A stretch of DNA of 64,000 nucleotides, taken from assembly GCF_900465055.1 (NCBI RefSeq), contig NZ_LS483250.1, positions 124,001 to 188,000 on the forward strand, in the 5' to 3' direction. Source of the DNA: Moritella yayanosii (GTDB taxonomy: Bacteria > Pseudomonadota > Gammaproteobacteria > Enterobacterales > Moritellaceae). Every line of letters starts with the position of its first letter. Positions within the stretch are counted from its first letter, which is position 1. The notes beneath the pieces are model-generated. The model was not told the origin of the DNA, ran no database searches, and worked only from the letters and a program-made list of their open reading frames with translations. Below, piece after piece: positions 1-64,000 of this stretch. The translations under genes and the position numbers were made by a program.

Positions 1-1026
1 GTACGCGGTGCTTATGCTGTGGTATCACTGATTATTAACCATGGTCTCGTTGCTTTTCGTGATCCTAACGGTATTCGTCCGTTAGTATTAGGTATGCGTA
101 ACGAAGGCGATCAAAAAGAATATATGGTTGCTTCTGAATCTGTTGCACTGGATGCCGTAGGTTTTAACTTTGTACGTGATATTGAACCAGGTGAAGCGGT
201 TTATATTACTGACAAAGGTGAGTTATTTAGCGCGCACTGTGCTAAAGACGCAAAGCATAACCCATGTATCTTTGAATTTGTTTATTTTGCACGTCCAGAC
301 TCAACCATTGATAAGATATCGGTTTACGAATCACGCCTTGCAATGGGTGAGAAACTGGGTCAAAAAATTAAGCGCGAATGGGTTGATATTGACATTGATG
401 TGGTGATCCCAATCCCTGAAACGTCATGTGATAGTGCCTTAGAAATTGCAAAAGTGCTGGAATTACCATACCGCCAAGGTTTTGTTAAAAACCGTTATAT
501 TGGCCGTACGTTTATCATGCCAGGACAAACGTTACGTCGTAAGTCTGTACGCCGTAAATTAAATGCAATTTCATCAGAATTTGTAGGTAAAAATGTACTA
601 TTAGTCGATGACTCAATTGTACGTGGTACTACATCAGAGCAGATTATCGAAATGGCTCGTGAAGCGGGTGCTAAAAATGTTTATTTAGCTTCAGCTGCAC
701 CAGAAGTGCGCTATCCGAACGTTTACGGTATTGATATGCCTAGCACGGACGAGCTAATCGCCCATGGTAGAAACGTCGATGAGATTGCAACGATGATCGG
801 TGCAGATGCACTTATTTTCCAAGATCTAGATGATTTAATCGCTGCTGTTTCAAAATTTAACCCTGAGATTAAAAAATTCGAAACCTCAGTGTTTAGCGGT
901 GAATACGTGACGGGTGATATTGATGCGGATTATTTACAGCGTCTTAACGATCTTCGTAACGATGGTGCTAAAATAATCAAAGAACAAGAAGAAATTGCTA
1001 ATTTAGAAATTCATAACGAAGGCTAA
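1..1026 (+). CDS. purF: Amidophosphoribosyltransferase, 3' part (5' end outside the window)
   Basis: PurF transfers the glutamine amide nitrogen to PRPP, the first committed step of de novo purine synthesis, in the cytoplasm. The reading frame is open from base 1, so the gene runs off the left edge; the visible part is about 341 codons of a family usually near 505 aa. The class II glutaminase half retains the segment [14 protein letters not shown]. The phosphoribosyltransferase half shows the PRPP-binding motif [14 protein letters not shown] around bases 595-640. The N-terminal catalytic cysteine is not in the window. A strong hairpin terminator follows at 1082. The internal GTG at 19 is not a start, because homology continues upstream of it. 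Confidence 0.97.
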
Positions 1027-1081
1027 TAAGCTTAGTGTGAATTGAATTATGTAGTTTTTGCTTTAGTCATAAATAGATCGT

Positions 1082-1107
1082 AAAAGGAGCGTAATGCTCC
1101 TTTTTTT
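1082..1107. terminator. Rho-independent terminator between purF and lpxH
   Basis: The arms AAAAGGAGC and GCTCCTTTT close on a 5-base loop and are followed by a T run, with an A run on the 5' side. It lies between convergent genes and could end transcription from both; the longer T run favours purF. Confidence 0.85.
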
Positions 1108-1139
1108 GATCTGTAATTCATCAGACCTATGTTAGTTTT

Positions 1140-1877
1140 TTATACGTCTTTTAAAAATGCACGTTGCTGGAGGTCATATTGACCGTCACGCCAAATAAGC
1201 ACGCTGCCTTGGTCAAACCAATCACCGAGTACAATCCGTTTTCCGAGCTTATCTGCTGACAATTGAACATCATGGATATTCGGTTTGTGAGTATGACCGT
1301 GAATTAAAATATCACAGTGATATTCTTGCATCTTGTTGACCACTTCAGACTCGGTCACGTCCATGATGGCCATGCTTTTTTGTTGATTACCTTGTTGGCT
1401 TTTTCCGCGTATTTTATCGGCAATCGCTTCGCGTACGAAGATCGGCAAACAGGTGAATAATTTTTGACGCCATGGGATGTTTACTGCGGTACGAAATGCT
1501 TGGTATTTTTCATCAAGCGTACAGAAGGTATCACCATGTGCTATTAATACTTGTTGGCCATCAAGGTCAATTGCCGTGTAATCTCCAAGTATCGTCACAC
1601 CCGTTTCTTTAGCAAAACGTTTACTGATCAGAAAATCACGATTACCTTTTACTAAAAAGCATTTGATACCATCATCGGTTAAGGCTTTAAGTCCATTTTT
1701 AACACTATTGTTAAGGGTATTGCGAATATCATCACCTGACCAAAATTCAAATAGGTCGCCTAAAATGTAGAGTGCGTCAGCTTCGCGCGCTTCGGTCGCA
1801 AGAAAATGTAAAAATAATTCGGTAATTTGCGGATGGCGTTCATCAAGGTGCAGATCTGAAATAAACAAAGTAGTCAT
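1140..1877 (-). CDS. lpxH: UDP-2,3-diacylglucosamine diphosphatase
   Basis: LpxH hydrolyses UDP-2,3-diacylglucosamine to lipid X and UMP, a step of lipid A synthesis at the inner face of the cytoplasmic membrane. At 245 aa it has the usual length. The metallophosphoesterase ligands are visible: SDLHLD with D8 and H10, GDLFEFW with D41, GNRDFL with N79, a mid-protein AHGD, and the closing HGHTHKP. The start agrees with the family N-terminus MTTLFISDLHL. It lies 78 bases downstream of ppiB on the same strand, but a hairpin between them suggests at least partly separate transcription. Confidence 0.96.
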   Translation of the reverse strand: MTTLFISDLHLDERHPQITELFLHFLATEAREADALYILGDLFEFWSGDDIRNTLNNSVKNGLKALTDDGIKCFLVKGNRDFLISKRFAKETGVTILGDYTAIDLDGQQVLIAHGDTFCTLDEKYQAFRTAVNIPWRQKLFTCLPIFVREAIADKIRGKSQQGNQQKSMAIMDVTESEVVNKMQEYHCDILIHGHTHKPNIHDVQLSADKLGKRIVLGDWFDQGSVLIWRDGQYDLQQRAFLKDV

Positions 1878-1902
1878 GTGCTGGTATCATCCTTGTCGGG
1901 AA

Positions 1903-1931
1903 TAAAAATACACTACCTAAGCAGTGTATTT
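1903..1931 (-). terminator. Terminator downstream of ppiB
   Basis: A perfect 9-bp stem (AAATACACT with AGTGTATTT) encloses an 8-base loop. Read on the minus strand it is followed by a T-rich stretch. It falls just after the ppiB stop and before the lpxH start. Confidence 0.65.
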
Positions 1932-1955
1932 ATTTTTCAGAAACTGAGTGCGCTA

Positions 1956-2453
1956 TTAAGCTTCTTCTACAGTTACTTTAGTAATGATGATGTCTTCTAA
2001 TGGAACGTCACCGTGGCCAAGTGTGTTGCCAGTCGCTACTTTTTTGATTTTTTCAATCACGTCCATGCCTTCAACAACTTCAGCAAATACGCAGTAACCC
2101 CAACCTTGTGACGTCTTGCTTGTGAAATCTAGGAAATTGTTGTCTTTTAGGTTGATGAAGAATTGTGAACTTGCTGAATGCGGATCAGCAGTACGTGCCA
2201 TTGCTAATGTACCAAATTTATTCGACAGACCATTGTCTGCTTCATTTTCGATTTGTGCATTTGAGCTTTTCTCTTCCATACCAGGAAGCATGCCGCCGCC
2301 TTGGACCATGAAGCCATCGATTACACGGTGAAAGATAGTACCTTCGTAGAAGCCGTTTTTTGCGTACTCGAGGAAGTTAGCTGCTGTTTTTGGTGCACTT
2401 TCAAAGTTAAGTGCGATTTTGATATCACCGAAATCTGTATGTAGAGTTATCAT
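1956..2453 (-). CDS. ppiB: Peptidyl-prolyl cis-trans isomerase, cyclophilin type (PpiB)
   Basis: This is a cytoplasmic cyclophilin that catalyses prolyl isomerisation during protein folding. The protein of about 165 aa starts [15 protein letters not shown], the normal PpiB N-terminus. An upstream in-frame ATG at 2513 would add 20 residues unlike the family, while the start at 2453 has AAGGA about ten bases upstream, so 2453 was chosen. The active-site segment [14 protein letters not shown] and the conserved SSQFFINL and [10 protein letters not shown] segments are all present. There is no signal peptide. It is divergent from cysS, as is common in gammaproteobacteria. Confidence 0.95.
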
Positions 2454-2701
2454 CTTAATGATCCTTTGGTTAATTAACGGGGTAAATTCTATCCTAAAGG
2501 TTGGCAATGGCAAAGCTTTTCGATAGTGATGGTGTGAGAAGGGGTTATTTTTGTGCTTTCATTTGGCTGATTTATGCACTTTTTTGGTTGTTCAGTTAAA
2601 TTTTGGCCTTTTATGCTGTTGCAAAGCTAGTAATCATTAATGCTGATGGTAAAATCAGTCAATTAATTGCATTTTACTGTTTGCGCAAGGATCACTATTC
2701 G

Positions 2702-4093
2702 ATGCTGAAGATTTACAACACACTGACTCGCCAAAAAGAACAATTTAAACCTATCACTGAAGGTCAAATAGGTATGTACGTATGTGGCGTGACTATCTAT
2801 GATTATTGTCATATTGGTCATGGTCGTACTTTTGTGGCGTTTGATACTGTGGTGCGTTATCTTCGCCATCGCGGTTATGCGGTTAAATTTATCCGTAACA
2901 TTACCGATGTTGATGATAAAATAATCAAACGTGCCAACGAAAAAGGTGAAACTTGTGAGCAGTTAACGACACGTTTTACCCAAGCTATGCATGAAGATTT
3001 CGATGCGCTGCACATGATCCGCCCTGATATGGAACCGACGGTAACAGGTCATATGCCAGATATTATCGAAATTATCGAGACGTTAGTCGCGAAAGGTCAT
3101 GCTTATGTTGCGAGCAGTGGTGATGTATTGTTTGAAGTGAAGACATTCGCTGACTACGGTAAATTAAGTGGCCAAGACTTAGATATGCTACAAGCTGGCG
3201 CGCGTGTTGAAGTTGAATTAGAGAAGCGTAATCCGATGGATTTCGTATTATGGAAAATGGCCAAGCCGGGTGAACCACGCTGGGTATCTCCTTGGGGTGA
3301 AGGTCGCCCTGGTTGGCATATTGAATGTTCAGCAATGAACAACAAAATACTGGGTGACGTGTTTGATATTCATGGTGGTGGTTCTGATTTAATGTTCCCA
3401 CACCACGAAAATGAAGTGGCACAATCTTGCTGCGCACATAATGGTGAGTACGTGAATACCTGGATGCATTCAGGTATGGTGCAGATCGACAAAGTGAAAA
3501 TGTCTAAATCATTAAATAACTTTTTCACTATCCGTGATGTATTAAAAAAATATGATGGCGAGTCTGTGCGTTATTTCTTAATTTCAGGTCATTATCGCAG
3601 TCAGCTAAATTATTCAGAAGATAACTTAAAACAAGCGCGTGCAAGTTTAGAGCGTTTATATACCGCATTACGTGGTGTGACAGTTGCCGACGTTGATGGT
3701 GTTGTACCAGGTTGCGAAGCGTATGTTGCAACGTTCAAAGCGGCAATGGATGATGATTTCAATACTCCTGAAGCGTTCCCTGTGTTATTCGAATTAGCGA
3801 AAGAAATTAACCGCATCAAAGAAACGGATGAAAAACGCGCTGGCGAATTAGCGGCGCAGTTAATTATCTTTGGTGAAGTATTAGGTTTGTTATCACAAGA
3901 TCCTGAAGCTTTCTTGCAAGGTGATACCGGCGCTGATGATGAAGTGGCTGAAATAGAAGCGCTTATTAAACAACGTAACGATGCGCGCGAAAGCAAAGAC
4001 TGGGGCATGGCTGATGATGCGCGTGACAAGTTGAATGCGTTGGGTATTGTGTTGGAAGACGGTGCTAACGGTACTAGTTGGCGTCGTAAATAA
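2702..4093 (+). CDS. cysS: Cysteinyl-tRNA synthetase
   Basis: This class I aminoacyl-tRNA synthetase charges tRNA-Cys in the cytoplasm. The start at 2702 gives 463 aa (E. coli has 461), begins [15 protein letters not shown] and is preceded by AAGGAT; the longer frame from 2603 has a non-homologous N-terminal extension. The zinc ligand C28 in YVCGVT, the HIGH-type signature CHIGHGRT, and the KMSKS loop near residue 266 are all intact. The anticodon-binding C-terminal region is complete. It is an ordinary core gene with nothing unusual. Confidence 0.97.
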
Positions 4094-4111
4094 AGGCTCA
4101 ATTGATTTAAG

Positions 4112-4167
4112 TGCCAATGACCCATACTTTTACTTTAAGTTTAAATTGAAGTAGTCATTGGCATTTT
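4112..4167 (+). terminator. Possible terminator after cysS
   Basis: TGCCAATGAC (4112-4121) pairs perfectly with GTCATTGGCA (4154-4163) and is followed by TTTT. The 32-base loop is long but can itself fold through its AT-rich TTTAA/TTAAA segments. Confidence 0.5.
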
Positions 4168-4202
4168 GTTTACTTAATAAAGAGTTAGATAAAGGATTAA
4201 TC

Positions 4203-4676
4203 ATGTTAAAAATTATTTCAGTGATCATCGGTTGTGCGTTGATTTTTTTCCTTATGCAACGCATGGGTGGTAACAAGAAACAAACGGCTGAAAACATTGA
4301 AACAGGTAAGTTGTTTTTAGCGGCGAATTTAGAAAAAGAAGGCGTTGAAGAAACGGCTTCAGGTTTGCAATCAACAGTATTAACAGAAGGTACCGGCACT
4401 GATCACCCAACGGGACGTTCTAAAGTGACGGTACATTATCATGGTACATTATTAGACGGCACTGTGTTTGATAGCTCGGTAGAGCGTGGCGAGCCAATTA
4501 CATTTGGTTTAAATCAAGTGATCCCAGGTTGGACTGAAGGTGTACAGCTAATGGTTGTCGGTGAGAAACGCCGATTCTTTATCCCAAGCCGTTTAGCGTA
4601 TGGCAACCGTGGTGCGGGTTCGATCCAAGCCGGTTCAACCCTGATTTTTGAAGTCGAACTATTAAGTTTTAAATAA
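4203..4676 (+). CDS. FKBP-type peptidyl-prolyl isomerase with N-terminal membrane anchor
   Basis: The 157-aa protein begins with a hydrophobic segment (residues 2-19, MLKIISVIIGCALIFFL), which should anchor it in the inner membrane facing the periplasm. The FKBP fold follows from about residue 50, with the segments VHYHGTLLDGTVFDSS, GWTEGVQLM and IPSRLAYG that line the FK506-binding pocket. ATG 4203 has AAAGGA upstream, whereas the earlier in-frame ATG at 4158 adds a non-conserved leader, so 4203 was chosen. It acts as a folding helper. It resembles FklB/FkpA, but no exact symbol is assigned. Confidence 0.88.
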   Translation: MLKIISVIIGCALIFFLMQRMGGNKKQTAENIETGKLFLAANLEKEGVEETASGLQSTVLTEGTGTDHPTGRSKVTVHYHGTLLDGTVFDSSVERGEPITFGLNQVIPGWTEGVQLMVVGEKRRFFIPSRLAYGNRGAGSIQAGSTLIFEVELLSFK

Positions 4677-4703
4677 AGGTTTAACGCAGCGTTTAGCTTA
4701 CAA

Positions 4704-4736
4704 AAAAGCCGCATGAGCAAAGGTGATGCGGCTTTT
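4704..4736. terminator. Bidirectional terminator between the FKBP gene and folD
   Basis: AAAAGCCGCAT (4704-4714) and ATGCGGCTTTT (4726-4736) form an 11-bp perfect stem with A and T runs on the two sides. This suits the convergent genes on either side. Confidence 0.85.
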
Positions 4737-4793
4737 ATTATCTATAATACGTGATGATTGATTACGTACTATTTGTAACGTATTGCTTAGCGA

Positions 4794-5651
4794 TTATTTT
4801 GAGTGGTAATCACGGCAAGAGATTAGGGTATTCTCGATCAAGCTTGCCACTGTCATTGGACCAACACCACCTGGTACAGGGGTAATGAAAGAAGCATTTT
4901 CTTTTGCTACTTCAAAGCCAACATCACCAACAAGTTTGCCATTTTCTAAACGGTTAATACCAACATCGATCACCATTGCGCCTTTCTTGATCCATTCACC
5001 AGGAATAAAGTTAGGGCGACCAACTGCAACTACAACTAAATCGGCACGACGTACATGCGCTTCTAAGTTTTTAGTGAAGCGGTGACATGTTGTCGTTGTG
5101 CAACCTGCAAGTAATAACTCAAGCGTCATTGGACGACCAACAATATTCGACGCACCGACTACAACAGCGTCTAGACCACGTATGTCAACACCAGTTGATT
5201 CAAGTAACGTAATAATACCTTTTGGTGTGCAAGGACGTAATGCAGGGATACGCTGTGATAAACGACCTACGTTATACGGGTGAAAACCATCAACATCTTT
5301 ATCTGGGCGAATATGTTCCAACACAACCGTTGTATCAATATGCTCAGGTAAAGGCAGTTGCACTAATATTCCATCAATCGTGGCATCTGCATTTAACTCA
5401 TCAATTAATGCTAATAAAGCATCTTGTGAGCAATCTATTTCAAGATCGTAAGATTTAGAAACGAAGCCGACCTCTTCACAGGCACGACGTTTACTCCCAA
5501 CATATACTTGTGATGCCGGATCGGCACCCACTAAAATCACAGCAAGACCCGGGGCGCGTAATCCTTGTGCGGTACGCGCTGCCACTTCTTCAGCAACTTT
5601 CTGACGAACTTGCTGAGAAATATTTTTTCCATTAATGATTTGAGCAGTCAT
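4794..5651 (-). CDS. folD: Bifunctional methylene-THF dehydrogenase / methenyl-THF cyclohydrolase
   Basis: FolD interconverts 5,10-methylene-, methenyl- and 10-formyl-tetrahydrofolate using NADP, supplying one-carbon units for purines and formyl-Met. The 285-aa protein has the usual length. It shows [13 protein letters not shown] with the catalytic Tyr and Lys, the substrate segment [15 protein letters not shown], the NADP-binding [12 protein letters not shown], and the C-terminal [12 protein letters not shown]. The start [12 protein letters not shown] matches the family. It is divergent from the Nudix-type gene at 5808. Confidence 0.97.
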
Positions 5652-5807
5652 TGAGTTATATTCATCTCTTGGTTAGAAAGTTGCGCTATTTTCGCACTAA
5701 AACACCTGTTTGTCAGCAATTGATGTGGATAAATAATTATCTAATTGCAGTGACAAATAAGGCGTATTTGGTTATAAAGATGCTTTGAATTATTTAGGTA
5801 GATAACA

Positions 5808-6401
5808 GTGAAACACCAAGAGCATATTATTTCCGTTTTTGCAGACGTTGCAGCACCTTCAACCCGTTTAATTGACAGTGCGGCTGTTAATATCCAAAGC
5901 AAAGATGTTGTTATCATGCAGCGTGCGCTGTTAGAAACAAACCCTAAATTTCGCCAGCTTATTCCCTATGTAGTGGTAAAGCAGGGTGACAAATACTTGG
6001 CATACGAACGTTCTGTATCGGGTGGTGAATCGCGGTTACATAACTTATTCAGTATTGGTATTGGTGGTCACGTGGATGCGGTGGATGCGGTTTATGATGA
6101 AAAAGGCGTATTCCAGTTAACCGAAACGTTACGCACCGGTATGTACCGTGAATTACATGAAGAGTTAGGGCTAACAGAAAGCGACTTCTTAGGGATGACA
6201 ACAATTGGTTACCTTTCTAAAGATGTAACCCCTGTTGATGAAGTGCATCTAGGTATTGTATTGGTTGCTGAAGTGCACGCAGATCTGGTTGTAACCAGTA
6301 AAGAAGACGCGTTGAATCTAGCGGGTTTCTTAACTGCGGATGAATTAGCTAAGCTAAATTTAGAGTCTTGGTCTGAAACTGTGGTTGCAGAGCTAGTTTA
6401 A
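5808..6401 (+). CDS. Nudix-hydrolase-like protein
   Basis: The 197-aa protein starts at a GTG (MKHQEHIISVF). The Nudix-like elements are GIGGHVDAVDAV followed, after a longer spacer than the classical Nudix box, by TGMYRELHEELGL; the REL-HEELGL part matches the metal-binding helix. Nudix enzymes hydrolyse nucleoside diphosphate-X compounds. The extended spacer places it in a divergent branch whose substrate cannot be read from sequence. It stands alone between divergent folD and the tRNA operon. The start rests on a weak upstream AGGTAG and could lie further downstream. Confidence 0.75.
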   Translation: MKHQEHIISVFADVAAPSTRLIDSAAVNIQSKDVVIMQRALLETNPKFRQLIPYVVVKQGDKYLAYERSVSGGESRLHNLFSIGIGGHVDAVDAVYDEKGVFQLTETLRTGMYRELHEELGLTESDFLGMTTIGYLSKDVTPVDEVHLGIVLVAEVHADLVVTSKEDALNLAGFLTADELAKLNLESWSETVVAELV

Positions 6402-6569
6402 ATAGATTAGAACGCCGATAAGCAGGTTAATTTAGATCTGCTTTGTTATTGATTTGCGTTACTATTTAGTAAAAAGTCTGCAGTTAGCACTCAAACCGTG
6501 CATATTGTTGTTATAATCTCGCTTGGTGTATAACTATTAGGCAGTTGTTTCTTCGGTTTAATAAACTAT

Positions 6570-6598
6570 TTGACGCGAACAGAGCAACTCTGTAATAT
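6570..6598 (+). promoter_or_regulatory. Sigma-70 promoter of the tRNA operon
   Basis: TTGACG (6570-6575) and TAATAT (6593-6598) are separated by exactly 17 bp. The predicted transcription start is about 30 bases before the first tRNA. A second TATAAT at 6512-6517 lacks a convincing -35 box. Confidence 0.6.
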
Positions 6599-6633
6599 CC
6601 ACCCTCGTTGACAGACGTTGTCTTCAACAAGTT

Positions 6634-6710
6634 CGGTGATTAGCGCAGCTTGGTAGCGCACCTGGTTTGGGACCAGGGGGTCAGAGGTTCGAATCCTCTA
6701 TCACCGACCA
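6634..6710 (+). tRNA. tRNA-Pro(TGG), copy 1
   Basis: A 77-base cloverleaf with the encoded CCA end. The anticodon loop TTTGGGA sits on a CCTGG/CCAGG stem, giving anticodon TGG. The T arm is AGAGG-TTCGAAT-CCTCT. It is the first of five tRNAs in the operon and identical to the copy at 7103. Confidence 0.97.
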
Positions 6711-6712
6711 AT

Positions 6713-6789
6713 GACTCCTTAGCTCAGTTGGATAGAGCAACGGCCTTCTAAGCCGTAGGCCATAGGTTCGAATCCTATAGGGGTCACCA
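6713..6789 (+). tRNA. tRNA-Arg(TCT)
   Basis: A 77-base tRNA. The acceptor GACTCCT pairs with AGGGGTC (one G-T pair), the anticodon loop is CTTCTAA (anticodon TCT), the T arm is ATAGG-TTCGAAT-CCTAT, and CCA is encoded. It is only two bases from the preceding tRNA. Confidence 0.95.
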
Positions 6790-6858
6790 TATTTTAGATT
6801 AGTTTTGCTAATGCATTATTTTTATTAATAGCCTAGCGAGATTAACAACAAGTTTGTG

Positions 6859-6934
6859 GCGGTTGTAGCTCAGTTGGTAGAGCCCCGGATTGTGATTCCG
6901 GTTGTCGCGGGTTCAAATCCCGTCAGTCGCCCCA
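6859..6934 (+). tRNA. tRNA-His(GTG)
   Basis: The acceptor GCGGTTG pairs with CAGTCGC and the discriminator is C. The anticodon loop TTGTGAT on a CCGGA/TCCGG stem gives GTG. A G lies at 6858, the extra -1 guanosine expected for tRNA-His. CCA is encoded. Confidence 0.96.
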
Positions 6935-7013
6935 TATTCGATAACGACGATATTCTTTTAGAATGGAGTTATCACCCTTGCTAGAGTTACCTGCTAGTAA
7001 GTTGAAAAATTGT

Positions 7014-7098
7014 GCGGAAGTGGCGGAATTGGTAGACGCGCTAGATTTAGGTTCTAGTATTGCAAAGTGTGAGAGTTCAAGTCTCTCCTTCCGCACCA
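7014..7098 (+). tRNA. tRNA-Leu(TAG)
   Basis: An 85-base class II tRNA with a long variable arm. The acceptor is GCGGAAG/CTTCCGC, and the anticodon loop TTTAGGT on CTAGA/TCTAG gives TAG. CCA is encoded. Confidence 0.96.
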
Positions 7099-7102
7099 TG
7101 TT

Positions 7103-7179
7103 CGGTGATTAGCGCAGCTTGGTAGCGCACCTGGTTTGGGACCAGGGGGTCAGAGGTTCGAATCCTCTATCACCGACCA
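7103..7179 (+). tRNA. tRNA-Pro(TGG), copy 2
   Basis: Identical over 77 bases to the copy at 6634-6710, with only a few shared bases beyond either end (GTT before, AT after). It is the last gene of the tRNA operon, followed by a terminator. Confidence 0.97.
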
Positions 7180-7207
7180 ATTATTTTTCCAAGTAATTGG
7201 AATCTGG

Positions 7208-7236
7208 AAAAGCCTGCTCATTGAGCAGGCTTTTTT
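7208..7236 (+). terminator. Terminator of the tRNA operon
   Basis: A near-perfect palindrome, AAAAGCCTGCTCA and TGAGCAGGCTTTT with one base between, ends in a six-T run. It is 29 bases after the last tRNA. Confidence 0.9.
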
Positions 7237-7303
7237 CGTTTGACGTTTCTCAAAATCGTGCTACTTATTGTTTAAGTAAGCATTTAACAACAAAGGCCTA
7301 TTT

Positions 7304-7639
7304 ATGACTGACAATACACAATTTTTAGAAAAGCTAAACAATGACATCGACATCAAACTACAGTTCGTTGATTATGCTGAGTTAAAAGTAAATAAACATT
7401 TAGCTAAAGCAGACCGGCCAGAAACACAACACTTTACAATTAGCTCTGCATTATTAGCACTAGAAGAAGCGCAAAACACTGCGACTTATTCTGCGCTATT
7501 GAAATTGTTAGTGGTACAGCTTGAAACTTACCTTACGCTACCTGTTAAAACTGTTGCTGATGATTTCCGAGCTGAAATGACAGACAATATCGCGCAAATA
7601 AACGCGCTTGTAGCTGAAGTAGAAGCTGCTGCACTGTAA
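7304..7639 (+). CDS. Conserved-looking small protein of unknown function
   Basis: I do not recognise this 111-aa protein. It is acidic, without cysteine, signal peptide or membrane segment, and looks all-helical, with heptad-like stretches (LLALEEA, LVAEVEAAAL). The start ATG has AAAGG about ten bases upstream, and the gene is bounded by terminators at 7208 and 7715. It is therefore a genuine single-gene transcription unit rather than a chance frame. Confidence 0.7.
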   Translation: MTDNTQFLEKLNNDIDIKLQFVDYAELKVNKHLAKADRPETQHFTISSALLALEEAQNTATYSALLKLLVVQLETYLTLPVKTVADDFRAEMTDNIAQINALVAEVEAAAL

Positions 7640-7714
7640 GGCTGTTTTAACTTGAATGTGGCGTCATATTTGAGTTGATGGTGTTAGTGCTAGTGAATAG
7701 CATATAGAAAGATG

Positions 7715-7743
7715 AAAGCCTGCTTTGATAGTAGGCTTTTTTG
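7715..7743 (+). terminator. Terminator after the small unknown gene
   Basis: AAAGCCTGC and GTAGGCTTT form a 9-bp stem (one G-T pair) with a TTTT tail. It resembles the tRNA-operon terminator in sequence. Confidence 0.8.
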
Positions 7744-8018
7744 GTTTTAACTGTCTGTAATTCATAAATACTGTATGCCAAGTTACATTGGACACAGATG
7801 CTGAGGTATCCATTACATCACTACACTATAGGTTAAATTTAAGGTTCTCATAAACCTTGATTATCCCACCTGTTTGAATGCCAGACTAAGCAGACTTTTA
7901 TTTTTATAAAAATCAATGTGAAAATAAGAATGATTAGTGTTAACATCTTCACACTTTTGTAAAACAACAACATTTTAATGTGTTGTTGTTTTAATTCTAA
8001 CAAGCAGTGTTGTTTATC
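7744..8018 (+). promoter_or_regulatory. Leader of the exporter/importer operon, with weak Fur-like site and hairpin
   Basis: There is no gene here. Bases 7923-7941 match the 19-base Fur consensus at 11 positions by my count, so this is only a candidate iron-responsive site. At 7961-7992 a perfect 12-bp stem (AAAACAACAACA with TGTTGTTGTTTT) closes an 8-base loop, ending 26 bases before the exporter ATG. It could be a weak terminator/attenuator or an mRNA structure near the ribosome site. Confidence 0.4.
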
Positions 8019-9671
8019 ATGAACGCGAAGTTAATTCTGTCTTTATTAAAAGGCGACTATTCAAAATTTATAGTCGCAATATTTCTCAGTGCTTTAAGTG
8101 CTGCAGCAGGCGTATCAGTTATCGCATTTATTAATGAAGCGATTAGTCGATTAAGTGTCGGTGCTGATTTTCCGATCACTTTATTTTTTGCGCTCATCTT
8201 CCTATTATTTGGATTGAGTTATATCTCTCAATCTCAGATTACTCGGTTGGGTCATCGTGTTGTATATGAGCTAAGGCTGAGTATTAGTCGCAGATTAATG
8301 AATATGTCTGTTGAGCGGATTGATCAGTTAGGTCAGCCGACTATTCTGGCGACTTTAACCAAAGACATAACCGCTATCAGCCAAGCGTTTAATAGTTTAC
8401 CTTTTGTTGTTTTTGGAGCATCGGTGGTACTGTTCACGTATGGGTATTTGTTTTGGCTGTCTGCGACATTTTTTATCGTGACGCTTGTGATGAGTACGGT
8501 ATCGATTATTTTCGGTCGCCGGTTAATGATCGCATCTCGTTATTATAAAAAACGAGTACGAGAAAATGATGACGTATTATTTGACAGTTATGATGCCATG
8601 TTGCGAGGCCGTAATGAGCTTAAATTAAGTCAAGAACGCCGTACGTCTTTTTATCACACTCAATTACAGACTTCAGCAGAACAAGCGAGAATCTTAGATA
8701 CAAAAGCAGATCGACTTACAGTGCTTAATGGCAGTTGGATAAATACATCGGTCTTACTCTTGATTGCACTTGTTTTACTTATGCATACCCAATTCCAGAT
8801 TGGGACATCGGAACAAGTGACGGGTTATGCTCTGGCAATTCTGTTCTTGCGTTCTCCTTTAGCGGGACTTGTTGGTTCATTACCTGCGCTTATCGTTGGT
8901 TCTGTCGCTTATGCCAAAGTATCATCGTTAGATTTAGCAGAAGACAACAATGAACTGAATTCACTTCCTGCACTTCTGACATCATGGAAAACACTTCAGC
9001 TAGACCAAATTGAATATGATTACCCGAGTGAAGACGGCGAATCAGGCTTTTCTGTTGGGCCAATTAATTTAACGATTAATCAAGGTGAGTTGATTTTCTG
9101 GGTTGGTGGGAATGGTAGTGGTAAGTCAACTTGCGCACGCCTGCTTACCGGTTTATATAGTGCCCACCGTGGAACCATCACATTTTCTGATACTGTGATT
9201 AATGAAAAAAATATGGATTGGTATCGTAATCATTTTTCTGTGGTATTTGCTGATTTTTATTTATTTAAGAATATTATTAATGAAAACGGGGTTAAGCCCG
9301 ATCCAGAACTGGTTGAACACTACCTCACTAAACTCGCGTTAAACAATAAAGTTGAAGTTGTTGATGGTCGTCTTAGCACCACAGAGTTATCTCAAGGGCA
9401 ACGCAAGCGTTTGGCATTATTATTGGCATACCTTGAAGACCGCAGCATCATAGTACTTGATGAATGGGCCGCCGATCAGGATCCAACTTTCCGACGTATT
9501 TTTTATACCGAGTTACTGCCAGAGCTTAAAGCGCGCGGTAAAACGATTATCGCTATTACACATGACGATCATTACTTCCACCTTGCAGATAAATTATACC
9601 GTGTTGATGCTGGGCAACTAACCCTTGTTAAAAATGATGTGAATGAACTAACTATGGAGCAAGCTAGCTAA
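8019..9671 (+). CDS. Cyclic-peptide/siderophore exporter, SyrD/PvdE-type ABC transporter
   Basis: A fused permease-ATPase of about 550 aa. Six hydrophobic segments fill residues 1-300 and one nucleotide-binding domain follows, with Walker A GGNGSGKST, signature LSQGQRKRLALL and the characteristic DEWAADQDP that marks the SyrD/PvdE (pyoverdine/syringomycin) exporter family rather than ordinary exporters. Family members move nonribosomal peptides or their precursors from cytoplasm to periplasm. ATG 8019 is preferred over the in-frame GTG 8007. Its stop overlaps the next ATG by one base, so it is translationally coupled to the Yej genes. It is probably the exporter for the peptide made at 20153-46833. 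Confidence 0.9.
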   Translation: MNAKLILSLLKGDYSKFIVAIFLSALSAAAGVSVIAFINEAISRLSVGADFPITLFFALIFLLFGLSYISQSQITRLGHRVVYELRLSISRRLMNMSVERIDQLGQPTILATLTKDITAISQAFNSLPFVVFGASVVLFTYGYLFWLSATFFIVTLVMSTVSIIFGRRLMIASRYYKKRVRENDDVLFDSYDAMLRGRNELKLSQERRTSFYHTQLQTSAEQARILDTKADRLTVLNGSWINTSVLLLIALVLLMHTQFQIGTSEQVTGYALAILFLRSPLAGLVGSLPALIVGSVAYAKVSSLDLAEDNNELNSLPALLTSWKTLQLDQIEYDYPSEDGESGFSVGPINLTINQGELIFWVGGNGSGKSTCARLLTGLYSAHRGTITFSDTVINEKNMDWYRNHFSVVFADFYLFKNIINENGVKPDPELVEHYLTKLALNNKVEVVDGRLSTTELSQGQRKRLALLLAYLEDRSIIVLDEWAADQDPTFRRIFYTELLPELKARGKTIIAITHDDHYFHLADKLYRVDAGQLTLVKNDVNELTMEQAS

Positions 9672-11482
9672 TGGATATACAGCAATCTATTCGTGGGTTA
9701 TTAGGGGGCGCGTTGGTTTTAATCGCAACATTTAGTCACCCTGTATTGGCTGAATATACCAGTCATGGTATCAGCTTGTATGGTGAACCAAAGTATACCG
9801 AGAACTTTAGCAATTTTGATTACGCGAATCCTGATGCGCCTAAGCAAGGTGAGTTGGTCATGGCGGAAATGGGAAGCTTTGATTCTTTACATCAATTTAT
9901 CGATTTAGGTAAAAAGCCGAGAGGGTTATTCTGGCTTTATGATCGCTTAACTGTTCGTGGCCACGATAAAAATGAGATTAAAACCCGTTATGGTTGGTTA
10001 GCTGAAAAGATGACAATTGCGGATGATTATTCTTCGGTTATTTACTTTTTAAGAAAAGAAGCAAAGTTTAGTGACGGTTATCCTGTTACTGCTGAAGATG
10101 TGGCGTACTCGCTAAATTTGTATCGTGAAAGTGGTTTAAGTAATATTAAATCACGTTTTAAAATGGTTAAGTCGGTTGAAGTTATTGATCCTTTAACGGT
10201 AAAAATTAATTTTGGTGGTGATGGTAGCCGTTTGCAAATCTTAAACTCGGGTAACTTACCTGTATTGCCCAAGCATATCTGGCAACATAAAGACTTTACG
10301 CAGCCATCGCTTGATATACCCATAGGTTCAGGCCCTTATAAAGTAATCTCGGTGGATCCTGGTCGTGGGATTGTGTATGAATTAAGAGATGATTATTGGG
10401 GTAAAAACTTACCTGTCAATAAGGGGAAATATAACTTTAAGAATATCAAAGTCGAGTATTTCCGCGATCGTAATGCAGCAGTGCAAGCGCTTAAAACCAA
10501 CAATGTAAATTATATTGCGGAAACGAATTTATTACGCTGGAATAAGTTATATCAAGGTGACGTGTTTGACTCTGGAACGGTTGTTAAAGACAAGATTAAT
10601 TACGACGCACCTTCTTTTGTTACAGTGATGGTATTTAATTTAAGACAAGCTAAATTTGCTGATCGCAGAACGCGAGAAGCTTTGGTCACTGCGTTTGATT
10701 TTGAGTGGTTAAATAAAAAAGCATTTAATAATCAATACACTCGAGCTACAAGCCTGTTTAATAATAGCTTCTTGGCTGCAGAGGGATTACCGACTGCACA
10801 GGAAAAAGCGATATTAATCCCCTTGTCTGCGCAATTGCCGGAACAGGTATTATCAAGTGAATTTACACTACCAAGCACGGATGGTTCAGGTCGTAACCGT
10901 AAGAATTTATTAACAGCACAAACCTTGTTAAAAGAGGCCGGTTGGAAAGTTAAACATAATAAGTTGGTCCATAGTGTGACGGGCGAGGTGATGACGATTA
11001 ACTTCTTATTACCATCGCCAGTCATGAAACCTGCAATTGGCGCATATATTCAAACACTGAAAAAATTGGGTATTAGCTCAAACATAACAATCAAAACAGG
11101 CACTGAATATTACAAATTATTAATGCAACGTCAGTTTGATATGACCCCAAGTCAATATAAGGTTCGAATTCCGCCAAATACTGAGTTACGTTCATCACTT
11201 AAATCTGAATTTGCGGGTGTTGCTTCAAGTTATAATCTCAGTGGTATTCAAGATCCTGCTATTGATAACCTTGTCGAAGGACTTGTTCAGTCAGACAGTT
11301 ATGTGGATACGCAAGCATACGGACGCGCATTAGATCGGGTGTTGAAATGGAATTATTACTATTTACCATTGTGGGCGCGTAACTTTCAGTTAGTTGCTTA
11401 TCAGAACTATATTAAAAAACCGTTACAAGCACCAAAATATGGTTATGAAGTTGAATTCTGGTGGGATGAGCGCTCGAAGTAA
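9671..11482 (+). CDS. yejA: Periplasmic oligopeptide-binding protein, YejA type
   Basis: A 603-aa SBP_bac_5 family solute-binding protein with a signal peptide (about residues 1-27, ending PVLA before EYTSHG). The N-terminal pattern HGISLYGEPKY, then FDYANPDAPKQGEL and FSDGYPVTAEDVAYSL, is typical of YejA, which feeds peptides such as microcin C to YejBEF. Here it sits between a siderophore-type exporter and NRPS genes, so the natural cargo may be the peptide siderophore or its fragments (inference). ATG overlaps the exporter stop by one base (TAATG). Confidence 0.9.
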   Translation: MDIQQSIRGLLGGALVLIATFSHPVLAEYTSHGISLYGEPKYTENFSNFDYANPDAPKQGELVMAEMGSFDSLHQFIDLGKKPRGLFWLYDRLTVRGHDKNEIKTRYGWLAEKMTIADDYSSVIYFLRKEAKFSDGYPVTAEDVAYSLNLYRESGLSNIKSRFKMVKSVEVIDPLTVKINFGGDGSRLQILNSGNLPVLPKHIWQHKDFTQPSLDIPIGSGPYKVISVDPGRGIVYELRDDYWGKNLPVNKGKYNFKNIKVEYFRDRNAAVQALKTNNVNYIAETNLLRWNKLYQGDVFDSGTVVKDKINYDAPSFVTVMVFNLRQAKFADRRTREALVTAFDFEWLNKKAFNNQYTRATSLFNNSFLAAEGLPTAQEKAILIPLSAQLPEQVLSSEFTLPSTDGSGRNRKNLLTAQTLLKEAGWKVKHNKLVHSVTGEVMTINFLLPSPVMKPAIGAYIQTLKKLGISSNITIKTGTEYYKLLMQRQFDMTPSQYKVRIPPNTELRSSLKSEFAGVASSYNLSGIQDPAIDNLVEGLVQSDSYVDTQAYGRALDRVLKWNYYYLPLWARNFQLVAYQNYIKKPLQAPKYGYEVEFWWDERSK

Positions 11483-11483
11483 T

Positions 11484-12536
11484 ATGCTTAATTTTTATTT
11501 TATTCGTCGTTTGCTGTTAGTATTTCCGACGCTGTTTATTATTATCTCGTTAAATTTTTTCTTACTTCAGTGGTTGCCTGGTGGGCCTGTAGAGGCCGCC
11601 TTAGCTAAGCAGCAAGGTATTGATAATTCGGCAAATGCACTTTTCGATGAGACCGACCAAATAACTAATGGTCAGCTTATTGATGACCAGTTGCGAGACA
11701 AAATTACGCGAGAATATGGTTTTGATAAGCCTATATGGCAACGCTATACTGAAACGCTCAGTCGTTATTTATCATTCGAATTAGGGAACAGTTATTTTAG
11801 TAAGCGTCCTGTTACTGAATTAATTTTTTCTAAACTTCCTGTCTCTTTATCCTTGGGGTTTTGGACGTTGTTCCTAACCTATTTAATCGCAATACCATTA
11901 GGGGTGATGAAGGCGAATAAACAAGGAGGTATGTTTGATTCGACATCCAGCTTACTGCTGTTTATCGCTTATGCAGTGCCGACTTTTATTATCGCTATTA
12001 TGTTATTGATTTTATTTGCTGGTGGCGTTTTTAGCTGGTTTCCGCTACGGGGACTGGTTTCTGCAAATCATGCTGATTTATCCGTTACAGGGCAGCTTCT
12101 CGATTACTTTTGGCATTTATGTTTACCTGTTGCAGCCTGTGTTGCCAGTGGATTGGCTTCGTTAACTGTTTTAACACGTAATTCTATTATTGACCAAATG
12201 GCTCAACCTTATTTAGATACGGCTATTTGCATGGGGGAAAGTCGGACAAGCGCAATCTTCAATCATGTATTACCGAATAGTATGTTAGTGATCGTAGCTC
12301 GCTTACCTTCAGACTTACTGTCTATTTTTATTGGTGGCACCTTGCTCGTTGAAATCGTATTTTCATTAGATGGTGTTGCATTGTTAGGTTTTGAGGCGCT
12401 ATTGGAACGAGATTACCCAGTGGTATTAGGTATTCTATATTGTTATTCGTTACTGGGTCTTGTTTTGAATTTGGTTGGCGATTTGATATATCGTTGGGTT
12501 GATCCACGTGTTGATTTTTCCGAGGTGAACGGATGA
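11484..12536 (+). CDS. yejB: Peptide ABC transporter permease, YejB type
   Basis: A 350-aa inner-membrane permease of the DppB/OppB superfamily. The start MLNFYFIRRLLLVFPTL (ATG 11484) directly follows the yejA stop; an alternative in-frame ATG lies at 11466 inside yejA. It keeps the YejB-specific LQWLPGGPVE segment, several membrane helices and the EAA-type loop (DTAICMGESRTSAIFNHVLPN) that docks the ATPase. The stop overlaps yejE by four bases (ATGA), indicating coupled translation. Confidence 0.92.
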   Translation: MLNFYFIRRLLLVFPTLFIIISLNFFLLQWLPGGPVEAALAKQQGIDNSANALFDETDQITNGQLIDDQLRDKITREYGFDKPIWQRYTETLSRYLSFELGNSYFSKRPVTELIFSKLPVSLSLGFWTLFLTYLIAIPLGVMKANKQGGMFDSTSSLLLFIAYAVPTFIIAIMLLILFAGGVFSWFPLRGLVSANHADLSVTGQLLDYFWHLCLPVAACVASGLASLTVLTRNSIIDQMAQPYLDTAICMGESRTSAIFNHVLPNSMLVIVARLPSDLLSIFIGGTLLVEIVFSLDGVALLGFEALLERDYPVVLGILYCYSLLGLVLNLVGDLIYRWVDPRVDFSEVNG

Positions 12537-13588
12537 TGGATGTTAGCCAGGAGGATGTAAATTTACCTGATAATTCAAAGAAGGGCAGTCGTCGCCTGAG
12601 TACGCTAAGACGAGGTAAATATGCTGCGATTGTTTTTTTAATATTGTTCTTTGTTAGCCTGTTTGCAGAATTAATCGCGAATGATAAACCGCTACTTATT
12701 AGTTATAAGGGCGCGTTATTTTTGCCTATTTTAGTCAGTTATCCCGAAACTCAGTTTGGTGGCGATTTTGATTCAGAAGCAGACTATACCGATCCTTTTT
12801 TGAGTGAACAGATTGCAAAGCAAGGCTGGGCGTTATGGCCGCTTGTGCATTACAGCTACAGTACCATTAATTATGAGCTGAGTTATCCGTCACCTCCAAC
12901 ATCCGAAAACTGGTTAGGATTGGATGATCAGGGACGGGATGTTTTTGCTCGGCTTCTTTATGGCATACGTATTAGCCTTGGTTTCTCCTTCTTTATTACT
13001 GTCAATATTGCCTTGTTAGCATTAGTTGCAGGTACGTTACAGGGGTATTTTGGTGGGTTAGTCGATCTGTTTGGTCAGCGTGTTAGCGAAATTTGGGGCT
13101 CGGTTCCTGTGATTTTTGTGGTGATGATTGTATCGAGTCTTATTCAGCCGAGTTTCTTTACCTTAAGTATGATTTTGGCCTTGTTTGGTTGGCATTATTT
13201 AGCGCAGTTAGTTCGAGCCGAGGTATTAAGAACACGTCAGTTGGAATATATTCAGTCTGCACTTATTGTAGGTGTTCCTGATTGGCGGGTAATTTGGCGA
13301 CACATTATGCCAAATGCACTTATTGCTACATTAAGTAGTTTACCGTTTGTATTTTCTGGGGCTTTAGGCTCGCTAATTACGTTAGATTTTCTGGGGTTCG
13401 GATTACCTGTCGGTTACCCTTCTTTGGGGGAGTTGATTTCGCAAGGTAAAAACAACTTGCACGCCCCTTGGTTAGGGTTAACGGGCTGTGGTGCTATTTT
13501 AGTCATTGTGACATTAGTGGTGCTGATGAGTGAAGCAATACAAGAATGGTTGAGCCCGTATAAGGATAAAGATCATGCTGAAGGTTGA
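12533..13588 (+). CDS. yejE: Peptide ABC transporter permease, YejE type
   Basis: A 351-aa DppC-type permease. One membrane helix near residues 32-52 is followed by the long periplasmic insert seen in YejE (YETQFGGDFDSEADYTDP-like region, then LGLDDQGRDVFARLLYG) and a C-terminal transport domain with the EAA loop VGVPDWRVIWRHIMPNALIA. It forms the transmembrane pore with YejB. It overlaps yejB by 4 bases and yejF by 14. Confidence 0.93.
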   Translation: MMDVSQEDVNLPDNSKKGSRRLSTLRRGKYAAIVFLILFFVSLFAELIANDKPLLISYKGALFLPILVSYPETQFGGDFDSEADYTDPFLSEQIAKQGWALWPLVHYSYSTINYELSYPSPPTSENWLGLDDQGRDVFARLLYGIRISLGFSFFITVNIALLALVAGTLQGYFGGLVDLFGQRVSEIWGSVPVIFVVMIVSSLIQPSFFTLSMILALFGWHYLAQLVRAEVLRTRQLEYIQSALIVGVPDWRVIWRHIMPNALIATLSSLPFVFSGALGSLITLDFLGFGLPVGYPSLGELISQGKNNLHAPWLGLTGCGAILVIVTLVVLMSEAIQEWLSPYKDKDHAEG

Positions 13589-15143
13589 AGGACTAAGTTA
13601 TTCTATTGGAAAAGCTAAGCTGCTAGATAACATTAGTTTTAAAGTTGATAAGGGACAAACTTTGGCTGTGGTTGGCGAAAGTGGTGCTGGAAAAACCCTA
13701 TTAGCCAAGTTATTACTTGGTATTGAACCTAAAGTGGGGGTGGCGAGTGGATCTGTTAGTATCAATGGACATAATAGCCGTACTTTTTCTGATCTGCAAT
13801 GGCAGAAGGTGAGAGGAAAGCAGATTGGCATGGTGTCGCAAGAACCCTTATCGGCACTCAACCCTGTGAAACGTATCGAGTGGCTGCTTAAACGAGCAAT
13901 TGCATTACATCATAAATCGGGTACGTCATTTAGAGCGGGTAATACTGCGTTATTAAATCAACGTATTGATGAGTTGCTTGAACAAGTCGGTTTATCTTCA
14001 GACTTAAAAACCCGTTACCCACATCAGTTGTCTGGAGGGCAGAGGCAAAGATTGCTTATTGCGCTGGCGATTGTGAATAATCCGATGTTACTTGTTGCAG
14101 ATGAGCCGTCGACGGCTCTTGATCCCGAGGTGCGTCAGCAAATTTTGCTGTTGCTAAAGCAGATCCAAGCTCGAACCGGCATGGCTATTGTACTCATCTC
14201 GCATGATCTACACATGGTAAGGCAAGTTGCAGATCAAGTGATGGTATTACAACAGGGTAAGGTGATCGAGCATAACCAAGCCTTACTTCTATTCAACAAG
14301 CCTCAGCACGAATATACGCAAGCCTTGTTGAGACCTATGCATTTTGATCCCCCTGTTTCTCCTCGTCAGCGAACCTTGCTTAATGTAAATAATTTAACTG
14401 TTGATGTGAAGTCTACAGGCTGGTGGAGTGCACCGCAGAGGTTATTGGATAACATTAATTTTTCGTTGAATGAAGGCGAAAGTATTGGCATTATAGGTCC
14501 GAGTGGTTCAGGAAAGTCCACCTTAGCGAAAGCGCTACTAAGACTTATCCCCGCGACAGGCTCTGTTTATTTTGATGGTCATGATTGGCTTAATGAAAAA
14601 CGTCGAATGTTACGACTCCATCGGCATAAAATACAATTCGTATTTCAAGATACCGCCTCTAGCTTAAACCCTAGGCTAACGATTGCCCAAACGCTCACAG
14701 AAGGGTGTTTGGCGCAATTACAAACAGAAAACCTATCATCTCGACTCGATACGATCATGGCTGATGTGGGTTTACCTACAGCGTTTTTAAATCGTTATCC
14801 ACATCAATTATCAGGCGGACAACGTCAGCGTATTATGATCGCGAGAGCCTTAATTCTGTCACCTAAGTTATTAATTTTAGACGAACCCACGACAGCGTTA
14901 GATCAGGAAAATCGATACCGAATGATCACGTTACTGAAGTCGATTCAGGAACAACGTCAAATCAGCCTAGTATTGATTACCCATGATTTAACCTTACTTC
15001 AAGCACTATGCCATCAAGTATTAATATTAGAGCAGGGTACTCAGGTACAACGTCAGTCTGTTGGTCATTGGTTGTCAGCTGCAAATACATATGATAAAAA
15101 AGAGAAGGAATTTAATCATGAATCCATTGGAATCGTTGCTTGA
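13575..15143 (+). CDS. yejF: Peptide ABC transporter ATPase, YejF type (two ATPase domains)
   Basis: A 522-aa protein with two complete nucleotide-binding domains: Walker A GESGAGKT and GPSGSGKST, signatures LSGGQRQRLLIA and LSGGQRQRIMIA, Walker B LLVADEP and LLILDEP. This fused arrangement is diagnostic of YejF as opposed to separate DppD/DppF. It energises YejBE. The last 26 bases overlap the start of the nitroreductase gene, so the final residues are probably not conserved. Confidence 0.93.
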   Translation: MLKVEGLSYSIGKAKLLDNISFKVDKGQTLAVVGESGAGKTLLAKLLLGIEPKVGVASGSVSINGHNSRTFSDLQWQKVRGKQIGMVSQEPLSALNPVKRIEWLLKRAIALHHKSGTSFRAGNTALLNQRIDELLEQVGLSSDLKTRYPHQLSGGQRQRLLIALAIVNNPMLLVADEPSTALDPEVRQQILLLLKQIQARTGMAIVLISHDLHMVRQVADQVMVLQQGKVIEHNQALLLFNKPQHEYTQALLRPMHFDPPVSPRQRTLLNVNNLTVDVKSTGWWSAPQRLLDNINFSLNEGESIGIIGPSGSGKSTLAKALLRLIPATGSVYFDGHDWLNEKRRMLRLHRHKIQFVFQDTASSLNPRLTIAQTLTEGCLAQLQTENLSSRLDTIMADVGLPTAFLNRYPHQLSGGQRQRIMIARALILSPKLLILDEPTTALDQENRYRMITLLKSIQEQRQISLVLITHDLTLLQALCHQVLILEQGTQVQRQSVGHWLSAANTYDKKEKEFNHESIGIVA

Positions 15144-15717
15144 TCGCCGTTCATATAGCTTATCTAAGTTAGGTCATCCTGCGCCATCTGAAGCAGAATT
15201 GCGGAATTTGTTTGACTTAGTGATGACAACACCAGATCACGGTAATGTGAAACCTTGGCGTTTTATTGTTGCCCGTGGTGATAACATGCAAAAATTAAGT
15301 GATTTAACGTTGGAATTATACAAACGTCAAAGTGATAATGGTGAACTAAAAGATAAAGCGTACCGTTCTGCAAGAGATATTGCTGCGGTACCTATGATGA
15401 TTATGGTGATAACTGATCTTGATCCAGAACATAAAGTATCATTGTGGGACCAACGATTGTGCGCCGCAGCCGCAGCTCAGAACATCATGAGCGGATTGCA
15501 TTTAATGGGATATTCTGGCCTTTGGTATACATTTTTGGCGAGTGATGATGTTAAACCTATGTTCGGTATGAAGCCTGAAGACCAGGTCGTGGGTGCGATT
15601 GCGGTCGGCACGCCAAAGCCTCATTTTGTGAAGAAGATTAAACGCCAGTCGCCAGATAGATATTGTTTTGAATGGCAGGGATTAGGCGTAACGCCAACCC
15701 CTTTGTTTACTAAATAA
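15118..15717 (+). CDS. Nitroreductase-family flavoprotein, YdjA-like
   Basis: A 199-aa FMN-binding nitroreductase-fold protein starting MNPLESLLDRRS, with TTPDHGNVKPWRFIV, the CAAAAAQNIMSGLHLMGY region and GAIAVGTPK typical of the YdjA branch. Members use NAD(P)H and FMN to reduce diverse substrates. It is the last gene of the exporter-Yej operon: ATG 15118 has GAAGGA upstream and lies inside the end of yejF. An intracellular role in handling the imported ferric peptide or tailoring the product is speculative. It is convergent with the thioesterase gene, with stops overlapping by 8 bases. Confidence 0.85.
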   Translation: MNPLESLLDRRSYSLSKLGHPAPSEAELRNLFDLVMTTPDHGNVKPWRFIVARGDNMQKLSDLTLELYKRQSDNGELKDKAYRSARDIAAVPMMIMVITDLDPEHKVSLWDQRLCAAAAAQNIMSGLHLMGYSGLWYTFLASDDVKPMFGMKPEDQVVGAIAVGTPKPHFVKKIKRQSPDRYCFEWQGLGVTPTPLFTK

Positions 15718-16426
15718 TAGTCATTTTATTGCGGAGTTGTTGAGCAATTGTGGTTAAGAATAGTGGTAAATTCTGATTGAAATAGAAATGGTCACCTGGC
15801 ATTTCTATTAATTCAAACCCTGACTCGGTGAATGAAGACCATTGCTCGACATTACGCTTTTCGACGACAGGGTCATGACTGCCATATATTGCTGTGATTG
15901 GCACTGATATTGCGGATGTATCGCTGCAGCTGTATTCTTCATTGAGTTTTAAATCGGCTCTGATTATAGGCAACATTAATGCCATCAATTCAGTGTGAGC
16001 CAACACTTCATCTGCTATCCCGCCCATTGTTTTTAATGTTTTAATTATCTCGTCATCGGTTTGTCTACTCGATAAGGATGATGGGAGGTTGCAGAGTGGC
16101 CCTTGACGTGCCGAAATAATCAATTGTGAAGGTAAAGGTAGTTTTAACTTGCCTAATAAGCGTGTGGTTTCAAAGCACACCAACCCGCCTAAGCTATGAC
16201 CTAAAAAGGCAAACTCTGTTGTATGCTTTATCTTGGGTTTAATTTGATCGAGCAAGTCATGCGTTAACGCAGCTATTGAATTAACGGGGTTATCGCAGAA
16301 GCGAGTCCCTCTCGCTGGATATTCTAATGCGACCAGTTCAATATTTTGTTGTGCTAATAATACTTTCCATGGCAGATACATATTGGCTGCGCTGCCTGAA
16401 GAAGGAAAGCAAAAAAGTATTTTCAT
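15710..16426 (-). CDS. Type II (editing) thioesterase
   Basis: A 238-aa alpha/beta hydrolase of the type II thioesterase family, which removes misprimed acyl groups from NRPS carrier domains. The N-terminus MKILFCFPSSGSAANMY is typical. The catalytic serine is in GHSLGG near residue 77, the aspartate in YGSHDPV and the histidine in GDHFYF. GGAGAC-like ribosome site GGAG lies upstream of ATG 16426. It is the distal gene of the leftward mbtH-receptor unit, separated from the receptor by a hairpin. Confidence 0.92.
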   Translation of the reverse strand: MKILFCFPSSGSAANMYLPWKVLLAQQNIELVALEYPARGTRFCDNPVNSIAALTHDLLDQIKPKIKHTTEFAFLGHSLGGLVCFETTRLLGKLKLPLPSQLIISARQGPLCNLPSSLSSRQTDDEIIKTLKTMGGIADEVLAHTELMALMLPIIRADLKLNEEYSCSDTSAISVPITAIYGSHDPVVEKRNVEQWSSFTESGFELIEMPGDHFYFNQNLPLFLTTIAQQLRNKMTII

Positions 16427-16439
16427 TCAAGTCTCCAAT

Positions 16440-16468
16440 AAAAGAGGGACTCAATGAGTCCCTCTTTT
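16440..16468 (-). terminator. Hairpin between the receptor and thioesterase genes
   Basis: AAAAGAGGGACTCA and TGAGTCCCTCTTTT are perfectly complementary. It lies 25 bases after the receptor stop and 14 bases before the thioesterase ATG, so it may attenuate transcription of the thioesterase. Confidence 0.75.
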
Positions 16469-16492
16469 GTAATCATTCATACTCATACAATA

Positions 16493-18805
16493 TTAAAAAT
16501 TATATGCTGCACTCAATGAAATTGTTCTTGGTGAACCTAAGTACACTGCGCTTTGTGTCGAATCTGAGCCTGCTGTGTAATAGTCCTTATCAAATAAGTT
16601 TTTCACATTCAATTGAAGTTTAAGGTCATTATCTGCAAAGTCTGGTGCATACCAAATAGCTGCATCGATTAGCGTGTAAGCATCGAGAGTATAGTCATAA
16701 CCTTTACGACGGTTACCTGCACGATCATCAACATAACGAACGCCACTGCCAACACCCCATTCATGACTTGCCTGATATGCTAGCCAAAGACTGGCGTTGT
16801 TTTTTGGCACGTTCACAGGCTTACTTACGCTATCGGGAGCGTCTACGAAGTCAACATCAGTATAACCATATGAGAATAGGGCTATTAGATCATCGGTGAT
16901 CGCATAATCACCATCGATCTCGAAACCTTGGCTTTTCTGCTTGTATACGTCGAAGCTGCCTTTTATATCACCGGCATAAGCAACATTATCAAGGTCAGTA
17001 CGGAAGACCGAAGTAGTCAAATTGAGTCTGTGACCTAATAACGATAATTTACTACCGACTTCAAATTGTCTGCCGTTTTGGGCTTCAACCCATTCCTTTG
17101 CAATGCTATCAAATTTTTGATTCGGTAGGTAAGAATCAGTAAAGTTACCAAACAAGGATACTTGACGGTTTAATTTATATAAAACACCTGCTTGTACACT
17201 GATATTTTTTTCTTTAGGGCTTTTTGATGAAGAGTTGGTCTGTGGAGAGCCAATTGCCGCAGCATTTGCCTTGAAGGTTGCATCCCAAGTTTCCGTAGTC
17301 TCTGCTTCAAATACGTCATAGCGCGCACCAAGTACGAAACTCCAGTCGCCATATTTAATTAAGTCCTGAGCAAAGACGCTATATTCGGTTAGTTTTAGAT
17401 TAACGTCTTTAATGTCATACATATCGTCGGGATAAGCCGCCTGAGAAGGATCATCAGTATAATAATCGAATCGTCCGCTATGCGTATTAGGTGTTTGGAG
17501 TGCATATTCTGCGTAGGGGGCAAAATTTACTTTACTCCAACTAGCCGACGCTGACTGATTTTTTTCTTCTTTATAATGCGTGTAATCAACGCCTATGATT
17601 GTACGATGTTCGGCAGCTCCGGTGTTAAATTCAATGTTATTCTCCCAAGAGTACAATTGAGTATTACTGGATTGTCTACTGCCGTTGATATAACTGTTGA
17701 TATTACCATCAAAAGCATGATCGGTTTTATCTTCAAGATAAAGGTCTACGGGAAATGGTGCGCGAGGCGGATTATAAGTCTCTACAGCTGCATCTGATGA
17801 TGCATAAAAATGTACACGTTTGGCCGACGATTTTCTTTCATAATTACGTGCTTTAAAGCGCATAGACCAGTAGTCGTTAATGGCATGGTCAATGTCAAAA
17901 CCAAACTTGTGGACTTCTCGTTCCTGACGTGAAAAATCAGTGCCTAGGCGTTTCTTATTAATATCTAAAAAGTCCCAGCCACCATTACTATTGAGCACGG
18001 CCAATGTACCGCGATCAAAAGGTAATTCTTCCTTGTTGTATTTATAAGAGAATGAGAGTGTCGTATCGTCAGTGACTAACCAGCTAAGGCTTGGTGCAAT
18101 AAATACTTGTTTGCTGTCAGAAGCATCTCGCCAGCTTTCTGAATCGTCAAATACACCCACCAGACGATAGAGTACTGTGCCATCGTCATTCACAGGCCCG
18201 CTGAAGTCAACACTGAGTCGTTGTTTACCGTGCTCATCCATTGTCATTTTTACTTGATTTTGTGAAATCGGCATTGGACGTTTACTGATTAAATTAATCA
18301 GGCCACCAGGACTCATATTGCCATACAACACAGATTCAGGGCCTTTGACTACTTCGACAGATTCGAGGTCTTCAATCACGGCTTTGTCTTGAGCTAAGCC
18401 GTAAACTCGAGTCCCATCTTCATAAACATTGGCTTCAAAACCACGAATTTTGAATAAATCACGTGTGCCACCAAAGTTATTGTGCTCTGTCACGTTACTG
18501 ACGTTTTGCACCACATCACTCAGGTTTGCAGCAGCTTGTTGTTCGATCACTTCTGAGTTGATGACTTGTACCGAGCGGGGAACCGTAGACAAGTCTGCTT
18601 CTGAACGCATGGTCGATTGGGCTATATTGCTGGTTAAAGTCTGTTTAATTCCGACTACTCTCGTAACCTGTACGTCTTCTGTTACGCCTTTATTTACATC
18701 TTGTTCGGATGAAAAAACAGACGTTGAGGTTGCGAGAAGAGTCATCACTAGATATTGCGGTTTTAATGACAAGCTAATGGCTTTAGCTAGTTTAGATTTG
18801 AGCAT
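16493..18805 (-). CDS. TonB-dependent ferric-siderophore receptor
   Basis: A 770-aa outer-membrane receptor. A signal peptide is followed by a plug domain (about residues 70-200: VPRSVQVINSEVIEQQ, FKIRGFEANVYEDG, VEVVKGPESVLYGNMSPGG) and a 22-strand barrel ending in the membrane-insertion signature SLSAAYNF with terminal Phe. The plug motifs match the FhuA/FpvA/FoxA class of hydroxamate and peptide siderophore receptors. No FecA-type signalling extension is seen, so no partner sigma factor is expected. ATG 18805 has AGGAT upstream. It lies 39 bases after mbtH and is probably Fur-controlled. It most likely imports the product of the adjacent NRPSs. Confidence 0.94.
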   Translation of the reverse strand: MLKSKLAKAISLSLKPQYLVMTLLATSTSVFSSEQDVNKGVTEDVQVTRVVGIKQTLTSNIAQSTMRSEADLSTVPRSVQVINSEVIEQQAAANLSDVVQNVSNVTEHNNFGGTRDLFKIRGFEANVYEDGTRVYGLAQDKAVIEDLESVEVVKGPESVLYGNMSPGGLINLISKRPMPISQNQVKMTMDEHGKQRLSVDFSGPVNDDGTVLYRLVGVFDDSESWRDASDSKQVFIAPSLSWLVTDDTTLSFSYKYNKEELPFDRGTLAVLNSNGGWDFLDINKKRLGTDFSRQEREVHKFGFDIDHAINDYWSMRFKARNYERKSSAKRVHFYASSDAAVETYNPPRAPFPVDLYLEDKTDHAFDGNINSYINGSRQSSNTQLYSWENNIEFNTGAAEHRTIIGVDYTHYKEEKNQSASASWSKVNFAPYAEYALQTPNTHSGRFDYYTDDPSQAAYPDDMYDIKDVNLKLTEYSVFAQDLIKYGDWSFVLGARYDVFEAETTETWDATFKANAAAIGSPQTNSSSKSPKEKNISVQAGVLYKLNRQVSLFGNFTDSYLPNQKFDSIAKEWVEAQNGRQFEVGSKLSLLGHRLNLTTSVFRTDLDNVAYAGDIKGSFDVYKQKSQGFEIDGDYAITDDLIALFSYGYTDVDFVDAPDSVSKPVNVPKNNASLWLAYQASHEWGVGSGVRYVDDRAGNRRKGYDYTLDAYTLIDAAIWYAPDFADNDLKLQLNVKNLFDKDYYTAGSDSTQSAVYLGSPRTISLSAAYNF

Positions 18806-18844
18806 ACTACATCCTATATTAATGCTGATTTATGATAATTAAAA

Positions 18845-19039
18845 TTATGCTAGTGCGTTCTTCAATGATGCTGGGCGCATATCTGTCCACACATTGTTTA
18901 TTTTTTCTAGACAGTTTTCTTTACTGCCTTCAAAACCGATTTTTTTCCAGCCACTCGGTAAAGGTTTATAACTTGGCCAAATAGAGAACTGCTCTTCAGT
19001 GTTAATCACTACGTTAAATAACGCGCCTAGTTGTTTCAT
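18845..19039 (-). CDS. MbtH-like NRPS accessory protein
   Basis: A 64-aa protein (MKQLGALFNVVINTEEQF start) with the MbtH pattern FSIWPSYKPLPSGWKKIGFEG, then NNVWTDMRPASL, keeping the three signature tryptophans. MbtH proteins bind adenylation domains and raise their solubility and activity. The start at 19039 fits the family length; the longer frame to 19132 includes the Fur-box region and is not protein-like. First gene of the leftward unit, directly beside the divergent promoter. Confidence 0.94.
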   Translation of the reverse strand: MKQLGALFNVVINTEEQFSIWPSYKPLPSGWKKIGFEGSKENCLEKINNVWTDMRPASLKNALA

Positions 19040-19106
19040 CCTTAGACCATACCTCGCTTTAATGTTTAATATTTGTTTCAAAATGTGACTTGTGCATATA
19101 TGATAC

Positions 19107-19121
19107 TGATAATTATTATCA
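19107..19121. promoter_or_regulatory. Fur box in the divergent mbtH / NRPS promoter
   Basis: TGATAAT-T-ATTATCA is a perfect 7-1-7 inverted repeat. Extended over 19108-19126 it matches the 19-base Fur consensus at 16 positions by my count. TTGTGC (19090) and TATTAT (19114), 18 bp apart, could form the rightward promoter overlapped by the box. It should repress both mbtH-receptor and hydroxylase-NRPS transcription when iron is plentiful. Confidence 0.85.
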
Positions 19122-19175
19122 TTACCATTCAAAGTTCACTTTATTTTATTATTATTTTCACATGAGATTTTAATT

Positions 19176-20141
19176 ATGAGAAAAACAACGAATTTACGTA
19201 TTAATCCTATGTTTGCAGAACATGATTTACCGAAAATTGTCACCCCTATTGTAGGCGGGCGATTATCGGATTATTTGCAAGATGCGCATCAGGTTGTTGA
19301 AGAAGAGCTATTGCGCGTTGGAGGGGTATTATTTCGAGGTTTTGACACGATAGGAGAAGAACAATTTCAAGAGTTTGCGCGTTCGTTTGGCTCACCATTA
19401 CTTAATTATGAATTTGCTTCTACGCCAAGAACCGATCTTGGCGATGGTGTTTATACCACTACAGAGTATCCCGCACATCAACAGATCCCACTGCATAATG
19501 AGCAGGCTTATACGCTTAATTGGCCGATGAAAATTTGGTTCCACTGTATTACGCCAGCTGAAACCGAAGGTGAAACGCCAATTGCTGATAGCCGCCTAAT
19601 TTACAACAAAATAGATCCTAAAATACGCCAACATTTTGATTCTAAAAAATTAAAATACGTTCGTAATTATGGAAATGGACTCGACCTGCCATGGGAAAAA
19701 GTATTTGGAACCAAAGATAAAAAACAGGTTGAACGTTTTTGTCTGGCCAATAAAATCAACTTTGAATGGAATCTTGATGGTGACTTAAGAACCAGTCAGG
19801 TATGTCAGGCGGTTGCTCAGCACCCCAAAACTCACGAAATGGTCTGGTTCAATCAAGCGCACTTATTTCATATATCTAACCTTGAAGCCAATATTCGAGA
19901 AGTTTTGTTATCTGTCGTAGACGAAGAAGACCTGCCACGTAATGTGTACTACGGTGATGGTTCTCCTATCGAAGACTCTATTTTGGCTGAAATCCGAGGT
20001 GTGTTAGACGAGTGCACAATCAAATTTCCATGGCAGGCTGGAGACATTCTGATGTTGGATAATATGCTTGTTGCTCATTCTCGTTCGCGTTTTACTGGAG
20101 CTCGTAAAGTTGTGGTTGCTATGGCCGAAGGTAATATTTAG
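19176..20141 (+). CDS. SyrP/TauD-family Fe(II)/2-oxoglutarate hydroxylase, probable aspartyl beta-hydroxylase
   Basis: A 321-aa TauD-like dioxygenase. The metal triad is visible as H107-N-E109 (in PLHNEQAY) and H301 (in MLVAHSRSRF), with R310 suited to bind 2-oxoglutarate. Closest type by reading is SyrP, which beta-hydroxylates aspartate while it is tethered to an NRPS carrier domain. Two downstream modules have Asp codes and there is no His module, which supports Asp as substrate. Stand-alone enzymes of this class in siderophore loci have been linked to the L-erythro isomer (family knowledge). First gene of the NRPS operon, 11 bases from the first NRPS. Confidence 0.85.
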   Translation: MRKTTNLRINPMFAEHDLPKIVTPIVGGRLSDYLQDAHQVVEEELLRVGGVLFRGFDTIGEEQFQEFARSFGSPLLNYEFASTPRTDLGDGVYTTTEYPAHQQIPLHNEQAYTLNWPMKIWFHCITPAETEGETPIADSRLIYNKIDPKIRQHFDSKKLKYVRNYGNGLDLPWEKVFGTKDKKQVERFCLANKINFEWNLDGDLRTSQVCQAVAQHPKTHEMVWFNQAHLFHISNLEANIREVLLSVVDEEDLPRNVYYGDGSPIEDSILAEIRGVLDECTIKFPWQAGDILMLDNMLVAHSRSRFTGARKVVVAMAEGNI

Positions 20142-20152
20142 GAAAATTTAAA

Positions 20153-23100
20153 ATGGAATTAGAACAAACTCAAGTGGAACAAAACGACAAAGGACTTAGA
20201 CTCGATATATCTTCGAACCAGAAATCGCTGTGGTTTTTGTACAAGCTAGCCCCTGAATCTTCCGCTTACAATATGTATTTCTCTACCTTGTTAGGCGGCA
20301 GAGAGCAACATGCTATTGATATTAATTTATTGGAGCAGAGTTATTATCATACGATAGAGCATCATGATGCGCTTAAAACGGGTTATCAACAAGATGAAAA
20401 GGGGGTTTATGCTTTTCTCGCCCCGCATAAATCAGCGGATTTTTCTGTTGAAAACCACCGTTTCACCGAAACAGAAAAGGATGATTGGATAGCAAAATGC
20501 GCTGATCAGCCATTTGAATTAGAGCAAGGTTATGTGTGCCGAGCGAATGTGTTGATAAATGACACCGATGGTAAGGTAACACCTTATTTAATTGTGACAT
20601 TGCATCATATTGCTGGTGATTTTTATTCTATTGAGCAAATGGTTGCTACTTGGGCTAAGTATTATTCTCAGCTTGTTGATGGCACAACGGATCCTGCACC
20701 GTCAGTTCAATATAGCCAGTGGGTTACAGAACAAAAGCAATACCTTGCTTCAGATGCTGCAGATAAAGCGTTAGCGTTTTGGAAAAGTGAGTTAGCTCCC
20801 TTACCAGCACCTTTGTCTATTAGTACGGATTTTGAGCGTGGAGATATTCAAAACTTTGATGGTTGTGAATTGCAATTCGATGGTAATCAAGCGCTGACGG
20901 ATAAAGTTACTGCGTTGGCTCGTGAGACTAAGACCACATCATATACTGTCTTGCTAAGTGCTTTTCAGTTTTATTTACATAAACTGTCTGGTCAATCTAA
21001 GTTTCTGATTGCGTCGCCAACGATGGGGCGTTATAAGCGATCCCATAAAGAAATTGTTGGTTATTGTGTTAATCCTTTTCTTATTCCTGCTGATTTTACA
21101 GAGCCTTGTAACTTTACTGAGTTGATCGTTGAACGTGCTCGTTTTTATCGTCAATCATTGCGGCATCAAAGAATGCCTCTGACAGAAATCAGTGAAGCAT
21201 TGATAGATAATAGAAGTGCGGAACGCACCGCGGTTACTTCGCATATGTTTACTTATACACGTGCTAATGACCGTATTATGGGTATGCCGATATCCGATCA
21301 TATAATTGACTCGGGACAGCGTGGTGCTGCACACGAACTTAATTTAGTTGTCTATGAATATGAGAACTCGTTTCGTTATCACTGGCGTTTTAATTCTTCA
21401 CTATATACTGCTGAAACGATCACCGCGATTGCCGATGGATTCTTTGAACTCTTAGATGAGTTGCTGTTAGCACCTCATAAATTGCTTATTCAGCATCAGT
21501 TCAAAGCTTGGTTGCCGGATGCTAAACCCGTAACCCCTGGTTACGAAACTGGGTTGGCGATGTGGCAAGATATTGCGCCTACGCAGCCAGCATTATTATA
21601 TAACGAACAGGTATTAACTGTTGCAGAGATAAGTGAACAAGCATCTCGTTTAGCCTATGCACTGTCGCAATCCAATGTGAACCATCGCGATCGCGTTGCT
21701 ATTTTATTACCACGGGGTGTAGAGCAAGTTATCGCGATGCTTTCAGTTTGGTATGTCGGGGCTGCTTTTGTTCCGTTAGATGATGGTCAGCCTAATGAAC
21801 GTACACAAATAATGCTTAAAGAAGCAGATGTCGAAGTGTGTGTTGGTGCTGGCAGCAGGCCTGATTGGTTACCCGAGATTTATCATTGGTTAGACGCGAC
21901 TGATGTTTTAGCTCAAGTCTCGCAACCCTTGGTTAAGCCTCTTACATTATGTGCGGGGGATCCGGCTTATTTAATCTTTACTTCTGGTTCGACTGGGATA
22001 CCCAAAGCCGTGTCTGTTGGGCATGGTGCACTGGTTTCGTATGTCGAAGCTATAAATCGTCGCTTAGATCTACCAAAAAATAGTGTGTATGCGAGCCTTG
22101 CTAGTGTGGCTACTGATTTAGGCTATACGGCACTTTGGGCTGGATTATTATCTGGGAATCAAGTGCGTATTTTAGATCAAGCGTTCATGCTTGATGCTGA
22201 AGGATTAGCTGATCACTTGGCTAAATATCCAGTTGATATGCTTAAAGTTGTCCCTTCTCATTTACAAGGATTATTGGCATCGGAGCGTAGTGAAATATTA
22301 CCTCGACACACTTTAGTCTTTGGTGGTGAAGAAGTTAATAATAGCTTACTTGAACAGCTTCGCGTTTATTCCTCTGAGCTCAATGTTTTTAATCATTATG
22401 GACCAACTGAAACAACGGTAGGTGTTATTGCGGGTCGTTTACTTGCTGGTGAGCCTACAGCTTTAGGAACGCCGCTTGATGGTTGTCGAGTTTATCTATT
22501 AGATAGTTTGCTTCAAGCTGTCCCTGTTGGTGCTATCGGCGACTTGTATATAGCGGGTAATCAGTTAGCGCAAGGATATTGGCAAGATAGCGCGAAAACA
22601 GCGCAGCATTTTATGAGTGATCCGTTTTATTCTGGTGAGCGTATGTATCGATCTGGAGATCGAGCGAAACAGCTGGCAGACGGACGAATTAAATTCATTG
22701 GTCGAGCTGATGGTCAAGTTAAAATTAGAGGGCATAGAGTTGAACTAGCTGAAATTGAAATTCAGCTTAATGCGCTGGATGGTGTTGTTGAAGCCGCCAT
22801 TGTATTCGATAAAACCGAAGGGCGTGAAAAACTCACCGCCGTGGTTGTTAGTAAGCAAGATAAAACAGAGTTATCTCGTTTATTATCAATGAGTTTACCT
22901 AGCTATATGCAACCGCATTATTGGCATTCAGTCGCCGAAATACCGCGTACGATTAATGGTAAAGTTGATCGAAAAAAATTAGCTTTAAACCTGAATAATA
23001 GCACGAATGAATCCGATTCAGTAATGTCGTTAAGTTCAGATCAAGGCGTTCTATTTTTCTGTCGCTTGTTTGCTAAAGTCTTGAATAAGCAGGCTAATGA

Positions 23101-26100
23101 GATAACTAGTCGTGATGGTTTCTTTGCTGTTGGCGGTGACTCTATTTTAGCGTTGCAGTTAGTGGCAATCGCTCGAAAAGAAGGCGTTAAATTAACACCT
23201 CAGTTGTTATTTAAACATCAAACACCGGTTGAGTTAGCAGAGGTTATGGCCGATCAATTACCGCTGTCGGATCCTAAGGAAAAACTTCATGAGCAAGCTA
23301 TATCAGCACTCGCTCAGCTATGGTCAATGACGTTATCAAAGCAACATGTTGAGTCGAGTGATAACTTCTTTGAAATAGGAGGTGATTCTATTTTAGCGCT
23401 GCAGTTTATTGCTGCTGCACGCAAGAAAAATATCATTCTGCGTCCTCAGGATGTTTTTAAATATCAAACACTGGCTGATTTAGCGTTGTTTATTGTGCCG
23501 CAGATAGAAGAACAAAATGCGAGTACTGAGCAAATATCGTCTACGACAGTGATGAACACTGAGCAAGTTGTATCTCGTTATGATCTTGATATTTTACCTG
23601 AAACGTTAACCGTTGAGGATGTTACTGCAAACATTTCTACCCGTGATTTAAATACTATTTGCCAGGATATACCGGCATCTTTAATTGATGATTTGTTACC
23701 GCTGTCACCTACTCAACAAGGGATATTGTTCCATTGTTTGTTGGATCCGCAACCGGAATTGTATTTAAACGTAACGAGCATGGCTCTCACTGGTAGCATA
23801 AATACAGACGCATTTCTTGCCGCATGGAAAAGCGCAGCACAGCGTCATGATGTAACCCGAAGCCGTTTTATTTGGCATGATCTTGAACATCCTTATCAGG
23901 TGGTATGCCGACATACTGAGATGAATACAGTAATGCGAGATTGGCAGGCATTATCGATATCGGAACAGAACGCTAAATTTGAGGAACTCGTCGCCGAAGA
24001 GCATAAAATTGGATTTAAACTGACAGATGCACCGCTTATGCGCGTGATTTTAGTTAAATTATCCCCTCAAGATCATCGTCTAATATGGACGCGTCATCAT
24101 TTGATCGTAGACGGTTGGACATCGGCATTAATTGCGGGTGATGCGATGGCTATTTATCAGCAAAAAGATTTACAACCAGCGCCGCATTATGCCGACTATT
24201 TCTCTTGGTTAGGTCGTCAAGACATGGCATATGCGGGAAAAGAGTGGCAAGCGTATTTAGCTGACTTTACCCAAACGACACATTTACCTGGTCCAGAAAC
24301 ACCGATGCAAGGGCAAAAAAATTGCCAGTATCAAATAGCCGAGTCGGTTACGCAGAAGTTGAAGGCGCAGGCTAGAGCACATGGTTTAACGTTAAATACG
24401 TTAGTGCAACTGGCGTGGGGGATTACGTTAAGTCGATTTACTGGTGGTTATGATGTGATATTTGGAATGACGTCTGCTGGACGCCCGCAGGAAGTTTCTA
24501 ATATTGAGCATATGGCTGGCGTGTTCATTGCTAGTTTACCATTACGTACTCGTTTCAACCCCGCTGAACGATTAGTTGATTGTGCAACAAAATTACAGCT
24601 CGATGCATCTGAGTTACGAAGCATTGATTACATGCCACTTGCAGAGATCCAATCGTATGTTGATCTAGAGCCTGGAGAGTTACTGTTTGATACCGCACTG
24701 GTATTCCAAAACTACCCATTTCCTCAAGAACTGAGGGATATGACCACGCCAAAATTTGATCTGCTGGAGGTATCTGAATCAAGTAATTTCCCGATGATGT
24801 TACAAGTTGAGCCTAGTCATGTTCTGAATATCAATTGTTCTTTTGATACTCAAAAAGTCTCACAAGATTTAGCGACTAGAATGTTAACCATGCTTGACGC
24901 GGCGCTAACCTATCTTTCTGAAGACGTTGATACGTATACTTATCAACTCATTGATTTGTTAACGTTACCTACAGTCGTGAATGAAGCTCAAGTGGATTTA
25001 CCTGCGAAGTGGGATTGGTTAGATCAAGTTCAATTACGTGCGAATGAAGATGGTGAAAGCCTAGCCCTGATTGCTGACGATCGCCAGTTAACTTATGAAG
25101 AGTTAGTTGCTGAAGTGTCAGAACTCGCTGGCGCTATGGCTGGATTAAACCTCAATCATGAGCAACCGATAGCGGTTTGTTTAACACGTAAAGCTGATCT
25201 TGTTGTTACTTTATTAGCTATTTATCAATTGGGCTTATCTTATATCCCATTAGATCCATTGCTGCCAGAACGCCGCTTGGAAGATATTTTTAATCAAGCT
25301 AAACCTCAGTTAGTGATAGCGGATCGGACTTTCGACTCTGCACCTTGTCTCTCTCCTACAGAACTGAAAAAACAGTCTAAAGGGTCTGGGCCTGTCGTTG
25401 ACTGCCACCCAAATACATTGGCATACACTATTTTTACATCCGGCTCTACAGGCCGCCCTAAAGGTGTTCAGATTGATCGTTCCGCGTTAAATTATTTCTT
25501 ACAAGCGATACAGGATGTAGTGAATATATCTGCTGAAGATCGACTGTTGGCTGTGACCACGATTGGTTTCGATATTGCTGTATTAGAATTATTCTTGCCT
25601 TTGGTGCACGGTGCGACCTTGGTGTTAGCTAACGAGCAACAGAGTAAAGATAACCAAGCATTAAGTCAGCTATTATCACAGCATAAAATCAGTGTGATGC
25701 AAGCAACACCTACAACATGGCAAAGCTTAGCGGATATTGACACTGCTTGGTGGTCATCACTTAATGTTCTGACTGGTGGTGAGGCGTTGAATGCAGCATT
25801 AGCTGAATTATTGATAAAAAAATCAGCGAGTGTGACGAATGTTTATGGTCCAACAGAAGCAACCGTTTGGGCATCAAGTTCGCGTGTTGAGCATGTAACA
25901 GGCAAATTAGCGGCGCTTGGTAAGCCATTAATTAATACTCAGTTTTATGTTTTAGATAGCGCACTTCAGCCGGTATTGTCAGGGGTTGAAGGTGAGTTAT
26001 ATATCTCAGGATTAGGGTTGGCTCGCGGGTATTTAAACCGGCCTAAATTAACCGCCGAGAGTTTCTTACCTGATCCTTTCTCACAAGCTCCGGGACAGCG

Positions 26101-26773
26101 TATGTATCGCACTGGCGATCGCGTTTATTTCGATGCGAAAGGTGAGTTGCAGTACATAGGTAGAACTGACTTCCAAGTGAAATTACGTGGATTTAGAATT
26201 GAATTGGGTGAAATTGAAGCCGTGCTTCAAGCGCAAACCGGTGTTAAGGAAGCTATCGCTTTAGTATGGCAAGCGGATACTGAACATGGCTATATAGCTG
26301 CTTACGTCACGTTACGTAAATCTGCAGTCTTAGACAGTGAACTGCTGTTACGCCTGATTGCCGAGCATTTACCCGTTTATATGGTACCAACTGAACTTGT
26401 GATCCTCGATGCAATGCCATTGAACAGTAATGGCAAAATCGATCGCAAAGCGCTGCCAGAATCAGATAGTCATGGGATGGGTCATTACTTATCGCCACAA
26501 ACTGAACTTGAGCATCAATTAGTGGATATTTGGCAACAAATCCTAGAGCATGATCAGATAGGTATCCAAGACAGCTTCTTTAGACTAGGAGGCAATTCGC
26601 TTTCTGCCACTCGTCTACAAGCTAGAATCCAGCGAACATTCAGCGTACAGATCCCATTAGCTGAGTTATTCCATAATCCGACAATTGCCGAACTTGCCAC
26701 ACTTTTAGAAAAAGAGTCGTTGCAACAAGATGATCTGGCAATGATGGCTGATCTACTAGACCAATTTGAGTAA
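20153..26773 (+). CDS. Nonribosomal peptide synthetase 1: C-A(Asp)-T-T-C-A(Gly)-T
   Basis: 2206 aa. Order: condensation (HHIAGDF, H151/H152, D156), adenylation (TSGSTG near 608, NGK near 935), two tandem carriers (GGDSI, Ser near 997 and 1079), condensation (HHLIVDG, H1315), adenylation (core near 1760) and carrier (GGNSL, Ser 2149). Reading the ten specificity residues gives D-L-T-K-V-G-H-V-G-K for module 1 (Asp) and D-I-L-Q-L-G-V-V-W-K for module 2 (Gly). An N-terminal C domain on the first module suggests an acyl starter, but no fatty-acid ligase is nearby. Module 1 has E-type carriers and a D-L-like C domain after it, yet no epimerase. AGGAAA precedes ATG 20153. Confidence 0.93.
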   Translation: MELEQTQVEQNDKGLRLDISSNQKSLWFLYKLAPESSAYNMYFSTLLGGREQHAIDINLLEQSYYHTIEHHDALKTGYQQDEKGVYAFLAPHKSADFSVENHRFTETEKDDWIAKCADQPFELEQGYVCRANVLINDTDGKVTPYLIVTLHHIAGDFYSIEQMVATWAKYYSQLVDGTTDPAPSVQYSQWVTEQKQYLASDAADKALAFWKSELAPLPAPLSISTDFERGDIQNFDGCELQFDGNQALTDKVTALARETKTTSYTVLLSAFQFYLHKLSGQSKFLIASPTMGRYKRSHKEIVGYCVNPFLIPADFTEPCNFTELIVERARFYRQSLRHQRMPLTEISEALIDNRSAERTAVTSHMFTYTRANDRIMGMPISDHIIDSGQRGAAHELNLVVYEYENSFRYHWRFNSSLYTAETITAIADGFFELLDELLLAPHKLLIQHQFKAWLPDAKPVTPGYETGLAMWQDIAPTQPALLYNEQVLTVAEISEQASRLAYALSQSNVNHRDRVAILLPRGVEQVIAMLSVWYVGAAFVPLDDGQPNERTQIMLKEADVEVCVGAGSRPDWLPEIYHWLDATDVLAQVSQPLVKPLTLCAGDPAYLIFTSGSTGIPKAVSVGHGALVSYVEAINRRLDLPKNSVYASLASVATDLGYTALWAGLLSGNQVRILDQAFMLDAEGLADHLAKYPVDMLKVVPSHLQGLLASERSEILPRHTLVFGGEEVNNSLLEQLRVYSSELNVFNHYGPTETTVGVIAGRLLAGEPTALGTPLDGCRVYLLDSLLQAVPVGAIGDLYIAGNQLAQGYWQDSAKTAQHFMSDPFYSGERMYRSGDRAKQLADGRIKFIGRADGQVKIRGHRVELAEIEIQLNALDGVVEAAIVFDKTEGREKLTAVVVSKQDKTELSRLLSMSLPSYMQPHYWHSVAEIPRTINGKVDRKKLALNLNNSTNESDSVMSLSSDQGVLFFCRLFAKVLNKQANEITSRDGFFAVGGDSILALQLVAIARKEGVKLTPQLLFKHQTPVELAEVMADQLPLSDPKEKLHEQAISALAQLWSMTLSKQHVESSDNFFEIGGDSILALQFIAAARKKNIILRPQDVFKYQTLADLALFIVPQIEEQNASTEQISSTTVMNTEQVVSRYDLDILPETLTVEDVTANISTRDLNTICQDIPASLIDDLLPLSPTQQGILFHCLLDPQPELYLNVTSMALTGSINTDAFLAAWKSAAQRHDVTRSRFIWHDLEHPYQVVCRHTEMNTVMRDWQALSISEQNAKFEELVAEEHKIGFKLTDAPLMRVILVKLSPQDHRLIWTRHHLIVDGWTSALIAGDAMAIYQQKDLQPAPHYADYFSWLGRQDMAYAGKEWQAYLADFTQTTHLPGPETPMQGQKNCQYQIAESVTQKLKAQARAHGLTLNTLVQLAWGITLSRFTGGYDVIFGMTSAGRPQEVSNIEHMAGVFIASLPLRTRFNPAERLVDCATKLQLDASELRSIDYMPLAEIQSYVDLEPGELLFDTALVFQNYPFPQELRDMTTPKFDLLEVSESSNFPMMLQVEPSHVLNINCSFDTQKVSQDLATRMLTMLDAALTYLSEDVDTYTYQLIDLLTLPTVVNEAQVDLPAKWDWLDQVQLRANEDGESLALIADDRQLTYEELVAEVSELAGAMAGLNLNHEQPIAVCLTRKADLVVTLLAIYQLGLSYIPLDPLLPERRLEDIFNQAKPQLVIADRTFDSAPCLSPTELKKQSKGSGPVVDCHPNTLAYTIFTSGSTGRPKGVQIDRSALNYFLQAIQDVVNISAEDRLLAVTTIGFDIAVLELFLPLVHGATLVLANEQQSKDNQALSQLLSQHKISVMQATPTTWQSLADIDTAWWSSLNVLTGGEALNAALAELLIKKSASVTNVYGPTEATVWASSSRVEHVTGKLAALGKPLINTQFYVLDSALQPVLSGVEGELYISGLGLARGYLNRPKLTAESFLPDPFSQAPGQRMYRTGDRVYFDAKGELQYIGRTDFQVKLRGFRIELGEIEAVLQAQTGVKEAIALVWQADTEHGYIAAYVTLRKSAVLDSELLLRLIAEHLPVYMVPTELVILDAMPLNSNGKIDRKALPESDSHGMGHYLSPQTELEHQLVDIWQQILEHDQIGIQDSFFRLGGNSLSATRLQARIQRTFSVQIPLAELFHNPTIAELATLLEKESLQQDDLAMMADLLDQFE

Positions 26774-26776
26774 ATT

Positions 26777-29700
26777 ATGAATCAGAATATAAATTCAATC
26801 AATATTGCAATGCGCTTGGCTAAATTGTCAAAAGAAAAAAAAGTGCAGTTTAGAGCCTTGTTAAAAGAAAAAAATATCGACAGTTGGCAATTACCTATTG
26901 TTGCTGCAGCAAGAGAAGATGAAATGGAAGTCTTGTCTAATGCTCAGCAGCGCCTGTGGTTTATAAACCATTATGAGCAAGGGAGTTCTGCCTATAATTT
27001 GTTTACGTGTTTAGACATAAAAGGTGATATTGATACTGGTGCGCTAAAATTAGCACTTCGAGAAGTGCTTAACCGCCACACTATATTACGCAGTACATAT
27101 CATGTTGTAGATGGTAAACCGATGCAACGAGCTGAAGTTGACTATGCGCTACCATTTTGGGCTGAATCGGATGTGCCTAATTTAGAACAACGCAGTTTGG
27201 CCGTCGCTGATGCGGTATTTGATTTAGAAAACGAGCTTCCTTTACGTATCTATCTATTATCAGATAAGTCCAAGCAGACCCGTTTGGTGTTTGTTGCACA
27301 CCATATTGCTTTTGATGCTTGGTCTGAAGCTGTGCTTGTTAAAGAATTCTCTGAATGTTATGCCCGTTTTACATCTCAGGGAAGCGTTCAAGCACCGCCT
27401 GTACCTGAACTGCAATATGCTGATTTTGCTCTATGGCAACAAGAGTGGCTTGAAAGTGAAGCTGCAGAGTTACAATTAAAATATTGGGAAAAACAGCTAA
27501 CAGGAATGCCTGAGTGTATGCCTTTACCCCTTGATTTTCCTCGTCCTGATGTATTATCAAGAACCTATCAGGGGGCTGAAGTTCAACTTGATGTCCCTGA
27601 CAACGTGTATCTTAAACTGCAGGATATGGCGAGAGAGCAAGGCACGACGCTTTATTCAGTGATGCAAGCAGGCTTTTCATTACTATTAAATCAGCTGGGA
27701 GCAGGCCAAGATATATGCTTAGGTACGTCGGTAGCGAGTCGTCAGCGCCCTGAGCTGGAAAGCATGATTGGCTTTTTGGTTAACACCCTTGTTATTCGCC
27801 ATCAGCTACAAGATAAGCAAAGTTTCAGACAGTTAATCGACCAAGTGTCAGAAACAACTCAGGAGGCGTTTGAGCATCAAGAGTTACCTTTCGATTTGGT
27901 TGTCGATAAATTGAATATTCCTCGAGGTAAAGCGTGGAGCCCATTGTTCCAAGTGCTTTTCGTTCATCGTAATGTTCCTCGTCAAGCTCTCCAACTGGGA
28001 GAACTGGAATTAACTCAGGTACCGCACCAGAGTAACCGTGCTCGTTTTGATCTCACGTTACGACTTACTGAAGATGATAATAAGTTGAGATTAGATTTAG
28101 AATATAGCCGTGAACTATTCAACGCCGAAACGGTTGTTGATTTATTAAATCGATATTTACAGTTATTAAGTGCGTGTTTAAGTACGCCTGATACGCTGAT
28201 CGATATAGATCCGGCTTTAGCTGTAAAAAGTCCAGTTGCACAGTCAGTAGCACATGATGCTACCGCTAATCACGTGTTAACGACTGAACCAGAATTACAA
28301 ATGACGAATCAGTTGATTGCTCTATTCACTGATATGCTAGGGCGTGAAGTGTCTGCGGATGACAGTTTCTTTGAGCTCGGTGGTGATTCCATTCTAAGCT
28401 TACAATTGGTCGCTAAAGCCAAAAAATCAGGTTTAACCTTGACGCCTAAATTATTGTTTAAGGCGCAAACACCGCAAGCGATAGCCGCTGCAATAATCGC
28501 CGAATTACCAACTAAAACTGTGCCTACTGTAACAGATATACCTTCGCAGTCACCGGCCTTACTTGCTGCATTTAAGCAGTTACTTGGTAATCAAGCATTA
28601 ACTGAGAAGGACAGTTTTTTTGAGCATGGTGGTGACTCTATCCTTAGTCTGCAGTTAGTCGCGAAACTAAAAAAACAAGGGATTAAAGTTACGCCAAAGC
28701 AGGTTTTCGCACTACAAACGCCTTACCATATCGCACAAGCTCTCGCTGCTAAGGAGGGGCCGTCCGAGATTATAGGCAATGAGTTATTGAACGATAATAT
28801 CAGTACGCCATCTGCATATTCGATGGCGCCAATTCAGCATTGGTTTTTTGAACAACAGCTTAAGCATGCCGCTCATTGGAATCAATCGGTACTCTTGAGT
28901 CACGATAACGTGTTAGACGTTACTTGTTTTACTAAAGCCGTAGAACAAGTGTTAGCAACGCACCAGCAACTAGCGATGAATTTCACGCCGACTAAAAATA
29001 GTGAATATCAGCAGTTTATTGGCAATCATCAGGTTGAAGTTTGTTCACACACTATTCATAGCGAAGCATTGCAATCTCAATTATCAAGTCTGCAAGGTAC
29101 GTTATCGTTTAGTGGAACTGCACCGATTCGAGTCGATTTATTTAAGTTAAGTGATCAACCACAAGGACGTATTTTATTTACGGCCCATCATTTGGTTATC
29201 GATGCTGTTTCTTGGCGTATATTAGTTACGCAAATTTGGCAAACTTACCAGTTATTGAGTCATGGACTTTCTACTGATGGCTCGTTAGAAACATACCAAA
29301 CCACATCTTATCAAGCATGGGTCGATGATTTGTTACATTGGCCTGAACATAAGATAAAGGCGGCACGTGATTATTGGTCGCCGATGGCAAACGAAGCTCA
29401 AGAAATTCAACAAACTTGGGTGTCATTGCCGATGAATAACTTAGACAATGCCCAAACAATTGAAAATCATATCCGCGATGTTGATGTTATTGAAGTCAAA
29501 TTACCTGCTCACTTGACTGAAAAATTGATTTCTCAGTCCTTGTCTGCTTATCAACTAAAAATTGATGAATTAATGCTTGCGGCTGTGACATTCGCAATGT
29601 CGCAATGGCGTGGTTCTAATACCATGTTGATTGAACTAGAAAGTCACGGACGTCATCATGATGACCTCGATTTATCACAAACGATAGGTTGGTTCACGAG

Positions 29701-32700
29701 TCGCTATCCAGTGTTATTAGCATCTATTGATAATTGTTCATCAGATTTACTGATGCGTCAGCATATTCTGTCTATTAAAGATCAGTTACGCGCAGTGCCT
29801 GATTATGGGCAAGGTTTTGGTGTGCTGAAGTATCTACATAATGAAGTGACGGAGCTTGTTACACCTGCTTTAGTATTTAATTATCTTGGTCAAATTGATA
29901 AAGGCATGTTGAGTCAAGGCGTTGGACTCGCGCCTGAGCAAATTCCTAATCAACGCCACGGTGATAATACTCGACCACAATGGTTAGACTTAAATGCAAT
30001 GATTACCGGCGGTGAATTAAGTATGCGCTGGAATTATAATACCTTGGTGCATACAAAAGATGAGATCGAGTTGTTGGCATTGACTGTCATCGAGTACTTG
30101 TCAAAAATGATTGAACATTGTGAGCATACTGATAATGCAATATCAAAATCTGAAGTACCATTATTGACGTTAACCCAACCCGAGCTTGATAGTTTAGTAG
30201 ATTTAATACCAGCTCCTCAAGACACCATAAAGGATATATATCCTTTAACGCCGTTACAAAATGGCATGTTGTTCCACACATTGTCAGAACAAAGCTTAGG
30301 TATGTATGTAAACCAAAGTCTGGTTGAGCTAAATGGAGAACTTGATGTTAAGGCATTAGAATCTGCTTGGCAGTGGGTAATCAATCAACATGATATGTTA
30401 CGTACAGGTTTTATTTGGCAACAACTAGATGAACCTATTCAATATGTTGTTAAAGAGTCACAAGTTGATTGGCAAAATATTAATTACCTTGGAAAAATAA
30501 CAAGCGAAGCAGAAGTTGAATTGACGGTATTAGCCGAACAAGAGATTGATACAGGGTTTGAGTTAAATAAAGCTGGCTTGATGCGTTTTAAATTAGTGAG
30601 ATTAGCAGAAAATCATCACTGTCTAATTTGGACTCGACATCATTTAATTGTGGATGGTTGGTGTACTAATTTGGTTATAAGAGAAGTACAACAAGCGTAC
30701 CTTGCTATATGTGCTAATCGTACCCCCGCTATTTCGAACCGCCCGCCGTTCCGAAATTTCATTGAATGGTTAGATAATCGAGAACTTAAGGAGAGTGAAG
30801 CATATTGGCAGCACTGTCTGAATGGTTATGAAACGATGGCGAGATTGCCTAGACCCTTTAACAGTAATTCGGGTGTTTCTCAGCAAACTGAACATTTATC
30901 AATAGAACAGACAGCGTCGCTGAAGTTATTAGCCGCGAAAAACCGCTTAACATTGAACTCTCTTTGCCAAGCTGTATGGGCGTTAACACTGCAACGATAT
31001 ACAGGCAGCAATGATTTAGTCTTTGGTGTTACGAGTGCAGGTCGACCCGATGATTTGGCTAATGCGAATGATATCGTCGGTGTATTTATTACAAGTATTC
31101 CACTTAGAGCACAACTTTCTGGTGAACAGAACTGGGTTGATTTAGCGCTTCAGCTACAAGAACAAATGGTTGAGAGTCGAGAGCATGAACATGTTTCTTT
31201 GTCGAATATTCAGCGTTTAACGGGCCATCAAGTAGACTTATTTGATAACTTGTTAGTATTTGAAAATTACCCTGCAGATAAACAACCAGTCGATCGCAGC
31301 CTCACATTAGCTGTACGTGAAACGACCGAGCGGAATAATTACCCGCTGACGATGATTATTATTCCACACCAACGTCTTGATTTTAGAATAGTCAGTAATA
31401 ATAGTCAGTTAGATTCAAGTATTGCGAATGCGTTACTTGCTGACTTTATGACGTTATTAGCGACATTAGCAAAAGGTGATACATCTGAAAAAACAGGTGA
31501 CGCATTAAGTTGTAAGGGGCTAGTTGATGAGCTAAATACTCATTCTGAGCAATCTCCAGCTTGGTTATTGAACCAAACTCAGTATGACTTTAGTCATCAC
31601 CCCGATACGCTTTCTACATGGCTTGAGCAACAAGCTCAGCTGACACCAGATGCAATAGCGTTAGTTTGTCAGCCATCAGAAAGAGTGACTGATAGTCAGG
31701 GAAATGAGCAAGAAATTGTATTAACTTATGCCCAATTGCACGAAAAATCGGCTCAGTTAGCGCATTACTTAATTAATGAACACGGCTGTAAATCGGAAGA
31801 TAAAGTGGCTGTTTGCATGACGCGTTCACCACAAATGGTGATCAGTTTATTAGCTATTTTAAAAGCGGGTTGCGCTTATTTACCACTTGATCCTGAGCAC
31901 CCATCACAACGTTTAGCTTATATTGCGGAAGATGCGAATGCAAAAGTAGTATTAACGCTAGAAACATGCAGCAATACGTTATCGAGTGAGCTTCAAAAAA
32001 CAGCAGTTATTGTGGATGCAGAATTGAAGATCTGTGCGAGCTACCCAACGACGGCACCTCAGGTTTGTATTTTACCAGAGCAGTTAGCGTATGTGTTGTA
32101 TACATCTGGCTCTACGGGTCAGCCTAAAGGTGTTGCGATTCCTCATGCAGGTATTGTTAACCGTCTGGCTTGGATGCAGCAGCAATATACATTAACAGAT
32201 CAAGATGTGGTGTTACAGAAGACACCTTATAGTTTTGATGTATCTGTTTGGGAGTTTTTCTGGCCGCTAATTACGGGCGCAAAACTGGTCGTTGCAGAAC
32301 CGAATGCACATAAAGACAGTGCGCGCTTAGCTGCTATTATCCAGCAACATCAGGTCACTACTATTCACTTTGTTCCTGCGATGTTGCAAGTATTTCTTGA
32401 CCACTCTACGGTGAGTGATTGTCGCTCGCTTAAACGAGTTATTTGTAGCGGTGAAGCTTTACCTTATCAACTACAGCAGCAATTTTTCCAACGCTTTGAT
32501 GCTCAGCTACATAATTTATATGGACCAACGGAAGCCTCTATTGATGTGACTTTTTGGGACTGTCGAAGTCAAGATATCCCCAATGTCGTTCCGATTGGTC
32601 ATCCTATTGCCAATATGCAAACTTGGATCCTTGATAAGGCATTAAATATTGTCCCTGTTGGTGTCGAAGGAGAGCTTTATCTCGCAGGGGTTGGTTTGGC

Positions 32701-33502
32701 GCGAGGTTACTTAGGTCGTGATGACTTAACGGGAAAAGCATTTATTGCGAATCCGTTTGCCGTAGAAGGCGCTAATACGGATGCTCAATTTAGTCGTCTG
32801 TATCGCACGGGTGATATTGCGCGTTATCGACCTGATGGTGCAATTGAATATGTGGGACGAGTTGATTTCCAGGTGAAAATTAGAGGGCTACGTATTGAGC
32901 TCGGAGAGATTGAAGCCTGCATAGCTGAACATCCCGAAGTGAAAGAAGTTGTCGTGATTGCTCGTCGTAGCGGCGAGACTAATGATTATTTAGCCGCCTA
33001 TGTTGTGGCAGAAGATACATCTGAGGGACAGCTGGATGACTTGTTGATGTGGCAGGCATTCCTACTCACCAAGCTGCCTGATTATATGATGCCGACGTTT
33101 GTGACTGTGTTAGCACAAATGCCCGTGACAAATAACGGCAAGATAGATCGTTCTGCATTACCTGAACCTAAATCATCTGGTCACGCTTTTGTGGCACCAG
33201 CAACCCCGACAGAGCATAAAGTCGCTTTATTGTGGCAAGACTTGTTAGGTGTCGAAGCTGTTGGACGAACCGATAACTTCTTTGCGTTAGGAGGACATTC
33301 ATTATTAATAACGCGTCTTGTTAATCAGATAAATAATATTTTTAGTTTAAATATTAGTCTAACGGATGTGTTAGCAATGACGGTGCTTGAACAGCAAGCA
33401 AGTTACATTGATATGCTGATTGCTCAAACACAAACACAAACACAAACACAAACACAAACACAAATTGAATCTGAAGAACAATGGGAGAGTTTTGAGCTAT
33501 GA
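26777..33502 (+). CDS. Nonribosomal peptide synthetase 2: C-T-T-E-C-A(Ser)-T, module lacking an A domain
   Basis: 2241 aa, starting 3 bases after NRPS1. Order: short helical N-terminal docking region, L-L-type condensation (SNAQQRLWF, HHIAFDAWS, H175), then directly two carriers (GGDSI, Ser 538 and 621) without any adenylation core motif between, epimerase (PIQHWFFEQ, HHLVIDAVSWRI, H804), D-L-type condensation (DIYPLTPLQNGMLFH, HHLIVDGW, H1288), adenylation (YTSGSTG at 1775, SFDVSVWEF) and carrier (GGHSL, Ser 2175). The only specificity code is D-V-W-H-I-S-L-I-D-K, i.e. serine. The first module must be charged in trans, or is skipped. The C-terminus carries a Gln-Thr repeat and an acidic tail that probably docks to NRPS3. 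Confidence 0.93.
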   Translation: MNQNINSINIAMRLAKLSKEKKVQFRALLKEKNIDSWQLPIVAAAREDEMEVLSNAQQRLWFINHYEQGSSAYNLFTCLDIKGDIDTGALKLALREVLNRHTILRSTYHVVDGKPMQRAEVDYALPFWAESDVPNLEQRSLAVADAVFDLENELPLRIYLLSDKSKQTRLVFVAHHIAFDAWSEAVLVKEFSECYARFTSQGSVQAPPVPELQYADFALWQQEWLESEAAELQLKYWEKQLTGMPECMPLPLDFPRPDVLSRTYQGAEVQLDVPDNVYLKLQDMAREQGTTLYSVMQAGFSLLLNQLGAGQDICLGTSVASRQRPELESMIGFLVNTLVIRHQLQDKQSFRQLIDQVSETTQEAFEHQELPFDLVVDKLNIPRGKAWSPLFQVLFVHRNVPRQALQLGELELTQVPHQSNRARFDLTLRLTEDDNKLRLDLEYSRELFNAETVVDLLNRYLQLLSACLSTPDTLIDIDPALAVKSPVAQSVAHDATANHVLTTEPELQMTNQLIALFTDMLGREVSADDSFFELGGDSILSLQLVAKAKKSGLTLTPKLLFKAQTPQAIAAAIIAELPTKTVPTVTDIPSQSPALLAAFKQLLGNQALTEKDSFFEHGGDSILSLQLVAKLKKQGIKVTPKQVFALQTPYHIAQALAAKEGPSEIIGNELLNDNISTPSAYSMAPIQHWFFEQQLKHAAHWNQSVLLSHDNVLDVTCFTKAVEQVLATHQQLAMNFTPTKNSEYQQFIGNHQVEVCSHTIHSEALQSQLSSLQGTLSFSGTAPIRVDLFKLSDQPQGRILFTAHHLVIDAVSWRILVTQIWQTYQLLSHGLSTDGSLETYQTTSYQAWVDDLLHWPEHKIKAARDYWSPMANEAQEIQQTWVSLPMNNLDNAQTIENHIRDVDVIEVKLPAHLTEKLISQSLSAYQLKIDELMLAAVTFAMSQWRGSNTMLIELESHGRHHDDLDLSQTIGWFTSRYPVLLASIDNCSSDLLMRQHILSIKDQLRAVPDYGQGFGVLKYLHNEVTELVTPALVFNYLGQIDKGMLSQGVGLAPEQIPNQRHGDNTRPQWLDLNAMITGGELSMRWNYNTLVHTKDEIELLALTVIEYLSKMIEHCEHTDNAISKSEVPLLTLTQPELDSLVDLIPAPQDTIKDIYPLTPLQNGMLFHTLSEQSLGMYVNQSLVELNGELDVKALESAWQWVINQHDMLRTGFIWQQLDEPIQYVVKESQVDWQNINYLGKITSEAEVELTVLAEQEIDTGFELNKAGLMRFKLVRLAENHHCLIWTRHHLIVDGWCTNLVIREVQQAYLAICANRTPAISNRPPFRNFIEWLDNRELKESEAYWQHCLNGYETMARLPRPFNSNSGVSQQTEHLSIEQTASLKLLAAKNRLTLNSLCQAVWALTLQRYTGSNDLVFGVTSAGRPDDLANANDIVGVFITSIPLRAQLSGEQNWVDLALQLQEQMVESREHEHVSLSNIQRLTGHQVDLFDNLLVFENYPADKQPVDRSLTLAVRETTERNNYPLTMIIIPHQRLDFRIVSNNSQLDSSIANALLADFMTLLATLAKGDTSEKTGDALSCKGLVDELNTHSEQSPAWLLNQTQYDFSHHPDTLSTWLEQQAQLTPDAIALVCQPSERVTDSQGNEQEIVLTYAQLHEKSAQLAHYLINEHGCKSEDKVAVCMTRSPQMVISLLAILKAGCAYLPLDPEHPSQRLAYIAEDANAKVVLTLETCSNTLSSELQKTAVIVDAELKICASYPTTAPQVCILPEQLAYVLYTSGSTGQPKGVAIPHAGIVNRLAWMQQQYTLTDQDVVLQKTPYSFDVSVWEFFWPLITGAKLVVAEPNAHKDSARLAAIIQQHQVTTIHFVPAMLQVFLDHSTVSDCRSLKRVICSGEALPYQLQQQFFQRFDAQLHNLYGPTEASIDVTFWDCRSQDIPNVVPIGHPIANMQTWILDKALNIVPVGVEGELYLAGVGLARGYLGRDDLTGKAFIANPFAVEGANTDAQFSRLYRTGDIARYRPDGAIEYVGRVDFQVKIRGLRIELGEIEACIAEHPEVKEVVVIARRSGETNDYLAAYVVAEDTSEGQLDDLLMWQAFLLTKLPDYMMPTFVTVLAQMPVTNNGKIDRSALPEPKSSGHAFVAPATPTEHKVALLWQDLLGVEAVGRTDNFFALGGHSLLITRLVNQINNIFSLNISLTDVLAMTVLEQQASYIDMLIAQTQTQTQTQTQTQIESEEQWESFEL
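33425..33464 (+). repeat. Hexanucleotide repeat (CAAACA)6 near the end of NRPS2
   Basis: Six perfect CAAACA units (33425-33460) plus CAAA. In frame they encode alternating Gln-Thr between the last carrier domain and the acidic docking tail. Gain or loss of units would keep the reading frame and only change linker length. Confidence 0.95.
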
Positions 33503-36500
33503 GTATTGCGGTTTATATTACAGAGTTATTTCAGCGCAATATTCGTATTAGCCTTGAAAATGGAAAATTAAAAGTGGAGGCCCCGAAAGGGGCTATAACG
33601 AGTGAGATTAAGCAAGAATTAATGAGCAAAAAACAGGCGCTTATTGATTATTGGCAAGAGCAGGAAAATATTAGCCAATTGCCAGCGTTAACCGCTGTAG
33701 ATCGTAGTGAACGTGATTTACCTATGTCATCAGCGCAGCAACGATTGTGGTTTTTACAGCAGCTTGAACCAGAGAGTAGCCAATACAATGTGAATGCATT
33801 ATTGGCGTTAAAAGGTAACGTGAATACGGTATTATTACGCCAAGCCTTTGCTGATTTGGTTATTGATCATGAGATCTTTTATACTGCATTTGCAGAAAAA
33901 ATGGGGCGTGCTGATGTACAACTGCTGTCGCCTAAATTGATTGCAGATGCGGTAAAAATTGATGAGATAAACTTGCAGCATTGTGATCAAAATATTGAAC
34001 ACAAAGATTATCAAGATGCCATTAAACAGGCGATGTCAGCACCGTTCAACTTGGCTGAACCGCCGTTATTTCGTTTAGTTCAATTGAAAATGAGCGATAG
34101 TTTGTCGCATTTGGTACTTAGCTTTCACCATATTGTTATTGATCATTGGTCGTTACAATTATTAACTAAACTTTTATTACAAAAATATAAAGCAGTACAA
34201 AAACATCAGCATAACGTGGATAGTTTGGGTTGTGATAACGGTGTTACACAGCCAAAGACTGTATTGCAATATTTAGATTATGCACATTGGCATAATCAAT
34301 TATTAGCAGGAGATCATTATCAAAAGTTAAAAGATTATTGGCTACAAACGTTAGGTACTGAGGACTATTGTTTAAGTTTGACGACTGATCATCCTAGAAC
34401 GTTAGACACAGGTCATCAGGGTGCTAGGTATAGTATAACGTTGGAACATGAAACGTTTACTGCTTTAAAGGCAACGAGTCTTGCACTTGGTTGTACACCC
34501 AATACAATATTGTTAGCAGCATACCAGTGGTTATTAGCACGTCACTCGGGAATGACAGATATTCGAGTCGCTTGTCCAGTAGCTGAGCGTGGTCATGTTG
34601 ATCTTGAGCATATGCTTGGCTTATTTGTAAATACGATGGTTGTCCGTGCTGAGTTGTCTTCTGGGATGACTGCGAGTGCTTGGTTAGATGTTGTACATAA
34701 GTCGATATCAGGCGCGCAAAAACACGCTGCAATGCCATTCGAGAAACTTGTTGATGAACTCAGCGATTCCCGCGAAGGTGAGCACGAGCCACTTGTACAG
34801 ACAATGTTTAATTATCTCGCGGTTGATTCAGCTGAGTCTGTCATGCTAGATGACATGAGTGTTACCGTATTGGCGATACCTGAGTTTCAGGCAAAATTTG
34901 ATTTATCATTATTTGTTGTTAATGATGGACAGGAAATTAACCTATCATTCCAATATAAAACGCAATTATTTGAATCTAGCACTATCGCACGATTAGCGGA
35001 AAAGTATATTTCAGGACTTAAGTATCTATTGTCAGCGCCGGATAAACCGCTTGCGAACCATTCCGCACTGTCTGCTCAAGAGTGGCAACAGCAGCAGCAA
35101 TGGAATGCTACTAACACAGAGTTTGATACACCTGCGACATTGACCGACGCTTTGATTGCACAACAACAAGCAACACCAAGCAATATAGCATTACGCTACC
35201 AATCGCTTAGTTGGACCTACCAAGAACTCGGCGATAGAGTCAACCAGCTAGCAAATTGGCTGATGGAACAAGGTTGTCAACCAGAAGATAAAGTGGCGAT
35301 ATGCATGACCCGTTCACCGCAAATGGTGGTGAGTATTTTAGCCGCAGTAACAGCGGGTTGTGCATATTTACCGTTAGATCCAGAACATCCTCAGCAACGC
35401 ATTGATTATATTTTAGATCACGCGAAACCGAGTGTGATTTTAGCGATGCCTGAATTTAGACAAGGATTATCCGAGTCAAATCAGTCTCATAATCTATGGG
35501 TGTTGGATGATTTATTTAGTTTGATTGCATCACAAAGCACAGTGTTTAAACCGTCATCTAATGTCAGTAGCCAGCTTGCCTATGTGCTGTACACATCGGG
35601 TTCGACGGGACAACCGAAAGGTGTCGCTGTACCTCATAGTGGCGTGATGAATCGAATCGCGTGGATGCAGGCTGAATATGGCTTGTCTACAGATGATATC
35701 GTGTTACAAAAAACCCCTTATAGTTTTGATGTATCAGTATGGGAATTCTTTTGGCCATTAATGATGGGGTCAACACTGGTATTAGCGGGTGCTGGAGAGC
35801 ATAAAGACAGTCAACGACTGATTGAGTTAATCAATGAATACAAAGTTACCACGCTGCATTTTGTGCCAGCGATGTTACAGGTTTTCTTAGATAACCCAGA
35901 TGCGAGCAGCTGTGTATCTTTATCGCGTATATTCTGTAGTGGTGAGGCTTTACCCTATCAATTACAGCAGCAATGTTTATCTAGTTTAACGGCTGAATTA
36001 CATAATCTGTATGGTCCAACGGAAGCTTCTATTGATGTGACTTATTGGGATTGCCGCAAGCAACATATTAAAGATGTGGTACCCATTGGCTTTCCTATCG
36101 CAAACATTCAAACTTGGATCTTAGATAGTGAATTGAATCCTGTGCCCGTCGGGGTTAGCGGTGAGTTATACCTTGCTGGTATTGGTTTGGCTAGAGGATA
36201 CTTGAATCGTCCAGACCTTACCGCAGAAGCCTTTATTCCTAATCCGTTCGCTGAGTCGGGCGCTATTGGCGATGCCCAATATAGTCGCTTGTACCGTACT
36301 GGTGATGTAGCTCGTTATCGTCACGATGGTAGTATTGAGTATGTAGGGCGTGCCGATTTTCAAGTGAAGATTCGTGGATTACGTATTGAGTTAGGTGAAA
36401 TTGAAGCGCGTATAGCAGAGTTAGAAGCGGTTAAAGAAGTTGTTGTTATGGCACGTAAAGAGGAACAAAGTTCAGCATACTTGGCTGCTTATGTTGTTGC

Positions 36501-39500
36501 ATCTGAGCGTAAAGCATTACCGGAACTTGATGAGTGGCAAACGCTGCTCTCAGCATCGCTGCCTGAATATATGATCCCAACAGTGTTTGTCGCTTTGGAC
36601 GAAATGCCGTTGAGTCAAAATGGTAAAGTGGATCGTAAAGCACTTCCACAACCTGATTTAGCTGTGCTAAATAGCAGTGATTATATTGCACCTACTTCTA
36701 GCAACGAAAGTATTTTAGTCGATATTTGGCAGTCTCTATTAAATATCAAGCAGGTTGGGATTAATGATAACTTTTTCGCCATTGGTGGTGATTCCATTAT
36801 TAGCTTGCAGGTTGTTGCTCGCGCGCGCGAAGCAGGGTTAACACTGCAACCAAAAGACATTTTTCGTCACCAAACGGTCAAAGCATTGTCCGCGGTAGCA
36901 ACACAAGAAGCTCAAGTCAGTTATAACCAAGATGATGTTTATGGCGATATCCCGTTAACGGCGATACAAGATTGGTATTTAGCGCAACCTTTACATAATC
37001 CAAACCAGTTTAACCAAGCGATTTTATTGGCAAGTAATAATGACATAGTGCCAGAATATCTACAGCAGGCGCTAACACGTCTTGTATTATCTCATCCTAT
37101 GCTGACGGCTCGATTTATGGAGTCTAAAAATAAACAAGGACAAGCTTGGACACAAAATACGTCTATTGATGACGAAATGACGATAGCATTCAATGTTATT
37201 GATTTTAATGATTGTGGCACGGTACAAAAGCAGGCTGAAATAACCAAATTATGTCAACGTGAGCAGACGCAGCTACAGCTACAAACAGGTGCGGTTTTCC
37301 GTGCATCATTACTACGTTTTGGATCATTGCAAGATGGACGTACGGACTATCGCTTACTGCTTGTTGCCCATCACCTGGTTATCGATGGTGTATCATGGCG
37401 GATCATATTAGATCAACTCAGCCATGATTATCTGCGTCTAGAACGCGGCGATAAATTGGCCGATATCGTCTATCAAACCACCCCCTTTAAACGTTGGGCT
37501 GAACAAGGCCAGCTGCAATCGATCGATGCTGAAGGCGTGGCACTTTGGCATGCATGGGTGAGCAATACAATGAATAGACAAGCGATTAAGTCACAGTTAC
37601 CGCTTGATCGTATTGTTAACAGTTTCCAACCTGGAGAGCAGGCTAATCAGCGATTTAGTTTAAGCCTAGCGCATTCTGAACGCTTGCTACGTGAGGCCGG
37701 ACAACCTCTTCGCGCTCGTATTGATGAATTATGTTTAGCTGCGCTGTCTAAAACATTAACTGAGTGGACCACAAATCCCAATCATTTGATCAACCTAGAA
37801 GGTCATGGTCGCGATCTATTAGATATGGATGTGAGCCAAACCGTTGGTTGGTTTACGCGTTTATATCCAGCAGTACTTAGCGCTGAACCAAATAGCTGGC
37901 GAGAGCAGATATTACAAACTCGTCGTCAACTCAGTGCGTTACCGGAGCAGATCGTCCCTTTTAGTTTAGCGCAGCCTTTGCTTACTACACAGGTTAAACC
38001 ACAAATCGTATTTAATTATTTAGGTCAGCTTGATACTCAGCAAGGCTTTATGCAGAAAGCGCCTGAACAATTATCTGAATTTAGAGACCTAGCTAACCCA
38101 TTAGCGTGGTTATTAGAAGTAAATGTCTTTATGCAAGAAGGGTTGTTAAAGGTTAATCTGCAATATGCACAACAGGCCTTTTTACCTGAAACGATTGAAT
38201 ATTTAGCCCAAGTATACCAAAGCCATTTAGAACATATGCTTAATGAGATCTGTGGGGTGAATCAAGTTAGCCATAACCTTCAATGTTTACCGGGTGCGAT
38301 TGCGGCTGATTTTCCACTTGCCAACATCACTGATATCCAAGCTCAAACGCTTGTTGAGAAATATAGCAACCAAGTTGTGGAAGATATCTACCCGTTGACA
38401 CCGGTGCAACAAGGCATGTTATTCCATTGTTTAGATCACCGTGATGCTTACATTAGCCAAAGTATCGTTAAATGCGAAGGTGAGTTAAATACGTCGGTCT
38501 TTGCTCAAGCTTGGCAGGCGGTTGTAGATAATCACCCCGCATTACGTACCGAATTGGTTATCGATGGTGTGGATGAACCGCATCAAATTGTACTAAAACA
38601 GGCTGATTTATCTGTTGTTGAATACGATTGGCAGGGGTTTTCTGTTGAGCGTAAAGCCGAAGCCCTTGCTGAATTACGTAATACCGAGCTAGCAGCTATC
38701 GAGTTGGATATCGCGCCATTAATGCGAGTTGCTTTAATTTGTCATAGTAAAGATGACTTCCAATTGGTCTGGACTATTCACCATTTGATTATGGATGGCT
38801 GGTGTTTGAATTTATTGGTCAGTGAAGTCATACAAGGATATGCTTTATTGTCAAATCAAACGTCGAATCCAGAATTTAAGGTTTCGCAAAAAATAGAGTC
38901 TGCGGTGCCGTTTAGCGACTTTATGGTTTGGTTACAAAAGAGAGATGAAGCTGCCGCCGAGGATTATTGGCGTCAGCAATTAGCCGGGTTTGAACAACCT
39001 AATAGTTTACCCGCAGCATATGTACAACCTCTTTCTAACACCTGTATACCAGAGGAATGTTATAGCATTTCACATCATATGATTGGTGAAGATAAATCTC
39101 GTCAGCTAGATGCGCTTTGCCAAAATAATGCGCTGACCTTAAATACGATGATCCAGGGATTATGGGGAATGGTTCTGTCCCGTTATATGGGGAGCCTTGA
39201 TATTGTTTATGGTGTTACCACCTCAGGTCGCCCCGCAGATTTACCGGGTGCAGATAAAATACTGGGTGTATTTATTAATACATTACCTCTGCGCCTAAAG
39301 CTAGACACAGAGACAAAATTAGGTGATTGGTTAACTGATATCCAGACTGAAAATCTCACAATGAGAGACTTTGAACAGACGCCTTTGGCTAAAATTCATC
39401 GGGTGACGTCGGTGCCTCAAGAAATGAGCTTATTTGAAAGTTTGTTAGTGTTTGAAAACTTACCAGCAAGTGATAATAAACCTCAAGATGGTTTGTTTTT

Positions 39501-42500
39501 AACATTGGAAGAACATCACGTACGTAATAACTTCCCACTGACCTTACGTGTAGTGCCAAAAACAGAGCTACAATTTGATCTATTGATTGATAGAGAAAGG
39601 GTCGACTTAGCGCTTGCGACGCAAATGGTTACTTCGTTAATACAACTCATTGATATTGTACTGACGGAGAAGAATTCGCTTGATAAATCGTTAAATGCAC
39701 ACTTAACAGGTTTAGTTTCTGGTTTAACAGTGGTCAACTTACCTGATGCTCCGGTAGGGACCTTATTAGAACGGATCAGATTTCAGCCTGCAGAGATCCC
39801 TGCGTTGCTATTTAGTCAAGATGATAGTCAATTGAGCATGAGTTACCAACAACTTATTGCTCAGGCCGGATTACTTGCATCTAAGTTACCGGAGCTCAGC
39901 CATAAAGAGTCTGTTATTGCGATATGCTTACCACGTCAACAAGAACAAATTATTTCTATGTTGGCGGCGTGGTGGAAAGGGGCCGCATGGTTATGCATTG
40001 ATGCTGAGCTACCTGTCGAGCGTATTAAATACATGCTTGAGGATGCGGGTGTTGATTATGTACTTGGTATTGAACAGCCTGAATATTGGCAACAACTATC
40101 GACCCCTTGGTTCGATGTTTCATCTGCCGCCTTGATTCCAACCACGGGCGCGGCGGCCAGTATAATCCCTGCCACCCCATTAAATATGTCTGATACTGCG
40201 TATGTCATTTATACTTCGGGTTCAACGGGGCAGCCTAAGGGCGTAGCGGTAAGCCATGGTAATGCGCTTAGTTATATTGATGCATTTTTCGCCAGAATTG
40301 ATATTGCAAGTGATGCCAGTATGACGACGCTCGCTACAGTCTCTGCTGATTTAGGGCTTACGTCTGTACTCGGTGCATTAGCAACGGGTCGATCCTTAAT
40401 GCTGATACCCGCTGAATTGAATTTCAACCCACCTGAACTGGCTGAATATTTGGCTCGTTATCCTGTGGATGTATTGAAAATTGTACCTTCCCATCTAAAA
40501 GCAATGCTAGCCGTAGATGAACCAGAGCGGTTATTACCGCGTCAGTGTCTTATTTCTGGTGGTGAATCTTTGACTGAAGAGCTGGTAGCATGGTTATCCA
40601 AGCAAGCACCTAAGATGACGATTGTTAATCATTATGGACCGACAGAAGCGACGATTGGCTGTATAGCTAAAGTTATCAAGAATGAAGAACCAGTATTACT
40701 CGGTAAACCATTAAGTAATAGCACGGCGATGGTTGTTGATGGTCATGGCATTCCCGTTGCGCAAGGTGTGGCTGGTGAATTATGGCTTGCAGGACATGGT
40801 ATTGCGAAAGGCTACTTGAATAAACCTGAGCAGACGGCGATTAGTTTTGTCAATATTCCGCTTATGCCTGAGCTAGGTCAAGAAGGTGAAGAGGTTGGTT
40901 CTATACGTGTTTATAAAACCGGCGACAAGGTTTACCAAACACAAGAAGGTGAACTTGTTTACCTAGGTCGAATGGATGATCAGGTTAAGATCCGAGGTTA
41001 TCGAGTTGAATTAAATGAGGTTTCAGCGCAACTTTTAGACATTGATATGTTAGTGGATGCAATTGCGGTCGTTGTTCCAGGTCCATCAGGAAACCGACTG
41101 GCAGCCTGTATTGTTCTAAATGACGTGATGCAGGGAGGACTTAGTGATAGTGCGTTACTAGACACCATTAAGCTCCAGTTATCAAGCATGTTACCTGATT
41201 ACATGGTGCCTACTCTGTGGCACGTTGCTAAATCGCTACCCTTAAATCGTAATGGTAAAGTTGATCGTCAACAAGTGATAGCGCTGCTGAATACGCCTGT
41301 TAAGGCTGATCTTAGTCAAGTCAAAGCCGTTGTTGAAGAGTCCAAATCAACAAGCAATATTATGACTGATATTTGGCAAGGTTTATTAGGTTGTGAAGTA
41401 GCATTAAACGACAATTTATTCAGCTTAGGTGCTGATTCAATAGTCTGTTTACAATTTATCGCTAAAGCGCGTAAACATCAGTTTAAATTTACACCTAAGC
41501 AAATATTTAACGCTCCTACGGTCAGTGAGTTAAGTCTATTGGCTGAAAAAATGATGACGAAAGTTGTGGTCGAGCCAAAAGAAAGTATCATTGTAGATAG
41601 CGTTGTTCCTGTCCATGTTTCTTTACCTATCGAGTCTGATTTATTACCCATCCAGCATTGGTTCTTTGAAGTTGAACAACCTGTTATGCATCACTGGAAT
41701 CAAGCGGTGATGTTAAAATTACCGGAACAAGTTGACCATAGCGCAATGGCTCAGGCAATTGACGCAATAGTGACAAAGCATCCGGCTTTAGCTGCAAGGT
41801 TTACTTTTGATGAGAAACATCGTCAGTACCGCCAGCTGAATAGTGGTGAAACCGCAGGTATTTATGCCGCTTTTGATAATCAGCAATTAGCTAATATTGA
41901 TAGTTTGGTACAGGCATGTCAGCAAAGTTTAAACTTAACATCTGGTCCACTATTTAAAGTTGTCACGTTCAACTTACAAGATGGTAGTGCGCGATTATTA
42001 CTGATTGCTCATCACCTTGTCGTTGATGGTGTATCTTGGCGTATTATTGGTCATGATCTGCAGCGGGCCTATCAAGCTTACCTCAGGGGTGAGTTTATAG
42101 AACTCGGTTCAGAGCATATGTCGATGGCAGAGTGGCAACGAAGCTTAACCCATTACCCTAAAGATAAACTCGATCTGGCTAGACAGTTCTGGCTTCCGAT
42201 GGCGGCTCGTTCTTTGGATGGCATACTTATTCCTGGAACACAAAATGGCACGATTGCTGAGTCAGAAAAAATAGAGCAGATCTTTAGTACTTCGTTAACT
42301 CAGTCACTCATCGAGATGGGTATTATTGAACAACGTTCTGGCTGCGAAGTCGCGATGCTTACGGCGTTATCAACAACGTTATGCGAGGTGTTTAATAAAG
42401 ATAAGGTAATAATTGAATTAGAAGGACATGGCCGTTATCCATGGCTTGAAGAACAAGATCTTAGTGAATCCGTTGGCTGGTTTACAACGCGCTATCCGGT

Positions 42501-45500
42501 TTCATTTAATGCTGAATCTTGTTCGTTATCAGCTGTCGGTAAATCGTTATCTCAAGTGCCAGATCAAGGTCTTGGTTATGGCGTACTACGTTATTTACAA
42601 CAAGAGTTCGCTTTTGAACATCCACAATTGGTCTTTAATTTCCTTGGGCAAGTGGGAACAAATAGTAGTGAATGGCAACTTGTTAGTAATGGCTCTGGTC
42701 AGTCTCGCCATCCATCAAGTATTCGTCGTCAGCTCATTGACGTAACTGCGCAAATTAGAGATGGCCAGTTGCAAATATCATGGCAATTCCCTGGTGTGCT
42801 TAACAATAAATTAGCTGGGTTAGTTAAGTTATTTGAGGAGAAACTCAGTAACCTTATAGCACCGACATTAAACCAACATTATGCATTAACACCAATGCAG
42901 CAGGGCATGTTCTTACATAGCTCATCTTCGTCAGAATCTTTGTATTTTAATCAAACCGTCGTAGAACTGAATGGCGAATTAGATACTCCGGCATTTATTC
43001 AAGCATGGCTGCAAACTGTCAATGCTGAACAAGCGCTAAAAGCGGCATTTGAGGAAACCAGTAATGGAGAACCAGTACAGTGGTTTGCTAAGGACGCAGA
43101 ATTACCCGTTCATCGTTATAATTGGCTCGGTTTAGATAAAAGGGAACAGCAACAGCGTCTTGATGATTTGTGTATAGAAGATCGTGCGCAAGGCTTTAAT
43201 CTAGCTCAGCCACCATTAATGAGATTGCACTTGATTCATATAGCCGAGGGACAGTATTGGTTAATTTGGAGCCGCCATCATTTAATCGTCGATGCTTGGT
43301 GCTCTTCATTAGTGATTAAAGATGTACTTCATCGTTATTTGAATTTAACTGGGAAAGTACTTTCAACGCCGCAGGTACGCCCGCAATTTGAGCTATACCT
43401 TAATTGGTTAGCGCGTCAAGATATGACACGAAGTCACCAGTTTTGGCGTGACCAATTAGCCGATTTTAATACACCGTTAGTATTAGCTAAAGGCAATCAA
43501 GATGATGGTTTTTATCTTGATGATTATAATTTGTCAGCGTCATTAACCCAAAATATCAAAGATATGTCCAAGCGAGAAGGGGTAACGCTGAATGCGGTTA
43601 TCCAATCGGCTTGGGCATTAACGTTGGCACGACATAGTGGTAAACATGATGTTGTTTTTGGAATGACGTCATCGGGTCGACCTGCAGATCTTGAGCAGGC
43701 TCAGCAGATCATTGGTATTTTTATTAATACGCTGCCTGTTCGAGTTAACCTTATTGAGACAATGACAGTACTACAGCTACTGCAAAAGACTCATCAACAA
43801 GGTGCTGAATTACGAGAACATGAATATACGCCATTGGTTGATATTCATGCTCAAAGTGAGTTGAGCGCAGGGCAAAGCTTGTTTGATACGTTATTGGTAT
43901 TCGAAAATGAAGCTATGTCTGAATCATCTGAAATATCACCGCACTTATCTGTGCGCCCTTTAAGTGGATATGAGCGTAATAGCATTCCGCTAACGATTAC
44001 CATTATGCCTCATCAGCAGTTGGTGTTCAGAGTTGGTTGTAATGGAGACAAACTTGCTTATATTGCATCTAAGCATATGTTGGCGAGTTTAGAGTCTATT
44101 TTGACCCAGATGGTTGAAGCAGAGTCTCAACCATTAGGTCTATTATTAGGTGCTGAGGGTGCTAGCGCTAGCAATGAATTTGTGGGTAAAAGTCAAAAAC
44201 AGTGGGCAGATAATTGGTGTCTTGAACAGCAGATACTTAATGTTGCGAAATATTCGCCTGATGCTATCGCTATATGTGATCAAGATTGTGAGCTCACTTA
44301 TACGCAGTTGATAAGCAGAGCGACTCATCTTGCCCAGGCGCTTAGTGAGCGGGGTATTGGGGTGAATAGTTCAGTTGCAATTTGCCAGCAGCGAAATACC
44401 GAACTCCTCGTTTCATTATTAGCTGTTTTGTGGTCTGGCGCGGCCTATATCCCTCTCGATCCTAATCAACCAAGTGCAAGATTAGCATTGATTTTAGCGC
44501 AAGCAGAACCCGATATCATTTTAGTCGATGAGCAAGCTATCGAACTATCAACGGGTAGAGTACAGACGACGTTAGCATTTTTATTACAAAATTGTACGAA
44601 GGATGAATCATGGTTGGATGCACAACCATTACCGCACCCTGAACAATTGGCATACACGATCTTCACGTCGGGTTCGACAGGCATTCCAAAAGGCGTGCAA
44701 ATTTCACGACGAGCGTTTGCTAATTTACTACAGAGTATGATGGAAATCACAGGACTTAGTGCTAAAGATAAGCTACTTGCTGTCACGACTTTAGGCTTTG
44801 ATATTGCTGGGTTAGAGCTGTTTTTACCTTTGCTTGCTGGTGGCCAAGTTGTGATGGCAAGTTATGATGCTTCACGTGATGGTCAGCAACTGGCAGAACT
44901 GATTAAACAACAAAGCATTACTGTTATGCAGGCAACACCGATAACGTGGCAAATGTTGACAGAGCAAACGTATTTAAATTGGTCAAAGCTTACCGTTCTC
45001 ACTGGTGGTGAGGCGCTACAGCCGTCATTAGCGCAGAGTATTGTGGCAAAGGGGGCAAGGTTACTTAATGTTTATGGCCCAACAGAAACAACTGTTTGGT
45101 CATCAGCTGTAGCGCTAAATAAGCACAGTGCTGCACAACCACATTTAGGTTTGCCAATTGCAAATACTGATTTCTATGTATTGGATGACTGGTTAAATCC
45201 CGTTGCTAACGGTGTTGAAGGCGAGTTGTTTATTGCTGGCGAAGGTCTAGCTCGGGGTTATACTAACCAACCTAGTTTAACTGCAGAGGTGTTCATGCCC
45301 GATCCGTTTAGTACTATTGCTGGTGCAAGAATGTATCAAACAGGAGACGTGGTATGCATAAATAACCAAGGCAATATGGAATTTATTGGCCGAAAAGATT
45401 TCCAGATGAAATTGCGTGGTTATCGAATTGAAGCAGGGGAGATTGAGGCTATTTTAAGCGCGTACCCAGGCGTGAAGGATGCCGTCATTCAACTTTGTTA

Positions 45501-46833
45501 TGTCGACACGCCACATGCTTGTTTAGTGGGCTATGTGACTGCGATTCAAAGTATGCATCTTGATATTGGTTCGTTAATGGCTCAACTCAGAGACGCGTTA
45601 CCATCTTATATGGTTCCGCAATCCATTGTCGTATTAGAGGCAATGCCATTAAATGCGAATAATAAAATAGATCGTAAAGCCTTACCAAATCCGGAGCAAA
45701 GTACCAAGATCGGATTACCGCCGAGTTCTGAAATGGAGCTTTGGTTAGCCAGCACATGGGGTAGCTTATTAGGGGGGGTATCGATTTTTGCTGATGATGA
45801 CTTCTTTGCTTTAGGCGGGAACTCATTACTTGCTGGGCGGATGATTGCATTATTAAAACAGCAGAAAAATATAAACCTGAATTTAACGCTGTTATTTCGC
45901 TATCCAGTGCTACGTGATCTTGCTGCCGCTATTATGCAGGTTGATAAATCAGAACTTATTTCAGCCTCTTCTTTAGTTGTCGCACTTAAACAAGGTGTTA
46001 ATGACGATGGTCAACAGCAATCACCCTTATTTATATTTCACCCTGCAGGAGGCCACGTTCAGGCCTATACGGAATTAGTTGCGTCATTACCGCTTGAACA
46101 TACAGTATATGGTATTCAGTCACCTCAGTTAATGGATTTATCTTTAGTGCCAGATAGCGTTGATGAGTTTGCTAAATTGTATGTAAAATCGTTGCAGTCT
46201 GTTCAACCTAAAGGACCCTACCGCTTATTGGGCTGGTCTTTTGGAGCATGGTTAGCGATTGCTGTAACCAATCAACTTGAAGCGTCTGGTCAGACTGTTG
46301 AGTGGTTAGGTATTGTGGATGCTAGAGCCGATGCGCATCGTGCCAAGCTCAACTTACCTGATTTTCCAATAGTAGCAAGGTACCTAGCTTGTTTAGATAA
46401 TGAGACTCGCGAGTTATTATTAGATAAACACAGGTTAGAATTAGGTTCGTTGGAAGCAGATTTACAACAAGTACAAACTGAGGAGAGAGATGACATTGCA
46501 TTTGAATATTTAAGTGATTTATTGTCTATTCATAAGCCTTTGATTAATAGAGACTCGGGAGCCAGTGAAATGCATTATATGCAGATGAAACTATTTATGA
46601 AATGTCACCTATTAATGCAAAGCCATAGATTACAGCCTGTTTCAGTTCCAATGGCAGTCTGGTGGGCGACAGGTACTTTAACCGATAGAGAGTATCAGTT
46701 AGGTGCAAAAGAGAATGAGTGGCAAGATTATGGTTCAGCATCGATATCTATATTGAGTGGTGACCATCAAAGTATTATTCGTGACCCTTTGTTAACGAAC
46801 GAGATTGCTAATTCGTTAGACGTTATTTCGTAA
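33499..46833 (+). CDS. Nonribosomal peptide synthetase 3: docking-C-A(Ser)-T-E-C-A(Asp)-T-E-C-A(Gly)-T-TE
   Basis: 4444 aa, overlapping NRPS2 by 4 bases (ATGA). A TubC_N-like docking domain (about 1-55, RISLENGKLKVEAPKG) leads into: C (HHIVIDHWS, H210), A (core 698) with D-V-W-H-F-S-L-I-D-K = Ser, T (Ser 1099), E (HHLVIDGVSWRI, H1291); C (HHLIMDGW, H1761), A (core 2238) with D-L-T-K-I-G-H-I-G-K = Asp, T (GADSI, Ser 2647), E (H2838); C (HHLIVDAW, H3260), A (core 3722) with D-I-L-Q-L-G-V-V-W-K = Gly, T (Ser 4109), and a thioesterase (GWSFG, Ser 4247; GDHQSI near the end). The two E domains imply D-Ser and D-Asp. The thioesterase ends synthesis by hydrolysis or cyclisation; which cannot be read. 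In the last A domain the usual NGK is NNK, with Lys kept. Confidence 0.95.
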   Translation: MSIAVYITELFQRNIRISLENGKLKVEAPKGAITSEIKQELMSKKQALIDYWQEQENISQLPALTAVDRSERDLPMSSAQQRLWFLQQLEPESSQYNVNALLALKGNVNTVLLRQAFADLVIDHEIFYTAFAEKMGRADVQLLSPKLIADAVKIDEINLQHCDQNIEHKDYQDAIKQAMSAPFNLAEPPLFRLVQLKMSDSLSHLVLSFHHIVIDHWSLQLLTKLLLQKYKAVQKHQHNVDSLGCDNGVTQPKTVLQYLDYAHWHNQLLAGDHYQKLKDYWLQTLGTEDYCLSLTTDHPRTLDTGHQGARYSITLEHETFTALKATSLALGCTPNTILLAAYQWLLARHSGMTDIRVACPVAERGHVDLEHMLGLFVNTMVVRAELSSGMTASAWLDVVHKSISGAQKHAAMPFEKLVDELSDSREGEHEPLVQTMFNYLAVDSAESVMLDDMSVTVLAIPEFQAKFDLSLFVVNDGQEINLSFQYKTQLFESSTIARLAEKYISGLKYLLSAPDKPLANHSALSAQEWQQQQQWNATNTEFDTPATLTDALIAQQQATPSNIALRYQSLSWTYQELGDRVNQLANWLMEQGCQPEDKVAICMTRSPQMVVSILAAVTAGCAYLPLDPEHPQQRIDYILDHAKPSVILAMPEFRQGLSESNQSHNLWVLDDLFSLIASQSTVFKPSSNVSSQLAYVLYTSGSTGQPKGVAVPHSGVMNRIAWMQAEYGLSTDDIVLQKTPYSFDVSVWEFFWPLMMGSTLVLAGAGEHKDSQRLIELINEYKVTTLHFVPAMLQVFLDNPDASSCVSLSRIFCSGEALPYQLQQQCLSSLTAELHNLYGPTEASIDVTYWDCRKQHIKDVVPIGFPIANIQTWILDSELNPVPVGVSGELYLAGIGLARGYLNRPDLTAEAFIPNPFAESGAIGDAQYSRLYRTGDVARYRHDGSIEYVGRADFQVKIRGLRIELGEIEARIAELEAVKEVVVMARKEEQSSAYLAAYVVASERKALPELDEWQTLLSASLPEYMIPTVFVALDEMPLSQNGKVDRKALPQPDLAVLNSSDYIAPTSSNESILVDIWQSLLNIKQVGINDNFFAIGGDSIISLQVVARAREAGLTLQPKDIFRHQTVKALSAVATQEAQVSYNQDDVYGDIPLTAIQDWYLAQPLHNPNQFNQAILLASNNDIVPEYLQQALTRLVLSHPMLTARFMESKNKQGQAWTQNTSIDDEMTIAFNVIDFNDCGTVQKQAEITKLCQREQTQLQLQTGAVFRASLLRFGSLQDGRTDYRLLLVAHHLVIDGVSWRIILDQLSHDYLRLERGDKLADIVYQTTPFKRWAEQGQLQSIDAEGVALWHAWVSNTMNRQAIKSQLPLDRIVNSFQPGEQANQRFSLSLAHSERLLREAGQPLRARIDELCLAALSKTLTEWTTNPNHLINLEGHGRDLLDMDVSQTVGWFTRLYPAVLSAEPNSWREQILQTRRQLSALPEQIVPFSLAQPLLTTQVKPQIVFNYLGQLDTQQGFMQKAPEQLSEFRDLANPLAWLLEVNVFMQEGLLKVNLQYAQQAFLPETIEYLAQVYQSHLEHMLNEICGVNQVSHNLQCLPGAIAADFPLANITDIQAQTLVEKYSNQVVEDIYPLTPVQQGMLFHCLDHRDAYISQSIVKCEGELNTSVFAQAWQAVVDNHPALRTELVIDGVDEPHQIVLKQADLSVVEYDWQGFSVERKAEALAELRNTELAAIELDIAPLMRVALICHSKDDFQLVWTIHHLIMDGWCLNLLVSEVIQGYALLSNQTSNPEFKVSQKIESAVPFSDFMVWLQKRDEAAAEDYWRQQLAGFEQPNSLPAAYVQPLSNTCIPEECYSISHHMIGEDKSRQLDALCQNNALTLNTMIQGLWGMVLSRYMGSLDIVYGVTTSGRPADLPGADKILGVFINTLPLRLKLDTETKLGDWLTDIQTENLTMRDFEQTPLAKIHRVTSVPQEMSLFESLLVFENLPASDNKPQDGLFLTLEEHHVRNNFPLTLRVVPKTELQFDLLIDRERVDLALATQMVTSLIQLIDIVLTEKNSLDKSLNAHLTGLVSGLTVVNLPDAPVGTLLERIRFQPAEIPALLFSQDDSQLSMSYQQLIAQAGLLASKLPELSHKESVIAICLPRQQEQIISMLAAWWKGAAWLCIDAELPVERIKYMLEDAGVDYVLGIEQPEYWQQLSTPWFDVSSAALIPTTGAAASIIPATPLNMSDTAYVIYTSGSTGQPKGVAVSHGNALSYIDAFFARIDIASDASMTTLATVSADLGLTSVLGALATGRSLMLIPAELNFNPPELAEYLARYPVDVLKIVPSHLKAMLAVDEPERLLPRQCLISGGESLTEELVAWLSKQAPKMTIVNHYGPTEATIGCIAKVIKNEEPVLLGKPLSNSTAMVVDGHGIPVAQGVAGELWLAGHGIAKGYLNKPEQTAISFVNIPLMPELGQEGEEVGSIRVYKTGDKVYQTQEGELVYLGRMDDQVKIRGYRVELNEVSAQLLDIDMLVDAIAVVVPGPSGNRLAACIVLNDVMQGGLSDSALLDTIKLQLSSMLPDYMVPTLWHVAKSLPLNRNGKVDRQQVIALLNTPVKADLSQVKAVVEESKSTSNIMTDIWQGLLGCEVALNDNLFSLGADSIVCLQFIAKARKHQFKFTPKQIFNAPTVSELSLLAEKMMTKVVVEPKESIIVDSVVPVHVSLPIESDLLPIQHWFFEVEQPVMHHWNQAVMLKLPEQVDHSAMAQAIDAIVTKHPALAARFTFDEKHRQYRQLNSGETAGIYAAFDNQQLANIDSLVQACQQSLNLTSGPLFKVVTFNLQDGSARLLLIAHHLVVDGVSWRIIGHDLQRAYQAYLRGEFIELGSEHMSMAEWQRSLTHYPKDKLDLARQFWLPMAARSLDGILIPGTQNGTIAESEKIEQIFSTSLTQSLIEMGIIEQRSGCEVAMLTALSTTLCEVFNKDKVIIELEGHGRYPWLEEQDLSESVGWFTTRYPVSFNAESCSLSAVGKSLSQVPDQGLGYGVLRYLQQEFAFEHPQLVFNFLGQVGTNSSEWQLVSNGSGQSRHPSSIRRQLIDVTAQIRDGQLQISWQFPGVLNNKLAGLVKLFEEKLSNLIAPTLNQHYALTPMQQGMFLHSSSSSESLYFNQTVVELNGELDTPAFIQAWLQTVNAEQALKAAFEETSNGEPVQWFAKDAELPVHRYNWLGLDKREQQQRLDDLCIEDRAQGFNLAQPPLMRLHLIHIAEGQYWLIWSRHHLIVDAWCSSLVIKDVLHRYLNLTGKVLSTPQVRPQFELYLNWLARQDMTRSHQFWRDQLADFNTPLVLAKGNQDDGFYLDDYNLSASLTQNIKDMSKREGVTLNAVIQSAWALTLARHSGKHDVVFGMTSSGRPADLEQAQQIIGIFINTLPVRVNLIETMTVLQLLQKTHQQGAELREHEYTPLVDIHAQSELSAGQSLFDTLLVFENEAMSESSEISPHLSVRPLSGYERNSIPLTITIMPHQQLVFRVGCNGDKLAYIASKHMLASLESILTQMVEAESQPLGLLLGAEGASASNEFVGKSQKQWADNWCLEQQILNVAKYSPDAIAICDQDCELTYTQLISRATHLAQALSERGIGVNSSVAICQQRNTELLVSLLAVLWSGAAYIPLDPNQPSARLALILAQAEPDIILVDEQAIELSTGRVQTTLAFLLQNCTKDESWLDAQPLPHPEQLAYTIFTSGSTGIPKGVQISRRAFANLLQSMMEITGLSAKDKLLAVTTLGFDIAGLELFLPLLAGGQVVMASYDASRDGQQLAELIKQQSITVMQATPITWQMLTEQTYLNWSKLTVLTGGEALQPSLAQSIVAKGARLLNVYGPTETTVWSSAVALNKHSAAQPHLGLPIANTDFYVLDDWLNPVANGVEGELFIAGEGLARGYTNQPSLTAEVFMPDPFSTIAGARMYQTGDVVCINNQGNMEFIGRKDFQMKLRGYRIEAGEIEAILSAYPGVKDAVIQLCYVDTPHACLVGYVTAIQSMHLDIGSLMAQLRDALPSYMVPQSIVVLEAMPLNANNKIDRKALPNPEQSTKIGLPPSSEMELWLASTWGSLLGGVSIFADDDFFALGGNSLLAGRMIALLKQQKNINLNLTLLFRYPVLRDLAAAIMQVDKSELISASSLVVALKQGVNDDGQQQSPLFIFHPAGGHVQAYTELVASLPLEHTVYGIQSPQLMDLSLVPDSVDEFAKLYVKSLQSVQPKGPYRLLGWSFGAWLAIAVTNQLEASGQTVEWLGIVDARADAHRAKLNLPDFPIVARYLACLDNETRELLLDKHRLELGSLEADLQQVQTEERDDIAFEYLSDLLSIHKPLINRDSGASEMHYMQMKLFMKCHLLMQSHRLQPVSVPMAVWWATGTLTDREYQLGAKENEWQDYGSASISILSGDHQSIIRDPLLTNEIANSLDVIS

Positions 46834-46857
46834 TATTACTTAGTATCAGTTCGGTTT

Positions 46858-46914
46858 AAGTCATCGCCACTAATCCATTCTTTTATGAATGGGTAATGTT
46901 AAGCGATGACTTTT
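46858..46914 (+). terminator. Terminator of the NRPS operon
   Basis: AAGTCATCGC (46858) pairs with GCGATGACTT (from 46903) and an inner stem CATTC/GAATG (46876-46891) stacks inside it, followed by TTTT. It lies 25 bases after the NRPS3 stop. Confidence 0.7.
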
Positions 46915-47020
46915 CTGGTTTTGGGTCATCATTGTTTCTGTTGTTAGCTGTGTGACCAGAACCCCAACACTTTGCGATTAACATTGCATTGTTAGCAGTC
47001 TAGCTCGAAGCTTACCTTGC

Positions 47021-48131
47021 GGGATAACCCATTTTATTGGCATTCAAGTGGATGTAACCGAGGCCCGAATTGCGGCTCAAAAAATATCCTATCAAGCGAC
47101 CCATGTATTATGTTTCTTAGATCTGGATCAGTTTTAAATTATCAATGATACCTGCGGACATATTGCCGATGATGAATTTGCCATCTTAATGACGCAATGT
47201 AGTTTAGCGCAGGCCGAACAAATCGCGCAGAATATACTGGAATGAATTGCTGATTTTCAGTTTATATGGGAAAAAAATATATTCAGTATCGGCGTAAGTA
47301 TCGGTTTGGCTGAAATCAATAGCCAAACGCGATGGTGAATTCCGTTGGGTTAATGAACTTAAATATGCATTAAAAGAAAATAGATTTGAACTCTATGCCC
47401 AACCTATCGTGTCGCTCTCAGATCCTTCGCAAAAACGTATTTACGAAGTGCTACTTCGCCTGCGTACTCGCAGTGGTGACATTGTGCCCCCCAGTGCATT
47501 TTTACCTGCCGCAGAACGTTATAATTTATCAAACGCGATCGACCGTTGGGTCGTTGACCACACCTTTGCCTGGATGAAGCAGCATTTCCAGCAGCTTGAT
47601 GATGTTGATCATCTGGCGATCAATTTGTCTGGTGCATCATTAGGCAGTCATACGCTGCTCAGCCATATTATGCAGCAGATCACATTGCATAATTTACCGC
47701 CAAGTATGATCAAGTTTGAAATTACAGAAACTGCGGCGATCAGTAACTTGCGGGATGCGACCTTGTTTATAAAAACACTCAGTGAGTTTGGTTGTCAGTT
47801 TGCGCTGGATGATTTTGGCAGTGGTTTATCTTCATTTGCTTACTTGAAAAATTTACCAGTGTGTACATTGAAGATTGACGGTATGTTTGTTAAAGATATT
47901 TTGAACGATCCGATTGATGAAGCGATGGTTAAATCAATCAATGATATTGGTCATGTCATGGGCATGAAAACGATTGCTGAATTTGTTGAAAATGATGCTA
48001 TCAGGCAGCGATTACAGGATATGGGTGTCGATTTCGCCCAAGGTTATGGGATCGGGAAACCAGCCCCGATCGATGATATTCTGCAACCTCAATGCGCTGG
48101 TGATGTTTGTAATTCGACCGTTAAGGCCTAA
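47021..48131 (+). pseudogene. Broken PAS-GGDEF-EAL cyclic-di-GMP protein
   Basis: Translated pieces read: a PAS C-terminal end (HFIGIQVDVTEARIAAQK), a GGDEF fragment (LCFLDLDQF, stop, IINDTCGHIADDEFAILM) with an internal deletion joining GHIA to DEFAIL, a second in-frame stop, then a frameshift near 47320 and an almost complete EAL domain (ELYAQPIVSL to the end). The EAL part keeps NLSGASL, EITETAA and DDFGSG, but the signature is E-V-L rather than E-A-L. The open frame from the GTG at 47409 could still yield about 240 aa, but it lacks the first strand of the domain. Diguanylate-cyclase activity is certainly lost; a leftover phosphodiesterase is unlikely. Confidence 0.85.
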
Positions 48132-48277
48132 GCTATGAGTTAAGCGAAATAGACATTGAAGTGAAGGAGGCTGATCGGACGAATGGCTTACTTACGTTAC
48201 AGTTAGAGCGCAATGTACCAGAAGCATTGCAACCCCGTAAAATTTCAATCGGATCTTTTTTGTTCTTGCGTGATTAA
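48131..48277 (+). pseudogene. C-terminal fragment of a small heat-shock protein (IbpA/Hsp20 type)
   Basis: The frame reads SYELSEIDIEVKEADRTNG, then LLTLQLERNVPEALQPRKISI, which resembles the end of the alpha-crystallin domain and C-terminal IXI region of IbpA-like proteins. There is no start codon and no N-terminal half, and it abuts the end of the EAL remnant. It is a gene relic, not a gene. Confidence 0.65.
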
Positions 48278-48340
48278 CCCCACCGCCCTTTCTTAACTTA
48301 AATAATCGTTGTACGACTCACTGTAATCGTACGTCGCATT

Positions 48341-48535
48341 CACGCGATCAATATACCTGTGCCAAGCCGTGATCTTGCTAACCGTTTTTCTATTACGCTT
48401 GAATCAGGTAAGACGGTGTTTGTTACTGTGGATCCTTATAACGGAGATATACTCGGCACGATTGTTCGCAGTTCATGGCGGCGGGTATTGCATTACATCA
48501 GGGGGGATGTCAGCGTATTGAATAAATGTCGTTAG
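48341..48535 (+). pseudogene. Fragment resembling a PepSY-domain membrane protein
   Basis: The frame contains ITLESGKTVFVTVDPYNGDI followed by LGTI, similar to the DPYTGEVLG signature of PepSY/PepSY_TM proteins. No start, membrane helices or downstream part remain, and it runs into a stop at 48535. The assignment rests on one short motif. Confidence 0.4.
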
Positions 48536-48618
48536 TTACTTATAAAAATTATGTCCACGGACAGTTTCTCGCTAATGACTCGGGTGAAACCTTTGACGTA
48601 ATTAATCCGGCTAACTAG
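48526..48618 (+). pseudogene. N-terminal stub of an aldehyde dehydrogenase
   Basis: ATG 48526 begins a 30-codon frame, MSLVTYKNYVHGQF then SGETFDVINPAN, which matches the N-terminus of betaine-/semialdehyde dehydrogenases (NYINGQF...INPA). It stops at TAG 48618 with nothing of the catalytic domain following. It is a truncated relic. Confidence 0.6.
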
Positions 48619-48759
48619 TTAATTATCTTATTTAAGTGAATATTATATATTTTGAGATGAAGCCATGATCTTACGTGTTCCCCTCTCCTTAAAGCCACCA
48701 AATTCTGTCACATTTGTCACATTGGTCATCATTGGGAGCTTCATACCCGCTGATCAAAA

Positions 48760-48773
48760 GTGATCGAAATCAA
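48760..48773. promoter_or_regulatory. Possible second FNR-type site
   Basis: GTGAT-CGAA-ATCAA differs from the FNR consensus TTGAT-N4-ATCAA at one base. It lies exactly 60 bp upstream of the better-placed site and may be an accessory site or chance. Confidence 0.35.
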
Positions 48774-48819
48774 TTAAATTGAAAATATTTAATAAAATAA
48801 TAATGATGTGAGTGGAAAA

Positions 48820-48861
48820 TTGACTTAAGTCATTCGTCATCTCCAAAGTAGTATTTATTAT
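48820..48861 (+). promoter_or_regulatory. FNR/DNR-type activated promoter of the nos operon
   Basis: TTGAC-TTAA-GTCAT (48820-48833) matches the TTGAY-N4-RTCAA pattern of FNR/DNR regulators at nine of ten fixed positions. A -10 hexamer TATTAT lies at 48856-48861, which places the site centre at about -41.5 from the expected start. That is the spacing of class II FNR-dependent promoters, so activation under low oxygen, and possibly nitric oxide, is likely. Confidence 0.65.
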
Positions 48862-48917
48862 ACGCCTTAATGGACTGCAACTTACTCGGACATAAGTTGC
48901 AAAATTAAGGGGCGATT

Positions 48918-51122
48918 GTGGTTAATTATAGTTATTTATTTCCAAAAACATGTATCTCTCAGCAATGGCTGTTAACTTGTGCGCCGATGCTAAATTCGCT
49001 ATTCAGGCGTATGTTGATCACTGTGCTGCTGATCGCTACTTTTTTTATACCGTCAAGTTATGCATTATTTGTCAGTCCGCCAAAAGACCCGATGCCGTTT
49101 ATTCAAGCGCAATTCCCGGATGCCACCGCTATTTCTGATAAAACCCCAACGGAAGTCGGTGGTTATCCTATCTGGACTATTCGTAACGGCGATGACATCT
49201 TAGGTTATGCCTTTGAAACCAACGATATCGCTAGGATCCCTGCTTACTCTGGTGAACCCGTTAATATGCTGGTGGCAATCGACCCACAAGGCACATACCT
49301 CATTGTAAAAGTATTAGAACATCATGAACCGATTATTCTAGCCGGTATTCCAGAGAGCAAGTTATGGGCTTTTACTGATCAATATACCGGTTTATCGGTG
49401 CGAGACAGGCTAAAAGTCGGTGGTAATAATAGTGAAAATTACGTTGCGATTGATGGCCTTTCTGGCGCGACTGTTACCGTGATGGTGATGAACGTCGGGA
49501 TCACAAAGGCAACCAAGAAAGTCGCCCAAGCACTGGCTATTATCAAAAAACCCAGCGGTATGATCCAACCTATTTCAACGATTAAAACGGAGTTATTTGA
49601 ACCAGCTAACTGGTCGCAACTAACCGGTGATGGCTCTATTCGGCAGTTATTCCTGAGCCGTGAAACAATCGATAACAGTTTTTTCGGCACTGCTGCAGAG
49701 CATGTAAATGAAGCTCGCAGTGATGAAAAACAAGATATGTTTGCTGAGATCTATTACACCCTGATTGATATTCCCACCATTGGTAAAAACTTATTTAGTG
49801 CCTCTGATTACCGATGGTTAACCGCCAACCTTAAACCCGGTGAGCATCTGGTTGGGGTATTTGGTAACGGTTACTCATTTAAAGGCTCGGGTTATGTGCG
49901 TGGTGGTATTTTTGATCGTATTCAAGTTCATCAAAAGGACAATGCTATCTCTTTTCGGGATCTGCAGCATGAACGTGTCACCGATATTTTTATTGCTGGG
50001 GCACCAAAATTTAAAGAGATGTCGGTATTTAGAATCGCAGCTCATCACGAGTTTGATCCCGGTGCCGAGTGGGCGTTTGAACTGTTAGTTCGCCGTCAAA
50101 CCGGTCCTGTCGATAGCTTGTTTAATAGCTTTAGAGGTCAATATGACATGCTGGATAAGTATGTTGATACCCCGCCAGCTATCATACGGCCCCCTGAGTT
50201 AACCCTGACTCAACAGGTATGGCAAGAGCGCAATACCGAAGTCATCCTCCTCATTGGACTGATGGTGGTATTACTGCTGATCTTGTTTTTCCAAGATGTG
50301 TTGGTTAGGTATCCTAAGTTCATGCATAACTTGCGTCATGGTTTTCTGGTGGTCACCGTCGTACTTATCGGTTGGTCATGGGGCGGCCAGTTATCCATTG
50401 TTAATGTGTTTACCTTCTTGCAAGCCCTGATGCATGACTTTTCATGGGATCTGTTCTTACTTGACCCGATTATCTTTATCCTATGGTGCGCAGCGGCAGT
50501 CACCATGCTGTTGTGGGGACGCGCAGTATATTGCGGTTGGTTATGCCCATTTGGCGCCCTGCAAGAACTGGTCAACGTGTTTGGCCGGTTTATTAAATTA
50601 CCGCAAATTGAATTGCCGTATGCCGTGCACGAGCGTTTGTGGGCAATCAAATACTTAATTCTATTGGCTTTATTTGGTGTTTCACTCGAGTCACTGGCAG
50701 CCGCAGAACAGCTTGCTGAAATTGAACCGTTTAAAACCACGTTCTTATTAAAATTTGATCGTGAATGGCCATTTGTTGCCTGGGCAAGCTTGTTACTCTT
50801 ATCGAGTTTATTTAATCGCAAAACATTCTGTCGCTATTTGTGCCCGTTAGGTGCGGCATTATCCGTACCCAGCAAACTGAGTTTGTTCCAGTGGCTTAAA
50901 CGCCGTTCTGAATGTGGTCAGCCCTGTAAAACATGTGCCAAAGAATGTGAGATCCAGGCGATACAACCAAACGGCGAGATCAATATGCGTGAATGCCATT
51001 ACTGTCTAGATTGCCAGGTGACATATTTTAACGAGGAAAAATGTCCACCATTGAAAAAATTGGCTAGAAAGAAAAGAAAAATAAGCGATGAGCAAATTAT
51101 TGCTATTACGAATACTGAATAA
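48918..51122 (+). CDS. nosR: NosR, FMN- and iron-sulfur-containing membrane protein for N2O reduction
   Basis: 734 aa. NosR passes electrons to NosZ and is needed for its activity. After a signal/anchor segment comes a periplasmic FMN-binding domain with the flavinylation motif DGLSGATVTV, then about five membrane helices from residue ~435, and cytoplasmic metal motifs: CGWLCPFGALQE, CRYLCPLGAAL, and two ferredoxin-like clusters (CGQPCKTCAKEC and CHYCLDCQ). The GTG start at 48918 is supported by AAGGGG 5-6 bases upstream; an internal ATG at residue 24 is an alternative. It is the first gene of the nos operon. Confidence 0.95.
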   Translation: MVNYSYLFPKTCISQQWLLTCAPMLNSLFRRMLITVLLIATFFIPSSYALFVSPPKDPMPFIQAQFPDATAISDKTPTEVGGYPIWTIRNGDDILGYAFETNDIARIPAYSGEPVNMLVAIDPQGTYLIVKVLEHHEPIILAGIPESKLWAFTDQYTGLSVRDRLKVGGNNSENYVAIDGLSGATVTVMVMNVGITKATKKVAQALAIIKKPSGMIQPISTIKTELFEPANWSQLTGDGSIRQLFLSRETIDNSFFGTAAEHVNEARSDEKQDMFAEIYYTLIDIPTIGKNLFSASDYRWLTANLKPGEHLVGVFGNGYSFKGSGYVRGGIFDRIQVHQKDNAISFRDLQHERVTDIFIAGAPKFKEMSVFRIAAHHEFDPGAEWAFELLVRRQTGPVDSLFNSFRGQYDMLDKYVDTPPAIIRPPELTLTQQVWQERNTEVILLIGLMVVLLLILFFQDVLVRYPKFMHNLRHGFLVVTVVLIGWSWGGQLSIVNVFTFLQALMHDFSWDLFLLDPIIFILWCAAAVTMLLWGRAVYCGWLCPFGALQELVNVFGRFIKLPQIELPYAVHERLWAIKYLILLALFGVSLESLAAAEQLAEIEPFKTTFLLKFDREWPFVAWASLLLLSSLFNRKTFCRYLCPLGAALSVPSKLSLFQWLKRRSECGQPCKTCAKECEIQAIQPNGEINMRECHYCLDCQVTYFNEEKCPPLKKLARKKRKISDEQIIAITNTE

Positions 51123-51196
51123 AGAGCAGCTAATACCGAATAGATAGAAGCTAATCGAATAAAAATAAACACAATTTTAATATCACGGAGAATCTT

Positions 51197-53098
51197 ATGA
51201 TAGATAATAAAAATAACAATATTGAAGTATCTGAAGAAACAACCCTCGAAAATGCAGATCGTCGTAGTTTATTTAGCAAAACGGCTATGTTAGGTGCGGG
51301 CGCGGTATTAGCGCCGATGTCTGCGGTAATGTTCTCGTCAGCGGCACAAGCAAAACGTGTCGAATATGCAAATAGCCCAGTTGTACACCCAGGGGAACTG
51401 GATGAATATTATGGCTTCTGGAGTGGCGGTCAATCTGGTGAAATACGTATCATGGGTTTACCTTCAATGCGTGAATTAATGCGTATTCCTGTTTTTAATA
51501 TCGACAGCGCGACAGGCTGGGGTTTAACAGAAGAAAGTAAACGCATTAAAGGCGAAAGTGCTCATATTCTGACTGGTGATGCGCATCACCCCCACATGAG
51601 TATGACGGATGGTCGTTATAACGGTAAATATGTGTTCATTAATGATAAAGCCAATTCACGTATTGCTCGTATTCGCTGTGATGTCATGAAAACAGATAAA
51701 ATGCTCACTATTCCAAACGTACAAGGTGTGCATGGTTTACGTGTGCAAAAAGTACCTTACACTAAATACGTGATCTGTAACGGTGAGTTCGAAATTCCAA
51801 TGAACAATGATGGTAAAACATCAATGGAAGACGTAAGCACATACCGTTCGCTGTTTAATGTGATAAATGCAGAAACAATGGAAATGGCTTTCCAAGTGAT
51901 GGTAGACGGTAACCTTGATAATACCGATGCCGATTACGATGGTAAATATTTCGCATCAACCTGTTACAACTCCGAAATGGGCATGACCTTAGGGGAAATG
52001 ATCTCTTCTGAGCGTGATCATGTGGTGGTATTCAGCCTAGCGCGTTGTGAAGCGGCGCTAAAAGCCGGTAAATTTAAAACTTATAATGGTAATAATGTGC
52101 CTGTACTTGATGGTCGTAAAGGCTCAGATCTTACCCGTTACATTCCAGTGCCAAAATCACCACACGGCATTAATACTTCGCCAAGCGGTAAATACTTTGT
52201 CGCCAATGGTAAGTTATCGCCAACGGTTTCAATTATAGCTATTGATAAACTCGATGATCTGTTCAGTGATAAGATCAAACCGCGTGACACCATTGTTGCT
52301 GAACCAGAACTGGGTTTAGGTCCACTACATACGGCATTTGATAACCGTGGTTTTGCTTATACAACCTTATTCCTTGATAGCCAAATTGTGAAATGGGATG
52401 TAGAAGAAGCAATCCGTGCCCACAATGGTGAAAAAATTAATTATATAAAACAAAAATTGGATGTGCATTATCAACCAGGCCATAACCATACATCACAAGG
52501 TGAAACGCGTGACGCTGATGGTAAATGGTTAGTCTCTTTATGTAAATTCTCGAAAGACCGTTTCTTAAATGTGGGACCTTTACGCCCAGAAAACGATCAG
52601 TTAATTGATATTTCTGGCGACGAAATGAAGCTGGTACATGATGGTCCCGCGTTCGCTGAACCGCATGACGTTATCATTGTTCATCGCAGTAAAGTGAAAC
52701 CACAGAAACTGTGGACGCGTGACGATACTATGTTTGCTGAAACGGTGGCGATGGCAAAAGCGGACGGTGTTAACGTGATGACGGATAACAAAGTTATTCG
52801 TGATGGTAACAAAGTACGTGTGTATATGACATCTGTTGCGCCCGTCTATGGCATGAGCGAATTCAAGGTTAAATTAGGTGATGAAGTCACTGTTGTGGTG
52901 ACTAACTTGGATATGGTTGAAGACGTTACCCATGGTTTCTGTATGACCAATCACGGTGTGCAGATGGAGATCGGTCCACAAGCCACGGCTTCAATTACCT
53001 TCACCGCGGATAAACCTGGGGTGCAATGGTATTATTGTAACTGGTTCTGTCATGCACTACACATGGAAATGCGTGGTCGTATGTTCGTTGAAGCATAA
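51197..53098 (+). CDS. nosZ: Nitrous-oxide reductase
   Basis: 633 aa. NosZ reduces N2O to N2 in the periplasm, the last step of denitrification. A Tat signal is present ([17 protein letters not shown]), the mark of clade I NosZ, followed by a seven-bladed propeller with the CuZ histidines (e.g. [30 protein letters not shown]) and a C-terminal cupredoxin with the CuA motif [18 protein letters not shown] lies upstream of ATG 51197. It is 74 bases after nosR; a hairpin after the stop may set nosZ transcript levels apart from the maturation genes. Confidence 0.97.
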
Positions 53099-53142
53099 CC
53101 GTTAATAAGCGTAATAAGGCCGAGTAATAGGCCGGGTAAATG

Positions 53143-53173
53143 AGGGGAGTCGCATTATTATTGCTCCCCTTTG
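53143..53173 (+). terminator. Hairpin between nosZ and nosD
   Basis: AGGGGAG (53143-53149) pairs with CTCCCCT (53164-53170) across a 14-base AT-rich loop, then TTT. It is probably a partial terminator that lets less transcript into nosDFYL. Confidence 0.6.
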
Positions 53174-53225
53174 TTGTATTTTTATTATTGTTGTTGTTAT
53201 ATTAATTATAGAAAAGAGAGTGTTA

Positions 53226-54641
53226 ATGGCTAAACATGCATTTACCGTATTAACATCATTGATTTTATTCCTCTGCTTGCCATTGGCTGTTTTTGCGAAA
53301 AATATTTATGTTACCAGCGATGATAATCTGCAAGCATCGTTAGATCTGGCGGATGACGGTGATGTGGTTGTTATTGCTGCGGGTGAGTATATCGGTAACT
53401 TTATCGTTGCTCACGCCATAACCGTCACCGGTGAAGCGGGCGCTGTGATCAATGCTAATGGTGAAGGTCATGCCATTGAGTTACGCAATTCAAATATTAC
53501 CATTCAAAACCTGACCATCATTAACTGGGGCCGTGACTTAACGGAGCAGGATTCAGGTATCTATACGGATAAAAAATCCACTAACATCACCATACAAGAG
53601 AATAACCTCAGTGGTGATGGCTTCGGCATCTGGATCCAACGGAGTCAAGATGTCGTTATTAAAAACAATATCATTAAAGGGAATGCCAAATTGCGTTCGT
53701 CTGATCGCGGCAATGGCATTCAACTTTCTATGGTTCAAAAAGCCTTAGTCGCAGGCAATACGGTGAGCGAAACGCGAGATGGTTTATATGTTATTTCCAG
53801 CCAAGATAATGAACTGAGAGACAATACCCTGCACGATCTGCGTTTTGGCGTGCATTACATGTATTCGCATAACAACAAGATATTGAATAACTTTTCTTAT
53901 AATAACCGAGTTGGTTATGCCTTAATGAGCTCTCGTCAGTTGGTGGTGTCTGGTAATCGCAGCTTGAATACTGAAAACTATGGTTTTTTATTGAATTTCA
54001 TTACCTTTTCGGAAATCTCCAACAATCATATAAAAGACGTGTGGACCAAGCCTGAAAACAAGGTTTTAGGGCGAGATGGCAAAGGTTTATTCATCTATAA
54101 CTCGGGCTATAACACCATCAAATACAATACGGTTGATACTGCCGAGATAGGCATTCATTTAACCGCCGGTTCTGAGCATTCAAAAATATACGGTAACAAC
54201 TTTATTAATAACCCCATCCAAGTGAAATACGTGTCCAACCAACGCCAAGAATGGAGTGTTGATGGCGTCGGTAATTACTGGAGCAACTATTTGGGCTGGG
54301 ATCTCGATGGTGACGGTAAAGGTGATACCGCATTTGAGCCGAATGACGGTATTGATAAGATGATATGGCAATATCCAGAAGCGAAAGTATTGCTTGATAG
54401 TCCGGCGGTATTGTTATTACGTTGGGTGCAAAATCAATTTCCGATATTAAAACCCGGCGGTGTAAAAGACAGTCATCCATTAATGACGCCGAGTCGTATT
54501 ATCATCCCCCTAGATCCAGACCGTGCGACGGCTAACAATCATGTTCTACACGATAACGCTGCAACGAGCGATTCTGTAACAAACAATTCTTTAACAAAAA
54601 ATACGTTCACAACCAGTAGCGAGGCAACCGACTTATTATGA
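53226..54641 (+). CDS. nosD: NosD, periplasmic beta-helix maturation protein
   Basis: About 471 aa. A signal peptide (MAKHAFTVLTSLILFLCLPLAVFA) is followed by a right-handed beta-helix of repeated strands rich in Asn (e.g. NITIQNLTIINW, NNIIKGNAK, NNKILNNFSYNN), the CASH-type fold of NosD. With NosF and NosY it forms the complex that supplies sulfur or helps assemble the CuZ centre of NosZ. ATG 53226 is preferred to the in-frame GTG at 53220. A Ser/Thr/Asn-rich tail of about 30 residues after the conserved part looks unstructured. Overlaps nosF by 4 bases. Confidence 0.93.
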   Translation: MAKHAFTVLTSLILFLCLPLAVFAKNIYVTSDDNLQASLDLADDGDVVVIAAGEYIGNFIVAHAITVTGEAGAVINANGEGHAIELRNSNITIQNLTIINWGRDLTEQDSGIYTDKKSTNITIQENNLSGDGFGIWIQRSQDVVIKNNIIKGNAKLRSSDRGNGIQLSMVQKALVAGNTVSETRDGLYVISSQDNELRDNTLHDLRFGVHYMYSHNNKILNNFSYNNRVGYALMSSRQLVVSGNRSLNTENYGFLLNFITFSEISNNHIKDVWTKPENKVLGRDGKGLFIYNSGYNTIKYNTVDTAEIGIHLTAGSEHSKIYGNNFINNPIQVKYVSNQRQEWSVDGVGNYWSNYLGWDLDGDGKGDTAFEPNDGIDKMIWQYPEAKVLLDSPAVLLLRWVQNQFPILKPGGVKDSHPLMTPSRIIIPLDPDRATANNHVLHDNAATSDSVTNNSLTKNTFTTSSEATDLL

Positions 54642-55549
54642 CCGCTTCAATCGTATCAATGACCAATGTAAGCAAGTATTTTCAGCAATTAAAAGCCTTA
54701 AACAATGTTTCACTACAGCTTGCAGAAGGTGAAGTACTGGGGTTGTTTGGCCACAATGGTGCCGGCAAAACCACCATGATGAAACTTATCTTGGGGATTG
54801 AAAAAGCGACAACGGGTGAGCTCGCTATTTTTGGTCGTGATCCACAATCGAAACAAGCCTGGCAAGACCGCCGTCATATCGGTTATTTACCTGAGAACGT
54901 GAGTTTCTATGATCACTTAACCGGCGTTGAAGTACTGAGTTATTTTGCCAAGTTAAAATCGGTACCACGTCGACAAGTTGCCGAGTTACTGGAATTAGTT
55001 GGGCTGACTCATGCAATGCAGCGTAAGGTTAAAACCTATTCCAAAGGCATGCGACAACGCTTAGGGTTAGCGCAAGCCTTTCTTGGCGAGCCTAAGCTGT
55101 TGTTATTGGATGAACCAACGGTAGGTTTAGATCCCACTGCGACCCAAGAGTTTTATCATTCTGTTGATCGCTTGAAACAGCGTGGCGCCAGCATCATTTT
55201 ATGCTCCCACGCGTTACCTGGGGTTGAGCAACATATTGGCAGGGCGATGATCTTATCGGGAGGGCAAGTGATCGCGATGGGTAGCTTGGCGCAATTACGT
55301 GCACAAGCCAGTTTACCTGTGGTGATCCATACCCTAGGTATCACGGAACAGTTAAATTCAGACCCATTGTTAACGTGTTACAAGAGCTGCAAGGATAGCT
55401 TACATGTGCAGGAAAACGAGAAGATGGCCGCATTAAAACAAATTATGTCATATGACAGTGTGGTTGATGTGCGTGTGGAAACTGCGAGTTTAGAGCAGTT
55501 GTATCAGTACTATTTAGCTAATGGTACACCAATTCAAGGAACCGCATAA
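54638..55549 (+). CDS. nosF: NosF, ATPase of the Nos maturation ABC transporter
   Basis: A 303-aa single ATPase domain with Walker A GHNGAGKTT, signature YSKGMRQRLGLAQA, Walker B LLLLDEPTVGLDP and switch His in LCSHAL. It powers the NosDFY complex at the inner membrane. It is coupled to nosD (ATGA overlap) and to nosY (TAATG overlap). Confidence 0.95.
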   Translation: MTASIVSMTNVSKYFQQLKALNNVSLQLAEGEVLGLFGHNGAGKTTMMKLILGIEKATTGELAIFGRDPQSKQAWQDRRHIGYLPENVSFYDHLTGVEVLSYFAKLKSVPRRQVAELLELVGLTHAMQRKVKTYSKGMRQRLGLAQAFLGEPKLLLLDEPTVGLDPTATQEFYHSVDRLKQRGASIILCSHALPGVEQHIGRAMILSGGQVIAMGSLAQLRAQASLPVVIHTLGITEQLNSDPLLTCYKSCKDSLHVQENEKMAALKQIMSYDSVVDVRVETASLEQLYQYYLANGTPIQGTA

Positions 55550-56367
55550 TGAATGCTATTTTAGTTGTTGCGAGTAAAGAGTTTCAAGATGGGTTAAGAA
55601 ACCGTTGGTTTGTGTCTATTACGGCGGTGTTTTCCATTTTATCTTTAGGGCTGAGTTATTACGGCGCGGCTGCATCTGGTGGGGAAGGGGGCGGTTCGCT
55701 GTCTTCAACGATTGCGAGTTTGTCTAGTTTGGCGGTATTTCTGATCCCGCTCATTGCGTTATTATTGAGTTACGACAGTTTTGTCGGGGAACAGGAAGCG
55801 GGCACCTTGCTATTGTTACTGACTTATCCGCTTAGTAAGGGACAGCTGTTACTGGGTAAATTTGTCGGACAGGGCGCGATTATTACTTTAGCGACGGCAC
55901 TGGGTTTTGGTAGTGCCGCGGTGATGCTCGGCGTTCAATCTGGTTTTGAGGGGGTATTTGCTGCCTTTGGGTTATTCATTGTTACCGCTACCTTGCTCGG
56001 GCTGGTATTTATTAGCGTGGCTTACGTGATCAGTATTGCTGTGGATGAGAAATCACAAGCCGCCGGCATTGCCTTATTGGTGTGGTTTTTCTTTGTATTG
56101 GTATTTGATCTGGCGGTGCTGGCTGCACTGGTGAGTGTGGACGATGGTTTGACCCCGCAGGGGTTAGTGAATGTGATGATGTTTAATCCTGCCGATGTGT
56201 TTCGGTTGATTAACCTTGCCGCCCTTGATAGTGGTGATGTGAATGGCGTAATTGCAGTGGCGATTAATTCGAGTCAATCTATTACCGTATTAATGACGAT
56301 CATGGTGGCGTGGATAGTGGTGCCGTTGACAGTGGCGAGAGTTGTGTTTGCCAATAAAAAACTTTAG
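55549..56367 (+). CDS. nosY: NosY, permease of the Nos maturation ABC transporter
   Basis: A 272-aa protein with six hydrophobic helices, the ABC2-type permease layout, beginning VVASKEFQDGLRNRWF with the conserved DSFVGEQEAGTLLLLLTYP loop after the second helix. It forms the membrane part of NosDFY. Confidence 0.94.
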   Translation: MNAILVVASKEFQDGLRNRWFVSITAVFSILSLGLSYYGAAASGGEGGGSLSSTIASLSSLAVFLIPLIALLLSYDSFVGEQEAGTLLLLLTYPLSKGQLLLGKFVGQGAIITLATALGFGSAAVMLGVQSGFEGVFAAFGLFIVTATLLGLVFISVAYVISIAVDEKSQAAGIALLVWFFFVLVFDLAVLAALVSVDDGLTPQGLVNVMMFNPADVFRLINLAALDSGDVNGVIAVAINSSQSITVLMTIMVAWIVVPLTVARVVFANKKL

Positions 56368-56463
56368 CTATAACCAAGCCTATTTTTAAGCTAGCGCGGT
56401 ATTAACTAGACATTACTTTTAACCAAAACTACTAAATTGCATTAAATTAATAAAGGAAAATTT

Positions 56464-56958
56464 ATGTTTAACTCAAAATTAAGAATCTTGTCTCTCGGTA
56501 TGTTGCTGGCATTTGTGGTCGGTTGTGGTGAACAAACTGAGCAGCAGGTAATGGTGCAGCAAGCGATGAAGATTGAACAAGCAGATAGCTGTCATTTATG
56601 TGGCATGACAATCAGTAATTTCCCTGGGCCGAAGGGGGAAAGCTATGCATCAACCCAAGACGATATTAATAAATTTTGCTCTACACGGGATCTGTTTGGT
56701 TTTATTTTGCAACCTGAGAATAAACGCCAAGTGAAAGAAGTATTTGTGCATGATATGAGTAAAACCCCTTGGGGCCAACCGAACGACGAGCACTTCATGG
56801 ATGCCAAACAGGCTTGGTTTGTCATCGGTTCTAGCAAGACTGGCGCAATGGGGAAAACATTAGCGAGTTTTAGCGTAAAATCGGATGCCGAAGTCTTTAT
56901 GCAGGAATTCGGTGGTCAATTGTATCAATTTGATGACATCACGCTTGCTGATCTGTAA
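56464..56958 (+). CDS. nosL: NosL, copper-binding lipoprotein
   Basis: A 164-aa lipoprotein with lipobox VVGC (Cys 21) and the NosL signature CHLCGMTISNFPGPKGE, whose Cys and Met ligands bind Cu(I). It delivers copper for the NosZ CuZ site. AAAGGAAAA lies upstream of the ATG. No nosX/apbE-like flavin transferase follows, so NosR flavinylation must be served from elsewhere in the genome. Confidence 0.95.
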   Translation: MFNSKLRILSLGMLLAFVVGCGEQTEQQVMVQQAMKIEQADSCHLCGMTISNFPGPKGESYASTQDDINKFCSTRDLFGFILQPENKRQVKEVFVHDMSKTPWGQPNDEHFMDAKQAWFVIGSSKTGAMGKTLASFSVKSDAEVFMQEFGGQLYQFDDITLADL

Positions 56959-57061
56959 TTAATTCCCCCTGTGAACGAGGCTTATGTTGTAATGAACAGG
57001 CTGCGTTTACGGCGGTTAAACCTGCCGTGTTTGGCATGGCATAAATGGTTATTACATCAGG

Positions 57062-57484
57062 TTATTCTATATTCTCTAGCGCAATTAAGCCTATTTTTAT
57101 AAAATCAAATAACTGTTTATAAAAAGAGTTTTTAATGATGGAGCGAACAATTTCAGCATCAATATTTAAATAATCATGAACAAGCGCATTGCGTAGACCA
57201 ATCACTTTTCGCCAATTCTTTAAGTCGTCTAATGTAATTTCACCCGTTTGTGATAACTGTTCAAATGATTGATATGCATCATTAGCTCTATGACCTGTTT
57301 TGTGTTTTGCCCAGTGTTTTGCAATGCCGATGCATGCTTCGATACTTATTTGTAAGCTGCGTTCAGCTGCGCGGTATTCAAGGTTTGATAAATCACGCTG
57401 TTGTAATAGAGTTTGTAATTCTATTAGTTCTTGTTCATAGCGGCTTGTATTGATCCGCATGGAAGCAATATACATATTGTCCAT
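57062..57484 (-). CDS. hepT: HepT-type HEPN ribonuclease toxin
   Basis: A 140-aa all-helical HEPN (DUF86-like) protein. The catalytic motif RX4HXY is visible as RNALVHDY. Family members cleave RNA and are neutralised by a partner nucleotidyltransferase that AMPylates the motif tyrosine, as described for Shewanella oneidensis HepT/MntA. The start at 57484 is supported by AGGACA just upstream and lies 12 bases after mntA. Confidence 0.88.
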   Translation of the reverse strand: MDNMYIASMRINTSRYEQELIELQTLLQQRDLSNLEYRAAERSLQISIEACIGIAKHWAKHKTGHRANDAYQSFEQLSQTGEITLDDLKNWRKVIGLRNALVHDYLNIDAEIVRSIIKNSFYKQLFDFIKIGLIALENIE

Positions 57485-57496
57485 CAGTTGTCCTGT

Positions 57497-57880
57497 TTAC
57501 AAATTATTGTGTTTGAAATCGAGTTCAGCTTTAGAACAGATTATTGCTTCGGCACACATGCGTAAACCTTTATCATTTGAATAAAGTAATTTCCCGTTAA
57601 TTGCATTAAAGGCGAGTGGGATCATTACTTGGTTTACATCTAAGATACTTAATTCGAGTTTACGGTTTTGAAATGAAGAGCGCCAATCTATTGCTAATAA
57701 TTCAGGTCTTAATCTTGAGTCTAATTTGTCTGCAATGCGATTGTTAAACAGTACCGCTAAGTCGTAGTCACTCTCTGCGGAAAAGTTGCCTTTTGCTCTA
57801 GAGCCATACAGCCAAAGTGCTGCGATATCATTATCTTTTTGTGCTAATGATATTAGCCCATTAATAATAGGATCGTTCAT
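57497..57880 (-). CDS. mntA: MntA-type minimal nucleotidyltransferase antitoxin
   Basis: A 127-aa minimal nucleotidyltransferase with the motif GSRAKGNFSAESDYDLAVL, i.e. the conserved GS followed by the DXD metal pair. It is the expected AMPylating antitoxin of the adjacent HEPN toxin. It is upstream of hepT in the same operon, which is the normal order for this system. Confidence 0.88.
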   Translation of the reverse strand: MNDPIINGLISLAQKDNDIAALWLYGSRAKGNFSAESDYDLAVLFNNRIADKLDSRLRPELLAIDWRSSFQNRKLELSILDVNQVMIPLAFNAINGKLLYSNDKGLRMCAEAIICSKAELDFKHNNL

Positions 57881-58003
57881 TTAAGTTTTATACCAGCTGT
57901 AAAATATATCTAACGTAAATATGAGTAATAATAACTTAGATAGAAGTAGAAATATAATCATTTTCCAAGTCACATGCTAAGCGGTATCCTTATTGGCGAT
58001 GCA

Positions 58004-58110
58004 AGTGTTCAGCTGCTATCTTTGAATCATATATTCAAACGTTAGGAGAGTATATGCTATCAACCGAAAACATCATCACGCAAGTGAAACGTAGTGTTCA
58101 GCTGCTATCT
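58004..58110 (+). repeat. 18-base direct repeat around a gene start
   Basis: The 18-mer AGTGTTCAGCTGCTATCT occurs at 58004-58021 and again at 58093-58110, 89 bases apart. The second copy is inside the membrane-protein gene (codons for SVQLLS) and the first is upstream of its ribosome site. Confidence 0.85.
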
Positions 58111-58695
58111 GCAACCTACATTGTTCTATTTGGCTTATTGTTTACTGTCACTATGATAAGCGGCTATTACAATATACCGATATCGTCGTTTACCCGTGAT
58201 CCAACTGTGGTGCTGGGGGGGCCTTCGTATATTGGTTTTATATCTAACATAGGTATATTATTTTGGGCTTTTACTGCAGCAATCTGTCTTTTTTCTTCAG
58301 TTATTCATAAGCATAGCAATAACCAAACCACCTCTAAATTTTTGCTTTACTCAGGTTTACTTACCTTGTGGTTGTTATTGGATGATATGTTTATGTTGCA
58401 TGATTCATTGTTACCGAATCATTTGATGATACCTGAAAAACTGGTTTACTTAGGCTACGTAACAATCGTTCTAGCCTATTTGGTGAAATTCAGAACTGAA
58501 ATATTAAACCACGAGTACGCAACTTTATTTATCGCTTTTAGTTTCTTTGCACTGTCAGTGTTGGCTGATTTATTGTTAGAACAACAAGGGTTTGAATTTT
58601 TGCTCGAGGATGGCTTGAAGTTATTCGGGATTGTTACCTGGTTTATATTTTTTTTCAGAACATGCCGAGTTTATCTTCAACGGGAGGACGTGTGA
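58054..58695 (+). CDS. Membrane protein of unknown function
   Basis: A 213-aa protein with about six hydrophobic segments (near residues 20-40, 65-82, 95-112, 130-145, 155-172 and 185-200). A charged cluster WLLLDDMFMLHDSLLP between helices contains acidic and His residues that could bind metal. I do not recognise the family. AGGAGAG lies well placed upstream of ATG 58054. It stands alone, ended by a hairpin at 58769. Confidence 0.75.
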   Translation: MLSTENIITQVKRSVQLLSATYIVLFGLLFTVTMISGYYNIPISSFTRDPTVVLGGPSYIGFISNIGILFWAFTAAICLFSSVIHKHSNNQTTSKFLLYSGLLTLWLLLDDMFMLHDSLLPNHLMIPEKLVYLGYVTIVLAYLVKFRTEILNHEYATLFIAFSFFALSVLADLLLEQQGFEFLLEDGLKLFGIVTWFIFFFRTCRVYLQREDV

Positions 58696-58768
58696 AAATG
58701 AGTCAGTAACTATGGATTAGTAACAACGACTCAGTAATCATTAAACACAAATAATCAGTGGCAGTCAT

Positions 58769-58803
58769 AAACACACATACAGTTCCCTTGTCATGTGTGT
58801 TTT
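58769..58803. terminator. Terminator between convergent small genes
   Basis: ACACACAT (58771) and ATGTGTGT (58793) form a stem with TTT following and AA preceding. It suits both the rightward membrane-protein gene and the leftward 88-aa gene. Confidence 0.6.
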
Positions 58804-58835
58804 CGGTGTGCATTGTTGCAGACGGTATCGCCTAA

Positions 58836-59102
58836 TTAAACAACTACGTATTGTTTTGCTTGTCTTGCTTCAACGATATATCTTCTTTTTAGCTTTTTAG
58901 CCATGTCTGGTGTTAGATCTGAATGCAACATTTCTAACGTGCTTTGACCTTTACTTTTCAGGTACGCGACAACTAATGGACGTGTTGGATCTGCGTGATT
59001 TTTAGCCCATTCATAGCTTTTCACTGCGTTTGCTGGTGGCGTTTTTTTCGCTGCGATATACACACTACCATCAGGAAAAGATACACGGTAAATATTGATC
59101 AT
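58836..59102 (-). CDS. Small protein, possibly a degenerate GIY-YIG fold
   Basis: 88 aa. The layout resembles a GIY-YIG domain: an initial strand pair NIYRVSFPDGSVYIAAKK, a middle helix with NHADPTRPLVVAYLKSKG, and a later LTPDMAKKLKRRYIVEA helix similar to the LTEEEA-x-E-x-x-YI helix of that family. The second GIY-YIG tyrosine pair is only partly kept and the catalytic Arg and Glu are not clear, so nuclease activity is doubtful. This is fold recognition by eye and could be wrong. The start has a plausible AGTGAG upstream. Confidence 0.5.
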   Translation of the reverse strand: MINIYRVSFPDGSVYIAAKKTPPANAVKSYEWAKNHADPTRPLVVAYLKSKGQSTLEMLHSDLTPDMAKKLKRRYIVEARQAKQYVVV

Positions 59103-59539
59103 TTTGTTCTCACTTTAATCTTCGTCATCAAAATACTAAATTTTATCGATCTAGTATGACAGCTTTTGGAGTGTTAAACATAATTACTTAGATCTCGCAC
59201 CGAGCCAATTGTACTTATTGCTTGAATCCAGAACCACTTATTTAATGCAATAGGTATTAAACGCGGATGGTTTAAGTAATTAACCCGCTTGTATCGACAT
59301 AATCTGGGTCATACCGTTGGCATTGTCTGTTATGTACACCCGAACCGACATTGTACCGTGAGGTAAATTATTGAGTTTAACGAGGTGAATCCATATATTA
59401 ATGAATGAGCGATGATTACAGTTTTAGTGGTCATCGCTTTTTTATGACGGAAAACATAATGTTAATAAGGAAACGAATAGTAATTTATATTAGACTCGTA
59501 AACATATATTAGCGTGTTGAATTAACTCATGGAGTAATA
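59103..59539. other. Intergenic stretch with a possible gene relic and a hairpin
   Basis: There is no intact gene. On the minus strand, 59280-59398 is open to a TAA and reads LNNLPHGTMSVRVYITDNAN near its end, reminiscent of the last strands of an Ig-like or adhesin repeat domain; it has no start and is probably a relic. At 59409-59443 GCGATGA pairs with TCATCGC followed by six T, a good rightward terminator with no obvious gene before it. Confidence 0.4.
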
Positions 59540-60610
59540 ATGGCATTTTATGATAAACCGGCTGAAATATCAGCTTTTAATGCAAAATTTGAAGCGCAGA
59601 AAATCGCATTTGCACCAGTGGCGTTTCAAGTGGCGCGCTGTTTATTAAAATTTGATATTTTAAAAGCAGTTGATGACGCAGGTAAACAAGGCATCAGTTT
59701 ATCAGCATTGACAGACAAGCTCGACACCAGTGAATACGGTATCAGTGTATTGCTTGATATGGGACTAAGCATGGGGCTAGTGTGGCAACAAGATGACAAC
59801 TTTATTTTAGATAAAGTGGGTTACTTTTTGCTTAACGATGATATGGCATTAAAGAACCTCGATTTTACCCACCATGTTTGTTACCAAGGTCTGTTTGATT
59901 TAGATAAAGCCATTGAAACCGGTACGCCTGCAGGCCTGCAGGTATTTGGTGATTGGAAAACGATTTATCCGGGTTTAAGTCAATTACCGGAAGAAGCGAA
60001 AAGAAGTTGGTTTGAATTTGATCATTACTATTCAGACCACGCCTTTCCTGAGGTACTGGCATTATTGTTTGAACACAAGCCAAAACACATTTTAGATGTG
60101 GGTGGCAATACCGGTAAATGGTCATTAGCGTGTACCAAGCATGATGAAAACGTCAACGTGACTATTATGGATTTACCGGGACAGCTTAATGTGGCGTTGG
60201 CAAATGCGAAAGCGGCGGGTGTTGGCGATCGTGTTCACGGCCATGAAACCGATTTACTTGATGAAAGCCGTACCTTTTTTGCTGGTGCCGATACCATCTG
60301 GATGAGTCAGTTTTTAGATTGCTTTAGTAAAAGTGAAATTTTAAGCATTCTAAAGCGAGCTGCAGATGTCATGACTGCCGATAGCCGTTTATATATTTTA
60401 GAAACGTTCTGGGATAGACAGCCCTACGAAGCGGGTGCTTATTGTGTCAATGCCACGTCTATCTACTTTACTGCTATGGCCAATGGTAATAGTCGTATGT
60501 ATCACTCTAAAGATATGATGCGTTTGATCCAAGAAGCGGGTTTGTATGTCGACCAAGATACCGATGATTTGGGTCTCGGCCATACGCTTCTCGCTTGTAA
60601 GAAAAAATAA
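59540..60610 (+). CDS. SAM-dependent methyltransferase of the aryl-polyene cluster
   Basis: A 356-aa class I methyltransferase. A winged-helix dimerisation region fills roughly residues 30-105 (FDILKAVDDAG, ISALTDKLDTSEYGISVLL-like) and the SAM-binding loop ILDVGGNTGKWSLA is near residue 190, followed by MDLPGQL. It resembles the O-methyltransferase type. It lies just upstream of APE biosynthetic genes and similar methyltransferases open many APE loci, so methylation of the polyene head group is the likely role (inference). GGAGTAATA precedes the ATG. Confidence 0.82.
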   Translation: MAFYDKPAEISAFNAKFEAQKIAFAPVAFQVARCLLKFDILKAVDDAGKQGISLSALTDKLDTSEYGISVLLDMGLSMGLVWQQDDNFILDKVGYFLLNDDMALKNLDFTHHVCYQGLFDLDKAIETGTPAGLQVFGDWKTIYPGLSQLPEEAKRSWFEFDHYYSDHAFPEVLALLFEHKPKHILDVGGNTGKWSLACTKHDENVNVTIMDLPGQLNVALANAKAAGVGDRVHGHETDLLDESRTFFAGADTIWMSQFLDCFSKSEILSILKRAADVMTADSRLYILETFWDRQPYEAGAYCVNATSIYFTAMANGNSRMYHSKDMMRLIQEAGLYVDQDTDDLGLGHTLLACKKK

Positions 60611-60783
60611 TCGAGAATATTAAAAGTAATATTTTGTAAGCGAAAGTAAGCGTTGTTATTGTTGCATTTACAATCAAATAACCATTGTCAGCTTATAGAG
60701 TAGAATAAGCCATATAGTGTAACTTGTTGATAGTTATTATATTTTTAATTTAGCTGTTGATTTTTTGTTAACGATTAATTATT

Positions 60784-60810
60784 ATGGCGGCATATTTATT
60801 GCTGCCATTT
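60784..60810 (+). promoter_or_regulatory. Stem-loop just upstream of the ketosynthase-like gene
   Basis: ATGGCGGCA and TGCTGCCAT pair at 8 of 9 positions over a 7-base loop, then TTT. It ends about 17 bases before the TTG start and just before the AGGAG ribosome site. It could be a weak terminator or control translation. Confidence 0.45.
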
Positions 60811-60827
60811 TAGTTTAGGAGAAACCG

Positions 60828-61673
60828 TTGAAGTTACATCTAGAAAGTATTAGCGCTTGGTCAACTTCCGGTGCTGAAAAAACTAATAAACCCGACGGCA
60901 TGCAACAAAAATCATCAGTTTGGCCAACGTTAGCGTTTGTGCCAGCAATGCAACGTCGTCGCTTAAGCCCTTTCGCTAAGATTGCGCTGTATACGGCTGA
61001 AAATGCACTCGCTGCGCTGTCCGAAACATCAGAATCTAAAACACCAGAACAGTCTGCACAAATTGATATTGTATTCTCGAGTCGTCATGGTGATTTACAT
61101 AAAACATCAGTATTACTGACTGATCTTGCCGCAGAGCAAGACATTTCACCCACCGCATTTAGTACTTCTGTCCATAATGCGGTGCCGGGTTTATACAGTA
61201 TTATCAAGCACAACAAACAAGCAATTAACGCCATATCTGCGGGTAAAGATAGCTTCTTTTATGCGTTTGTTGATGCCTATGCGCGGTTAAAATCGGGTCG
61301 TGCGAATAAGCTACTTATCGTGCATGTCGACCGTGAACTGCCAGCATTGTATTCCCAGTTTCAAGATGAACAACAAGTGGATCACGCGGTTGCTATGGTG
61401 GTGACGCTAATACCTACGCCAGCAACAATTGCCAATATCGACATTAATTTTAGCGCCTTCTCGGGCGCTGAAAAAGGCGCTGAAAACGGCGGTAAGCAAG
61501 GCGATCAACAAGATACGGCTGAATTGAACTTGCCCGCAGCCTTGTGTTTTATGAACTGGTTTGATACCAACTTAGGTTTAACACCAAAAATAGTACCAAA
61601 ATCAACGTTACAATATACGTCTGATCGCCATATTTGGACTTGTGATTTAATTTCCGGAACGATGGATGTTTAA
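60828..61673 (+). CDS. Beta-ketoacyl synthase-like chain-length factor (APE)
   Basis: A 281-aa protein matching the N-terminal half of a ketosynthase (Ketoacyl-synt_2 type). Motifs are RRLSPFAKIAL, VFSSRHGDLHKTSVLL and SPTAFSTSVHNAVPGLYSI. The last places His where active KSs have Cys, as is usual in the catalytically inactive APE chain-length factor that pairs with an active KS. The TTG start is strongly supported by AGGAG seven bases upstream. It overlaps the acyltransferase gene by 8 bases. Confidence 0.88.
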   Translation: MKLHLESISAWSTSGAEKTNKPDGMQQKSSVWPTLAFVPAMQRRRLSPFAKIALYTAENALAALSETSESKTPEQSAQIDIVFSSRHGDLHKTSVLLTDLAAEQDISPTAFSTSVHNAVPGLYSIIKHNKQAINAISAGKDSFFYAFVDAYARLKSGRANKLLIVHVDRELPALYSQFQDEQQVDHAVAMVVTLIPTPATIANIDINFSAFSGAEKGAENGGKQGDQQDTAELNLPAALCFMNWFDTNLGLTPKIVPKSTLQYTSDRHIWTCDLISGTMDV

Positions 61674-62460
61674 GGCGCTTAACTATGTTTATAAAGCGCT
61701 TAATTATCTTTGGCGTTTATTTGCTACGGCTACGTGCTTTAGCTTATTTGGTGTGGGTGGGTTGATACTGACGATGTTGGTATTTCCGCTTCAGAAATTG
61801 TGTATCCGCGGTGAGCAAGCGCAAAAACGTGCAGCACGTACAACCGTACATTATAGTTTCCGGTTTTTTATTGCCATGATGGCGTTTACGCGGATCTTCG
61901 CATTTGATCTGCGTGATAGAGCAAAGTTGGCTCAGTTGCAAGGTCAATTAGTGCTTGCTAATCACCCCTCGTTGATTGATGTGGTGGTGTTGCTTTCTAT
62001 TATTCCCAATGCTGATTGCGTGGTTAAAGCACATTTATTTAGTAATCCCTTTATTCGTGGGGTGATAAAAAATACCGGTTATATCAGTAACGCTGACCCC
62101 GAAGCACTGCTCGATGCGTGTAAATCATCATTAGAGCAGGGTAACAATCTGATTATTTTCCCTGAAGGCACACGTACCGTACCAGGAAAAGAAGTAGTTT
62201 TTCAACGTGGCGCAGCCAATATAGCCTTACGTTGTCAGGCTTCAATTACCACTGTATTAATTAATGTCATGCCAAGTACATTAACAAAAGCAGAATCTTG
62301 GTATCAAATTCCAAGCGAAAAAGCTAAATTTATGCTGCGGTTAACACGCAATGTGCCGTCAATTTCAACTGCAGCAGGAACATCCATGAGTAAACAAGTT
62401 CGTCATTATTGCCGTGAACTTGAACGTTATTTTAAACAGGAACTACAGCTTAATGACTGA
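61666..62460 (+). CDS. Lysophospholipid-acyltransferase-like protein (APE)
   Basis: A 264-aa PlsC-type acyltransferase with one N-terminal hydrophobic segment (about 20-45), the HX4D motif in ANHPSLIDVVVL and the substrate motif FPEGTR. In APE loci this enzyme is thought to attach the polyene or its lipid anchor in the membrane. It overlaps both neighbours by 8 bases, indicating coupled translation. Confidence 0.9.
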   Translation: MFKALNYVYKALNYLWRLFATATCFSLFGVGGLILTMLVFPLQKLCIRGEQAQKRAARTTVHYSFRFFIAMMAFTRIFAFDLRDRAKLAQLQGQLVLANHPSLIDVVVLLSIIPNADCVVKAHLFSNPFIRGVIKNTGYISNADPEALLDACKSSLEQGNNLIIFPEGTRTVPGKEVVFQRGAANIALRCQASITTVLINVMPSTLTKAESWYQIPSEKAKFMLRLTRNVPSISTAAGTSMSKQVRHYCRELERYFKQELQLND

Positions 62461-62716
62461 ATTAAAAACTGAGCTAAAGCAGCTTATTATTGCGGAACTA
62501 GACCTTGAAGATATTGAAGTTGAAGATATTAACGATGCGGATGCATTGTTTGTTGAAGGCTTAGGTTTAGATAGCATCGATGCACTGGAATTAGGTCTGA
62601 TCCTAAAGAAACATTACAACATCAAAATCGATGCAAACTCGGAAGAGATTAAACACCATTTTTCATCGATTAATGCATTAAGTGCATTCATTACTCAGAC
62701 TCGCGCTGTGGCTTAA
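62453..62716 (+). CDS. Acyl carrier protein 1 (APE)
   Basis: 87 aa, start MTELKTELKQLI at ATG 62453, overlapping the acyltransferase end; the longer frame to 62414 is inside that gene. The phosphopantetheine serine is in GLGLDSIDALEL. It is strongly acidic, as ACPs are, and one of two carriers that hold the growing polyene. Confidence 0.93.
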   Translation: MTELKTELKQLIIAELDLEDIEVEDINDADALFVEGLGLDSIDALELGLILKKHYNIKIDANSEEIKHHFSSINALSAFITQTRAVA

Positions 62717-62729
62717 TTAAGGATTTCCC

Positions 62730-62981
62730 ATGCAATCAAGAGAACAGATCTACCAAACACTAGCCGATATCTTAATTGAAGAATTTGAGATTGAAGCCGA
62801 TGATATTAGCCTCGAAGCTAATTTATATACTGACTTAGATTTAGACAGTATTGATGCCATTGATTTAGTGATTAAATTACGCGACATAACTAACGAAAAA
62901 ATTGAACCTGAAGTGTTTAAATTAGTACGTACAGTCGAAGACGTTGTTAACGAAATCGAAAAACTAACGTTAGCGAAATAA
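62730..62981 (+). CDS. Acyl carrier protein 2 (APE)
   Basis: An 83-aa second carrier with DLDLDSIDAIDL around the phosphopantetheine serine. It is 13 bases after ACP 1 with AAGGA upstream. Paired ACPs are standard in APE gene clusters. Confidence 0.94.
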   Translation: MQSREQIYQTLADILIEEFEIEADDISLEANLYTDLDLDSIDAIDLVIKLRDITNEKIEPEVFKLVRTVEDVVNEIEKLTLAK

Positions 62982-63025
62982 TCGCTGTCTGCTTAGTTCA
63001 TCGTGCTATGACATGTGAAGACGCT

Positions 63026-63067
63026 ATGTTGAAGACTTTATGTTGAAAAACTTATGTTGAAAAAAAC
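63026..63067 (+). repeat. Three 14-base imperfect tandem repeats spanning a gene start
   Basis: Units begin ATGTTGAA at 63026, 63040 and 63054, exactly 14 bases apart; the third is the start of the membrane-protein gene. The first two open six-codon frames (MLKTLC and MLKNLC), each ended by a TGA that overlaps the following ATG region. Confidence 0.8.
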
Positions 63068-63674
63068 GCTGACTGTGCTGTTGGGATTATGCTTATTGCT
63101 CTATCCCTTTGCTGTCTATTTAGGACTAAATTATGTTAGTCCTTTTTGGCTTGCCCTGGGTTTGTTAGCCTTGTTATTGTCGCGTTTAGTGATGTTACGT
63201 GGTGTCTTAAACAAAATGCCGTGGTTATTACCTGCAACCACACTGGGCGGCTTAGCGATAGTTACCTCGTTATTCACGGATTCTGATATTGGTTTTAAAC
63301 TATATCCGCTGATGGTCAACTTTGCCATGCTGGCGGTATTTGCCTATTCATACTTTAAACCGCCCACTGTTATTGAAACGTTTGCGCGATTACAAGATCC
63401 GAACTTACCTGAACATGCGGTGGGTTACACACGTAAAGTTACCTTGGTGTGGTGTGGTTTCTTCATTATTAACGCCAGTATTTCATTGTACACGGCGTTA
63501 TATTGCTCATTTAAAGTGTGGACTATTTATAACGGTTTCATTGCCTATATTCTGATTGGCAGTCTATGTGCGGTTGAATTTGTTGTGCGCCTATTTGTGC
63601 AGCGTCAACACGCTAAAAATAATGCCGATAACAGTGACAACCCAAGCATTGAAACTGCGAACAAGGAAGCTTAA
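63054..63674 (+). CDS. APE-cluster membrane protein (COG4648-like)
   Basis: A 206-aa integral membrane protein with about six hydrophobic helices, the last cytoplasmic tail being charged and rich in Asn. It resembles the membrane protein regularly found between the ACPs and the AMP-ligase in APE loci; its exact function is unknown. The start at 63054 lacks a clear ribosome site and is preceded by two mini-frames that duplicate its first codons. Confidence 0.8.
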   Translation: MLKKTLTVLLGLCLLLYPFAVYLGLNYVSPFWLALGLLALLLSRLVMLRGVLNKMPWLLPATTLGGLAIVTSLFTDSDIGFKLYPLMVNFAMLAVFAYSYFKPPTVIETFARLQDPNLPEHAVGYTRKVTLVWCGFFIINASISLYTALYCSFKVWTIYNGFIAYILIGSLCAVEFVVRLFVQRQHAKNNADNSDNPSIETANKEA

Positions 63675-63677
63675 GTA

Positions 63678-64000
63678 ATGACTGGTCTGTCGCTATGTCA
63701 GCGTGATATTTGCTTTTATCTTAACAAGCAAGCCTATAGTTTTGAGCAGTTTAATGCGGATATTAGCCAAACTAGACAGGTGATCCGCCAAACGCATGCC
63801 GACAGTGTGCTACTGTTTCACCAATCTAGCTATCAGTTTAGTGTTGGCTTTTTTGCCCTCGCACTAGAAAGTCGTCACATTGTTATGCCACCGAATGCAC
63901 AGCCGCAAACGCTCATGCATATCGCGTCGCAATGTCAGGCTACGTTAGGTGATATTAATGTTGGAGGTCTCGATGCGATCAACACGCCATTAATCGATGT
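63678..64000 (+). CDS. Probable APE acyl-CoA synthetase / AMP-ligase, 5' part
   Basis: The frame from ATG 63678 stays open to the right edge (107 codons). It reads MTGLSLCQRDICFYLNKQAY, with later DSVLLFHQSSYQFSVGFFAL and HIVMPPNAQPQTL, which fits the N-terminal subdomain of the AMP-ligases that activate the aryl starter in APE synthesis. The catalytic core motif is beyond the window. It is 3 bases after the membrane-protein stop. Confidence 0.75.
   Translation, partial: MTGLSLCQRDICFYLNKQAYSFEQFNADISQTRQVIRQTHADSVLLFHQSSYQFSVGFFALALESRHIVMPPNAQPQTLMHIASQCQATLGDINVGGLDAINTPLID

Follow-up and report, generated by a model that had tools for sequence, protein, structure and literature searches.

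The nonribosomal peptide synthetase NRPS2 of Moritella yayanosii (26777-33502, forward strand; all positions refer to the window, i.e. the whole stretch of 64,000 nucleotides analyzed) opens with a condensation domain, two carriers and an epimerisation domain (C-T-T-E) and has no adenylation (A) domain in this module. The same A-less module was found in four assemblies from two genera, and it is probably a working module, the third of seven, of a beta-hydroxyaspartate line, charged with aspartate in trans by the first A domain of NRPS1; its conservation in relatives makes an A domain borrowed from the first module the most likely reading of these sequences.

Domain order and conservation of the A-less module

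NRPS2 is a single open frame of 2241 amino acids with the order C-T-T-E-C-A-T. A Pfam scan of the whole protein matched Condensation and PP-binding three times each and AMP-binding once, at residues 1616-1979, so that the part ahead of residue 1616 showed no match to an A domain; our own profiles placed the boundaries at C 50-476, T 502-574, T 584-657 and E 671-1114, followed by C 1153-1569, A 1611-2148 and T 2137-2212. Both sets of calls agree with a preliminary description of this DNA, which had read the first module as C-T-T-E without an A domain and had seen no A-domain motif before residue 1590. The C domain (26924..28204, +) carries the motif HHIAFDAWS (175), the carriers T1 (28280..28498, +) and T2 (28526..28747, +) each carry GGDSI (motif starts 531 and 614), and the E domain (28787..30118, +) carries HHLVIDAVSW (804), ESHGR (955) and TIGWFT (969), so that the frame is as intact, and the catalytic residues of C, T, T and E as well kept, as had been stated. 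The two carriers, previously called nearly identical, share only 51% identity, and the linker between C and T1, previously put at about 60 residues, measures 25 residues by our own profiles (28205..28279, +) or 37 by Pfam.

An A domain would normally occupy the position of this linker, and a hidden remnant of it was ruled out there. Scans of five sub-stretches covering the C-T linker, T1, T2 and E gave no match to AMP-binding or AMP-binding_C at E-values up to 10, and a profile made from the A domains of the cluster and of its three relatives returned, unfiltered, full scores of -0.8 bits at residues 474-515 and -1.7 bits at residues 440-675; the suggested profile check for an A domain in residues 440-520 thus found none. 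Downstream of the A-less module, the next C domain (30233..31483, +) is of the E-type and lies on the DCL side of the C tree, and the only A domain of NRPS2 (31607..33220, +) has the code DVWHISLIDK, which we take to specify serine.

The order C-T-T-E-C-A-T recurred as one frame in two assemblies of the same genus, with 97% (G007) and 90% (G010) identity to NRPS2, and C-T-T-E-C-A was found in one frame on a Vibrio harveyi plasmid (NZ_CP154268.1, whose record is given as complete), the C-T-T-E part being about 58% identical. The proposed search for this order in related genomes was thereby answered, and its repetition in all three records argues against an assembly deletion at about 28240. In the comparison of the window with G010, dN/dS was 0.09-0.18 across C, T, T and E, and the identity of the C-T linker was 36%. 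The dN/dS values indicate that the A-less module is under purifying selection and, with the open frame and the kept motifs, uphold its earlier characterization as functional rather than decayed. A decayed module was rejected, as there was no broken frame, no lost catalytic residue and no relaxed selection. That the missing A domain reflects an assembly error or a pseudogene is extremely improbable: its absence is the sole point in favor, and against it stand the concurrence of four assemblies, one of them the plasmid described as complete, the open frame and the same dN/dS range.

The assembly line and its neighboring genes

NRPS1 (20153..26773, +) has the order C-A(Asp)-T-T-C-A(Gly)-T and NRPS3 (33499..46833, +) the order C-A(Ser)-T-E-C-A(Asp)-T-E-C-A(Gly)-T-TE with a TubC_N docking domain; along the seven modules of the line the A codes are Asp, Gly, none, Ser, Ser, Asp and Gly. 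The first A domain of NRPS1 (21536..23038, +), the proposed donor, has the code DLTKVGHVGK, which the relevant part of PMC12283262 prints as a code for Asp and Asn, mostly Asp. The tandem carriers earlier ascribed to this module are present as two GGDSI carriers (23033..23497, +). The second A domain of NRPS3 (39754..41316, +), an alternative donor, has the code DLTKIGHIGK, presumably also for aspartate; the number of carriers in its module is one here (41326..41547, +), two in G007 and G010, and three in V. harveyi. The preliminary description was silent on this second Asp A domain and on the lack of an E domain in module 1. The second C domain of NRPS1 lies on the DCL side of the C tree, yet no E domain precedes it, and with a D-accepting C domain after a module without E, simple collinear stereochemistry does not fully hold. 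A lost E domain left no trace at this place, in that the NRPS1 T-C linker was absent from the 20 best matches of an E-C linker profile.

On both strands of the genome, 20 places matched AMP-binding, seven of which were of the NRPS type (at least 440 bits, the next scoring 139 bits). Six of these lie in the cluster and one in an A-T-TE elsewhere (code DACTIAAVCK); Asp codes occur in two of the seven, both in the cluster. With all seven so placed, no stand-alone Asp A-T was found, and a donor of the SyrB1 type was rejected, as no separate A-T protein of matching specificity turned up among these places.

Upstream of NRPS1 lies a stand-alone TauD-family dioxygenase (19176..20141, +; PF02668, 168 bits), a putative Asp beta-hydroxylase with HNE 107 and HSR 301, which we take to be the Fe-binding residues. 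Further genes encode an MbtH-like protein (18845..19132, -), a TonB-dependent siderophore receptor (16493..18805, -; TIGR01783, 302.2 bits against a cut-off of 223.5), a thioesterase (PF00975; 15710..16426, -), probably of type II as judged from size and place, and the membrane and ATPase parts of an ABC transporter (8007..9671, +). The opening gene of the matching set in V. harveyi is annotated as cyclic peptide export. The stand-alone TauD, the MbtH protein, the receptor and the A codes suggest a beta-hydroxyaspartate siderophore system; the traits of the TBH_Asp type that were found are the stand-alone TauD, two Asp-code A domains and an adjacent siderophore transport gene. Hydroxylase subtypes such as TBH_Asp are reportedly treated by Reitz et al. 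2019. Regarding the Lys/Orn oxygenase family, the five matches in the genome (best 45.7 bits over a partial profile, frames of 390-723 amino acids) do not discriminate, since matches also occur in 12 of 14 control genomes; the cut-off of the DHB dehydrogenase model was not reached in the one genome searched (0/1).

Proposed loading of the A-less module

In the proposed scheme, the Asp A domain of NRPS1 module 1 would charge the tandem carriers of NRPS2 in trans, with the MbtH protein assisting, and the stand-alone TauD enzyme would hydroxylate the aspartate while it is carrier-bound. The C domain would then couple OH-Asp to the acyl-Asp-Gly chain, and the E domain would convert residue 3 to the D form. 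The predicted product, including its putative acyl cap, is acyl-OHAsp-Gly-D-OHAsp-Ser-D-Ser-D-OHAsp-Gly, which would present three bidentate hydroxycarboxylate groups.

The carrier tree was computed from 81 of 336 carriers, made up of those from the own genome, V. harveyi, G010, G153, G243 and L056 and of a random draw of 28 of 106 other pre-E carriers and ten other pre-C carriers; G007 was not included, and one tandem carrier of G243 was removed by the length or motif filter. In a fraction of 0.856 of the 1000 bootstrap trees, T1 and T2 of NRPS2 formed one group with T1 and T2 of NRPS1 module 1. In all 400 trees examined, the closest carrier not from NRPS2 itself came from an Asp tandem module; it was an NRPS1 orthologue for T1 in 275 and for T2 in 268 of them (mostly that of V. 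harveyi). The Asp tandem carriers as a whole formed one group in 0.013 of the bootstrap trees. This kinship may stem from duplication within the cluster instead of shared loading. Among 280 parsed A-T modules with a full code (gapped codes left out, the window excluded and its relatives included, T-TE not counted as tandem), 10 of the 13 A-T-T modules have an Asp-code A domain (D[LA]TK); all ten lie in TauD-containing loci (six once orthologues are removed). TauD loci also contain 16 Asp-code modules with just one carrier. In G153, C-A(Asp)-T-T-E follows C-A(Gly)-T, which is the same local order with the A domain present.

Neither its E nor its C domain decides which substrate the A-less module takes. 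The ML bootstraps (IQ-TREE) placed its E domain (N2_E) with the NRPS3 Asp E in 0.41 and with the NRPS3 Ser E in 0.31; a group of every Asp tandem E domain that excluded the Ser E reached 0.023. The FastTree tree of 130 E domains favored Asp for N2_E and the IQ-TREE consensus paired it with the E of the Ser module, the support labels of both and of the C tree being possibly shifted, as they were printed after re-rooting. By E-domain score differences, the three Asp tandem E domains took ranks 1, 10 and 11 of 118, amid Ser, Thr and others. The first C domain of NRPS2, placed in the C tree through its orthologues, lay on the LCL side, and of its ten best matches none with a readable code stands ahead of an Asp one.

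Charging in trans by the Asp A domain of NRPS3 module 6, alone or together with that of NRPS1, is unlikely. The NRPS3 domain belongs to the same code class, its module has an E domain and, in the relatives' counterpart, tandem carriers, and the FastTree topology and the larger share of the ML bootstraps join its E with N2_E; however, the NRPS2 carriers group with those of NRPS1, and in 0 of 1000 bootstrap trees with the Asp carriers of NRPS3. GGDSI is common in carriers preceding an E domain, and module 1 has GGDSI carriers and a D-accepting next C domain despite lacking E, while module 3 lacks A; modules 1 and 3 may accordingly be complementary half-modules, in which A1 would load both carrier pairs, the E of module 3 would extend its epimerisation in trans to the residue of module 1 and all three iron-binding groups would be beta-hydroxyaspartate, a reading that we consider distinctly unlikely. 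A neighboring Ser or Gly A domain, most simply the downstream Ser A of NRPS2 working backwards, is a very unlikely donor: the Ser A domain is the closest in the chain, and part of the bootstraps and the IQ-TREE consensus join N2_E with the E of the Ser module, but the Ser-module carrier was the nearest in 0 of 400 trees and grouped with the NRPS2 carriers in no bootstrap tree, and neither the Ser nor the Gly modules of the cluster have tandem carriers.

Glycine has no chirality, so that skipping of the A-less module would make an E domain acting on a Gly-ended chain pointless. The retained catalytic motifs, the purifying selection and the position of the following C domain on the tree side that holds post-E C domains likewise speak against a module that is skipped or only relays the chain, with a peptide of six residues; this is quite improbable, although the A domain is absent and skipping has been proposed for other lines, e.g. 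thalassospiramide (in the pertinent part of PMC5577590). Loading by NRPS1 A1 thus remains the preferred reading.

Known systems and significance

In capreomycin biosynthesis, CmnI, a mid-line module without an A domain, is charged by the A domain of another module, for which the pertinent part of PMC12400406 gives experimental evidence from co-expression and mass. As far as that account goes, CmnI with CmnA-A1 and viomycin VioI, cases of a trans-iterative A domain, resemble the Moritella module in being a mid-line module 3 without A that an earlier module's A domain loads, and an MbtH-like protein is common to the capreomycin and Moritella clusters. CmnI, as described there, has one T, one C and no E, whereas the Moritella module has the order C-T-T-E and tandem carriers, lies in a cluster of siderophore type and is loaded as predicted above; the CmnI-type traits found in it are C and T without A, and motifs kept across species. 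The earlier remark that trans-loading of a mid-line module with an epimerase is uncommon stands insofar as such borrowing is seldom met in this form, but it overstated the novelty, since with the capreomycin precedent the Moritella module is not the first of its kind.

Other modules without a working A domain are charged in trans in syringomycin (SyrE module 9 with SyrB1), albicidin, ramoplanin and enduracidin, where the donors are stand-alone A-T proteins according to the section of PMC8949500 concerned; none of the Asp type was found in the Moritella genome. For thalassospiramide, it has been proposed that A domains from other places in the line charge the carrier of one module (PMC5577590, same part). 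This case differs in concerning the first module and, in Tistrella, a truncated A domain, and that account speaks of neither tandem carriers nor an E domain. Beta-hydroxyaspartate metallophores with a stand-alone hydroxylase, such as those of the TBH_Asp type and potashchelin (PtcA), share with the Moritella cluster a stand-alone TauD and Asp A domains, according to the parts of PMC12971057 and PMC7100376 on these systems; the potashchelin line as printed comprises nine modules, every one with its own A domain and one PCP, and includes no A-less module. A literature search, which is not proof of absence, found no description of this cluster, of a C-T-T-E module or of a siderophore with three beta-hydroxyaspartates.

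According to the part of PMC12400406 cited above, trans-acting A domains of bacteria have so far been demonstrated by experiment to a limited extent. If the proposed loading is true, this would be a second natural case, with the donor NRPS1 A1, its native T1/T2 and the trans carriers T1/T2 of NRPS2 within one cluster, and the presence of all three in one cluster in two genera would make the basis on which one A domain serves two modules directly testable. Genome-mining programs that assign one residue per A domain would overlook position 3. The NRPS3 Asp module, which has from one to three carriers across relatives, offers a way to examine whether carrier number helps hydroxylation. Should all three Asp modules be active, they would yield an all-beta-hydroxyaspartate chelator, a type of which, to our knowledge, none has been described.

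Domain organization of the NRPS genes

The genome of M. yayanosii is a single contig of 4.43 Mb, in which the three NRPS frames are consecutive. Domain order, determined with profiles from the cluster and its relatives, was C-A-T-T-C-A-T for NRPS1 (20153-26773), C-T-T-E-C-A-T for NRPS2 (26777-33502) and C-A-T-E-C-A-T-E-C-A-T-TE for NRPS3 (33499-46833), all open frames; the Pfam counts of C/E, A and T stretches were the same. An A domain is missing from the first module of NRPS2 (C-T-T-E, the third of seven). In this module the C domain ends near residue 474-476 and the first of the tandem carriers (T1, T2) starts near residue 502-512; over this linker region the Pfam AMP-binding profile yielded no match even at an E-value of 10, and an unfiltered A-domain profile gave negative scores. 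The module without an A domain noted in the preliminary description was thus confirmed, as were, by the profile order of NRPS1, tandem carriers in its Asp module.

The A codes along the cluster, taken from an alignment of the A domains at what we assume to be the code positions, were DLTKVGHVGK, DILQLGVVWK, DVWHISLIDK, DVWHFSLIDK, DLTKIGHIGK and DILQLGVVWK. The last five are presumably those of Gly, Ser, Ser, Asp and Gly, and the predicted substrates, module by module and on partly assumed codes, are Asp, Gly, none, Ser, Ser, Asp and Gly. A passage of PMC12283262 prints DLTKVGHVGK as a code of Asp and Asn.

Upstream of the NRPS genes are a stand-alone TauD dioxygenase (a putative Asp beta-hydroxylase, with HNE and the distal His present), an MbtH gene and a TonB siderophore receptor. 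At an E-value up to 1e-60, 13 of the 394 genomes sampled from the order had a TauD match. Downstream, translations inspected by eye suggested a set of nos genes for nitrous oxide reductase (48918-56958), and beyond it, likewise by eye, a cluster of aryl-polyene or fatty-acid type seems to begin (59540-63674); the methyltransferase within the latter (59540-60610) was checked by search.

Conservation of the A-less module

NRPS2 has the same domain order in the same-genus genomes G007 (97% identity) and G010 (90%). On the V. harveyi plasmid NZ_CP154268.1 the match spans residues 1-2241 (57.5% identity); C-T-T-E-C-A lies in one frame, and there is a break near the 3' end. At this locus NRPS2 and NRPS3 are each annotated as two genes, split near the 3' end (approximately 26699-26754 and 39469-39557), for which sequencing error and decay are both possible.

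A 321-residue query reaching from the end of C to the start of E was compared (E-value up to 1e-25) with samples of the order (394 genomes) and the class (369 genomes), both drawn from larger groups. Five genomes of the order yielded matches: three at full length, all of the same genus and including the genome itself, and two, G153 and G243, by the T-T-E part only; the one match in the class sample was the genome itself. Of 72,556 plasmid records, three matched 80% or more of the query's length, and among the 12 records listed V. harveyi alone spans it in one piece.

Between the window and G010, dN/dS was 0.091 (C), 0.097 (T1), 0.110 (T2) and 0.181 (E) in the A-less module, and 0.036-0.145 in the other measured domains except one carrier (0.459); the C-T linker changes freely. 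The module, judged from its sequence, is real and kept. The open frame and these ratios uphold the earlier view of a functional rather than decayed module, and the C-T-T-E order sought in related genomes does occur there, in G007, G010 and the V. harveyi plasmid.

Tandem carriers and the predicted loading domain

The parsed loci hold 280 A-T modules whose code is complete. T-T occurs in 13 of them, and 10 of the 13 have the Asp code D[LA]TK, each in a TauD-bearing locus (six once orthologues are removed). Tandem carriers thus appear to mark Asp modules here, a link that is not general since, of 35 Asp-code modules, 16 within TauD loci and 9 in other loci have a single T. C-A-T-T-E with the A domain present was found in G153, G243 and a Thalassomonas locus (L056); given the Asp mark, the A-less module looks like C-A-T-T-E minus A. 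The Asp module of NRPS3 differs in its carriers: G007 and G010 each have a pair (90% identity between the two in G007), V. harveyi has three, and the window has a single one (41326-41547), where real loss or a collapsed repeat may be involved. Contig C22 of G243 (3108-aa and 2796-aa frames) holds a related cluster in which one TauD is stand-alone and one is fused; two of its modules are Asp modules with tandem carriers, and a C-A-T-C-T-C-A-T stretch contains a further C-T unit lacking A.

The E domain of NRPS2 grouped with the Asp E domain of NRPS3 in 0.41 and with its Ser E domain in 0.31 of bootstrap trees, and all Asp tandem E domains came together without the Ser one in 0.023; FastTree favoured Asp. 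The E tree does not settle the substrate, on which the C domain of the module is likewise uninformative.

In a tree of 81 chosen carriers, NRPS2 T1/T2 and the T1/T2 of NRPS1 module 1 formed one group in 0.856 of 1000 bootstrap trees, and in none were the NRPS2 carriers grouped with Asp or Ser carriers of NRPS3; all Asp tandem carriers formed one group in 0.013. The nearest carrier outside NRPS2, checked in 400 trees, was an NRPS1 orthologue, mostly that of V. harveyi (T1 275, T2 268), the first Asp tandem carrier of L056 (T1 124, T2 131) or a V. harveyi NRPS3 carrier (one each). The genome has 20 AMP-binding places, of which seven reach at least 440 bits with the NRPS A profile, six of them in the cluster; none of the others exceeds 139.3 bits. 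From carrier kinship and this survey, the Asp-code A domain of NRPS1 module 1 is the most likely donor, followed by the second, also Asp-code, A domain of NRPS3. Loading by the former is inferred from kinship, and duplicated carriers could resemble each other without a common loader. Outside the cluster, 1572000-1584000 of the genome contig encodes an 897-aa A-T-TE protein (code DACTIAAVCK), with frames of the same size in genomes G005 and G009; it adjoins two genes weakly matching the Lys_Orn_oxgnase family.

Module 1 of NRPS1 and comparison with known systems

No E domain lies between the tandem carriers of NRPS1 module 1 and the second C domain (23033-24949). In a tree of 291 C domains, all 77 directly preceded by E fall on one side and none on the other; the second C of NRPS1, represented by its orthologues from three relatives, belongs to the post-E side and is of the D-accepting type. 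The D of GGDSI is present in the module 1 carriers. Among single carriers this D occurs in 118 of 123 that precede E versus 9 of 117 that precede C; it need not signal a lost E, because a GGDSI tandem pair of G243 directly precedes C without E. In a search with a profile of E-C linkers, the T-C linker of NRPS1 was absent from the 20 best hits and so gave no sign that an E had been lost there. The homologous first C domains lead C-A(Asp)-T-T-E in G243 and L056, and C-A(Gly)-T in G153. Since module 1 without E precedes a C of D-accepting type while the A-less module has no A, a bolder reading is that they may be two half-modules sharing one A and one E.

For capreomycin, mass spectrometry proved that CmnA-A1 loads CmnI, a module 3 that lacks an A domain (PMC12400406); trans A-T donors are reviewed in section 14 of PMC8949500, and thalassospiramide is a proposed trans-loading case (PMC5577590). 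Trans-loading of an A-less module is already known from CmnI. What appears new against these cases, as described there, is that the A-less module has tandem carriers and an E, that it occurs in two genera, and that it sits in a cluster of the beta-OH-Asp siderophore type.
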